Source: Pseudooceanicola lipolyticus
GTDB lineage: Bacteria > Pseudomonadota > Alphaproteobacteria > Rhodobacterales > Rhodobacteraceae
DNA length: 41,423 nucleotides
Direction: 5' to 3'
Assembly (NCBI RefSeq): GCF_002786325.1
Contig: NZ_PGTB01000022.1
Span: 1 to 41,423 of the forward strand
Below the pieces are notes generated by a model. The model had not been told where the DNA came from, searched no databases, and was given only the letters and a program-made list of their open reading frames with translations. The stretch's first letter is position 1, and each line of letters begins with the position of its first letter. Both the position numbers and the translations under genes were made by a program. Shown here in pieces: positions 1 to 41,423 of this stretch.

Positions 1-1296
1 GTGATCGCCGGCGATCTGGCCCGCCTGGCGCGCCTGTCCGACCTGCTGGGCGAGGCCGAAACCGCGCGTTCTTATCGCGACGCGGCCCAGGCGGCGCTGG
101 CGGCGCCGGCCGACCCGGTGACGCGCGGTGACAATCCCGGCTTTCGCGAGGTCGATGTCTATTACGCCACCGACCGCGCCCGCAGCGGCGAGGATGACCC
201 GAATACCTTTTACGGTGCCGACCGGGGCGCTTTGGAACTGGGCATCGCCACCGTCTCGATCCCCGAAACACACACCCCCGGCGTGGTCGAGGCGCCGTCG
301 ATCTGGCGGCTGGAATTCCGCGCCGACCCGGCCAAGCACGTGGTGCTGCAACGCATTACGCCGCTGGCGGAACAGGCGTTCTACAGCCGGCTGCAATCGG
401 TGTTTGCCGATGCACCGGGCAAGGAAGCCTTTGTCTTCGTCCATGGCTATAACGTGCGCTTCGACCAGGCGGCGCGGCGGGCGGCGCAGATGGCCTATGA
501 CATGAATTACGACGGCGTGCCGATCCTCTATTCCTGGCCCTCGCGCGGCAGCACCGTGGGCTATGTCGCCGACACCGCGGTGGTGCGGCTGTCGGGCCGG
601 CGGTTGAGCCGTTTCCTGGATGACCTGGTGGCGCGCTCGGGGGCGGAGACCATCCATATCGTCGCCCATTCCATGGGCAACCGGGCGCTGACCGATGCGC
701 TGGAGCTGCTGGCGTTGCGCCACGGGCTGCAGCCGGGGGATGCGCCGGTATTTGGCCAGGTGATCTTTGCCGCGCCGGATGTGGATGCCGGCCTGTTCAA
801 GGCGATGCTGCCGACGATCCGGCCGGTGGCGCGGCGGTTGACGCTGTACGCTTCGGAAGAAGACTGGGCGCTGACCGCCTCGCGCAAGCTGCATGGCGAT
901 ATGCCGCGGGCCGGAATCGGCGGCGCCACCACGCTGAGCGATGCCCATATCGACAGCATCGACATGTCGGAACTGGGCGAGGACATGCTGTCGCACAGCT
1001 ATTTCGCCGATGACAGCTCGGCGCTGGCCGACCTGATGACGCTGTTCTGGCGCAACGCCGCGCCACAGCACCGCTGCGGCCTGGAATCGCGGGCGGCGCT
1101 GGCCGGCGAGGTGCCGGTCTGGGCCTATCGCCGGGACACCTGCGCCGAACGCAGCCTGATCGGCGTGCTGGGCCATTTGAAACGCGAGGGCGTGCAGTCC
1201 GAAGAAGCCGCCCGCGCCGTGGTGCGCCGCACCGTGTCCGACCGCGATCTGGCGGCGCGGCTGGAACGGGTGGTAAGCGCGATGGTGGGCGATTGA
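1..1296 (+). CDS. alpha/beta hydrolase of the DUF900 family, 5' end cut by the window
   Basis: The reading frame is open from the first base of the window, so the GTG there is probably not the true start and the upstream part is missing. The visible 431 residues carry an alpha/beta-hydrolase core: an oxyanion-side VHGYN motif near residue 149 and a nucleophile elbow AHSMGN with Ser224. Wording such as VYYATDR and ILYSWPSRG is characteristic of DUF900 hydrolases, whose substrates are unknown. The last 80 residues are charged and follow the hydrolase domain. The family and fold are clear; esterase or lipase activity is inferred from the catalytic Ser only. Confidence 0.8.
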   Translation: MIAGDLARLARLSDLLGEAETARSYRDAAQAALAAPADPVTRGDNPGFREVDVYYATDRARSGEDDPNTFYGADRGALELGIATVSIPETHTPGVVEAPSIWRLEFRADPAKHVVLQRITPLAEQAFYSRLQSVFADAPGKEAFVFVHGYNVRFDQAARRAAQMAYDMNYDGVPILYSWPSRGSTVGYVADTAVVRLSGRRLSRFLDDLVARSGAETIHIVAHSMGNRALTDALELLALRHGLQPGDAPVFGQVIFAAPDVDAGLFKAMLPTIRPVARRLTLYASEEDWALTASRKLHGDMPRAGIGGATTLSDAHIDSIDMSELGEDMLSHSYFADDSSALADLMTLFWRNAAPQHRCGLESRAALAGEVPVWAYRRDTCAERSLIGVLGHLKREGVQSEEAARAVVRRTVSDRDLAARLERVVSAMVGD

Positions 1297-1419
1297 GGCG
1301 GGATCGGCCATCGCAACACAGGGCAGGGCCCGACCGCGGGTGGGCGCAACTCCCTGTGAGGTCAGTGCTTTATCGTCGAGCCAAATCCTGGGGGGGTGCG
1401 GGTGATCGACGGTGAAGAA

Positions 1420-1446
1420 GCGCCCGCCCGGGGGGCGGTCGGGCGC
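1420..1446 (-). terminator. possible terminator of the exported-protein gene
   Basis: A 7-bp perfect stem, GCGCCCG pairing with CGGGCGC, encloses a very GC-rich 13-nt segment that can pair further. Read on the minus strand it lies about 60 nt past the stop of the 1505-2443 gene and is followed by CTTCTTC rather than a clean U run. It is a plausible intrinsic terminator, though imperfect. Confidence 0.4.
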
Positions 1447-1504
1447 TGCCCGGCGGCGCTGCGCGCCTTGTTCCGGGCAGGTTGCGCGGTCTCGAAGGCC
1501 AACT

Positions 1505-2443
1505 CTACTGCCGGATGTAATCCAGAAAGCGGTAATGCTGGATGTCATCGACGATATCGCGATACAGCCGGTCCCATTTGCGCCGCTCGGCCGCGTCGGC
1601 ATGGTGCTGGCGGCGCTGTTCCGCGATCTTGCGCTGTACTTCCAGCACCCGTTTCTGCCAGTCGGGATTGGCGCGGAAACTGGCGGCGATCTGTTTCAGA
1701 ACGGCGTGATCGGCCGCCTGCCGGGCGGTTGGCGCCCAGTCGAATTGCAGCGCATTGACCACGGTGTGCTGGCTGAGACTGCGCATGGTGGGGTCATGGA
1801 ACTCGGTCTGGAACATGTACCAGGAAAATCCCATCCGCTCGATCACCGGGACGCCGTTCAGCGCATAGGTCATCTGCACGTCGAAGGCGTCGTGAAACAC
1901 CTGGAAGCCCGGCTGCGACGGGCCCAGCACCTGGCTCAGGCTGGCCCTTAGCGCCGCGTTCGGCCTGCGCGCGATCACCTGCGTGCCGGGCGGCCGCTTT
2001 TGCAGAACCAGCGTGTTGAAGATCTGTTCGGGGTCGGTGATCTGCGCCACATGGCAGTTCGAGCCGCGGAACTGGGTGCGCAGCTTGTTGCGCTGGGCTT
2101 CGATCTCGGCGCGCATCAGCTGGGTCATATAGGGGTCGAGCCCGCCCATCGCCGTGTCCATCCACAGGATCTGGTGCCCCGGCATCACCCGCAGCCCGGT
2201 CAGCCCGTCGGGCGAACGCGCGGTCAGCACCAGCTCGTACAGCTCGTTGCCGCTGCAGGGCTTCTGCCACAGGATCTGACCCTCGGCCTGCCAGTCCCGC
2301 GGGATGTCCAGCGAATAGGCCACCAGCGGCTGGTCAAACCCGTGGCGGTCGACGATCTCGTAGGTTTTCATCTGCGCCGCGGCCGGTGCGGCGGTCAGCG
2401 CCGGCAGAATGGCGGTGCAAAGGGCGACGAGAGCCTGTTTCAA
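1505..2443 (-). CDS. exported protein of unknown function with charged C-terminal helix
   Basis: I do not recognise the family. The best start is a TTG at 2443, because GGAGG (2451-2455) lies 7 nt upstream and the protein then begins MKQALVALCTAILPAL followed by AAPAAAQ, a standard Sec signal peptide. An open frame extends to 2518 but would bury that signal. The mature part of about 290 residues has two cysteines (in KPCSG and GSNCH) that could form a disulfide in the periplasm. It ends in about 45 residues dense in Arg, Lys and Glu that look like a single long helix. The gene lies 151 nt downstream of pheT on the same strand and has its own ribosome site. Confidence 0.75.
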   Translation of the reverse strand: MKQALVALCTAILPALTAAPAAAQMKTYEIVDRHGFDQPLVAYSLDIPRDWQAEGQILWQKPCSGNELYELVLTARSPDGLTGLRVMPGHQILWMDTAMGGLDPYMTQLMRAEIEAQRNKLRTQFRGSNCHVAQITDPEQIFNTLVLQKRPPGTQVIARRPNAALRASLSQVLGPSQPGFQVFHDAFDVQMTYALNGVPVIERMGFSWYMFQTEFHDPTMRSLSQHTVVNALQFDWAPTARQAADHAVLKQIAASFRANPDWQKRVLEVQRKIAEQRRQHHADAAERRKWDRLYRDIVDDIQHYRFLDYIRQ

Positions 2444-2594
2444 TGCGGTGCCTCCGGCGCAGGCCACCGCGGCGGCAAACCCCGGGCGGCCACCGCGTGA
2501 TGGCGCCAGCGATAGCACAGCTGCCGGATTGGATCAATTTTGCGCACCGCCCCGGGCCGCGCAGGGGCCGGGACGGCAACCGGACAGGCGCCGC

Positions 2595-4991
2595 CTAGCC
2601 GCGCAGCACGCCGCCGGTGGCCTTGGCGACCTTGTCGACGATCTTGCCGCTGATCGCCTCGATCTCGGCATCGGTCAGCGTCTTGTCGGCCGGCTGCAGC
2701 CGGACCGTCAGCGCCAGCGATTTCTTGCCCTCGCCCAGCGCGCCGCCGATGAACTCGTCGAAGACGCGCACATCCTCGATCAGCGCCTTGTCGGCGCCGG
2801 CCGCGGCATTGACCAGGGTCAGCGCCTCGACATCGGCATCGACCACGAAGGCGAAATCGCGTTCCACCGCCTGCAGGTCGCGCAGCTCCAGTGCCGAGCG
2901 GGTGGCCAGCGCCTTGCGCGCCGCCGGGATTTCCTCGGGCCAGAGGGTGAAGGCCACCGCCGGGCCCTTGACGTCCAGCGCGCGCAGCACCTTGGGGTGC
3001 AGCTCGCCGAACACGCCCAGCATCTTCTTGGGGCCGAGGCAGATGCGCCCGTGGCGGCCGGGATGCCACCAGTCGCTGGCGCCGCGCAGGATCTGCACCC
3101 TGGCCGGTGCGCCCATCGCGGCCAGCACCGCCTCGGCATCGGCCTTGGCGTCATACAGGTCGACCGGGCGCGCGGCGCCGTGCACGTCCTTGGGCCCGGT
3201 GCGGCCCACCAGCAGGCCGGTGACCAGCACATGTTCTTCCTGCGGCTCGCCGCCGTGGAAGGCGGGGCCGATCTCGAACAGGGCCAGGTCCATGAAACCG
3301 CGCGCCTGATTACGCGCCGCCGCCTGCAGCAGCCCCGGCAGCAGCGCCGGGCGCATGTGGCTCATTTCCGAGCTGATCGGGTTTTCCAGCATCGTCGCGT
3401 CATCGCCGCCGCCGAACAGCGCGGCGCTGGCCTGGTCGATGAAGGAATAGGACACGCATTCATTATAGCCCAGCGCGGCGCAGGTCCGCCGCGCCGCCTG
3501 TTCGCGGCGCTGGCCCGGCGTCATCACCGGGCGCGGCATGCCCTCGGTCAGGCGCGGCAGCGGCTTGCCTTCCAGCCTGGTCAGCGAGGCGATGCGCGCC
3601 ACCTCTTCGACCAGGTCGGCCTCGCCCTGCACGTCGGGCCGCCAGCTGGGCACATGGGCCATGTTGCCCTCGAGCCGGAAGCCCAGCCGCGTCAGCGTCT
3701 GGCGCTGGTCGCTTTCGGGAATCTCCATGCCCACCAGGCTTTGCACCCGGGCGGGGTTCAGCCGATAGGCGCGGGAATGATCCGGCACCGCGCCCGCCAC
3801 CACCACTTCGGAGGCCTCGCCGCCGCAAAGGTCGAGGATCATCTGCGTGGCCAGTTCCAGCCCCGGCAGGGTGAATTCCGGGTCGACGCCGCGCTCGAAA
3901 CGATAGCGCGCATCGGAATTGATCTTCAGCGCGCGGCCGGCATGGGCGATCTGGATGAAATCCCAGAACGCGGATTCGACAAAGACATTGCGGGTCTCGG
4001 CGGTGACGCCGCTGTGTTCGCCGCCCATGATGCCGGCAATGCTCTCGGGGCCGTTCTGGTCCGAGATCACCATCATGCCCGGTTGCAGCGTGTAGGTTTT
4101 TTCATCCAGCGCCAGGATGGTCTCGCCGCCCTTGGCACGGTGTACCCGCAGCCCGCCCTGCATCTTGTCGGCATCGAACACATGCAGCGGGCGGTTGCGG
4201 TCGAAGGTGAAATAGTTGGTGATATCGACCAGCAGCGAGATCGGCCGCAGCCCGATGGCGCGCAGCAAATCCTGCAGCCATTGCGGCGAGGGGCCGTTGC
4301 GCACGTCGCGGATCAGCCGGCCGGCAAAGACCGGGCAGCCATCCAGCGTGTCGTCGTCGATGCTCACGCTGACCGGGCAGGGATATTCGCCCGGCACCGG
4401 CTCGATCGCGCGTTCCTTGAGCCTGCCCAGGCCGCGCGCCGCCAGATCGCGGGCAATGCCGGCAACGCCCAGCGCATCTGGCCGGTTGGGGGTGATCGCG
4501 ATCTCGATCACCGGGTCGACCTTGGCCGGGTCGTTTTCGGCCAGCCAGTCGATGAAGCGGTCGCCGACCGCGCCGGACGGCAGCTCGATGATGCCGTCAT
4601 GTTCCTCGCTCAGTTCCATTTCGCGCTCGGAACACATCATGCCGTGGCTTTCGATGCCGCGGATCTTGCCGACACCGATGGTGGTGTCGATGCCCGGCAC
4701 GTAAACGCCGGGGCGGGCCACCACCACGGTGATGCCCTCGCGGGCATTGGGTGCGCCGCAGATGATCTGCAATTCGCCCTCGCCGGTGGCCACCTTGCAA
4801 ACCCGCAGCCGGTCGGCATCGGGGTGCTGTTCGGCATGGGTGACATGACCCAGGGTGAAGTCCTTCAGCCTGTCGGCGGGGTTGAACACCTCTTCCACCT
4901 CCAGCCCCAGATCGGTCAGGGCCTCGGTGATCTCGTCGAGGCTGGCCTCGGTCTCCAGGTGGTCCTTGAGCCAGGACAGGGTGAATTTCAT
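2595..4991 (-). CDS. pheT: phenylalanine--tRNA ligase beta subunit
   Basis: Beta subunit of the (alpha-beta)2 enzyme that charges tRNA-Phe in the cytoplasm. It carries editing of mis-charged Tyr in its B3/B4 region. The 798-residue protein opens with MKFTLSWLKDHLE, the usual start of the family. It then shows an EMAP-type tRNA-binding domain (about residues 40-150, with HGMMCSERE just after it), B3/B4 (about 210-390), a B5 segment (about 400-475) and a C-terminal FDX-ACB domain (about 705-798). The Met at 4991 is preferred over an in-frame Met 14 codons upstream because family members begin MKF. The partner gene pheS is not next to it, nor anywhere in this window. Confidence 0.97.
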   Translation of the reverse strand: MKFTLSWLKDHLETEASLDEITEALTDLGLEVEEVFNPADRLKDFTLGHVTHAEQHPDADRLRVCKVATGEGELQIICGAPNAREGITVVVARPGVYVPGIDTTIGVGKIRGIESHGMMCSEREMELSEEHDGIIELPSGAVGDRFIDWLAENDPAKVDPVIEIAITPNRPDALGVAGIARDLAARGLGRLKERAIEPVPGEYPCPVSVSIDDDTLDGCPVFAGRLIRDVRNGPSPQWLQDLLRAIGLRPISLLVDITNYFTFDRNRPLHVFDADKMQGGLRVHRAKGGETILALDEKTYTLQPGMMVISDQNGPESIAGIMGGEHSGVTAETRNVFVESAFWDFIQIAHAGRALKINSDARYRFERGVDPEFTLPGLELATQMILDLCGGEASEVVVAGAVPDHSRAYRLNPARVQSLVGMEIPESDQRQTLTRLGFRLEGNMAHVPSWRPDVQGEADLVEEVARIASLTRLEGKPLPRLTEGMPRPVMTPGQRREQAARRTCAALGYNECVSYSFIDQASAALFGGGDDATMLENPISSEMSHMRPALLPGLLQAAARNQARGFMDLALFEIGPAFHGGEPQEEHVLVTGLLVGRTGPKDVHGAARPVDLYDAKADAEAVLAAMGAPARVQILRGASDWWHPGRHGRICLGPKKMLGVFGELHPKVLRALDVKGPAVAFTLWPEEIPAARKALATRSALELRDLQAVERDFAFVVDADVEALTLVNAAAGADKALIEDVRVFDEFIGGALGEGKKSLALTVRLQPADKTLTDAEIEAISGKIVDKVAKATGGVLRG

Positions 4992-5093
4992 CTCTCTCGC
5001 CCCTTGCGCGGGTGGTCTTGGTTCCGCTGGCACATGGCAAAGATTGCGCCGGCGTGCAAGCCTTGGCGCAATTTGGTGGTGGAGGCCCGGCCC

Positions 5094-5129
5094 GGCACGC
5101 GCCGGAAAGGCGGCCGCGCAACGCGTGCC
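5094..5129 (-). terminator. hairpin after the LysR gene
   Basis: An 8-bp perfect inverted repeat, GGCACGCG and CGCGTGCC, with a 20-nt GC-rich loop lies about 30 nt beyond the LysR stop codon in the direction of transcription. There is no U tract, so termination is only suggested. Confidence 0.3.
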
Positions 5130-5157
5130 GATCCGCCCGGGCGCCGGGGCGCGGCGT

Positions 5158-6048
5158 TCACCTCAGCTGCCCGGCGGCCTCGATCGCCAGCGTGCGGGCA
5201 TGGGCCAGGCGTGCCGATAACGGGCGTGCGCGGCGCGTGACGAGCCACAGGTCATGCCAACGGCGTTTCGGAAGTTGCACCACGCCAAGTTGCTCTTTGC
5301 GTGCAAACGCCTCGACACCGCTGCGTGGCAGAAGCGTATAGCCGATCCCCGCGGAGACCGGTGCGGGGATCTGTCCGATCTGGTTCACGTAGCCCCGGAC
5401 GCGCATCCGGTCGGACCCGGGATAGGTGCCGGGAAAATTCAAGTTCAGCAGGTCGTCGGCATAGGCATAGCCATCGGGATGCGCGATGAAGCCGCGTGCC
5501 TCGAGTTCGGCGAATGTCACCGCCGCATCGGCCGCCGCTGCGGGCAGCACAAGGCACAATTCCTCGCGCCCGACCTTCTGCGCCTCCAGCCGCGCGTGAT
5601 CGGGATCGGTGCCAAGCACCCCAAGATCGAACCGCCCCTCCAGCAGACCCGACAAGATGTCTGCCTGCGGCGCTGCCTTGAGATGCACGCCCAGTTCCGG
5701 CGCCGCGGCCATCCATTGCAATAGGATCGGGTAGAGCAGCATGGCGAAGCTGCCCGAACAGCCGATCCGCACTTCGCCGACATTCTGGTCGTCCGCCATG
5801 ATCGCCTCGCGCAGACGCTTTTCTTCGGCTTGGCGCGACAGGCCGAGCGCGTAGAGCGCTTCGCCGGCCGGTGTGAGGGTGAAACTCTTGCCGTGCTGGC
5901 TGATCAGAGCTTGGCCGATCTGCTGTTCGAGCTTCCGCAGATGCTGGGACACGCCGGGTTGGGTCATATTCAACCGCTCGGCGGTGCGGGTGAAATGCCC
6001 GGTTTCACACAGCATGGTGAAGGTTTGGAGCCAGGTTGCGTTGAGCAT
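5158..6048 (-). CDS. LysR-family transcriptional regulator
   Basis: This is a 296-residue LysR regulator of normal length. Residues 1-60 form the winged helix-turn-helix (TAERLNMTQPGVSQHLRKLE), and the rest is the periplasmic-binding-protein-like effector domain. The gene is transcribed away from the VOC gene across an AT-rich spacer of about 100 nt, the usual layout in which a LysR protein controls its divergent neighbour and itself. The effector cannot be read from sequence. It stands between rplT and pheT, where pheS is commonly found, so it may be an insertion relative to the ancestral order. Confidence 0.92.
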   Translation of the reverse strand: MLNATWLQTFTMLCETGHFTRTAERLNMTQPGVSQHLRKLEQQIGQALISQHGKSFTLTPAGEALYALGLSRQAEEKRLREAIMADDQNVGEVRIGCSGSFAMLLYPILLQWMAAAPELGVHLKAAPQADILSGLLEGRFDLGVLGTDPDHARLEAQKVGREELCLVLPAAAADAAVTFAELEARGFIAHPDGYAYADDLLNLNFPGTYPGSDRMRVRGYVNQIGQIPAPVSAGIGYTLLPRSGVEAFARKEQLGVVQLPKRRWHDLWLVTRRARPLSARLAHARTLAIEAAGQLR

Positions 6049-6152
6049 CAGGTTGTTTGCGTCATGTTATGATTTTTATGATATTTGATAATTTCACGAA
6101 CCGCCTTGCCCTGTCTACATCGGCGTTATTGCAACATTGCCGGAGACCCCAA
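6049..6152. promoter_or_regulatory. divergent LysR/VOC promoter region
   Basis: This AT-rich island in GC-rich DNA separates the two divergent genes. It contains two direct copies of TATGAT (6068-6073 and 6077-6082), which resemble -10 elements, followed by TTGATAAT. LysR operators are typically AT-rich dyads in such spacers, but I cannot fix the exact box. The VOC ribosome site GGAG is at 6142-6145. Confidence 0.45.
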
Positions 6153-6650
6153 ATGAACCAGACCCCCCGCACCTTCTCGCATATCGGCCTGTCGGTGCCC
6201 GACCTCGACGCCGCGGTGAAATTCTATACCGACGTTCTTGGCTTTTATGTCGTGATGCAGCCCTCCGAGGCCATCGAGGACGACAGCGCCATCGGTGTCA
6301 TGTGCACCGACGTGTTCGGCCCCGGATGGGGGTCGCTCAGGATCGCGCACCTGTCGACGGCGGACGGCATCGGCATCGAACTGTTCGAGTTTCCCGGCAA
6401 CTATGCGCCGGAAAACAACCTTGAAAACAAGCGTCACGGCACCTTTCACTTTGCCGTGCAGGACCCCGATGTCGAAGGGCTGGTGCAGCGGATCGTCGCG
6501 GCCGGCGGCCGGCAGCGGATGCCGGTGCGCGAATACTTCCCCGACCAAAAGCCCTATCGCATGGTTTATGTCGAAGACCCGTTCGGGATTGTCTTCGAGG
6601 TCTACAGCCACGGCTACGAGTTGACTTATTCGGCCGGTGCCTATGCATGA
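6153..6650 (+). CDS. VOC (glyoxalase/dioxygenase-fold) protein
   Basis: A vicinal-oxygen-chelate superfamily protein of 165 residues with two beta-alpha-beta-beta-beta modules. The ATG at 6153 is chosen because GGAG sits 7 nt upstream and the protein then starts just before the first strand (FSHIGLSVPDLDAAVKFY). Four candidate metal ligands occur at the expected places: His10, Glu76, His99 and Glu149. The fold covers glyoxalase I, extradiol dioxygenases, epimerases and antibiotic-binding proteins, and the sequence does not decide between them. Its divergent LysR neighbour is the likely regulator. Downstream is a strong hairpin. Confidence 0.88.
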   Translation: MNQTPRTFSHIGLSVPDLDAAVKFYTDVLGFYVVMQPSEAIEDDSAIGVMCTDVFGPGWGSLRIAHLSTADGIGIELFEFPGNYAPENNLENKRHGTFHFAVQDPDVEGLVQRIVAAGGRQRMPVREYFPDQKPYRMVYVEDPFGIVFEVYSHGYELTYSAGAYA

Positions 6651-6658
6651 CCGGAAGG

Positions 6659-6687
6659 GCCGGACCGGTCATCTGTACCGGTCCGGC
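6659..6687 (+). terminator. hairpin after the VOC gene
   Basis: An 11-bp perfect stem (GCCGGACCGGT with ACCGGTCCGGC) and a 7-nt loop begin 9 nt after the VOC stop codon. The stem strength and position suit a terminator or an mRNA 3'-end stabiliser. The usual U run is missing. Confidence 0.5.
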
Positions 6688-6774
6688 GCTTGAGACTGCT
6701 GCGCGGATGCGAAGAGCTCTCCGCGCAACATGCGACATCCCATTTTCTTTCCCACCGCGCGGGGAGCGGCAAAC

Positions 6775-6807
6775 AAAAAACGCGCCGCCCCCGGGGCGAC
6801 GCGTTTT
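6775..6807 (-). terminator. intrinsic terminator of the rpmI-rplT operon
   Basis: On the minus strand AAAACGCG pairs with CGCGTTTT. An inner GC stem extends the helix, and at least six consecutive T follow. It begins about 24 nt after the rplT stop. Because A and T runs flank both sides, it could also stop convergent transcription from the VOC gene. Confidence 0.85.
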
Positions 6808-6830
6808 CGGATTTTACCAGGGGCGCCGGC

Positions 6831-7196
6831 TTAGGCGGTCAGCGCACCCTTGGCCTGCTCGACAATTGCGCCGAAAGCGTCCGGCTCGTGCACGGCCAAG
6901 TCGGCCAGCACCTTGCGGTCCACCTCGATCCCGGCCAGCGTCAGGCCGTTGATGAAGCGGGAATAGGTCAGTGCTTCGTCATGCGCGCGCACGGCGGCGT
7001 TGATCCGCTGGATCCACAGGGCGCGGAAGTTGCGCTTGCGGTTCTTGCGGTCGCGGGTCGCGTATTGGTTGGCCTTGTCGACGGCCTGGGTTGCGACCTT
7101 GAAGGTGGTGCTGCGGCGGCCATAGTAACCTTTGGCGGCCTTCAGGACCTTCTTGTGACGGGCGTGGGTGACGGTTCCACCTTTGACTCGGGACAT
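6831..7196 (-). CDS. rplT: 50S ribosomal protein L20
   Basis: Large-subunit protein that binds 23S rRNA early in assembly. The 121 residues contain the highly basic N-terminal extension ([19 protein letters not shown]), the signature [20 protein letters not shown] and the globular C-terminal domain. It follows rpmI by 15 nt in the same operon and is closed by a strong intrinsic terminator. In some bacteria L20 represses its own operon by binding the leader mRNA. I see no infC upstream and cannot demonstrate that control here. Confidence 0.98.
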
Positions 7197-7211
7197 TTCT
7201 CAGGCCTCCTC

Positions 7212-7412
7212 TCAGCGGTCGTAGGGCATATAGCCCTTGACGATCTTGGCGTCGGGGGCACTCAGCGTGGTGGTGCCGCGTGCGTCGCGGATGAATTTCT
7301 TGGTGCGCTTGATCATGCCATGGCGTTTGCCGGCCTGCGCGCTGATGACCTTTCCGGTCGCTGAAACCTTGAAGCGCTTCTTAGCGCTCGACTTGGTCTT
7401 CATCTTGGGCAT
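7212..7412 (-). CDS. rpmI: 50S ribosomal protein L35
   Basis: A small basic large-subunit protein of 66 residues. The start at 7412 is fixed by the family opening [21 protein letters not shown] and by an AAGGAG ribosome site a few nucleotides upstream. The longer open frame has no support. It is the first gene of the rpmI-rplT unit. The 147 nt before it hold the promoter or leader and no infC, which precedes rpmI in many bacteria. Confidence 0.97.
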
Positions 7413-7559
7413 TTCCGTCTCCTTCATTCGGGTCGGTGTACGTGCGACTCGGCATGCCACATCGGCCGGTCGCGCGGATGAGAGGCGCCGTTTACGCAGA
7501 ATACCCCGCCGTTGCAAGCGCGAAGTTGGGTGCGCCGGGATTGTCGGCAGCGTTTGTGC

Positions 7560-7784
7560 CTAGGGCAGGATCTCTCCAACCACCGTGTAGATCGCGGTGG
7601 GAATATCCTCCAGGCGGTAGCCGCCCGGCTTGGTCGTCGCGGCATAGAGGATCATCGCGCCGCCGATCAGGATGGTCATGATCGGCGCGCGCGGGGCGCG
7701 GCGATCGCTGAGCGCCGAAAGGATCGCCGGAATCGACAGGGTGATGACGATCAGCCCAAGTACCAGAAGCAGGTCAGGATTCAT
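7560..7784 (-). CDS. small two-helix membrane protein, unknown function
   Basis: A 74-residue protein with two hydrophobic helices, about residues 4-25 (LLLVLGLIVITLSIPAIL) and 34-50 (PIMTILIGGAMILYAA). An Arg-rich turn (SDRRAPRAP) joins them, and a short tail contains GGYRLEDIP. The basic loop between the helices suggests both ends face outward and the loop faces the cytoplasm. It lies between pyk and rpmI on the same strand, 48 nt after pyk. No obvious Shine-Dalgarno precedes its ATG, so it may depend on translation of the pyk message. I do not recognise a named family. Confidence 0.7.
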   Translation of the reverse strand: MNPDLLLVLGLIVITLSIPAILSALSDRRAPRAPIMTILIGGAMILYAATTKPGGYRLEDIPTAIYTVVGEILP

Positions 7785-7832
7785 GCGTGCATCATGCCGC
7801 GATTACCGGCCAGGACCAAGACACCGCAACTT

Positions 7833-9278
7833 TTATCCTGGGTCGGTGTTGTAGATCAGACGCTCGTCACAGGGTGCCACCCGCAAGATGTTGGTGGTGC
7901 CGGGGACGTTGAACGGCACGCCTGCGGTCACCACGATCTGGTCTTCCTCGGTGGCAAAGCCGCCGGCGCGGGCGACACGCGCGGCATTGACCACCGCCAT
8001 CTTGAAGCGGTCCAGCTTTTCGACGATCACGCAATTGCAGCCCCAGCTGAGCGCCAGGCGCCGCGCGGTGCCCATTTCCGAGGTCAGCGCGATGATCGGC
8101 ACACCGGGCCGTTCACGCGCCACCAGAAGGGCGGTGGTGCCGCTTTGCGTAAAACAGCAGATCACCTTGATATCCGTGGTCTCGGCGATTTCGCGCGCCG
8201 CCGCGACGATTGCATCGGCCACACCGGATTGCCGGCCACCGCGCGAGGCGGCGATGATCTGCATATAGTTGGGGTCGTTTTCGACCTCGGCCGCGACCTT
8301 GTCCATCGTGGTCACCGCCTCGATCGGGTATTGCCCGGCCGCCGATTCCGCCGACAGCATGATCGCATCGGTGCCTTCGTAAATCGCGGTGGCGACATCC
8401 GACACCTCGGCGCGGGTGGGCATCGGGCTTTCGATCATCGATTCCAGCATCTGGGTCGCCACGATCACCGGCTTGGCCGCGGCCCGGCATTTCCGGGTCA
8501 GCCGCTTCTGGATCGGCGGCACCGCCTGCACCGGCAGTTCCACGCCCAAATCACCGCGCGCCACCATGATGCCGTCGGACACCTCGAGGATGGCGTCGAA
8601 ATTTTCCACCGCCGCGGGTTTTTCGATTTTCGACAGGATCGCCGCGCGGTCCTTGGCCAGATCGCGCGCTTCCTCGACATCGCTGGGCCGCTGGACGAAG
8701 GACAGCGCCAGCCAGTCGACGCCCAGCGCGCAGGCGAATTCCAGGTCGCCGCGGTCCTTCTTGCTGAGCGCGGCCAGCGGCAACACCACATCGGGCACGT
8801 TCACCCCCTTGCGGTTGGAAATCACGCCGCCGGTGACCACCGTGCAATTGGCGAAGTCGGGCCCGCAGTCCTTCACCTTCAGCCGGATCTTGCCGTCATT
8901 GACCAGCAGATGCGCGCCGGGGGTCAGCGCGGCGAAAATCTCGGGATGGGGCAGGCAGACGCGGCTGCGGTCGCCCTTGTCCTTGTCCAGGTCCAACCGG
9001 AACGGCGCGCCTTCCTCCAGGGTTTCCTCGCCATATTCGAAGGTGCCGACCCTCAGCTTGGGGCCTTGCAGGTCGGCCAGAATGGCAATCGGGCTTTCCA
9101 GGTCTTTTTCGACCTGCCGGATGATCGCATGTTTGGCCCTGATCTCGTCATGTGTGCCGTGACTCATGTTCAGGCGGAACACATCAGCGCCGGCTTCGTG
9201 CAGCGCGCGGATGGTGTCATAAGTGTCCGATGACGGACCAAGGGTTGCAACGATTTTCACGTTGCGCAGGCGTCTCAT
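7833..9278 (-). CDS. pyk: pyruvate kinase
   Basis: Converts phosphoenolpyruvate and ADP to pyruvate and ATP, the last step of glycolysis. The 481 residues match the family from the opening RNVKIVATLGPSS, through the catalytic ILSKIEKPAAVENF segment and MVARGDLGVELP, to the C-terminal allosteric domain (FTQSGTTALLVARERPGVPI). All expected active-site segments are visible and nothing looks truncated. It is divergent from the N-formylglutamate amidohydrolase gene across 116 nt that must hold both promoters. The small membrane protein follows it. Confidence 0.98.
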   Translation of the reverse strand: MRRLRNVKIVATLGPSSDTYDTIRALHEAGADVFRLNMSHGTHDEIRAKHAIIRQVEKDLESPIAILADLQGPKLRVGTFEYGEETLEEGAPFRLDLDKDKGDRSRVCLPHPEIFAALTPGAHLLVNDGKIRLKVKDCGPDFANCTVVTGGVISNRKGVNVPDVVLPLAALSKKDRGDLEFACALGVDWLALSFVQRPSDVEEARDLAKDRAAILSKIEKPAAVENFDAILEVSDGIMVARGDLGVELPVQAVPPIQKRLTRKCRAAAKPVIVATQMLESMIESPMPTRAEVSDVATAIYEGTDAIMLSAESAAGQYPIEAVTTMDKVAAEVENDPNYMQIIAASRGGRQSGVADAIVAAAREIAETTDIKVICCFTQSGTTALLVARERPGVPIIALTSEMGTARRLALSWGCNCVIVEKLDRFKMAVVNAARVARAGGFATEEDQIVVTAGVPFNVPGTTNILRVAPCDERLIYNTDPG

Positions 9279-9394
9279 GCTCCGGCAATCCTCAAATCAG
9301 CTTCTGTTAACGCAAACATTCCAGTTCCGGTTATGGCCCAATTCCCATTTGCGGGCAACTGGCCTAGATCATCGGGCAACAATCGAACAGGCAC

Positions 9395-10132
9395 ATGACA
9401 TATCAACCCTTCTACATTCATGGCGAAGATCGGCCCGGCCGCTGGCTGATCACCTGCGATCACGCGACCAATACGGTGCCGCCCGATGTGAATGGCGGCG
9501 ACCTGGGCCTGCCGCGCGAGGATATGGAACGCCATATCGCCTATGACGTCGGCGCCTATGGGCTGGCGCAGCACTTGGGTCAATTGCTCGACTCTCCGGT
9601 GATTGCCTCCAACTTCTCGCGGCTGGTCATCGACCCGAACCGGGGCGAGGACGATCCAACCGTGCTGATGAAACTCTATGACGGGACGATCATTCCGGCA
9701 AACCGCTATGCCGACCCGGCCGAGCGGGAACGGCGGCTTGCACAATATTACCGCCCCTACCACGATCAGCTGGCGCGCATGGCGGCGCTGCCGCATGCGG
9801 TGATCGTGTCGGTGCATTCCTTCACCCGGCAACTGCGCGGCCGTGACCCGCGGCCCTGGCATGTCGGCGTCCTGCATGCCGCCGATACCCGGCTGTCCGA
9901 TCCGCTGTTGCGGCTGCTGCAGGCGGAGCCCGACTTGGTCGTCGGCCAGAATCAGCCCTATGGTGGCCATCTGCCCGGCGACGCGATCGACCGTCATGCC
10001 AGCGCGTTTGGCCGCCCCAACGTGCTGATTGAGCTGCGCAACGACCTGATCGCCGATCACCACCTGCAACACGCCTGGGCGGCGCGGCTGGCGCCGATCC
10101 TGACCCGGGCGCTGGACCTCACCGGGCTTTGA
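9395..10132 (+). CDS. N-formylglutamate amidohydrolase family protein
   Basis: A 245-residue member of the FGase family, which hydrolyses N-formyl-L-glutamate to glutamate and formate in one branch of histidine degradation. Supporting motifs are LITCDHATN near the N terminus, SRLVIDPNRGEDDP and VIVSVHSFTR, whose acidic and His residues are the expected metal ligands and catalytic groups. No hut genes are nearby, so the hutG role is not supported. Many alphaproteobacteria carry such stand-alone paralogues of unproven substrate. The DUF1244 gene follows 77 nt downstream on the same strand. Confidence 0.88.
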   Translation: MTYQPFYIHGEDRPGRWLITCDHATNTVPPDVNGGDLGLPREDMERHIAYDVGAYGLAQHLGQLLDSPVIASNFSRLVIDPNRGEDDPTVLMKLYDGTIIPANRYADPAERERRLAQYYRPYHDQLARMAALPHAVIVSVHSFTRQLRGRDPRPWHVGVLHAADTRLSDPLLRLLQAEPDLVVGQNQPYGGHLPGDAIDRHASAFGRPNVLIELRNDLIADHHLQHAWAARLAPILTRALDLTGL

Positions 10133-10209
10133 CACCGGGCCGGGGCCAAAAGCGGTCGATCCGTTGCGCCCCCGGCGCTAAATGACAGCACAGAGCACAG
10201 GAGACCGCC

Positions 10210-10521
10210 ATGGACCGCCAGACCGAAATCGAACTGGAAGCCGCCGCCTTTCGCCGGTTGAAAAAGCACCTGATGGAAGATCGGGTGGATGTGCAGAATA
10301 TCGACCTGATGAACCTGGCCGGGTTCTGCCGCAACTGCCTGAGCCGCTGGTACCAGGAGGCCGCCAATGAACGCGGCATCGAGATGAGCAAGGAAGACGG
10401 GCGCACCGCGTTTTACGGCATGCCCTATGATGAATGGAAAACCCGTCACCAGGCCGAGGCGACGCCCGAGCAGAAAGCGGCGTTCGACACGTCCTTTCGC
10501 GAGAATGTCGAAAAGCGCTAG
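10210..10521 (+). CDS. DUF1244 family protein
   Basis: A compact 103-residue cytoplasmic protein of the DUF1244 family, common in Proteobacteria and without an established function. The diagnostic centre is NLAGFCRNCLSRWYQEAA with a CxxC pair, followed by FYGMPYDEWK. A ribosome site AGGAGA precedes the ATG closely. Its TAG stop interlocks with the TAG of the convergent hydrolase gene in the four bases CTAG, so no terminator can lie between them. Confidence 0.92.
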   Translation: MDRQTEIELEAAAFRRLKKHLMEDRVDVQNIDLMNLAGFCRNCLSRWYQEAANERGIEMSKEDGRTAFYGMPYDEWKTRHQAEATPEQKAAFDTSFRENVEKR

Positions 10522-11543
10522 GCTTCGCCGCCGGTGTACGGCATGTCGGCCGGGGGCTCGGCCGGGGGCTCGGCTGCGGGCGCCGGCGGTTTGGCCCGTT
10601 CGGCGATGCGCCGGATGAAATTGGCGCAATCCTCGGGGGCGGTGATCGGCAACATATGCCCGCGCCCCTCCAGTTCGTCATACGACAGGCCATAGCGCAT
10701 CATCGAGCGCCCGTGCAGGTCGGCGCTTAGCACCTTGTCTTCGGTGCCGTAGAGAATGCCGCCCTTCACCTTCAGCTTGTCATAGCGCACCACCTGTTTC
10801 GGCATCGCGCCTTCCAGCATGACCAGATCGGACGATCCGGTGATAAACGCCTTGGGCCGCAGGCCCAGCGCCGCGCCGGCGCGGGTCATGAAATCAGCGG
10901 CCGGCGATTCCGGGGCAAAGGCATGGGCCAGCACCTGCGCGGCGCTGGCCTTGGCCGCCGGCACGGCGATGGTATGGCCGATCAGCCGCCGCATGAAAGG
11001 CGAGCGGATCTCAAGCCCCTTGAAGATCGGGTCGACCTTGTCCTGCATCTGGGTGGCGGGCGCGATCAGGGCGATGGCGGCGGTCTTGTCCGGCCGGTCC
11101 AGCGCGATGGCCAGGGTCACCGCGCCGCCCAGCGAATGGCCCGCGATCACCGGCTTTTCGATTCCCAGATTGTCCAGGAATTCGCCGATCATCCGCGCCT
11201 GTTCGGGCAAGGCGGCCAATTCGTCGCGGTCCCGCCGGGAATAACCGCAGCCGGGCCGGTCGATCACGATCACCCGGAACTCTTCGCTCAGCAAGGGGGC
11301 GACCGCATAGGTGAAATGTTGCAGCTGCGCCGAGATCCCATGGATCAGCACCACCGGCGGCGCATCGGGCTTGCCGTATTCGACATAATGGATCGCGCCG
11401 CCCTCGACCGGCACCACCTGGCCCGCCTGCGGCACGGTGGCTTCGGCCTCACGGGCGAGCGACCGGGTTCTGAGAAACAGCCAGCCAAACAGCAGGGCCA
11501 AGGCGAGAAGCAGAACCAGCAACAGGGTCAGAACGATGGACAT
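10518..11543 (-). CDS. membrane-anchored alpha/beta hydrolase
   Basis: A 341-residue alpha/beta hydrolase. Residues 1-25 form one strongly hydrophobic helix followed by RTRSLAREAE, so the catalytic domain is probably anchored to the inner membrane; its side is not certain. The triad elements are visible: nucleophile Ser137 in AGHSLGG, an acid in YGTEDKV and a His in EGRGHMLPI. The oxyanion segment is VLIHGIS. The C terminus is a low-complexity Pro/Ala tail (about 24 residues). The substrate is unknown. It overlaps the convergent DUF1244 gene at the stop codons. Confidence 0.88.
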   Translation of the reverse strand: MSIVLTLLLVLLLALALLFGWLFLRTRSLAREAEATVPQAGQVVPVEGGAIHYVEYGKPDAPPVVLIHGISAQLQHFTYAVAPLLSEEFRVIVIDRPGCGYSRRDRDELAALPEQARMIGEFLDNLGIEKPVIAGHSLGGAVTLAIALDRPDKTAAIALIAPATQMQDKVDPIFKGLEIRSPFMRRLIGHTIAVPAAKASAAQVLAHAFAPESPAADFMTRAGAALGLRPKAFITGSSDLVMLEGAMPKQVVRYDKLKVKGGILYGTEDKVLSADLHGRSMMRYGLSYDELEGRGHMLPITAPEDCANFIRRIAERAKPPAPAAEPPAEPPADMPYTGGEA

Positions 11544-11667
11544 GGCGCGCGTTACACTCTCTTTCGGAGAAACCGGATACTACGGTTAACGCATAGGCGG
11601 TGCCCGGCCATGCCGCAAGCGGCGCGCCGGCGATCCGGCGCGCTCAGGTGAGCGCAAGCAACACCGG

Positions 11668-11691
11668 GTCCGCCTGCTGGGCTCGGCGGAC
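11668..11691 (-). terminator. weak hairpin after the D-amino acid transaminase gene
   Basis: GTCCGCC and GGCGGAC form a 7-bp stem with a 10-nt loop, starting 15 nt past the transaminase stop codon on its strand. There is no U tract. It may mark the end of the dgcN-dgcA-transaminase message. Confidence 0.3.
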
Positions 11692-11706
11692 GGTCGGGTC
11701 ACGCCG

Positions 11707-12570
11707 TCAGATCGCGGTCTTGCGGCTTTCGTCCAGATAGATTTCCCGCAGGCGGCGCGCCACGCGGCCGGGGGTGCCATCGCCCAGGGCGACGCCGTCG
11801 ATCTCGACCACCGGCATCACGAAGGACGAGGCCGAGGTGACCAGCGCCTCGTCCGCTTCCTTGGCCTCGTCGATGGTAAAGTTGCGCTCTTCCACTTCCA
11901 TCTGCGCCTCGCGGGCAAAACGCAGAACGGCGGCGCGGGTGATGCCGTGCAGGATGTCGTTGGACAGCTGCCGGGTGATGATCTTGCCGCCCTTGACGAT
12001 ATAGGCATTGTTCGAGCTGCCCTCGGTCACATAGCCGTCTTCGACCATCCAGGCATCGTCGGCGCCGGCCTTCTTGGCCATCATCTTGGCCATCGACGGG
12101 TAAAGCAGCTGTACCGTCTTGATGTCGCGCCGGTGCCAGCGGATGTCGGGCACCGAAATCACCTTGATCCCCGCCCGGGCCTGCGGGCTGTCGGCCAGGC
12201 CGGGCTTGTTCTGGGTGAACAGCACGATGGTCGAGGGCGTGGTTGCGGGATCGGGGAAGGCAAAGTCACGGTCGCCCGGCGCGCCGCGGGTGATCTGAAG
12301 ATAGACCAGCCCATCGACGATGCCGTTTTTCTCCACCAGCGCGCGGTGAATTTCCAGCAGTTCCTCGGTGGTGGCCGGTGCCGCCATGTCCAGCTCGGTC
12401 AGGCTGCGTTCCAGCCGCGCGGCGTGGCCGCCGAAATCCAGCAGCTTGCCATCCAGCACGCTGGTCACCTCATAGACGCCATCCGCCATCAGGAAGCCGC
12501 GGTCGAAGATCGAGATCTTCGCCTCTTCCTCCGGCAGGTAGTCTCCGTTCACATAGACAATCCGGCTCAT
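11707..12570 (-). CDS. dat: D-amino-acid transaminase
   Basis: A fold type IV PLP enzyme of 287 residues that moves the amino group between D-amino acids and 2-oxo acids, typically D-alanine plus 2-oxoglutarate to pyruvate plus D-glutamate. The PLP lysine is Lys151 in RRDIKTVQLL, the D-amino-acid-transaminase form of that motif. FDRGFLMADGVYEV, RLERS and TEGSSNNAYIV also fit. Branched-chain aminotransferase is less likely on this pattern. It lies 45 nt after dgcA on the same strand. The natural reading is that it feeds other D-amino acids into D-glutamate for DgcN/DgcA. Confidence 0.9.
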   Translation of the reverse strand: MSRIVYVNGDYLPEEEAKISIFDRGFLMADGVYEVTSVLDGKLLDFGGHAARLERSLTELDMAAPATTEELLEIHRALVEKNGIVDGLVYLQITRGAPGDRDFAFPDPATTPSTIVLFTQNKPGLADSPQARAGIKVISVPDIRWHRRDIKTVQLLYPSMAKMMAKKAGADDAWMVEDGYVTEGSSNNAYIVKGGKIITRQLSNDILHGITRAAVLRFAREAQMEVEERNFTIDEAKEADEALVTSASSFVMPVVEIDGVALGDGTPGRVARRLREIYLDESRKTAI

Positions 12571-12615
12571 CTTACGTCCCCAGTTCTTATTTTCGTGCCC
12601 ATCGCCGCTTGGGCC

Positions 12616-13581
12616 TCAGCCCCAAAGCGCCGCCTCGGGCGGGTGCACCCCGGCCGCGTCATAGTGCAACGGCGTGGCGCGGTCTTCGGCCAGAAGCAGC
12701 GGCCCGTCAAGATCCACAACCGCCGCGCCCTGCGCCACCAGCACCGCGGGCGCCATCGCCAGCGAGGACCCCACCATGCAGCCGACCATGATCTCATAGC
12801 CCTCGGCCCGCGCCGCATCGCGCAGGGCCAGCGCCTCGGTCAGGCCGCCGGTTTTGTCCAGCTTGATGTTGACCATGTCATATTTGCCCTTCAGTCCCGG
12901 CAGGCTGTTGCGGTCATGGCAGGATTCGTCGGCGCAAACCGGCAGCGGCCGCTCGATCTCGGCCAGCATGCCATCGTCGCTGGCGGGCAGCGGCTGTTCC
13001 ACCATCGCCACGCCCAGCCGCACAAGATGCGGCGCCAGTTCGGCATAGACCTCGGCGGTCCAGCCTTCATTGGCATCGACGATGATCTTGGCCCCCGGCG
13101 CGCCTTCGCGCACCGCCTCCAGCCGCGCCATGTCATCCGGGGTGCCCAGCTTGATCTTCAGCAGCGGGCGCTGGGCGTTTTTCGCCGCATCCGCACGCAT
13201 TGCCTCGGGCGTGCCCAGCGACAGGGTAAAGGCGGTGATTTCCGGGCCAGGGGCGGCCAGGCCGGCCAGTTGCCAGGCGGGTTTGCCGGCGCGCTTGGCC
13301 TCCAGATCCCACAGGGCGCAATCCACCGCGTTGCGCGCCGCGCCCGCCGGCAGCAGCTCGGCCAGCGCGGCGCGGCTCAGATCGGCGGGCAGCGCGGCGA
13401 TCTGGTCGGCGACCGAATCGAGCGTTTCGCCATAGCGCGCATAGGGCACGCATTCGCCCTGGCCCTGAACATCGCCGTCGCGCAGCGTGACCGTCAGCAC
13501 CTGCGCCTCGGTCCGTGATCCGCGCGAAATGGTGAAGACCTGCGCCAGCTTGAATGTGTCGCGTGTTAGCTCGATCTGCAT
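12616..13581 (-). CDS. dgcA: N-acetyl-D-glutamate racemase DgcA (enolase superfamily)
   Basis: A 321-residue enolase-superfamily protein of the dipeptide epimerase type. Catalytic features are the KIK pair (Lys142, Lys144), the metal ligands Asp169 in VDANEGW, Glu195 in VEQPLP and Asp218 in CADES, and the opposing lysine in NIKLDKTGG. By sequence alone it could be an L-Ala-D/L-Glu epimerase. The neighbour dgcN favours DgcA, which racemises N-acetyl-D-glutamate to N-acetyl-L-glutamate. The ATG at 13581 is used because the protein then starts at the first strand of the lid domain. An in-frame Met 17 codons upstream only adds a basic leader. Confidence 0.82.
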   Translation of the reverse strand: MQIELTRDTFKLAQVFTISRGSRTEAQVLTVTLRDGDVQGQGECVPYARYGETLDSVADQIAALPADLSRAALAELLPAGAARNAVDCALWDLEAKRAGKPAWQLAGLAAPGPEITAFTLSLGTPEAMRADAAKNAQRPLLKIKLGTPDDMARLEAVREGAPGAKIIVDANEGWTAEVYAELAPHLVRLGVAMVEQPLPASDDGMLAEIERPLPVCADESCHDRNSLPGLKGKYDMVNIKLDKTGGLTEALALRDAARAEGYEIMVGCMVGSSLAMAPAVLVAQGAAVVDLDGPLLLAEDRATPLHYDAAGVHPPEAALWG

Positions 13582-13620
13582 CGCCCTGCCTTTCCTCTTG
13601 CCGTCATGACGCCCGCCGGA

Positions 13621-13640
13621 GGTGTCCGCCATGGGACACC
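13621..13640 (-). other. intercistronic hairpin between dgcN and dgcA
   Basis: GGTGTCC and GGACACC make a perfect 7-bp stem with a 6-nt loop in the 76-nt gap between dgcN and dgcA. It could be a partial terminator or an RNA processing or stability element. Nothing more can be said from sequence. Confidence 0.3.
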
Positions 13641-13657
13641 CCCGCCCGGTCGTCGGG

Positions 13658-14659
13658 TCAGAGCGCCAGCAGCGCTTCGGCCAGCCGGTCGGCGCCCTGC
13701 CGATAGGGATCGGCGGTGGGCAGTCCCATCCGCTTTTCCACCTCGGCCATATAGCTCAGCGCCTCGTCCTCGCCCATATGCTGGGTGTTGATCGAGATGC
13801 CCACCACCTCGCAGGCCGGGTTGGCGACGCGGGCCAGCGGCAGCGCGGTGTCGCGCAGGGCTTCCAGCGTCGGCAGCTGATAATCCGGCAGGCCGCGCAT
13901 ATGCTCGCGGGTCGGTTCGTGGCACAGCATCAGCGCGTCGGGCTGACCGCCATGCACCAGCGCCAGGGTGACGCCGGAGTAGGACACGTGGAACAGGCTG
14001 CCCTGGCCTTCGATCAGGTCCCAGTGATCGTCGTCATTGTCCGGGGTCAGGTATTCGATCGAGCCAGCCATGAAATCGGCGATCACCGCGTCCAGCGGCA
14101 CGCCGCCGCCGGTGATCAGGATGCCGGTCTGGCCGGTGGCGCGAAAGGTGCTTTTCGCACCCATCTTGCGCAGCGATTCGTCGACCGCCAGCGCGGTGTA
14201 CATCTTGCCGACCGAACAGTCGGTGCCCACCGCCAGCATCCGCTTGCCGCTGCGCTTGACGCCATTGGCGATCGGGTATTTCACCGAGGGGATGCGCACA
14301 TCGTGCAGCTTGCGGCCGGTCGCCTCGGCGACCGCCACCAGGTCGGGCTCGTCGCGCAGCAGGTTGTGCAGCCCGCTGGCCAGGTCGAAGCCTTCCTCCA
14401 GCGCGTTGACCAGAACCTTTTTCCAGGCCTGCGAGATCACGCCGCCGCGGTTGGCGACGCCGACAACCAGCGTCTTGGCGCCGGCGGCCTTGGCGGCGGC
14501 CAGGTCCATATCGGCCAGTTTCATATCGGCCTTGCAACCGTCCATCCGGAACTGGCCCACCGCGTTTTCGGGCCGCCAGTCCTTGATCCCCTGCGCCACC
14601 TTGGCGGCCAACTGGTCGGGCGCGTCGCCCAGGAACAACAGATAGGGGGTCTCGATCAT
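13658..14659 (-). CDS. dgcN: D-glutamate N-acetyltransferase DgcN (DUF1611)
   Basis: A 333-residue DUF1611 protein. Members with this neighbour have been described in marine bacteria as DgcN, which acetylates D-glutamate as the first step of a D-glutamate catabolic route. The visible signature is a P-loop-like segment GTDCSVGKM (about residues 145-153), preceded by RIPSVKYPIANGVKR. Also present are FRATGQTGILITGGGVPLD and the C-terminal LCHEPTREHMRG. The start at 14659 (MIETPYLLFLGD) has an AAGGA ribosome site. The Met 17 codons upstream gives a leader with no family support. It heads a minus-strand run dgcN-dgcA-dat. A dgcR-like regulator is not adjacent. Confidence 0.85.
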   Translation of the reverse strand: MIETPYLLFLGDAPDQLAAKVAQGIKDWRPENAVGQFRMDGCKADMKLADMDLAAAKAAGAKTLVVGVANRGGVISQAWKKVLVNALEEGFDLASGLHNLLRDEPDLVAVAEATGRKLHDVRIPSVKYPIANGVKRSGKRMLAVGTDCSVGKMYTALAVDESLRKMGAKSTFRATGQTGILITGGGVPLDAVIADFMAGSIEYLTPDNDDDHWDLIEGQGSLFHVSYSGVTLALVHGGQPDALMLCHEPTREHMRGLPDYQLPTLEALRDTALPLARVANPACEVVGISINTQHMGEDEALSYMAEVEKRMGLPTADPYRQGADRLAEALLAL

Positions 14660-14766
14660 TTCATATTCCTTCTGATTCTCCGCCAAGGATAAGGGATTGG
14701 CCGTGGGCAACGCTTCCGGTTTTCAGCGTGGCGCGATGCTGCTATGCAGCATCCTTCGGTAAACCC

Positions 14767-14797
14767 GGCCAATTGCGCAAAAATCTTGCAATTGGCC
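14767..14797. promoter_or_regulatory. 10-bp inverted repeat, candidate operator
   Basis: GGCCAATTGC at 14767-14776 and its exact reverse complement GCAATTGGCC at 14788-14797 flank an 11-nt A/T-rich centre. The dyad spacing of 21 nt equals two helical turns, which favours a dimeric DNA-binding protein over a terminator. It lies 108 nt upstream of the dgcN start codon and 175 nt upstream of mcl1. Confidence 0.5.
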
Positions 14798-14887
14798 ATG
14801 GGATGCCAGTTTTCTGCGGCGCGCTGCGGTCAGGGCGCGTGGCCGTCACCACCCGGCTTGCGGCGCGGCCCCGGAGAATGCTGCGGT

Positions 14888-14907
14888 TGCGCAATCGCTA
14901 TTGCGCA
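14888..14907. promoter_or_regulatory. 8-bp inverted repeat upstream of mcl1, candidate operator
   Basis: TGCGCAAT, a CGCT spacer and ATTGCGCA form a perfect 20-bp dyad ending 65 nt before the mcl1 start codon. Each arm contains the TTGCGCA core also found in the upstream repeat. The position suits an operator or activator site for mcl1. A regulator of the ScfR/PccR/RamB type is one candidate, since those recognise TTTGCAAA-like sequences. That assignment is inference. Confidence 0.5.
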
Positions 14908-14972
14908 TAGCGGCGCAATTTAATAACCCCACATGCAATCAATATGAAACATCCTTTCGCACGGAGTCCCAT

Positions 14973-15932
14973 ATGTCCTTCCGCATTCAACCCGCCGCCC
15001 CGGCCCGTCTGAACAGGTGCCAGCTGTTTGGTCCCGGCTCGAACACCAAGCTGCCGCCGAAAATGGCCAGCAGCGCCGCGGATGTGATCAACCTGGACCT
15101 GGAAGATTCGGTGTCGCCGGATGACAAGGCGCAGGCGCGCAAGAACGTGATCGAGGCGATCGGCGACATCGACTGGGGCAACAAGACCCTGTCGGTCCGG
15201 ATCAACGGGCTGGACACGCCCTATTGGTATCGCGACGTGGTCGATATACTGGAACAGGCGGGCGACCGGCTGGACATGATCATGATCCCCAAGGTCGGCT
15301 GTGCCGCGGATATTTATGCTGTCGATGCGCTGGTCACCGCGGTGGAACGCGCCAAGGGCCGCAGCAAGCCGATCAGCCTGGAAGTGATCATCGAAAGCGC
15401 GGCGGGCATCGCCCATGTCGAAGAGATCGCCGCCGCCTCGCCGCGGTTGCAGGCGATGAGCCTGGGTGCCGCCGATTTCGCCGCCTCGATGGGGATGCAG
15501 ACCACCGGCATCGGCGGCACGCAGGAAGATTATTACATGCTGCACCAGGGGCAGAAATTCTGGTCGGATCCCTGGCACTGGGCGCAGACGGCGATTGTCG
15601 CCGCCTGCCGCACCCATGGGCTGTTGCCGGTTGATGGCCCGTTTGGCGATTTCTCGGATGATGACGGGTTCCGCGCTCAGGCGCTGCGGTCGGCGACGCT
15701 GGGCATGGTGGGCAAATGGGCGATCCACCCCAAGCAGATCGCCCTGGCCAACGAGGTGTTCACCCCGCCCGACTCCAAGGTGGCCGAGGCGCGCGAGATC
15801 CTCGCCGCGATGGAGGAAGCCACCCGCACCGGCGCCGGCGCGACGGTGTACAAGGGCCGGCTGGTGGATATCGCCTCGATCAAGCAGGCCGAGGTGATCG
15901 TCAAGCAATCCGAGATGATCGCGGCGGGCTGA
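14973..15932 (+). CDS. mcl1: L-malyl-CoA/beta-methylmalyl-CoA lyase
   Basis: An HpcH/HpaI-superfamily CoA lyase of 319 residues. It strongly resembles rhodobacterial Mcl1, which cleaves beta-methylmalyl-CoA to glyoxylate and propionyl-CoA and makes or cleaves L-malyl-CoA in the ethylmalonyl-CoA pathway of acetate assimilation. Recognisable stretches include NRCQLFGPGSN, ADVINLDLEDSVSPDDKAQA, IMIPKVGCAADIYAVDAL, LEVIIESAAGIAHVEEI and GMVGKWAIHPKQIALANEV. The start is set by GGAG 6 nt upstream and the family opening MSFR. It is divergent from dgcN across a repeat-rich spacer and is followed by a PLP decarboxylase gene. Confidence 0.95.
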   Translation: MSFRIQPAAPARLNRCQLFGPGSNTKLPPKMASSAADVINLDLEDSVSPDDKAQARKNVIEAIGDIDWGNKTLSVRINGLDTPYWYRDVVDILEQAGDRLDMIMIPKVGCAADIYAVDALVTAVERAKGRSKPISLEVIIESAAGIAHVEEIAAASPRLQAMSLGAADFAASMGMQTTGIGGTQEDYYMLHQGQKFWSDPWHWAQTAIVAACRTHGLLPVDGPFGDFSDDDGFRAQALRSATLGMVGKWAIHPKQIALANEVFTPPDSKVAEAREILAAMEEATRTGAGATVYKGRLVDIASIKQAEVIVKQSEMIAAG

Positions 15933-16024
15933 GCCGCGTCGCCGCCTGCCACGACCCGAAACGCCTTTCGCTTCGGCACCCGGCATGCTTGACTGCATGG
16001 CCGGGACAGCAGGGGAGGCGGGCA

Positions 16025-17437
16025 ATGAAATGGAACGAGTTCGGGGCCTGGGGCGCGCAAGTGGCCGCATGGGCGCAAGACTATCACGCCACGGTGGGCG
16101 AGCGCCCGGTGCGGGCCCGGACCCGGCCGGGCGAGGTGTTGAACGCGCTGCCCGAAACACCGCCGGAAAAGCCCGAACCACTGGAACAGGTGTTCGAGGA
16201 TTTCGAACGGATCGTGATGCCCGGCATCACCCATTGGCAGCATCCCCGGTTCTTTGCCTATTTCGCCGCCAATGCCGCGCCGGCCTCGGTCCTGGCCGAG
16301 TTCCTGGCCGCGGCGCTCGCCCCGCAATGCATGTTGTGGCAGACCTCGCCCGCGGCGACCGAGATGGAAACCCGGATGATGGATTGGCTGCGCCAGGCGC
16401 TGGCCCTGCCCGAGCCCTTTGCCGGGGTGATCCAGGACAGCGCCTCTTCGGCGACGCTGGCGGCGGTGCTGACGATGCGGGAAAAGGCGCTGAACTGGAC
16501 CGGAAACACCCGTGGCCTTGCGCAAAACCCTCAGGTTAGGGTCTATTCCTCGGCCGAGGTGCACACCTCGGTCGACCGGGCGATCTGGATCGCCGGGATC
16601 GGCCAGGACAACCTGGTGCGCATCCCGATCACCGGCGCCTGGCGCGGCATGGATCCGCAGGCGCTGGAGGCGGCGATCCGCGCCGATCTTGCCGCCGGGC
16701 TGACGCCGGCGGGGGTGATCCTATGTGTCGGCGGCACCGGCACCGGCGCCACCGACCCCATTGCCGACTGCCTGGCCGTGGCGGCAAAATACGGGCTTTA
16801 CACCCATGTCGATGCCGCCTGGGCCGGATCGGCGATGATCTGTCCGGAATACCGGCACATGTGGCAGGGGGTCGAACGCGCCGACAGCATCGTGTTCAAC
16901 CCGCACAAGTGGCTGGGCGTGCAGTTCGACTGCTCGGCGCATTTCCTGCGCGAACCCGACGACCTGGTGAAGACGCTGGCGATCCAGCCGGAATATCTCA
17001 AGACCCACGGCGCCGACGGGATGATCAACTATTCCGAATGGTCGGTGCCGCTGGGCCGCCGGTTCCGGGCGCTGAAACTGTGGTTCGTGCTGCGCGCCTA
17101 TGGGCTGGAGAACCTGCGGCGGCGGCTGCACAACCACATCACCTGGTCGCACCTGCTGCATGACCGGATCGCCGCCACGCCGGGATTCGAGATCGTGACG
17201 CCGCCGATGTGGTCGCTGTTCACCTTCCGCTTTGCCCCGCCGGGGGCTGCGGATGCGGATGCGCTGAACCTGGCGCTGATCAACGCGATCAACGATGACG
17301 GGCGGATTTACCTGACCCAGACCCGCGTCGACGGCGCCATGGTGATCCGGTTCCAGGCCGGCCAGTTCGACACCACCGAACGGGACGTGATGATGGCTTA
17401 TGACGTGATCACCGAACTCGCTGCGCAACTGGCCTGA
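16025..17437 (+). CDS. group II PLP-dependent amino acid decarboxylase, aromatic-L-amino-acid decarboxylase-like
   Basis: A 470-residue fold type I PLP enzyme that removes the alpha-carboxylate of an amino acid. The PLP lysine is Lys295 in VFNPHKWLGVQ, the cofactor-binding Asp263 lies in THVDAAWAG, and the stacking His180 lies in AEVHTSVD. HPRFFAYFAAN, SPAATEMETRMMDWL and IQDSASSATL match aromatic decarboxylases such as those acting on DOPA, tryptophan or tyrosine more than glutamate decarboxylase. The true substrate is not readable. GGAGG 6 nt upstream fixes the ATG. It follows mcl1 by 92 nt and converges on the DUF3095 gene. Confidence 0.9.
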   Translation: MKWNEFGAWGAQVAAWAQDYHATVGERPVRARTRPGEVLNALPETPPEKPEPLEQVFEDFERIVMPGITHWQHPRFFAYFAANAAPASVLAEFLAAALAPQCMLWQTSPAATEMETRMMDWLRQALALPEPFAGVIQDSASSATLAAVLTMREKALNWTGNTRGLAQNPQVRVYSSAEVHTSVDRAIWIAGIGQDNLVRIPITGAWRGMDPQALEAAIRADLAAGLTPAGVILCVGGTGTGATDPIADCLAVAAKYGLYTHVDAAWAGSAMICPEYRHMWQGVERADSIVFNPHKWLGVQFDCSAHFLREPDDLVKTLAIQPEYLKTHGADGMINYSEWSVPLGRRFRALKLWFVLRAYGLENLRRRLHNHITWSHLLHDRIAATPGFEIVTPPMWSLFTFRFAPPGAADADALNLALINAINDDGRIYLTQTRVDGAMVIRFQAGQFDTTERDVMMAYDVITELAAQLA

Positions 17438-17466
17438 GCGACCGCGACGGCGATTGCAGTCTCCGG

Positions 17467-18627
17467 CTAGGTCGCAGGCGCCGCCTTGATCTGGGCGGCG
17501 GCCTGGGCATAGCCACCCGCCGCGCCGTCGATGAAATGCACATGATTGCCCTGCATGACCGAGGGCACGATGCAGGTCATCATCGCCTCGTCCTGCCGGT
17601 ACAGGCCATAGCGGATGATCCCGGCCTGTTGCGCCGCATCCAGCTCGGCGCGCAGCCGCGCCTCGGTGGCGGCGTCGCTGTCCAGTGTCATTTTCAGCCC
17701 GTCGTCGAATTTGCGGTAATCGGCATTGCGCGTCACCTGCTGGCGGTAGGCTTCGGGCCGGAACTGTCCCAGAGGCAGTCCGGTGGCGAAGAAGAACCAG
17801 GCAATGAAGGTGTTGAACAGCAGTTGCAGCCGCCGCCACGCCAGCGCGCGGCCCTTGCGGGTGGCATGCGCCTCGTTATCCAGACCGGGGGGTGGCCAGC
17901 GGGTTTTCATACCGCTGCGCGGCACCGGGTGGCCTTCGCGGTCCAGCGCATGGGCGATGTCGATCACCCGTTCCGCCAGGCGGGTGAAATCGGCACTGGT
18001 GACGTCGACGACCGGTTCGATGACCAGCGACAGGATCACGCCATGTTCGGCCTGCACATTGGCCCAGCGGCACGACAGGCCCGTCAGGTCGGGCTGGGTC
18101 CCGGGGGGCGCCGGCGGCAGGGCATAGGCGCCGGCCTTCATCTGCGCCTCGACCCAGGTGATGCCGCCGCCCGAGAACATGCCGTAATCGACATCTTCCG
18201 AGACCTGGTAACGCGCCACCGCCACCTCGCGCCCGGCGGCACGCACCTCGGCCACCGGCACCTGCGCGGTGCGCAGGACCAGCCCAAATTCCTCGGCTGC
18301 CCAGCGTTGCACCGCCGCCAGCGCCTGTGCCGAGGCTTCGGCCATCTCGGGCGGCACCGCAAAGGCGGCACCATCGCCGCCGAACACGAAGGGAAAATCG
18401 CGCCCGTCGGCGCCGTTGATCTGCGCCGAGATCACCGCGGCGCCAACCATGTTGACGGTTTTGTACTGCCCCCTGGCAATTGCCTGGGTCGATCCCTCGA
18501 TATCGGCGGCGCCGATCACCCAATCCTGCGGCAGCGGTGTATAGCTGTCGGCGCGCGTCAACGCATCGAAATCGGACAGCCGCGGCAGGCTGTCATAAAA
18601 CCCGGATATGTCGCCACGCGCAGCCAT
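17467..18627 (-). CDS. DUF3095 protein with class III nucleotide-cyclase-like motifs
   Basis: A 386-residue protein of the DUF3095 family, function unknown. Two segments resemble the metal sites of class III nucleotidyl cyclases: IGAADIEGST with Asp42 and FVFGGDGAAF with Asp85. They are 43 residues apart, close to the spacing in known cyclases. A hydrophobic stretch near residues 270-290 (FNTFIAWFFFATGLPLG) could touch the membrane. The ATG at 18627 has AAGG upstream and is preferred over a TTG nine codons earlier. It is divergent from the CHASE histidine kinase gene, suggesting a signalling context. Enzymatic activity is untested inference. Confidence 0.8.
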   Translation of the reverse strand: MAARGDISGFYDSLPRLSDFDALTRADSYTPLPQDWVIGAADIEGSTQAIARGQYKTVNMVGAAVISAQINGADGRDFPFVFGGDGAAFAVPPEMAEASAQALAAVQRWAAEEFGLVLRTAQVPVAEVRAAGREVAVARYQVSEDVDYGMFSGGGITWVEAQMKAGAYALPPAPPGTQPDLTGLSCRWANVQAEHGVILSLVIEPVVDVTSADFTRLAERVIDIAHALDREGHPVPRSGMKTRWPPPGLDNEAHATRKGRALAWRRLQLLFNTFIAWFFFATGLPLGQFRPEAYRQQVTRNADYRKFDDGLKMTLDSDAATEARLRAELDAAQQAGIIRYGLYRQDEAMMTCIVPSVMQGNHVHFIDGAAGGYAQAAAQIKAAPAT

Positions 18628-18849
18628 ACCCGACCTTAGCACCGGTGCCGGCAAAAGCGGAAAAATTCACCGGCGGCAGGTGTTACGTAGCGTCACGTCG
18701 AATTTTCACAGTTTGCGAACTTTCTTGGCGGATTGATGCCCGATTTCGCCACCACCCTGACCTGTGCGGCAGAGGGTGAATCACCGAGGACGCAAAGAAG
18801 CAAAGTTTCACGCGTCATCGGCGCGGTTCAAAAAGGACCGGAGAACAGA

Positions 18850-21717
18850 ATGCCGAACAAGGCACTGCCGCAGCAATATACCAAGGGCTATGCATATTGC
18901 ATCTATGGCGCGATCATCGCGGTGACGGCCCTGTTTGCGGTGGTCGTCGCCCGGCTGGAACTGGCCCGCGTTCATGATCTCGAGGTGCATCGCGCCAAAG
19001 ATGTCTCCATCGACATTTCCGCGCGCCTGTCCGAAAAGCTGAGGCGCAAACTGTTGCTGGCACGGGTGTTGACCGGCGGTATCGCACTGGACCCTGACCA
19101 AAGCCAGCAGGATTTCGCGCGTTTCGCCAGCCGGCTGGTGCAGGACGAACCCGCCATCGTTGATATCGCCGCGGTCCGTGATTTCACCATCACGCATGTC
19201 TATCCGGAAGAGAAGAACCGCGCCTTTATCGGCTTTGATCTGCGCGCGCGCCCGGATCAGGCCAAGGTGATCGAAACCGTCAACCAGACCGGCGAGATGG
19301 CGCTGCAAGGCCCGATCAACCTGATTCAGGGATTCCCGGGATATATCGTGCGCCAGCCGGTGTTCATCGGCCAGGACGGGAAGAGCGACTATTGGGGTGT
19401 GGTGTCGGTGGTGTTTGCCGAAACCACCTTTCTCGAAGAGCTGCAGCTGGATCGTTATGCCGGGCAATATGACATCGCCATCCAGGTTGTGGAGGAAAAC
19501 AACCCTGTGCGGACGATCCATGGTTCGCCCGACCTGTTTCGGCAAAACGTGGTCACGGGTTCGATCGATGTGAACGCGTCGACCTGGTCGATCGCGATCA
19601 GGCCGGTGGGCGGCTGGACACAATTCGCGCCCGGTATGGGGCTGAAGATCCTGGTCGACATTCTGCTGGGGCTGGTGGCGTTGGGCGTGGCACGCTATCT
19701 GCTTCGCCTGCGGGCCGAGGCCTGGCACAATGCCGCGCGTCTCAGCGCCGCGATCGACGCGCTGCCCGACGGGTTCGTCCTGTTCGACAAGGATGACCGG
19801 CTGATCGTGTTCAACGAACAATACCGTCGGCTTTATTCCGAAAGCCACCGGGCGATCAAGCGCGGCGCAAAGTTCGAGGACATCATCCGTTTCGGTCTGC
19901 GCCATCAGCAATATCCCGAAGCGGTCGGGCGCGAAGAGGAATGGCTGGCCGAACGGATGGCCGCACACCAGGCGTCCAGCAGCCTGTTCGAACAGAAACT
20001 GAAGGACGGACGTTCGCTGCGGGTGATCGAGAAGGAAACCCCCGATGGCGGGCGGGTCGGCGTTCGGGTCGACATCACCGACCAGGTGCAAAGCCGCGAA
20101 CGGGCTGAACTGGCCGAGCGCCGCCTGACCGATGCCATCGGCTCGCTGCCCATCGGGTTCTGGCTGTTCGATTCCTGCGAACGGCTGATCTCGTTCAACG
20201 ATATGTCCGAAGAGCTGACCCCGGCCAGCACCCAGAAGCTGCAGAGCGGGATGAGCCTGCAGCAGGTGGTGGAAAACCGGTTCCTGGGCGAACCGAACAT
20301 GCAGGCCGGCGACACCAGCAGTGATGACGCCCTGCTGGCGCTGTTGCGCCAGGACGCCGCCGAGTTCGAAACCGGCGTGGCCGGCGACCGCTGGTTCAGC
20401 TGTGCCTCGCGCCGCACCAGCGAGGGTGGCATCGTCATGTTCCGGGTCGAAGTCACCGAAGCCCGGCGGCACGAGAAACGCCTGGAATCCTCCAACAGCG
20501 AGCTGCGCTTTGTCCTGGCCGAAAAGGAAGCGGCGGAAAAACGGTTTGAGGATGTTGCCGATATCGGCACCGAATGGTTCTGGGAACAGGATGCCGGAAT
20601 GCGGATTCAATATGTCTCGGCCAGTTTCGAACGGGCCATGGGCCTGTCGCTGACCCGCGTTTTGGGCCGGACCCGGGCCGAGGTCATGCAGCAGGAAGAT
20701 GGCAGTGACGACGGCTATCGCAAGCTGAAAGAGATCATGGACCAGCGGCAGCCTTTCGAGGATTTCATCTTCGAAGCCTCCGGCCTTAAGGGGGAAAGCT
20801 GCTGGCTCAGGACCAGCGGCAAGCCGGTGTTCGACAAGGCAGGCAATTACAAGGGCTATCGCGGCACCACCGCAGATGTGACCCCGCTCTATTCCGCCCT
20901 GCGCGAGGCGCGCAAGGCCGACGCGGCGAAGACCCAGTTCCTCAGCGTGATCAGCCACGAATTGCGCACGCCGCTGACCTCGGTCCTGGGGTTCAACGCC
21001 TTTCTGGCCAAGGCGCGGATGCTGCCAAGCTTTAAACGTTTGAAAAACGCCACCGATGCGCAGGCCTTTGACGAGGTGCCGCCCCTGCTGGAGGCCTTTG
21101 CCGACGAGGTCAGCAACATCGCCGGCAAGATGGACAAGGCCGGCGACCAGCTCAAGACGCTGATCAACGACATGCTCGATCTGGCGCGGATCGAGGCCAA
21201 TACCATCCGTATCGAAAAACGCGAGGTGCCGATCCGCGCCGTGATCGACTCGGTGGCTGAACATATGCGGCCGCTGACCGATGAAAAGGCGCTGGAGCTG
21301 CACGTGGATGCCGAGGACGACATCGCCTATTGCGATGAATCGCGGCTGCGCCAGATCCTGACCAACATCGTCGGCAATGCGATCAAGTTCACCGAACGCG
21401 GCGCGATCACCGTGCGCAGCCGGCGGGTGGACGATGCCATCCGGGTCGAGATCGAGGATACCGGCATCGGCATGCCGAAGGAGCTGGTGCCGGTGGTGTT
21501 CGAACGGTTCATCCAGGCCGACAACAGCAATACCCGCAGCCATAACGGCCTGGGCCTGGGGCTGGCGATCTGCAAGGAACTGGTTCAGCGCCACGGCGGC
21601 TGGATCAAGGTGGAAAGCACCGAAGGTGTCGGCTCGCGCTTTGTCTTCACCCTGCCCGCCGCGCAGGCCGAGGCCGACACGGCGTCTGATCGTCCGCGCG
21701 AAGCCTCGGTCGGATAA
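18850..21717 (+). CDS. CHASE-PAS-PAS-PAS sensor histidine kinase
   Basis: A 955-residue membrane sensor kinase. TM1 is at about 14-36, a periplasmic CHASE domain at about 55-255 (THVYPEEKNRAFIGFDL is diagnostic), and TM2 at about 262-285. Three PAS domains start near 300, 427 and 566. HisKA contains the phosphorylated His703 in SVISHELRTPLTSV, and the HATPase has an N box NIVGNAIKFTE, DTGIGMP and GLGLGLAICKE. Between the H box and the second HisKA helix (DMLDLARIE) there are about 23 more residues than usual. No receiver domain or response-regulator gene is nearby, so its partner is elsewhere. GGAG 6 nt before 18850 sets the start. The ligand is unknown. Confidence 0.93.
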   Translation: MPNKALPQQYTKGYAYCIYGAIIAVTALFAVVVARLELARVHDLEVHRAKDVSIDISARLSEKLRRKLLLARVLTGGIALDPDQSQQDFARFASRLVQDEPAIVDIAAVRDFTITHVYPEEKNRAFIGFDLRARPDQAKVIETVNQTGEMALQGPINLIQGFPGYIVRQPVFIGQDGKSDYWGVVSVVFAETTFLEELQLDRYAGQYDIAIQVVEENNPVRTIHGSPDLFRQNVVTGSIDVNASTWSIAIRPVGGWTQFAPGMGLKILVDILLGLVALGVARYLLRLRAEAWHNAARLSAAIDALPDGFVLFDKDDRLIVFNEQYRRLYSESHRAIKRGAKFEDIIRFGLRHQQYPEAVGREEEWLAERMAAHQASSSLFEQKLKDGRSLRVIEKETPDGGRVGVRVDITDQVQSRERAELAERRLTDAIGSLPIGFWLFDSCERLISFNDMSEELTPASTQKLQSGMSLQQVVENRFLGEPNMQAGDTSSDDALLALLRQDAAEFETGVAGDRWFSCASRRTSEGGIVMFRVEVTEARRHEKRLESSNSELRFVLAEKEAAEKRFEDVADIGTEWFWEQDAGMRIQYVSASFERAMGLSLTRVLGRTRAEVMQQEDGSDDGYRKLKEIMDQRQPFEDFIFEASGLKGESCWLRTSGKPVFDKAGNYKGYRGTTADVTPLYSALREARKADAAKTQFLSVISHELRTPLTSVLGFNAFLAKARMLPSFKRLKNATDAQAFDEVPPLLEAFADEVSNIAGKMDKAGDQLKTLINDMLDLARIEANTIRIEKREVPIRAVIDSVAEHMRPLTDEKALELHVDAEDDIAYCDESRLRQILTNIVGNAIKFTERGAITVRSRRVDDAIRVEIEDTGIGMPKELVPVVFERFIQADNSNTRSHNGLGLGLAICKELVQRHGGWIKVESTEGVGSRFVFTLPAAQAEADTASDRPREASVG

Positions 21718-21781
21718 ACCGGCGGCAAGATCCGCTTGGCGGGCACGCCCCGCGCCTGAATCCTGGTAAAACACCCCGTTT

Positions 21782-21800
21782 AGAGCCAGAATTTGGCTCT
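21782..21800. other. short inverted repeat between the kinase and TPP-enzyme genes
   Basis: AGAGCCA and TGGCTCT flank a 5-nt centre, 65 nt after the kinase stop codon. It may be the kinase terminator, although no U run follows, or an operator for the catabolic run that starts at 21931. Confidence 0.35.
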
Positions 21801-21930
21801 TGCCCTGCGCGCCCACGCTGCCGACCAAAGCGTTTGTGACTTCTGCCAAAATCTTTCGATCTTGGTAATTGAGACCGTCTTCCCGGAAATATCCACTTCC
21901 AAGGCTAAAGGCTGCGCGAAGGAAAACCGG

Positions 21931-23754
21931 ATGAACAAGCGGAACGACAGTGTAGTTTCACGGGCTGGACCGGCCGATGTCGAAACGCCCTTGAAACAAG
22001 AGAAATTCGAGGTGCTGTTCGGCAGCGATGTGATGGCTGAAACCATCGGTTCCCTGTCGATTCCCTATATCGCCCTGAATCCGGGCGCGAGCTATCGCGG
22101 GCTGCATGACAGCCTGGTGAACTTTCTCGGCAATTCGGCCCCGCAGATGCTGTTGTGCCTGCATGAAGAACACGCCGTGGCCATTGCCCATGGCTATGCC
22201 AAGGTGACCGGCAAGGCGATGGCCGCCGTGGCCCATTCCAATGTCGGGTTGATGCATGCCACCATGGCGGTGTTCAACGCCTGGTGCGACCGGATGCCGG
22301 TGCTGTTGCTGGGCGCGACCGGGCCGGTGGACGCCGCCAAGCGCCGCCCCTGGATCGAATGGATCCACACTGCGCGCGACCAGGGCGCCCTGGTGCGCGA
22401 CTATACCAAATGGGATGATCAGCCCGCCTCGGCCGCGGCTGCGCGCGAGGCGCTGCTGCGCGCGGCCTGGATCGCCGATACCGTGCCGCAAGGCCCGGTC
22501 TACGTGAATCTCGACGCCGGTTTGCAGGAGGCGGTTCTTGACGCGCCGCTGCCGCCCATCGATGCCGCCCGCTTTCGGCCGCAGGTCAGTTCCGGCGCGT
22601 CGGCCGAACAGGTGGGTGACCTGGCCGCGCTTCTGGCCAAGGCCGAGCGGCCGGTTATCCTGGCCGGCCGCGCCTCGCGCAGCACCGAGGCATGGGAACT
22701 GCGGGTCAAGCTGGCCGAACGGTTGCAGGCCAAGGTGGTGACCGACCTCAAGATCGGCAGCACTTTCCCGACCGATCACCCGCTGCACTGCGGCGCGCCG
22801 GGCATTTACGTCAATCAGGACGGGCGCACCGCGCTGGCCGAAGCCGACGTCATCCTCAGCCTCGACTGGGTCGACCTGGGCGGCGCGCTGGATTCGGCCT
22901 TTGAAGGTGGTACGCCCGGCGCAACGGTGGTGCAGATCTCGTTGGATCACACGGTACATAACGGCTGGTCGATGGATCATCAGGCCCTGCCCACCGTTGA
23001 CATGATGATCGGCGCCGATCCGGATCAGGTGCTGCGCCCGATGCTGGCGGCGCTTGGCGAGGCCGAGACACCCGCGCCCGGGGCTCGGGAGCGCAAGCCC
23101 GAGGCCGACTTGCCCGAACTGAGCGGCCCGAACCTCATGATGGCCCATCTTGCCGCCGGGCTGAAACGTGCCGTGGGGCGGCGCAAGGTGTCTTTCGTGC
23201 ACTTGCCGCTGGGCTGGGATGGCGCGTTCTGGCACTTCCGCCATCCGCTGGATTTCCTCGGATCTGATGGCGGCGGCGGCATCGGCGGCGGGCCGGGCAT
23301 CGCCGTGGGTGCGGCGCTGGCCCTGCGCGAAACAGACCGGCTGCCGGTCTGTATCGGTGGCGACGGCGATTTCCTGATGGGGGTCACCGCGCTCTGGACG
23401 GCGGTGCATTATCGTATTCCGCTGCTCTATATCGTCGCCAACAACCAGTCGTTCTACAATGACGAGGTGCACCAGGAGCGGGTGGCGCGGATGCGCGACC
23501 GCAAGGTTGAAAACAAGTGGATCGGCATGCGCATGACCGACCCCGAAATCGACATTGCCGGCATGGGTGCGGCCCAGGGCGCGCGCGGCTTCGGCCCGGT
23601 CAAGACGCCCGAAGATCTGGAAGCGGTATTTGCCGAAGCCGTGGCCCATGTCGAGGCCGGTGGTGTCGCCGTTGTCGACGTGCGCACCGAGCCCGGTTAC
23701 ACGCCGGCGATGGTTGCCGCGCTGAACCGCCACGCTGGGGAGAAAGCGAAATGA
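21931..23754 (+). CDS. thiamine-diphosphate-dependent enzyme (acetolactate synthase/benzoylformate decarboxylase superfamily), intact
   Basis: A 607-residue TPP enzyme with the usual Pyr, central and PP domains. The cofactor-activating glutamate is Glu79 in LCLHEEHAVAIAHGYAKVTG. The metal/diphosphate motif is intact: Gly477-Asp478-Gly479-Asp480-Phe followed by Asn504-Asn505. The family cleaves or ligates 2-oxo acids or 1,2-diketone-like substrates, and the exact reaction is not readable. GGA 8-10 nt upstream fixes the ATG. Its stop overlaps the next ATG (ATGA), implying translational coupling to the decarboxylase-like protein. A degenerate paralogue ends the same gene run at 36434. Confidence 0.9.
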   Translation: MNKRNDSVVSRAGPADVETPLKQEKFEVLFGSDVMAETIGSLSIPYIALNPGASYRGLHDSLVNFLGNSAPQMLLCLHEEHAVAIAHGYAKVTGKAMAAVAHSNVGLMHATMAVFNAWCDRMPVLLLGATGPVDAAKRRPWIEWIHTARDQGALVRDYTKWDDQPASAAAAREALLRAAWIADTVPQGPVYVNLDAGLQEAVLDAPLPPIDAARFRPQVSSGASAEQVGDLAALLAKAERPVILAGRASRSTEAWELRVKLAERLQAKVVTDLKIGSTFPTDHPLHCGAPGIYVNQDGRTALAEADVILSLDWVDLGGALDSAFEGGTPGATVVQISLDHTVHNGWSMDHQALPTVDMMIGADPDQVLRPMLAALGEAETPAPGARERKPEADLPELSGPNLMMAHLAAGLKRAVGRRKVSFVHLPLGWDGAFWHFRHPLDFLGSDGGGGIGGGPGIAVGAALALRETDRLPVCIGGDGDFLMGVTALWTAVHYRIPLLYIVANNQSFYNDEVHQERVARMRDRKVENKWIGMRMTDPEIDIAGMGAAQGARGFGPVKTPEDLEAVFAEAVAHVEAGGVAVVDVRTEPGYTPAMVAALNRHAGEKAK

Positions 23755-24743
23755 GCAACCTGCGCCTTTCCGTCGCGATCGGAGATTATGACCGCAACCG
23801 CCCGCTGATTGACGGACGCTGCCAGATCGACGGTGTCGACCCGGTGGTCATGACGCTGACGCCGGAAGAGATGTTTTATCGCGCGATGCGCCACGAGGCC
23901 TTCGACATCTGCGAGCTGTCGCTGAGCAGTCACACCCTGCGCACCTCGCGCGGCGATTGTCCCTATGTCGGCGTTCCGGCCTTCGTGTCGCGGGCATTCC
24001 GCCACACTTCGATCATCGTGCGCTCGGACAGCGGGATCAAAACACCCGCCGACCTGCGCGGCCGCCGGGTGGGCATTCCCGAATGGCAGCTGACCGCAAT
24101 TGTCTGGATGCGGGCGATCCTGCAGGACGAATACGGCGTGAAGGCCAGCGAGATTCACTGGGTGCGCGGCGGTCTGGAAGAGCCGGGCCGGGCGGAAAAG
24201 GTCAAGATCGACCTGCCGGAAGGCGTGCAAATGAGCGAGATCGGCCCCGAGCAGACACTTCGCGATATGCTCGACAGCGGCGAGATCGACGCCTTTATGG
24301 GTCCGCGCGCGCCCACCAGCTTTCGGCCCGACAATCCGTCGCTGCGTTGGCTGTTCGACGATCCCACCGCCGAGGCGATGGCCTATTACCGCAAGACGGG
24401 CATGTTTCCGATGATGCATATCATCGGCATCCGCAAAAGCCTGGCCGAGGCGCATCCCTGGTTGCCGATGGCGGTGCTGAAAGGCTTTCAGGCGTCCAAG
24501 GACATCGCCCTGGACCATCTGGAAGACACCTCGGCCACCAAGATCACGCTGCCCTTCGTCGAAGAGCAGCTGCGCCAGGCCAAGGCGTTGATGGGACCGG
24601 ATTTCTGGCCCTACGGTCTGGCCGCGAACCGCAAGACACTCGATTACTTCCTTGAGCAGCACCATGCGCAGGGGCTGTCGAAACGGCGTGTCGCGGTCGA
24701 GGAGTTGTTTCACCCCGGCTCGATCGACGCGCATGTGATCTGA
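23751..24743 (+). CDS. 4,5-dihydroxyphthalate decarboxylase-family protein (periplasmic-binding-protein fold, cytosolic)
   Basis: A 330-residue protein with the type II periplasmic-binding fold of the NMT1/4,5-dihydroxyphthalate decarboxylase group. The opening SVAIGDYDRNRPLIDGR and the stretches FDICELSLSSH, RAFRHTSIIVRSD and DLRGRRVGIPEWQLTA closely follow the decarboxylase branch. There is no signal peptide or lipobox, so a cytosolic enzyme is more likely than a transporter subunit, and no ABC permease or ATPase lies near. It is translationally coupled to the TPP enzyme by an ATGA overlap, which suggests the two act on the same intermediate. Automatic annotation as an ABC solute-binding protein would probably be misleading. 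Confidence 0.82.
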   Translation: MSNLRLSVAIGDYDRNRPLIDGRCQIDGVDPVVMTLTPEEMFYRAMRHEAFDICELSLSSHTLRTSRGDCPYVGVPAFVSRAFRHTSIIVRSDSGIKTPADLRGRRVGIPEWQLTAIVWMRAILQDEYGVKASEIHWVRGGLEEPGRAEKVKIDLPEGVQMSEIGPEQTLRDMLDSGEIDAFMGPRAPTSFRPDNPSLRWLFDDPTAEAMAYYRKTGMFPMMHIIGIRKSLAEAHPWLPMAVLKGFQASKDIALDHLEDTSATKITLPFVEEQLRQAKALMGPDFWPYGLAANRKTLDYFLEQHHAQGLSKRRVAVEELFHPGSIDAHVI

Positions 24744-25028
24744 CCGGGTGTCGATCGCCAGAGCGCAAAAAGCTGGGGTTCGAGGTCATTGCGGATCTGG
24801 AATGGAGAATACTGGTAACATACTGAAACTACGCTGGATTACCGAGGATAATTCTGCTGAGTTCGGGGTGTGAAACATATCGGGACAGGTCCCGCGGGGA
24901 GACGGGCAAAGGTTTTCATATGGCTCAGCTATCCAAATAGCTTTGGCCTTGGTCCGGTGAAAGACGGAACACTTAAGGAACTAGGACCGGCCGTCGAAGC
25001 CGATCCGCTTCAGAGGAGGAGACATCTC
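24744..25028 (+). promoter_or_regulatory. spacer before the TRAP transporter genes
   Basis: 285 nt that are less GC-rich than the flanks and have no convincing gene. The only structures seen are a weak dyad GGTAA (24814-24818) with TTACC (24839-24843), and the strong AGGAGGA ribosome site at 25014-25020 for the solute-binding protein. An internal promoter for the TRAP genes is likely but not defined. Confidence 0.4.
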
Positions 25029-26000
25029 ATGAAACATGCATTGCGCGCCACGCTGGCGGGTGCTGCCACTGCTGCCAGCCTGTGCTTTGGGTCGATGGCA
25101 GCGCAGGCCCAGGTCACGCTCGGCTTCAACATTGAGGACCCGGCCGGATCGTACCATGCCGAGCTGACCGAGAAATTCGCCGATCTGGTGGAGGAGTATT
25201 CCGGCGGCGAGGTCAAGGTCATCGTCTATCCCGGCGGCCAGCAGGGCAATGCCCGCGAAAGCATCGAGGGCATGTTGATCGGCACGGTCGACATGACCAA
25301 GTCGCTGGACACCTTCGCGCCCATCGTGCGGGACGTCGAGGTTTTCGGCCTGCCATACCTTTATCAATCGCGCGACCAGTTCGTGAAATCGCTGGCCCTG
25401 CCCGAAGTGGCGGACGTGGTGCAGCGCCTCGAGGACGAGGGTCTGGTGGTGGTCGGCTGGTGGGAAAACGGCTTTCGCCACATGACCAACAACGTGCAGC
25501 CGATCCAGAAACCCGAGGATCTCGACGGGCTGAAGATGCGCACCCCGGTGAGCGTCACCCGCATGGAGATGTTCAAGCTGATGGGGGCAAACCCGGCGCC
25601 GCTGGCCTTTACCGAGGTGTTCACCGCGCTGCAGACCGGCGCCTTTGACGGCCAGGAAAACCCGCTGCAGCTGATCCTGTCGCACAAGCTGTTCGAAGTG
25701 CAGAAATACCTGTCGCTGACCAAGCACGTCTATAACCCGCAGATCGTCGTCGTCAGTTCGATCAAGTGGAACATGCTCTCGGACGAACAGAAGGCGGCCG
25801 TCCGCCGTGCCGCCGAAGAGATCGGTGACGAATACCGCGCCGACGGCGATGCGGTGGACGCGCAGATGCTGTCCGAACTGCAGGGCAAGATCGAGATCAA
25901 CGATGTCGACTTTGCGGCCTTCCAGGCGGCGCTCAAACCGATGTATGCGCAGTTCCCCAACCAGGAACTGGTCAACGCGATCCTTTCGACACTCGAATGA
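25029..26000 (+). CDS. dctP: TRAP transporter solute-binding protein, DctP family
   Basis: Periplasmic receptor of a TRAP importer, 323 residues. Residues 1-28 are a Sec signal ending AAQAQ. The mature protein has the DctP hallmarks: DGLKMRTPVS, whose Arg normally forms the salt bridge to the ligand carboxylate, GANPAPLAFTEVFTALQTG and FDGQENPLQLI. A carboxylate ligand is therefore likely but not identified. A strong AGGAGGA site precedes the ATG, consistent with high expression of a binding protein. The DctQ and DctM subunits follow directly. Confidence 0.95.
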   Translation: MKHALRATLAGAATAASLCFGSMAAQAQVTLGFNIEDPAGSYHAELTEKFADLVEEYSGGEVKVIVYPGGQQGNARESIEGMLIGTVDMTKSLDTFAPIVRDVEVFGLPYLYQSRDQFVKSLALPEVADVVQRLEDEGLVVVGWWENGFRHMTNNVQPIQKPEDLDGLKMRTPVSVTRMEMFKLMGANPAPLAFTEVFTALQTGAFDGQENPLQLILSHKLFEVQKYLSLTKHVYNPQIVVVSSIKWNMLSDEQKAAVRRAAEEIGDEYRADGDAVDAQMLSELQGKIEINDVDFAAFQAALKPMYAQFPNQELVNAILSTLE

Positions 26001-26059
26001 GATCATCCGGTGAAGCCGCGGCCCTGTCCGCGGCTTCCCGCCAGCATGAAAGATCGGCG

Positions 26060-26515
26060 ATGCTCAGCAAAATATTCAACCTGTTGGCTGCATTCCTGGT
26101 CGCGGCCATCGCGACGACCATGTCCTTGCAGGTGTTTCAGCGGTTCGTGATGAACCAGTCGCTGCCCTGGCCGGACGAACTGGTGGGCAACCTTCTGGTC
26201 GCCCTGGCGATGGTCGGCGGCACCCTGGCGATGCGCGATGGCGCCCATATCCGCGTGCGGGTGCTGTGGTACACCTTGCCGCAGCCCTGGGTGAACATCG
26301 TGCGCGTCACCGCCGACGTTCTGTCCATCGCCTTCCTGCTGCTGGTGGCCTGGGTGTCCTGGCCTAACGTCGTGCGGATGTGGCGGGTTGATCTGACCAC
26401 CCTGGATGTGCCGGTTGGCCTGTTCGTGGCCACCGTCCCGGTCTGCTTCGTCTGCATGGCCTATTACGTGATCCGCCGATCGGTCCTGACCGGTCCGAAA
26501 CACCTCGAAGACTGA
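26060..26515 (+). CDS. dctQ: TRAP transporter small permease subunit, DctQ family
   Basis: The four-helix small membrane subunit, 151 residues from the Met at 26060 (MLSKIFNLLAAFLVAAIATTM). The segment FQRFVMNQSLPWPDELVGNLLV between helices 1 and 2 is the DctQ signature. Two starts are possible. An ATG at 25997 overlaps the DctP stop as ATGA and would add 21 polar residues. The internal Met gives the normal short N terminus and is chosen here, although its ribosome site is weak. Together with DctM it forms the sodium-coupled permease in the inner membrane. Confidence 0.9.
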   Translation: MLSKIFNLLAAFLVAAIATTMSLQVFQRFVMNQSLPWPDELVGNLLVALAMVGGTLAMRDGAHIRVRVLWYTLPQPWVNIVRVTADVLSIAFLLLVAWVSWPNVVRMWRVDLTTLDVPVGLFVATVPVCFVCMAYYVIRRSVLTGPKHLED

Positions 26516-26535
26516 AGCCAAAAGGGAATGATATC

Positions 26536-27813
26536 GTGACGGTACTGTTTATCGTTGGAACCCTGCTCTTCCTGGTGTTGACCGGGATGCCGATCGCCCT
26601 GGCGCTTGGGGGAACGGGGCTGATCGTGGTGCTCTCGGCGGGCCTGCCGCTGCAGGCGGTGCCGCAACTGATCTACAACTCGGCCAATGCCTATGCGCTC
26701 ACCGCCATTCCGCTGTTCATGCTGATGGGCGCGATCGTGGAAAAGGCGGGCATGGGCAAGCACATGATCGACTTTGCCAGCACGCTGGTCGGCTGGATGC
26801 GCGGCGGCCTGGCCCATGTGAACACCGTGGTCTCGTTCCTCTTTGCTGGCATGAACGGCTCGTCCGGGGCCGATGTGGCCAGCATGGGGCCGATCCTGAT
26901 CCCCGAGATGAAGCGCAAGGGCTATCCGGTCAACTTTGCCGCGGCGATCACCTCCAGCACCAGCGACGCCGCCATCCTGATCCCGCCCAGCATCACGCTG
27001 ATCGTCTATGGCGTTCTGGCGAATGTCTCGATCACCCGCATGTTCCTGGCGGGCATCATTCCGGGCATCGTGCTTATGTTGGCCTACATGGCGCTGTCGC
27101 ATTACTTTGCGGTCAAGCATCAGTGGCCGGTTCACGAGACCTTCAATGTCAAGCGCGTCGCACCCGCAACGCGCAAGGCCGGTCCGGCCCTGCTGATCCC
27201 GCTGATCATCATGGGCGGCATCCTTGGCGGGGTGTTCACGGCGACCGAGGCCGCCTCGGTCGCGGTGTTCGCGGCCACCGCCATCGTGCTGGTGTTCTAT
27301 CGCAACGTATCGCTGAAGGATGCCTACGAGATCCTGCTGATCACCGCCAAGCGCACCGGCATGGTGATGATGATCGTCGCCGCCTCCGGCATTCTGGCCT
27401 GGTATCTGTCGAACCGGCAGATCCCGCAGCAGATGGCGATGGCGCTGCTGGAATTCACCGACAACTACTATGCGATCACGCTGATCGTCAGCGCCTTCCT
27501 GATCATGCTGGGCACCATGATCAACGGTGTCCCGGCCATGATCATCCTGGTTCCGGTGCTGCTGCCGATCATGACCGCGATCGAGATGGACCCGATCCAT
27601 TTCGGTATCATCTTCGCGCTGGCCACCACGGTCGGGTCGCAAACCCCGCCGGTGGCCTCGACCATGCTGCTTACCTGCGCCATCGCCGGGATATCCATCG
27701 GCGAGATGTGGAAGGTGAACCGCTGGTTCATTCTGGTCAATATCATCGTGATGCTGATCGTGGCCGTCGTCCCGGTGTTCAGCCTGTGGCTGCCCAGCGC
27801 GATCCTTGACTGA
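26536..27813 (+). CDS. dctM: TRAP transporter large permease subunit, DctM family
   Basis: The 425-residue, roughly 12-helix transport subunit. It begins at a GTG preceded by AAAGGGA. Family marks include FLVLTGMPIALALG, GMNGSSGADVASMGPILIPEM, ITSSTSDAAILIPPSI and the second-half repeat LGTMINGVPAMIILVPVLLPI with VGSQTPPVASTML. These paired serine/glycine-rich clamshell loops form the sodium and substrate sites. Its stop overlaps an ATG at 27813, linking it closely to the following NTF2-like gene, so that gene probably belongs to the same message. Confidence 0.95.
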   Translation: MTVLFIVGTLLFLVLTGMPIALALGGTGLIVVLSAGLPLQAVPQLIYNSANAYALTAIPLFMLMGAIVEKAGMGKHMIDFASTLVGWMRGGLAHVNTVVSFLFAGMNGSSGADVASMGPILIPEMKRKGYPVNFAAAITSSTSDAAILIPPSITLIVYGVLANVSITRMFLAGIIPGIVLMLAYMALSHYFAVKHQWPVHETFNVKRVAPATRKAGPALLIPLIIMGGILGGVFTATEAASVAVFAATAIVLVFYRNVSLKDAYEILLITAKRTGMVMMIVAASGILAWYLSNRQIPQQMAMALLEFTDNYYAITLIVSAFLIMLGTMINGVPAMIILVPVLLPIMTAIEMDPIHFGIIFALATTVGSQTPPVASTMLLTCAIAGISIGEMWKVNRWFILVNIIVMLIVAVVPVFSLWLPSAILD

Positions 27814-27833
27814 TGCAGAAGCGGAGAACAGCC

Positions 27834-28316
27834 ATGCTCGACAGTTTTATCGACCCCGAGGACGAGCGCAGGATCCACCGGCTCTATGCCCTCTATTGTC
27901 ACTTTTTCGCCCATGGCGAGCCGGAGGAGTGGGTTTCGATTTTCACACCCGACGGCGTCTTTGCCAAGCTCAGCGCTTCGCAGGGCGGGCTGGGCACCTC
28001 GGCCCAGACCGTCGAAGGGCACGCGGCGCTTCTGGAGATGACCAAGGGGCGGCGCGAGATGTTCCAGGGCCAGGTTCGACACCAGCAGACCGATATCGTG
28101 ATCCTGCCCGGTGCCGATGCCGACAGCGCGGTGGGTCATTCGCTGATCCTAGTCACCGACTGGCGGTCGGGGCAGGGACGCCTGGCGGCGCTGGGCAGTT
28201 GCAAGTCCGAGTTCAAGCGCATCGCGGCGGGCTGGCGGTTTCAACGGATCGAGCTGACCGCCCTGCCCAAGCCAAACGCGCAGGCAGGCACGGCCGAGCG
28301 GACGGCACAGGCATGA
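27834..28316 (+). CDS. NTF2-like (SnoaL/scytalone-dehydratase-like) protein
   Basis: A 160-residue protein with the alpha+beta cone fold. It opens DPEDERRIHRLYALYCHFFAHG and continues WVSIFTPDGVFAKL, the usual first half of SnoaL-like domains, and later has VRHQQTDIVI. The family includes dehydratases, isomerases and dioxygenase small subunits as well as binding proteins. A His and Asp in the cone could be catalytic but cannot be assigned. The ATG at 27834 has GGAG 7 nt upstream. An earlier ATG at 27813 overlaps the DctM stop. Its stop overlaps the next start as ATGA. Confidence 0.8.
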   Translation: MLDSFIDPEDERRIHRLYALYCHFFAHGEPEEWVSIFTPDGVFAKLSASQGGLGTSAQTVEGHAALLEMTKGRREMFQGQVRHQQTDIVILPGADADSAVGHSLILVTDWRSGQGRLAALGSCKSEFKRIAAGWRFQRIELTALPKPNAQAGTAERTAQA

Positions 28317-29131
28317 AAGATGGCATGATCTGCGTCTCGCACCTGACCGCGCTGGACGCCGCGCCCGAGCTGTTTATCACCGCGGCGGCCAACGCCGGGT
28401 TCACCGGTGTGGGTCTGCGGGTTCTGCCGCCCCGGCACGCGCCGCTGCAATACCCGGTGGCGGTGGATCCGGCGCGCTGCAAGGCGCTGCGGATGCAGGC
28501 CGATGACCTGGGAATTACCGTGTTCGAGGCGGAATCCTTCGCGATGGAGGCCGACGCATCGATCGAAACCTTCCTGCCCGGGCTGGAGGCCGGCGCCGTG
28601 CTGGGCGCCTCGGTGCTGGTATCCGGCGCGGTGGATCCGGACGAGACCCGGCTGGTCGAGAACTATGCCCGGCTGGCCGAGGCCGCGGCCGAGTTCGGGA
28701 TCACCATGGCCATCGAATTCATGCCCTCGCGCCCGATGAAATCCCTGCGTGACGGTCTGCGAGTGCTGGACAAGGTGGATCACCCCAACGCGCGGCTGCT
28801 GATCGACGTGCTGCACCTGATCCGCTCGGGTGGCACGATCGAGGAACTGGCGGCGGTGCCCGAGGACAAGATTGCCTATGTCCATCTCAGCGACGCCCCG
28901 CTCGCCCATCCGGGGCAGGAGGGGCTGACCCCCGAAAGCCGCGCGGGCCGGCTGTATCCGGGCGAGGGCGAATTGCCGCTTGCGGCGCTGTTCTCGGTGC
29001 TGCGCAGCGATATCGCGGTAAGCCTCGAGGCCCCGCACCGCGACCAGCAGGACCTGCCGCCAACCGAACGGGTGCGTCGCGCCGGGGCGCAGACCCTGTC
29101 CTTTATGCGGGGCATCCGGGCCGCGGCTTGA
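28313..29131 (+). CDS. TIM-barrel sugar-phosphate isomerase/epimerase family protein
   Basis: A xylose-isomerase-like TIM barrel of 272 residues. Probable divalent-metal ligands are the Glu in MAIEFMP, the Asp and His in LLIDVLHLIRSG, the His in YVHLSDAP and the Glu in SLEAPH. The family includes epimerases, inosose dehydratases and 3-dehydroshikimate dehydratases, so isomerisation or dehydration of a hydroxylated intermediate is the reasonable role. It is translationally coupled to the NTF2-like gene. The minus-strand gene at 37487 is its paralogue and shares the xRSG motif after the metal Asp-His. Confidence 0.87.
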   Translation: MKDGMICVSHLTALDAAPELFITAAANAGFTGVGLRVLPPRHAPLQYPVAVDPARCKALRMQADDLGITVFEAESFAMEADASIETFLPGLEAGAVLGASVLVSGAVDPDETRLVENYARLAEAAAEFGITMAIEFMPSRPMKSLRDGLRVLDKVDHPNARLLIDVLHLIRSGGTIEELAAVPEDKIAYVHLSDAPLAHPGQEGLTPESRAGRLYPGEGELPLAALFSVLRSDIAVSLEAPHRDQQDLPPTERVRRAGAQTLSFMRGIRAAA

Positions 29132-29151
29132 ACCATTGAACCATTGAACCG
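29128..29151 (+). repeat. three tandem copies of an octamer
   Basis: TTGAACCA, TTGAACCA and TTGAACCG stand head to tail, the first copy containing the TGA stop of the TIM-barrel gene. The array lies in the 62-nt gap before the MFS gene. Such short arrays can change copy number by slippage. Here a change would alter only the spacing between the genes. Confidence 0.8.
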
Positions 29152-29193
29152 ATCCGCCACGCCTGACGCGGCGCGAACGAGGATAGGACCGAC

Positions 29194-30360
29194 GTGAAAC
29201 GCGGCAGGGTGTTGAATCTGGCGGTGCCGATCATGGCGAGCGGCTTTGTCGGTCAGATCGTCGGCCTGTCCACCCGCATCGGCATCGGCTATGAGGCGAT
29301 CGAGATCGGGCTCTCCGCCTCTGCGATCCTCGTGCTGACCGCGGCCTTCTCCTTTGTGCCGATCTTCCTGACGATGTTTGTCGGCCGGTTCACCGACCGC
29401 AACGGAGCGGGCCGGGTGATCCTGGCCGGAGCCTGCATCCTGTTTGTCGGCGCTGCCCTGCCGGCGCTGCTGCCGCCTTCGATTCCGGTTTTCCTGCTGG
29501 CGATGACCTGTCTCGGCGTCGGGCAGACCTTTCAGATCGCGTCGCTGCAGGCGGAAATCTCGCTCACCGGGCGGATCCGCCACCGCGACCGGATGATCGG
29601 CTGGTTCATGGTCTGGCAATCCACCGGTCAGGTCATGGCACCGCTGCTGTTGACCGCCGCAAGTTTCCTGCAGTTTCCGGTGCCCCATGTCGCGATGATG
29701 TGGATCGCCATGGCGTTTGCGGTTGGCCAGGTTGGCCTGGCCCTGCAGATCCGCAGGTTCTCCAAGATACCGGTGCAGAATGACATGCCGCTGCCGCTGG
29801 GCGAGATCGTCGGCACGCCGGGGCTTGCCTGGCTTGCGGTCTCCGGCAGCCTCTGTGTGGCGACGCAGGAAATGACCTATGTCTTCATGCCGCTGGTGGC
29901 CACCGAACGCGGGATCGACCCGGCGCTGGTCGGGATCATGCTGGGCGCGTTTTCATTTACCCAGCTTGTGGCCCGGGCGGTCTATCCCGGTGCCGCCGCC
30001 CGCTGGGGCCGCGAACGGCTGATGGCGGCATCGCTGCTGATCACCGCGGCCATCTTCGCCGCCTTTGCCCTGCCGATGCCCGCCATGATCATGGCGCTGT
30101 TTCTTGCGGCGGCGGGCCTCAGCCTGGGATTTGCGGTGACCTGTTCGGTGTCTTTGACGATGCAGCTTGCCCCGGCGCGGGCCAAGGGAACGGCGCTGTC
30201 GCTTCGCCTGGCGGTCAACCGGACCGGGCAATTTGCGATGCCGCTGGTGTCCGCCGTCGCCACCCCCTGGCTTGGCACCGGCGGTGTGTTCCTGACCTGC
30301 GGATTGGTGATCGGCCTCTGCCTGCCCTTCCTGCCAACTGCCTTGAGAACGGGACGATGA
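29194..30360 (+). CDS. MFS transporter
   Basis: A 388-residue major facilitator with about 12 hydrophobic helices. The cytoplasmic loop between helices 2 and 3 carries GRFTDRNGAGRV, the usual MFS signature region, and its second-half counterpart is ARWGRERLMAAS. It starts at a GTG after an AGGA site. Inside a catabolic run that already has a TRAP importer, it may export an intermediate or import a second form of the substrate. The direction cannot be read from sequence. Confidence 0.88.
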   Translation: MKRGRVLNLAVPIMASGFVGQIVGLSTRIGIGYEAIEIGLSASAILVLTAAFSFVPIFLTMFVGRFTDRNGAGRVILAGACILFVGAALPALLPPSIPVFLLAMTCLGVGQTFQIASLQAEISLTGRIRHRDRMIGWFMVWQSTGQVMAPLLLTAASFLQFPVPHVAMMWIAMAFAVGQVGLALQIRRFSKIPVQNDMPLPLGEIVGTPGLAWLAVSGSLCVATQEMTYVFMPLVATERGIDPALVGIMLGAFSFTQLVARAVYPGAAARWGRERLMAASLLITAAIFAAFALPMPAMIMALFLAAAGLSLGFAVTCSVSLTMQLAPARAKGTALSLRLAVNRTGQFAMPLVSAVATPWLGTGGVFLTCGLVIGLCLPFLPTALRTGR

Positions 30361-30472
30361 GGGCGCGGGGCCCATACATAAGCCGATGTGGCTGCGAGAC
30401 ATTAATACTATTCGGTTTCGCGCCGACGGGCATCTAACCTGATCGCAAGTGATGATGATGCCGAGAGACAGG

Positions 30473-31531
30473 ATGAACGGGCAGAAACCGCGTGTCACCT
30501 ATTTCGAGAAATGGGTCGATCCGGTCGCGGTGACGCGGCTGGAGGAGGAGGGCAGCATCGACCTGATCCGGCAGTCTTATGACGACCCCGAGGCGCTCAA
30601 CCGCGAGCTGATGGACACGGCGCAGGGCTATCAGATCGCGCCGCGCGTCGAGCTGAAGGCGCCATGGTTCGCCGATGCCGCCTTTGTCGCCCGCCACCCC
30701 GCGCTGCTTGCCATCTGCTCCACCGGCTCCGGCTATGACGTGATCGACGTGGAGGCCTGTACCCGGGCGGGGATTGTCGTGTGCAACCAGGCCGGCACCA
30801 ATGCGCAGCCGGTGGCCGAACATGCCGTGGCGCTGATGCTGACCCTGTCCAAGCGGCTGGTCTCGACCGACCGCGCGCTGCGGCGGCAGGGCCGCGTCGA
30901 ACGCTTCGCCTATCCCGGCAATGATCTGTTCGGCAAGACGGTGGGGATTGTCGGCCTGGGCCATATCGGGCGCCGGGTGGCCGGGATTTGCCGGAACGGG
31001 TTTGGCATGACCGTGCTTGCCTGTGATCCCTATCTGCCCGGCGACGAGATCGCGGCGCGCGGTGCCACCGAAACCACCTTCGACACCCTGCTGGCCCGCA
31101 GCGATTTTGTCTCGGTCAACTGTCCGCGCACCGCCGAGACGCTGGGCATGTTCGGCGTCGAGGCTTTTGCCGCGATGAAACCTTCGGCCTATTTCATCAA
31201 CACCGCGCGCGGTGGCATCCATGACGAAACCGCGCTGGCCGCGGCGCTGCGCGCCGGCAGCATCGCCGGCGCCGGCCTGGACGTTTTTCTTGAAGAGCCG
31301 CCGGCGCAGGATCACCCGTTGCTGGCCTTCGACAACGTGGTCGCCAATCCGCATATTGCCGGGCTGACCCACGAGTCCCTCTACACCATGAGTGCCGAGG
31401 CCGCCGCGCAGTGGATCACGCTGTTCCGGGGCGAGGTGCCGCCCCGTCTGATCAACCCGGCCGCCTGGCCTAAATTCTGCGACCGTTTCGAGGCCGCTTT
31501 CGGCAGCCGCCCGGCCGCTCTGACCAACTGA
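30473..31531 (+). CDS. D-isomer-specific 2-hydroxyacid dehydrogenase
   Basis: A 352-residue NAD(P)-dependent dehydrogenase. The Rossmann motif is GIVGLGHIGRRVAG. The substrate-binding Arg lies in NTARGGIHDE, the acidic partner in LDVFLEEPP and the catalytic His in NPHIAGLTHES. It would interconvert a 2-hydroxy acid and a 2-oxo acid, and the 2-oxo form is the type of substrate TPP enzymes of this cluster use. Several starts are possible (GTG 30449, three consecutive ATGs from 30452, ATG 30473). The last has the most purine-rich upstream sequence and is used here. Confidence 0.9.
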   Translation: MNGQKPRVTYFEKWVDPVAVTRLEEEGSIDLIRQSYDDPEALNRELMDTAQGYQIAPRVELKAPWFADAAFVARHPALLAICSTGSGYDVIDVEACTRAGIVVCNQAGTNAQPVAEHAVALMLTLSKRLVSTDRALRRQGRVERFAYPGNDLFGKTVGIVGLGHIGRRVAGICRNGFGMTVLACDPYLPGDEIAARGATETTFDTLLARSDFVSVNCPRTAETLGMFGVEAFAAMKPSAYFINTARGGIHDETALAAALRAGSIAGAGLDVFLEEPPAQDHPLLAFDNVVANPHIAGLTHESLYTMSAEAAAQWITLFRGEVPPRLINPAAWPKFCDRFEAAFGSRPAALTN

Positions 31532-31541
31532 AGGAAACCCG

Positions 31542-31997
31542 ATGCCCTCCAAAGTTCTCTGCCTCAACGGCCCCAACCTCAACATGCTGGGGGTTCGTGA
31601 ACCCGAACTCTACGGGCGCACCACGCTGGCGCAGGTCAAGGCCGCGGTGGAAGAGCGTGCCGCCAGCCACGAGATCGAGATCGATTTTCGTCAGTCCAAT
31701 TCCGAGGCCGAGCTGGTGACCTGGATCCAGGAGGCCTATCAAAAGGTTGATGGCGTCATCATCAACCCGGCGGCCTATACCCATACCTCGATCGCCATTG
31801 CCGACGCGCTGCGGATCCTCGACTGCCCGATCATCGAGCTGCATTTCAACAATTCCTACCGCTATGCCGACCGGGCCTTCCGCCATCTGTCGCATGTCCG
31901 CCCGGTGGCGACGGGGGTGATCTTTGGCTTTGGCGCAAGTGGCTATCTTGCGGCCATCGAGGCGATGCAGCTGCTGCTGAAGCCGCCGTTCGAGTGA
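31542..31997 (+). CDS. type II 3-dehydroquinate dehydratase-like protein
   Basis: A 151-residue flavodoxin-like dehydratase of the AroQ family, which removes water from 3-dehydroquinate. Kept features are NGPNLNMLGVREPELYG with the lid Arg19 and Tyr24, FRQSNSEAELV, NPAAYTHTS, Glu99 and the catalytic His101. The active-site segment normally written HxSNxHxREx is changed to HFNNSYRYADRAF, with Ser to Asn and about two extra residues. It lies in a catabolic run 10 nt after the 2-hydroxyacid dehydrogenase, so it may work in quinate-type degradation or on a related alicyclic acid rather than in aromatic amino acid synthesis. Confidence 0.85.
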   Translation: MPSKVLCLNGPNLNMLGVREPELYGRTTLAQVKAAVEERAASHEIEIDFRQSNSEAELVTWIQEAYQKVDGVIINPAAYTHTSIAIADALRILDCPIIELHFNNSYRYADRAFRHLSHVRPVATGVIFGFGASGYLAAIEAMQLLLKPPFE

Positions 31998-32027
31998 CCG
32001 GGCGCGGGCCGAAGGGGAGGGGGCGCA

Positions 32028-33086
32028 TTGGCTGAGCGGCAGAAACTGGCGATTATCGGCGCCGGCCTGATGGGGCGCCATCACCTGGCGGTTGCGCTGG
32101 CCAATCCCGAGATCGAGGTGGTCGGTGTGGCCGACCCGGTCGCCGCCTCGCGCGCGAAGGTGGCAAGTTTGGGCGTGCCCACCTTCGCCGACCATCGCGA
32201 ATTGCTTGACCGCACCGCGCCCGATGGTGCGCTGGTTGCCACCCCCAATGCGTTTCACGCCCCGATTGCCATCGACTGCATCCAGCGGGGGATTCCGACC
32301 CTGGTGGAAAAGCCGCTGGCCGATACGCTTCCCGCCGCGCGTGCCGTGCTGGCGGCACAGCAACAGCAGGATGTGCCGGTGCTGGTCGGCCATCACCGGC
32401 GGCACAATCCGCTGTTGCAGGCCGCCCGCGCCCATATTGCCGAGGGCGGGCTGGGCCGCATCTGCGCCGTTTCGGCCACCTGGCTGCGGCGCAAGCCGGA
32501 TGAATATTTCAACGATGCCTGGAAGCGCGACCATGCCAGCGGCGGCGGCGTCATCCTGATCAACGCGGTGCATGATTTCGACACGCTGCGGATGCTGTGC
32601 GGCGATATCGAGGCGATCTGCGCCACCACTTCGAACGCGGTCCGCGGCTATGATGTCGAGGATACCGCCGCCATCGTCGCCCGGTTCAAATCGGGCACGC
32701 TGGCCACGCTGACCGTGTCGGACACCGTCGTCGCCCCGTGGTGCTGGGAGATGACCGCGCGGGAAGATCCGCGTTTTGCCACCGTGCCGGAAAACAGCTA
32801 TCTGCTGTGCGGCACCCAAGCCTCGCTGGCGATCCCGACACTGGAGCGGTGGAGCAACCTGCCCAATGGCGGCCGCGACGCCAGCTTTACCCGCCAGCGC
32901 CTGTATTATGTCGCGGCGGATTCCATGACGCTGCAGATGGCCCATTTCCTCCGGGTGATGCGGGGTGAGGAGCCGCCGGCGATCACCGCCGAGGACGGGC
33001 TGAGAACCGCCGCCGCGACGCTTGCGGTGTCTGAATCGGTCAAAACGGGCGGCTGGGTCGATGTCGATGCGCTGGCCGCGCTCTGA
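32028..33086 (+). CDS. Gfo/Idh/MocA-family NAD(P)-dependent oxidoreductase
   Basis: A 352-residue dehydrogenase that starts at TTG, fixed by GGAGG 7 nt upstream. The Rossmann fingerprint is IIGAGLMGRHHLAVA. EKPLAD holds the catalytic Lys, and GGGVILINAVHDFDTLRML provides the conserved His of the C-terminal domain. Members oxidise a ring or chain hydroxyl of sugars, inositols and related polyols. A second, distant member of the family heads the opposite-strand operon at 41101. The substrate is unknown. Confidence 0.9.
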   Translation: MAERQKLAIIGAGLMGRHHLAVALANPEIEVVGVADPVAASRAKVASLGVPTFADHRELLDRTAPDGALVATPNAFHAPIAIDCIQRGIPTLVEKPLADTLPAARAVLAAQQQQDVPVLVGHHRRHNPLLQAARAHIAEGGLGRICAVSATWLRRKPDEYFNDAWKRDHASGGGVILINAVHDFDTLRMLCGDIEAICATTSNAVRGYDVEDTAAIVARFKSGTLATLTVSDTVVAPWCWEMTAREDPRFATVPENSYLLCGTQASLAIPTLERWSNLPNGGRDASFTRQRLYYVAADSMTLQMAHFLRVMRGEEPPAITAEDGLRTAAATLAVSESVKTGGWVDVDALAAL

Positions 33087-33194
33087 AACCGGCGGATTAA
33101 GCCAGGATCTCTCTGGCAGGAAGAACGATCCGGTTTTGGACAGCATCGCCCGATCCGGGTCTACTCGTTCCTGTCGAATTAAAGGGGGCCAAGA

Positions 33195-34685
33195 ATGTCC
33201 GAAGCCATAGCCGCGCAGCTGCCTGCAACCGAATCCGTGCTGCCCAAGCAACGCGGGCTCTATTTCGCCGGGGAATGGCACGAGGCGACCGGGGCGCGCA
33301 GCTTTGAGACCTTCAGCCCGGGCAGCGGCAAGTCCCTGGGCCAGGTGGCCGAGGCCGGCGAGGCGGATGTTGCGGCGGCCATCGGCGCGGCGCATGCGGC
33401 CTTTCCGGAATGGAGCGCGGTGCCGCCGCTGGAGCGCGCCCGCATCCTGCGCGAGCTGGCCCGCATCGTGCGCGAAAATGCCCATGAACTTGCCCTGCTT
33501 GACGCTGTCGATTGCGGCAACCCGGTGCGCGCCATGGTCGGGGACGCCAATATCGCCTCGGCGCAGATCGAGCTGTTTGCCGGGCTGGTCACCGAGATGA
33601 AAGGCGCCTCGATCCCGATGGGACCCGGCCGGCTGAACGTGTCGGTGCGCGAACCGCTGGGGGTGGTCGCCCGGATCTCGCCCTTCAACCACCCTTTCAT
33701 GTTCGCCGCCGCCAAGATCGCGGCGCCGCTGGCCGCCGGCAACACGGTGCTGATCAAGCCGCCGGAACAGGCCCCGCTTTCCGCCCTGCGCCTGGCTGAA
33801 CTGGCCGGCGATCTTTTTCCACCGGGCGTGTTCAACGTGGTCACCGGCAGTTCGCGCGAGGTGGGCGCCTGGATCGTCGCCGATCCGCGCGTGGCCAAGG
33901 TGGGCCTGATCGGCAGCGTCGCGGCGGGGCAGGCGGTGATGCGCAACTCGGCCGATGCGCTGCGCCCGGTGCTGTTGGAACTGGGCGGCAAGAATGCCCT
34001 GATCGCCTATCCCGACGCCGATCCCGATGCGGTGGCGCAGGCCATGGTCGCGGGCATGAATTTCGCCTGGTGCGGCCAGTCCTGCGGGTCGACCAGCCGG
34101 GTGTTCCTGCATGGTGACATTCACGACGCGGTTCTGGCCCGGGTGGCCAAGCATATCCAGGCCTTCACCCCCGGTCTGCCCGAGTCGTGGGACACCACGA
34201 TGGGCGCCCTGGCCAGCAAGGCGCAATACGACCGCACCCTGCACTATATCGAAACCGGCCGCGCCGAAGGCGCCACCGTCTTTGCCGGGGGAAAACCCCC
34301 CGACACCCCCGCCCTTGCCGAGGGCTATTTTGTCGAGCCGACGATCTTTACCGACGTCACCTCGGACATGACCATCGCGCGCGACGAGATCTTCGGCCCG
34401 GTCTGTTCCGTTCTGCGCTGGCAGGACGAGGCGACGATGCTGGCCGAGGTGAACGCGCTGGACGTCGGCCTGACCTGTTCGATCTGGACCCGCGATTTCG
34501 ACGCGGCCCTGCGAACCGCCACCGCGGTCGAGGTTGGCTATGTCTGGGTCAACGAGGTCAGCAAGCATTTCGTGGGCGCGCCCTTTGGCGGCAAAAAGCA
34601 ATCCGGCATCGGCCGCGAGGAATGTATCGAAGAGATGCTGTCTTTTACCGACCTCAAGAACATCCACATGAAATTCGCCGGTTGA
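33195..34685 (+). CDS. NAD(P)-dependent aldehyde dehydrogenase
   Basis: A 496-residue ALDH-superfamily enzyme that oxidises an aldehyde to the acid. The catalytic Cys297 lies in WCGQSCGSTSR and the general-base Glu262 in LELGGKN. The oxyanion Asn lies in ISPFNHPF, and FGGKKQSGIGREE closes the C terminus as in betaine- and benzaldehyde-type enzymes. A spacer of 108 nt and an AAAGGGGG ribosome site precede it. An aldehyde is the expected product of a TPP decarboxylase, so it plausibly acts after the TPP step. The second TPP-like gene starts 3 nt after its stop. Confidence 0.93.
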   Translation: MSEAIAAQLPATESVLPKQRGLYFAGEWHEATGARSFETFSPGSGKSLGQVAEAGEADVAAAIGAAHAAFPEWSAVPPLERARILRELARIVRENAHELALLDAVDCGNPVRAMVGDANIASAQIELFAGLVTEMKGASIPMGPGRLNVSVREPLGVVARISPFNHPFMFAAAKIAAPLAAGNTVLIKPPEQAPLSALRLAELAGDLFPPGVFNVVTGSSREVGAWIVADPRVAKVGLIGSVAAGQAVMRNSADALRPVLLELGGKNALIAYPDADPDAVAQAMVAGMNFAWCGQSCGSTSRVFLHGDIHDAVLARVAKHIQAFTPGLPESWDTTMGALASKAQYDRTLHYIETGRAEGATVFAGGKPPDTPALAEGYFVEPTIFTDVTSDMTIARDEIFGPVCSVLRWQDEATMLAEVNALDVGLTCSIWTRDFDAALRTATAVEVGYVWVNEVSKHFVGAPFGGKKQSGIGREECIEEMLSFTDLKNIHMKFAG

Positions 34686-34688
34686 GCC

Positions 34689-36434
34689 ATGACCTCCTCC
34701 AGCAGCCGCGATGACGATCAGCAGGACGCCCGGCCCGAGATCGCCGGGATCGCCGCCAACCGGCGCGGTTCGGTCTTCGGGTTTTCGATCGAGCCGGCGC
34801 GATTCGAGGTGGAACGCCCGGTTCGGGTGACGCCGCCAAAAGCGCTGTTCGGGAGCGACCTGATCGCCGAAACCCTGCGCGAGCTTGATATCCCCTTCGT
34901 CGCCATGACGTCCGGGCCGGTGCTGGGCGAGCTGAACGACAGTCTGGTGAACTACCTGGGCAACACGCGGCCCCAGCTGCTGTCTTGTCTCGATGACGAG
35001 ATCGCGCTGGCGATGGCCCATGGCTATGCCAAGGTGACCGGTCGGCCGATGGCGGTGGCGCTGTCGCAGGGCGCGCCCCTCGCGCCCGGCTCGACCCTAT
35101 GCGCGGCAAAGCGCGATGCGGTGCCGCTTGTGGTGCTGGAAACCGCCGATGCGCCACACGAACCCGCCTCGCCCATATTGCTGGCGGATTTTGCGCCGTC
35201 CTGTCCCGGCGAAGCCCGCTATGCCATCCTGCAGGCCAACCGCATGGCCCAGGCCCAGCCGCAGGGGCCGGTGCGTGTGACCCTGAGCCGCGCGGTGCAG
35301 AGTGCCTCGGTCGCGCCGCTGGACACCCGCCGCAACCCGCAGCGCTATCGCGCCCGCGTCAGCAACGGGGCCGGGCGCGCGGATGTGGCCGAACTGGCCG
35401 CCATGCTTCTCGAGGCCGAACGCCCGCTGATCCTGGCCGGACTGGTCTCGCGGTCGCCCGCGGGCTGGGACGAACGTGTCAGGCTTGCGGAACTGCTGGG
35501 GGCGCAGGTTCACGCCGCCGCGGGCAACCCGGCAGCCTTCCCCACCGACCACCCCCTGTTTCTGCCCGAGATCAGCCCCAGCGACCTGTCGCAATCCGAT
35601 GTCCTGCTCAGCCTTGACTGGCCCGATCTGGCCGGGTTCACGCGCGGCAGCTATCGCGAACGCAATCCGCACGCCACGATCATCGAAGTGTCGCCCGACG
35701 TGGCGCGCAAGCTGGCACGCGGCGGTGAATGTGACACCCCGACACCCAGCGACATGTTGATCGAGGCGGATGTGGACCAGGTGATCGGCGCCCTGGTTGA
35801 AGAGATGGGCGATATCTCGTCGCCCCATCAAACCGTGAAACATGCCGCGGTTGCACCGGAACCGCCGGGCGACAGGACCGACGGGCCGTTGTCGCGCGCC
35901 GATGTCACGCGCGCCCTGTCGCGGGTCGCGGCGAGCCGGGCGCTTTGTATTGCCTCGGTGCCCCGGGGCTGGCCGATAGGCGGTTTTGCTGTCCAGGGGC
36001 CGCTCGACTATCTCGGGGCGGGCAACAGCGCGCCGGCGCAGGCCATCGGCTCGGCGCTGGCGCTGGTCGGCAGCGACCGCATGACCGCGGCCGTGGTCGG
36101 GGCGGCCGGGTTCATCGCCGGTGCGGCCGCGCTCTGGACCGCCGCGCATTATCGCATTCCGCTGATGCTGCTGGTGATCAGCGAGCCCGCCGGAGACGGG
36201 TCTTCCGACGGTCAGGCCCCGATTGCCCAGGCGCGCGGCCGCACTGCCGAAAACGCCTGGATCGGGCATCGGATCAGCCAGCCAGAGGTTGATATCTGTG
36301 CGCTGGCAGAGTCCCTGGGCGCACTGGGCCTTGATGCAGGGTCAGACTATACTCAGCTGGGGGCCGCCCTGGCGAAAGCCGTGCATCATGTCGAGAAGGG
36401 TGGCGTGGCGGTTGTCGATGTTCGATTATCGTGA
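34689..36434 (+). CDS. degenerate TPP-enzyme paralogue, probable pseudoenzyme subunit
   Basis: A 581-residue paralogue of the intact TPP enzyme at 21931. Clear shared stretches are LFGSDLIAET, DSLVNYLGN, AHGYAKVTG, ALWTAAHYRIPL, AENAWIG and VEKGGVAVVDVR. The key residues are changed. The cofactor-activating Glu is Asp103 in LDDEIALA. The metal motif GDGDF has become GAAGF (471-475), and the metal-side Asn pair has become Ser498-Glu499. Metal-TPP binding therefore looks impossible, yet the frame is intact and the folds seem preserved. It starts 3 nt after the aldehyde dehydrogenase stop. A structural or regulatory partner of the active paralogue is my inference; decay is the alternative. Confidence 0.85.
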   Translation: MTSSSSRDDDQQDARPEIAGIAANRRGSVFGFSIEPARFEVERPVRVTPPKALFGSDLIAETLRELDIPFVAMTSGPVLGELNDSLVNYLGNTRPQLLSCLDDEIALAMAHGYAKVTGRPMAVALSQGAPLAPGSTLCAAKRDAVPLVVLETADAPHEPASPILLADFAPSCPGEARYAILQANRMAQAQPQGPVRVTLSRAVQSASVAPLDTRRNPQRYRARVSNGAGRADVAELAAMLLEAERPLILAGLVSRSPAGWDERVRLAELLGAQVHAAAGNPAAFPTDHPLFLPEISPSDLSQSDVLLSLDWPDLAGFTRGSYRERNPHATIIEVSPDVARKLARGGECDTPTPSDMLIEADVDQVIGALVEEMGDISSPHQTVKHAAVAPEPPGDRTDGPLSRADVTRALSRVAASRALCIASVPRGWPIGGFAVQGPLDYLGAGNSAPAQAIGSALALVGSDRMTAAVVGAAGFIAGAAALWTAAHYRIPLMLLVISEPAGDGSSDGQAPIAQARGRTAENAWIGHRISQPEVDICALAESLGALGLDAGSDYTQLGAALAKAVHHVEKGGVAVVDVRLS

Positions 36435-36550
36435 GCAAATGACAGGATGATCTGTTCGGGGCGCGCGCGGACCTGTCGACAGCTGCCGCAGCAGCGATAA
36501 CCGCGCCTCGAACCGGCAACACGGGCCAATGGCAACGGGAGGATGCCCCC

Positions 36551-37474
36551 ATAAATATCAGACAGCTGCGATACTTCTCGAAAACCGTCGAGGTCGGGAA
36601 CATCACCCGTGCGGCCGAGCAGCTTAACGTCGCGCAGCCGGCGCTGGGGCTTCAGATCCGCCAGCTTGAAAACGAACTGGGCGTGCCGCTGCTTGTGCGC
36701 CATTCGCGCGGGGTGACGCCGACCCGTTCGGGTCAGGTTTTGTACGAGCGCGCCTGCGAGATCCTGCGCATTGTCGAGAACACCAAGAACGAGATCATGG
36801 GCTTTGCCGGCAGCGAGCGGGAAAGCCTGATCCTGGGCATCACCCCCGGCCTGACCAATGTGATGGGCCGCAAGATCTTTGTCGATGCCCGCGAAGCCCT
36901 GCCCGATGTCCATCTCAGCATGGTGGAAGAGATGAGCTATGTGCTGATCGAGGCGCTGGAGCGGGATGAGATCGACCTTGCGATTGCCTATGAGGTCGCC
37001 GATCGCCCGGCGCTGCTGCGCGCGCCGCTGTTGGTGGAGGAACTGGTTTTCGTGGCGGCGCCCAAAACCGCAGAAGGGCTGGGCGACACCATCGAGATGG
37101 CCGATGTGCTGGAACGCGAGCTGGTTCTTGCCGGTGAACGTGACCCGGTGCGCCAATTGGTGGTGGGCGCGGCGGAACGGCTGGCGCTGCCGCTGAAGGT
37201 CGGCTTCGAGGCGACCTCGGTCTCGATGATGAAAAGCCTGGTGATGCGGGGGGACGCCGCCAGCGTCATGCCACGCGGCAGCGTCGGGGCCGAGATCGAC
37301 ACCGGCCGGCTGGTCGGCCTGCGCATCGTCAACCCGGTGGTCTCGCGAACGCTCTATCTGGTGCGCTCCTCGCGGCGCGCACCGTTCCAGGCCGAGGCGG
37401 AAATATCCGATTTCCTGTTCGCGATGGTCGACAGCTTTGCCGAGCGTATGGGCAACCTGGTGCACAAGCTCTGA
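36551..37474 (+). CDS. LysR-family regulator with a probable AUA start codon
   Basis: A LysR regulator of 307 residues when translation begins at ATA 36551: (M)NIRQLRYFSKTVEVGNITR, then RAAEQLNVAQPALGLQIRQLE as helix-turn-helix. No ATG, GTG or TTG lies in frame between the upstream stop at 36440-36442 and GTG 36683, and starting at that GTG would delete most of the DNA-binding domain. GGAGG at 36538-36542 is 8 nt before the ATA, ideal for initiation there. One missing C in the run at 36546-36550 would instead join the frame to ATG 36543, so sequence error must be considered. As the only regulator between the two catabolic operons, it probably controls them. Confidence 0.85.
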   Translation: MNIRQLRYFSKTVEVGNITRAAEQLNVAQPALGLQIRQLENELGVPLLVRHSRGVTPTRSGQVLYERACEILRIVENTKNEIMGFAGSERESLILGITPGLTNVMGRKIFVDAREALPDVHLSMVEEMSYVLIEALERDEIDLAIAYEVADRPALLRAPLLVEELVFVAAPKTAEGLGDTIEMADVLERELVLAGERDPVRQLVVGAAERLALPLKVGFEATSVSMMKSLVMRGDAASVMPRGSVGAEIDTGRLVGLRIVNPVVSRTLYLVRSSRRAPFQAEAEISDFLFAMVDSFAERMGNLVHKL

Positions 37475-37486
37475 CCGGCGCGCCGG

Positions 37487-38308
37487 TTAGGGGTTGAACG
37501 CCGCCAGGGCCTGGGCACCGCGTTTCACACGCTCCTTCACCGGCAGGTGGGCGTTTTCCTGCACCGGTATCTCCAGCGACAGCGGCGTGTCATCCGGCAG
37601 AATCCGGATCATCTCGGCCAGCGGGATGGCACCCTGTCCCGGCATCAGCCGGTGCGCGCGCGCCTCGTCGACCAGCTTGTCGGGGGCCGGGGCCTGGGCC
37701 ACCGCATCGCAGAGTTGCAGGTGTGACACCAGCGCCGGATCCAGTGCCTGCAGCTGTTCCATCGTCAGGCCCGAGCGGAAACAGTGCAGCGCATCGAGGA
37801 TGATCCGCGCGTTCGGGGCGCCCGAGTCCACCACGATCCTGCGGGCATCCTCCAGCGTTGCGATGGAGCGGAACATCATGAATTCGATCCCGATCATCAA
37901 CCCGAATTCCGCCGCGATCTCGCAGATCGTCGCCAGCCGGTGCGGCTCTTCCCCCTCCCGCATATGCCCCGGGCCAATCGCGGGTTCGAAGCCGAGGCAG
38001 GACATCCGCGTCGCGCCAAGCTCGTAAGCGGTTTCGAAAATCATGCGCAGCGTCTCGCGGTCGGGCTCGTGACCCAAGACCAGCGACTCGGTGTCGAAGA
38101 TGATCAGCCCGGCGTCATCGGCCGTGCGCCGGATCTGATGGACCAGCTTGTGATTGCCGACGATTTCGACCTTGAGCGTTTTTAGCGCGCCCGAGCGCAG
38201 GGGCAGGCCGATCCCGCGAAAACCCGACTCGGCGGCCGCCTCCAGCATCGCCAGCGGCCCTTCGTCGTTCAGCCCAAGCTGGGCCAGTGTCACCTGATCG
38301 CATTTCAT
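37487..38308 (-). CDS. TIM-barrel sugar-phosphate isomerase/epimerase family protein
   Basis: A 273-residue xylose-isomerase-like TIM barrel, last gene of the minus-strand operon. Probable metal ligands are the Glu in MIGIEFMM, the Asp and His in IILDALHCFRSG, a His in SHLQLCDA and the Glu in SLEIPVQE. It is a paralogue of the plus-strand gene at 28313. Its ATG overlaps the stop of the flavoprotein gene (ATGA), so the two are translationally coupled. Its stop is 12 nt from that of the convergent LysR gene, with a perfect 14-bp palindrome across the junction. Confidence 0.87.
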   Translation of the reverse strand: MKCDQVTLAQLGLNDEGPLAMLEAAAESGFRGIGLPLRSGALKTLKVEIVGNHKLVHQIRRTADDAGLIIFDTESLVLGHEPDRETLRMIFETAYELGATRMSCLGFEPAIGPGHMREGEEPHRLATICEIAAEFGLMIGIEFMMFRSIATLEDARRIVVDSGAPNARIILDALHCFRSGLTMEQLQALDPALVSHLQLCDAVAQAPAPDKLVDEARAHRLMPGQGAIPLAEMIRILPDDTPLSLEIPVQENAHLPVKERVKRGAQALAAFNP

Positions 38309-40044
38309 GTCTTGTCCTCCTGTGGATCGGGGTGCCCGGCAAGATCGCGCGCGGCGATATAGGCAAATGTCAGAGCAGGCCCCAGGGTGATGCCGGCGGC
38401 GGGGTAGGTGCCGCCCATGATCGAGTTCATGTCGTTGCCCACGGCATAAAGCCCGGCGATCACCGTGCCAGTTGCGGTCAGAACCCGCGCGCGATGGTCG
38501 GTGGCCAGACCCTGCGCGGTGCCCAGATCGCCGCTGTAGAGCCCGACGGCGTAGAATGGCCCGTGTTTCAGCGGGGCGAGGCAGGGGTTGGGGCCGATCG
38601 CGGAATCGCCCAGCGAGATGTTATGCGGCGTCTCGCCCTTGGCGAAATCCGCGTCGCGCCCGGCGCGGGCAAAGCCGTTGTGGCGTTCGACCGTTGTTTC
38701 CAGCCTGTCGGGGGGCACCCCCAGGCGAGCCGCCAGGGCGGCGATGCTATCCGCCGCGATCAGATAGCCATCCCGGATCAGCCGGCGATTGCCGAGATGC
38801 GCCGGGGCGGGGCGTGCCAGCCCCAGCCCATAGCGGCGCAGGGCAAGCGAGTCGCAGATCAGCCAGGCCACCGGCTGTCCATGTCCGGGTGCCGGCAGCG
38901 CCTGAAGCGCCTCTCCGAAACGATGGTAGGAATCGGCCTCGTTGGTAAAGCGCTGCCCGGTCCGGTCCACGGCGATGATCCCGGGTTTGGCACGGTCGAG
39001 GGTGAGATGGGCAAATTGTGCCACCTCGCCCGAACCGTTGCGGTAAAGCGAGACCGGCGCGCAGAAATGCGGGTTACGCCCCGCCTGTGCCATCTGCGCC
39101 CCGGCGGACAGGGCCATGTGCTGGCCTTCGCCCTGCGCAGAACCCGCGGCCATGCTGAAATGATCGGCCTCCGGACCGCCGCGTGCGGTGCGGCTGCGCG
39201 CTGCATCGGCGGCAAAGCCACCGGTTGCCAGAACCACGCCGCGCCGGGCATGGAGAACGCGTGCCGCGCCATCGGCCCCCTGATAGCGCAGGCCGGTCAC
39301 CCGCCCATCGGTTTTGATCAGGTCGCGCACCGGTGCGTTCAGCATCAGCGGCACCTGCGCGTCAAACAGCGATTGGGCCAGCCGCGCCACCAGCGCGCTG
39401 CCCACCACCAGCCGCGTGCCGCGCGGGCCCCGCAGACGGTCCAGCGCATAACGCCCGATCAGCGCAAGGCTGCGCCAGGTGGCCGCGCGCGAGCGGCCGA
39501 AATTGAGCAGGGTGCTGACATCGGCGCGGTTGACCATCATGCCGCCGAACACCAGATGCGTCGGCAGCGGCGGTCGCAGCGCTGCGAAGTGCCGGCCCAG
39601 CCGCCGACCGTCATATTCCACCACGTCCAGAACCCGGCCGTGCCGGCTCGCCCCCTTGTTCTCGCCATGGTAATCGGGCGCGACCTGGCGCAGCCGATAG
39701 CGCAGTTGGCTGTGGTGTTCGAGAAACTCCAGCGCCTCGCCCGCGGTATCGACGAAGGCCTCCAGCAGCGTCTGATCCGCGCCTTCGCCGATCGTTTCCT
39801 GCAAATAGGTCAGTACCGCCTGCCGAGTGTCGTCACAGCCCGCGTCGCGCGCGGCCTTGCTCAACGGAATAAAGATCGCCGCGCCCGACAGCGCGGTGGT
39901 GCCACCGAACTGCGGCTCTTTCTCGATCACCACCACATCGAGCCCCATCGCCCTGGCGGCACAGGCCGTGGCAAGGCCGGCCGCGCCAGAGCCGACGACG
40001 ATCACATCGGTTTCGGTTGGTTCAGTCACCTGCGCCCCATGCAT
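38305..40044 (-). CDS. FAD-dependent dehydrogenase, 3-ketosteroid-delta1-dehydrogenase-like
   Basis: A 579-residue flavoprotein of the fumarate reductase/KstD superfamily. The dinucleotide fold is VIVVGSGAAGLATACAA with EKEPQFGGTTALSG. The C-terminal FAD segment is TGTVIAGLYAVGNDMNSI, and GGTYPAAGITLGPALTF matches KstD-type enzymes. GPFYAV contains the Tyr used by KstD as a catalytic acid, and FTNEADSYHRF resembles the second active-site segment. Such enzymes insert a C=C bond next to a ring ketone. It has no signal peptide. The start at 40044 is the first Met before the FAD fold; the long upstream extension is unsupported. Confidence 0.87.
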   Translation of the reverse strand: MHGAQVTEPTETDVIVVGSGAAGLATACAARAMGLDVVVIEKEPQFGGTTALSGAAIFIPLSKAARDAGCDDTRQAVLTYLQETIGEGADQTLLEAFVDTAGEALEFLEHHSQLRYRLRQVAPDYHGENKGASRHGRVLDVVEYDGRRLGRHFAALRPPLPTHLVFGGMMVNRADVSTLLNFGRSRAATWRSLALIGRYALDRLRGPRGTRLVVGSALVARLAQSLFDAQVPLMLNAPVRDLIKTDGRVTGLRYQGADGAARVLHARRGVVLATGGFAADAARSRTARGGPEADHFSMAAGSAQGEGQHMALSAGAQMAQAGRNPHFCAPVSLYRNGSGEVAQFAHLTLDRAKPGIIAVDRTGQRFTNEADSYHRFGEALQALPAPGHGQPVAWLICDSLALRRYGLGLARPAPAHLGNRRLIRDGYLIAADSIAALAARLGVPPDRLETTVERHNGFARAGRDADFAKGETPHNISLGDSAIGPNPCLAPLKHGPFYAVGLYSGDLGTAQGLATDHRARVLTATGTVIAGLYAVGNDMNSIMGGTYPAAGITLGPALTFAYIAARDLAGHPDPQEDKT

Positions 40045-40099
40045 TGGTGGCTTTCCGGTCTGTCCGCAGGCAGAAAACGTTGCGGACAGACCGGTGGGA

Positions 40100-41101
40100 T
40101 CAACGACGCGCGGCCGTCCGCCCGGCGGGAGCAATGGCGGCGGCGCGGCAATCTTCGATCAGCTTTTGCACCGCGAAGTTGTCCTCGACCGTGACCCAAA
40201 GCGGGGTGCGGTTTTCGATGGCGTCCACGAAATGCTCGAACTCGCGGACGAACTGGTTAACGCCGACCATCTTTTCGGGCGCGCCGTGGATATCGTCCAG
40301 CACCACGTCCTCGCCGTTGAGCCGATAGCCCTCTTGCATCAGGACGATATTGCCGGTGTCGGATTCCGCCTCGATCCGCAGGCGCCCGGCATCGGTGACC
40401 ATCAGCCCGTCGTTCGAGATCGGCGGATGCGGTGACCACGAGCTCAGCACGCTGGCGGTCACGCCGCTGGGCGACACCAGCGCGGTATAGAACAGGTCCT
40501 CGGTCGGGGCTTCGTGATGGGCGTTGTCGAGCTGTGCCATCCGCGGTGTCAGCCGCTCGCCGATGAACCAGGTCGCCAGGTCAAGCTGGTGGATCGCGTT
40601 CACCAGCAGCGCACCGCCGATCACCGGCTCGCTGCGCCAGCCGGCCATCGACGGCTTGCGCACATTGGTCGAGATATGCAGCCGGCGCAGCGGCCCCAGT
40701 TTCTTGAGCCCTTCGACAAAGCCGCGGATATGCGGGTTGGTGCGCAGCAGATAGCCGGGCATGATGGTGACATCGACGGTCTTGGCGAAGTCGACAAGCT
40801 CCTGCGCCTCCTTGCTGTCGGGGGCCATCGGCTTTTCGCACAGCACGTGGATACCGGCCTTGGCAAGCTTCCGAGTGGCCGCCGGATGCAGGCTGGGGGG
40901 CAGCGCCAGCGTTGCCGCCTCGATGCTCGACAGGTCCAGCTCGTCTAGGCTGGGCACCGCCACGGCGCCGATCTCGGCCGCCTGCGCCGCACATCCCTCT
41001 CCCGGATCGACCACGGCCACGATTTCGTGGCCCAGCTGCGTCAAAGCTTCCACGTGGCGGATGCCGGCCCAACCCAGAGACCCGATAACGGCAAACTTCA
41101 T
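40100..41101 (-). CDS. Gfo/Idh/MocA-family NAD(P)-dependent oxidoreductase
   Basis: A 333-residue dehydrogenase, first gene of the minus-strand operon. The N terminus FAVIGSLGWAGIRHVEAL is a slightly unusual Rossmann motif, with Ser-Leu-Gly in place of Gly-x-Gly at the turn. LCEKPMAPD supplies the catalytic Lys, and GGALLVNAIHQLDLATW supplies the conserved His. The Met at 41101 follows GAGGTGAG. A frame extending five codons upstream adds nothing typical. It likely oxidises a hydroxyl on a cyclic polyol or sugar-like compound, preparing a ketone for the downstream flavoprotein. That order is inferred from gene context. Confidence 0.9.
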   Translation of the reverse strand: MKFAVIGSLGWAGIRHVEALTQLGHEIVAVVDPGEGCAAQAAEIGAVAVPSLDELDLSSIEAATLALPPSLHPAATRKLAKAGIHVLCEKPMAPDSKEAQELVDFAKTVDVTIMPGYLLRTNPHIRGFVEGLKKLGPLRRLHISTNVRKPSMAGWRSEPVIGGALLVNAIHQLDLATWFIGERLTPRMAQLDNAHHEAPTEDLFYTALVSPSGVTASVLSSWSPHPPISNDGLMVTDAGRLRIEAESDTGNIVLMQEGYRLNGEDVVLDDIHGAPEKMVGVNQFVREFEHFVDAIENRTPLWVTVEDNFAVQKLIEDCRAAAIAPAGRTAARR

Positions 41102-41184
41102 TCTCACCTCTCCCATACCTTCTGTGCTTTTGCGTTGCGCTCACCGGCGGTGAAGGCGCCACGTCAAAAACTTTCAATGTCTGT

Positions 41185-41229
41185 GTCCAAGAAGCAGGTA
41201 GCAGGCGCTTGCCGAAGGAGTCCAAGAAG
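41185..41229 (-). promoter_or_regulatory. direct repeat upstream of the minus-strand operon, candidate operator
   Basis: GTCCAAGAAG occurs at 41185-41194 and again at 41220-41229, in the same direction and 35 nt apart. Both copies lie 84-128 nt upstream of the Gfo/Idh/MocA start codon in the only sizeable non-coding region before the operon. Paired direct repeats at such a place suggest binding sites for a regulator. The protein is unknown. Confidence 0.4.
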
Positions 41230-41329
41230 AGTTCTGTCTCGTTTCCATTCAAGAATTATTTGGGGATGGTGCGCGGGCCGGCTGATCCGGGCGATCTGCC
41301 GGCATGACCGCGACGCGGGTGTCAGGCGC

Positions 41330-41423
41330 TCAGGCCAGGTATTCGACCAGGGCCAGAAGCGCCGCGCCCGCAATCGCCCCGCCCAGCGCGGCCAGGGCCA
41401 GCCAGCTGCGGCGCGGGCGCTGC
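41330..41423 (-). CDS. C-terminal fragment of a membrane protein, cut by the window
   Basis: The last 30 codons of a minus-strand frame run off the window. They encode RPRRSW followed by an Ala/Leu/Gly-rich hydrophobic helix of about 20 residues and end in VEYLA before a TGA. Basic residues before the helix suggest the C terminus faces outward. It is too short to assign a family, and chance coding in GC-rich DNA cannot be excluded. Confidence 0.4.
   Translation of the reverse strand, partial: QRPRRSWLALAALGGAIAGAALLALVEYLA

Follow-up and report, generated by a model that had tools for sequence, protein, structure and literature searches.

Loss of the cofactor site in a full-length ThDP decarboxylase paralogue of Pseudooceanicola lipolyticus: a possible non-catalytic partner of the intact enzyme

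What can a ThDP enzyme still do when its cofactor site appears to be gone and an intact paralogue is encoded in the same run of genes? The question is raised by a stretch of 41,423 nucleotides from Pseudooceanicola lipolyticus (the window), in which 13 genes, all on the plus strand, form a run bounded by an intact ThDP enzyme, P1, and by its degenerate paralogue, P2 (Table 1). A LysR-type regulator gene lies downstream of P2 on the same strand, and C22, a further intact relative, is found in the same genome. A scan of positions 21500-37500 counted 5 promoter-like and 12 terminator-like sites; shuffled sequence gave means of 2.9 and 9.4, too similar for the counts to be informative. The gap 5' of DctP, 126 bp or about 285 bp with the later start, may contain an internal promoter. 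Judging from the gene content, the D-2-hydroxyacid dehydrogenase would make a 2-oxoacid, P1 probably decarboxylates it, and the aldehyde dehydrogenase would oxidise the product. Of the 30 P1-type loci that span 10 kb or more, 11 have a homologue of the substrate-binding-fold protein adjoining the P1-type gene and 14 have an aldehyde dehydrogenase. A search of the open-licence literature for dihydroxyphthalate decarboxylase, thiamine pyrophosphate and TRAP together found no paper.

Table 1. Genes of the run bounded by P1 and P2, with positions in the window.
Feature	Position	Strand	Remarks
P1, intact ThDP enzyme, benzoylformate-decarboxylase-like	21931..23754	+	E79, GDGDF 477-481, NN 504-505; AlphaFold2 pLDDT 90.8
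Substrate-binding-fold protein	23751..24743	+	NMT1/THI5-like match, weak
TRAP transporter DctP	24870..26000	+	start near 25029 fits better, by eye
TRAP DctQ	25997..26515	+	
TRAP DctM	26536..27813	+	
SnoaL-like protein	27813..28316	+	
Xylose-isomerase-like TIM barrel	28313..29131	+	weakly QuiC-like; QuiC model match below cut-off
MFS-like membrane protein	29194..30360	+	named by eye
D-2-hydroxyacid dehydrogenase family	30449..31531	+	
Type II 3-dehydroquinate dehydratase (AroQ)	31542..31997	+	
Gfo/Idh/MocA oxidoreductase	32028..33086	+	
Aldehyde dehydrogenase (ALDH)	33195..34685	+	stop 3 bp 5' of the P2 start
P2, degenerate full-length P1 paralogue	34689..36434	+	D103, GAAGF 471-475, SE 498-499

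The systems closest to both proteins are benzoylformate decarboxylase (1bfd/1pi3, 6qsi, 7orx) and PRK08327 (NF006203), although the scores against the latter model (239.8 bits for P1, 113.1 for P2) fall below its curated cut-off of 456 bits, so that P1 is not placed in that family. P1, 607 aa without internal stop, carries the Glu, the GDG and the NN of ThDP decarboxylases and retains 107 of 108 family-conserved positions, and on this account shows no sign of depending on a partner. The coordinates, frames and lengths given in the original prediction are correct. Its claim of paralogy is borne out by an alignment of P1 and P2 in which 38% of residues are identical across 577 columns (E 1e-95). 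The alignment likewise agrees with the motif substitutions claimed there, since E, GDGDF and NN of P1 (79, 477-481 and 504-505) are replaced in P2 by D, GAAGF and SE. At the position of the activating Glu, P2 has Asp103 and the other 61 rows of the alignment have Glu. This PYR-domain Glu is absent from some members of the superfamily, e.g. glyoxylate carboligase. Displacement of the cofactor motif, which would have undone the original claim, was ruled out by a search of the whole P2 protein, in which neither NN nor GD-x(20-40)-N[NDGRC] was found; the sole GDG lies at 502-504, just past the aligned place of the missing Asn-Asn. The motif check set aside 24 weaker loci (L004, L011-L033), which have no row, and 48 plasmid records, all below 60% identity (35.4% at most among the matches listed, 40 of the 48).

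The losses in P2 are not limited to these motifs. P1 residues 112, 137-155, 286-292 and 447-451, the last a glycine-rich segment, have no counterpart in P2, whose C-terminus is also 20 residues shorter, and every deletion comprises whole codons. These deletions and the shortened C-terminus go beyond what had been reported earlier. Set against benzoylformate decarboxylase, P2 has neither the Glu nor either of the metal ligands, and two of the active-site loops are missing as well; its sequence strongly indicates that it no longer binds Mg-ThDP. Conserved residues are missing on both halves of the composite active site, and this bears on a hybrid site, with the PYR half from P2 and the PP half from P1, by which P2 had been proposed to complete the site of its partner. 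The PYR half does retain a carboxylate (Asp103) and the AMAHGYAKVTG segment after it, but it has lost the equivalents of P1 residues P51, S54, R56, G57, H59, E79, H102, V105, G106 and N116 and the stretch 137-161, whereas the opposite combination would have neither metal ligand. Because both faces of the shared site are lost, completion of the P1 site by P2 is disfavoured, and we consider a hybrid site very improbable.

Outside the active site the picture is different. P2 is full length (581 aa, no internal stop) and keeps 51 of 61 family-conserved positions outside the active-site loops as against 9 of 47 within them, a contrast whose p-value is descriptive because the loop segments, drawn from general knowledge of ThDP sites, were chosen after the alignment had been inspected. 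Retention outside the loops is about that of the most divergent intact relatives. All three Pfam domains (TPP_enzyme N, M and C) score above their cut-offs, and the AlphaFold2 model is confident and matches the benzoylformate decarboxylase fold in a structure search, so that P2 is assigned the three-domain TPP_enzyme fold and the earlier description of a full-length, uninterrupted protein with a conserved fold holds. Codon usage is normal and the same as in the operon. This argues, together with the continuity of P2 with the operon and its reading frame, against an artefact of assembly or binning, which we find hardly credible even in a genome of 439 contigs with an estimated contamination of 5.68%.

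We simulated neutral drift starting from P1, with the base composition of the window, a transition bias of 2 and indels ignored, and only 6% of sequences were still free of stops at 0.11 substitutions per site. Prolonged unconstrained drift would have left stops, while their absence is compatible with a brief spell of no constraint, amounting to no more than roughly 0.1 substitutions per site. Random drift, or a pseudogene, as the main account of P2 is disfavoured by the clustered losses, the codon usage and the simulation. The same figures leave some room for a relic, an enzyme under selection for most of its history that was lately inactivated and is now heading for loss; occurrence in one genome and a long tree branch fit it as well. 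Against it, P2 has lost 38 of the 47 loop positions and 10 of the 61 outside, a pattern of numerous losses restricted to the active site that random decay would not yield, and all its deletions span whole codons; we regard a recent relic as distinctly unlikely. Since the losses cluster in the loops, the predicted fold is confident, codon usage is normal and stops are absent, P2 looks like a translated pseudoenzyme retained for its fold.

The sequence strongly indicates that P2 descends from a P1-type ThDP decarboxylase. Its branch in the tree is very long, at 3.32 where the median is 0.37, and its placement is unsure. A recent duplication of P1 is weakly rejected (p-AU 0.024 for P1 and P2 as sisters, full alignment). 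Two further clade tests covered 33 of the 62 alignment rows, and there a clade of P2, P1 and the orthologue L134 is not rejected once the loop columns are removed (p-AU 0.104). The residues that P2 shares with P1 and with P1 orthologues are about equal in number (29 versus 26 for L134, 29 versus 29 for L181).

The original prediction also proposed to check whether the two paralogues occur together across genomes, and such co-occurrence was not supported. In 1746 genome searches (repeats included; genome labels to G1421) at E thresholds of 1e-3, 1e-40, 1e-30 and 1e-60, no P2 orthologue was found among the sampled genomes, and P2 is so far known from one genome. One search at E 1e-3 and one at 1e-40 covered its own genome alone, genome groups were sampled rather than exhausted, and the best 80 of 189 relatives were used. 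P1 orthologues with 72% (G535) and 74% (G1077) identity are each the only match in their genome, and intact.

Taken as a whole, the first reading stands for the full length, the selective loss of the cofactor site and the kept scaffold, and is weakened for co-occurrence and site completion. The overall account that we prefer, at somewhat less than an even chance, is that P2 is a translated, fold-selected, cofactor-free descendant of a P1-type enzyme, most likely serving P1 as a non-catalytic subunit or as an effector. Sequence statistics and structure prediction suggest that it is translated, folds as the enzyme does and is selected for that fold. A P2 dimer could dock onto a live P1 dimer to give a tetramer like that of benzoylformate decarboxylase, in which P2 would stabilise or tune P1 and would not supply active-site residues. 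More specifically, and more tentatively, the two may form an obligate or regulatory hetero-oligomer in which P2, docking through its retained fold, would determine how stable or cooperative the live P1 dimer is or which substrates it accepts. No ThDP decarboxylase known to us has been described with a dedicated paralogous subunit that lacks the cofactor and is encoded in the same operon. Several observations count against the preferred account: sampled genomes have no P2 orthologue and P1 orthologues of 72-74% identity occur without one, P1 retains nearly all conserved positions, the very long branch of P2 also fits relaxed selection, and C22 could be its partner instead of P1.

Unrelated folds offer precedents. 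In trypanosomes, according to the available excerpts, a dead paralogue of AdoMetDC, the prozyme, associates with and activates the live enzyme (PMC6221367, PMC5201418), and association and activation are likewise shown for a catalytically dead deoxyhypusine synthase paralogue alongside its live enzyme (PMC3663545). P1 and P2 resemble these pairs in combining, in one genome, a live enzyme and a paralogue that has lost the catalytic residues; they differ in that association of P1 with P2 is a proposal, and in the sampled genomes the pair is not conserved. Mycobacterium tuberculosis IlvB2, IlvG and IlvX are extra AHAS-like subunits and so also a case of several ThDP-enzyme paralogues of unclear role in one genome, but the excerpts of the source treat them as catalytic subunits and make no mention of a lost cofactor site (PMC6996392).

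Yeast Thi3 brings in a different role, that of a protein independent of P1, binding a ligand or regulating, for instance as a sensor of the pathway acid. Thi3 is a non-enzymatic ThDP-decarboxylase relative that, in the portion of the source available, regulates transcription and binds TPP in its pseudo active site (PMC10246790). Like Thi3, P2 has kept the fold and lost catalysis, and a LysR-type gene lies next to it; unlike Thi3, P2 should not bind TPP, its metal and diphosphate site being gone together with the metal ligands and glycine loop, and a domain scan found no DNA-binding or other added domain. Such an independent role seems to us unlikely. New, ThDP-independent chemistry is improbable: P2 keeps its fold and its place in the operon and its pocket is remodelled beyond point mutations, but the deletions shorten that pocket and, without orthologues, a new set of conserved catalytic residues is not recognisable.

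Activation of live enzymes by dead paralogues is, in the excerpts cited, established in trypanosomes, and the open-licence literature yielded no paper on a pair of a ThDP enzyme and an inactive paralogue. In the ThDP family two subunits build each active site, and for this reason P1 and P2, members of a catabolic and poorly characterised group, offer a clean setting for asking what a cofactor-free subunit still does. P2 also splits the signal of fold from that of catalysis within one alignment: the positions that it retains are candidate scaffold residues, and those that it has lost are candidate cofactor-site residues. Erasure of the active site together with a kept fold points, from the sequence, to a helper or regulatory role.

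The first and last genes of a 13-gene run encode paralogues, P1 and P2, which share 38% identity over 577 columns and both have three TPP_enzyme Pfam domains above cut-off. P1 carries the diagnostic sites of an intact ThDP enzyme (E79, GDGDF at 477-481 and NN at 504-505); its best NCBIfam model, NF006203, scores below cut-off (239.8 vs 456 bits). At the same aligned sites P2 has D103, GAAGF (471-475) and SE (498-499). A displaced GDG and NN pair was sought in P2 as a possible refutation of the loss; scanning the whole P2 sequence found no NN, and the sole GDG (502-504) comes directly after the place where NN used to be and is not followed by an Asn pair. The original prediction of an intact TPP enzyme paired with a full-length paralogue lacking the cofactor site is real, and the loss is sharper than first stated, active-site loops being deleted too: P1 residues 112, 137-155, 286-292 and 447-451 are absent from P2, whose C-terminus is 20 residues short of that of P1. 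Since the defining features of an active ThDP enzyme were looked for in P2 and not found, we do not file it as one.

We aligned the motifs of 158 related frames with P1 and P2 (160 rows, some genes entering twice under two locus ids; 24 weaker loci have no row). Three residues were compared (Glu, metal Asp, second Asn): 145 rows keep all of them; in 13, cuts or masking remove at least one, with no replacement at the remaining sites; and the other two rows are P2 itself. A pattern scan of an 84,980-species collection confirmed 189 relatives; the best 80 of these are all represented in the alignment, 79 of them with the full set of residues, and the exception (L059) stops short of the metal site. 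Eight additional loci are also intact.

As a conservation reference we used 61 sequences (P1 and 60 relatives), every one with Glu, Asp and Asn. Of its 108 columns conserved at 90% or more, P1 keeps 107 and P2 60. Of these columns, 47 fall within active-site loop segments, where P2 retains 9; of the 61 elsewhere it retains 51 (Fisher p 1.8e-11, a descriptive value, the segments having been set after the alignment had been viewed); the lowest leave-one-out counts among the reference sequences are 33/48 inside and 51/63 outside. As judged from sequence, scaffold conservation in P2 is thus roughly at the level of the most divergent intact relatives, while the active site is erased.

P2 also has the composition of its operon: its GC3 (0.80) equals that of P1 (operon range 0.79-0.88), and the correlation of its codon usage with that of the operon is r 0.94 (0.96 for P1, 0.74 for P2 antisense and 0.46 for a shifted frame of P2). 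When unconstrained drift was simulated from P1, stop-free frames fell to 6% at 0.11 substitutions per site, 0.3% at 0.22 and 0/300 at 0.44, which argues that P2 has diverged mostly under constraint; a brief recent phase without it may have occurred.

With the ORF starts taken here, gaps between genes of the run span -4 to 126 bp, and 3 bp separate the aldehyde dehydrogenase gene from P2. From 5' to 3' it reads P1, substrate-binding-fold protein, TRAP DctP, DctQ, DctM, SnoaL-like protein, TIM barrel, MFS-like protein (named by eye), D-2-hydroxyacid dehydrogenase, AroQ, Gfo/Idh oxidoreductase, aldehyde dehydrogenase and P2. A LysR-type regulator gene lies downstream on the same strand.

Features of the window, with observations on individual genes
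Feature	Position	Strand	Remark
13-gene run	21931-36434	+	
P1	21931-23754	+	Intact ThDP enzyme
P2	34689-36434	+	Degenerate paralogue
ORF overlapping the SnoaL-like gene	27806-29131	+	Different frame; region concerned 27806-28312; TIM-barrel gene probably starts near 28313
LysR-type regulator	36551-37474	+	No ATG/GTG/TTG ahead of the typical N-terminus; frame ATA-AAT-ATC..., (M/I)NIRQLRYF; by sequence, ATA may be the start codon
Adjoining DUF1611, enolase-superfamily and class IV aminotransferase genes	11707-14710	-	Reminiscent of a D-amino-acid utilisation cluster

The check proposed with the prediction, co-occurrence of both paralogues elsewhere, gave no P2 orthologue in searches of 1746 genomes (counted with repeats; part covered the P. 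lipolyticus genome only), and this single-genome distribution limits the interest of the pair. The 48 matching PLSDB plasmid records are all under 60% identity. The top non-self matches of P2 are two intact enzymes of the P1 type: L181, a locus in genome G1077 (317.7 bits), and P1 itself (313.1 bits). The terminal branch of P2 is long (3.32 vs a median of 0.37; 62-row tree). With loop columns removed (33 rows), P2 is placed beside P1 and its orthologues (SH-aLRT ~84), and its grouping with P1 and locus L134 is not rejected (p-AU 0.104); the full alignment weakly rejects P1 and P2 as direct sisters (p-AU 0.024). From this placement and these topology tests, P2 probably has a P1-type ancestor, from which it parted before or around the time that P1 and its orthologues diverged; loss in other lineages, or gain from an unsampled one, probably followed.

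Each active site in this superfamily is shared by two subunits, one contributing its PYR domain and the other its PP domain. On the PYR side, P2 lacks the Glu, the loops at P51-H59 and H102 and the stretch 137-161 (P1 numbering); on the PP side, the glycine loop and both metal ligands are gone. By sequence, a canonical P1-P2 dimer would thus be left without any fully intact site. The suggestion that P2 completes the active site of its partner is thus disfavoured, both halves being lost. We favour a putative mixed tetramer, in which a P2 dimer would pair with a live P1 dimer, or, alternatively, P2 as a putative effector contacting P1 transiently; P1 shows no sign of dependence on P2. No ThDP pseudoenzyme partner was found in the open-licence papers searched. 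By analogy, P2 may act like the trypanosome prozymes or, less closely, like yeast Thi3, for which TPP binding is described (PMC10246790).

Gene content suggests that P1 is probably a 2-oxoacid decarboxylase whose aldehyde product the aldehyde dehydrogenase would then oxidise; the presence of AroQ and of a weakly QuiC-like barrel hints at substrates of the quinate or shikimate type. The P. lipolyticus genome (5,229,069 bases, 439 contigs) has another intact P1-type enzyme (G000:C22:40837-42540; L003, L167), 55% identical to P1 and adjoining aldehyde dehydrogenase (59%), 2-hydroxyacid dehydrogenase and DctM genes, a layout near-identical in G370. Four loci of family f104 (L175, L176, L177 and L178, in G1020, G943, G749 and G854) have 6, 6, 5 and 6 adjoining TPP-enzyme genes; the metal-motif-to-NN pattern occurs in 23/23 of these frames, and the Glu pattern used matched all but 9/23.

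P1 orthologues are found in G1077 (74% identity), G535 (72%) and G844 (65%). The G1077 locus has one P1-type TPP gene, near homologues of the aldehyde dehydrogenase (70%), substrate-binding protein (73%), 2-hydroxyacid dehydrogenase (60%) and SnoaL-like protein (56%); at the G535 locus the substrate-binding homologue alone was recognised. Among 30 loci of the P1 type spanning 10 kb or more (near-duplicates occur, and one locus is from the P. lipolyticus genome), 14 have an aldehyde dehydrogenase and 11 the substrate-binding homologue. The basic module seems to be a single TPP enzyme with such partners, and P2 looks like an addition to it.
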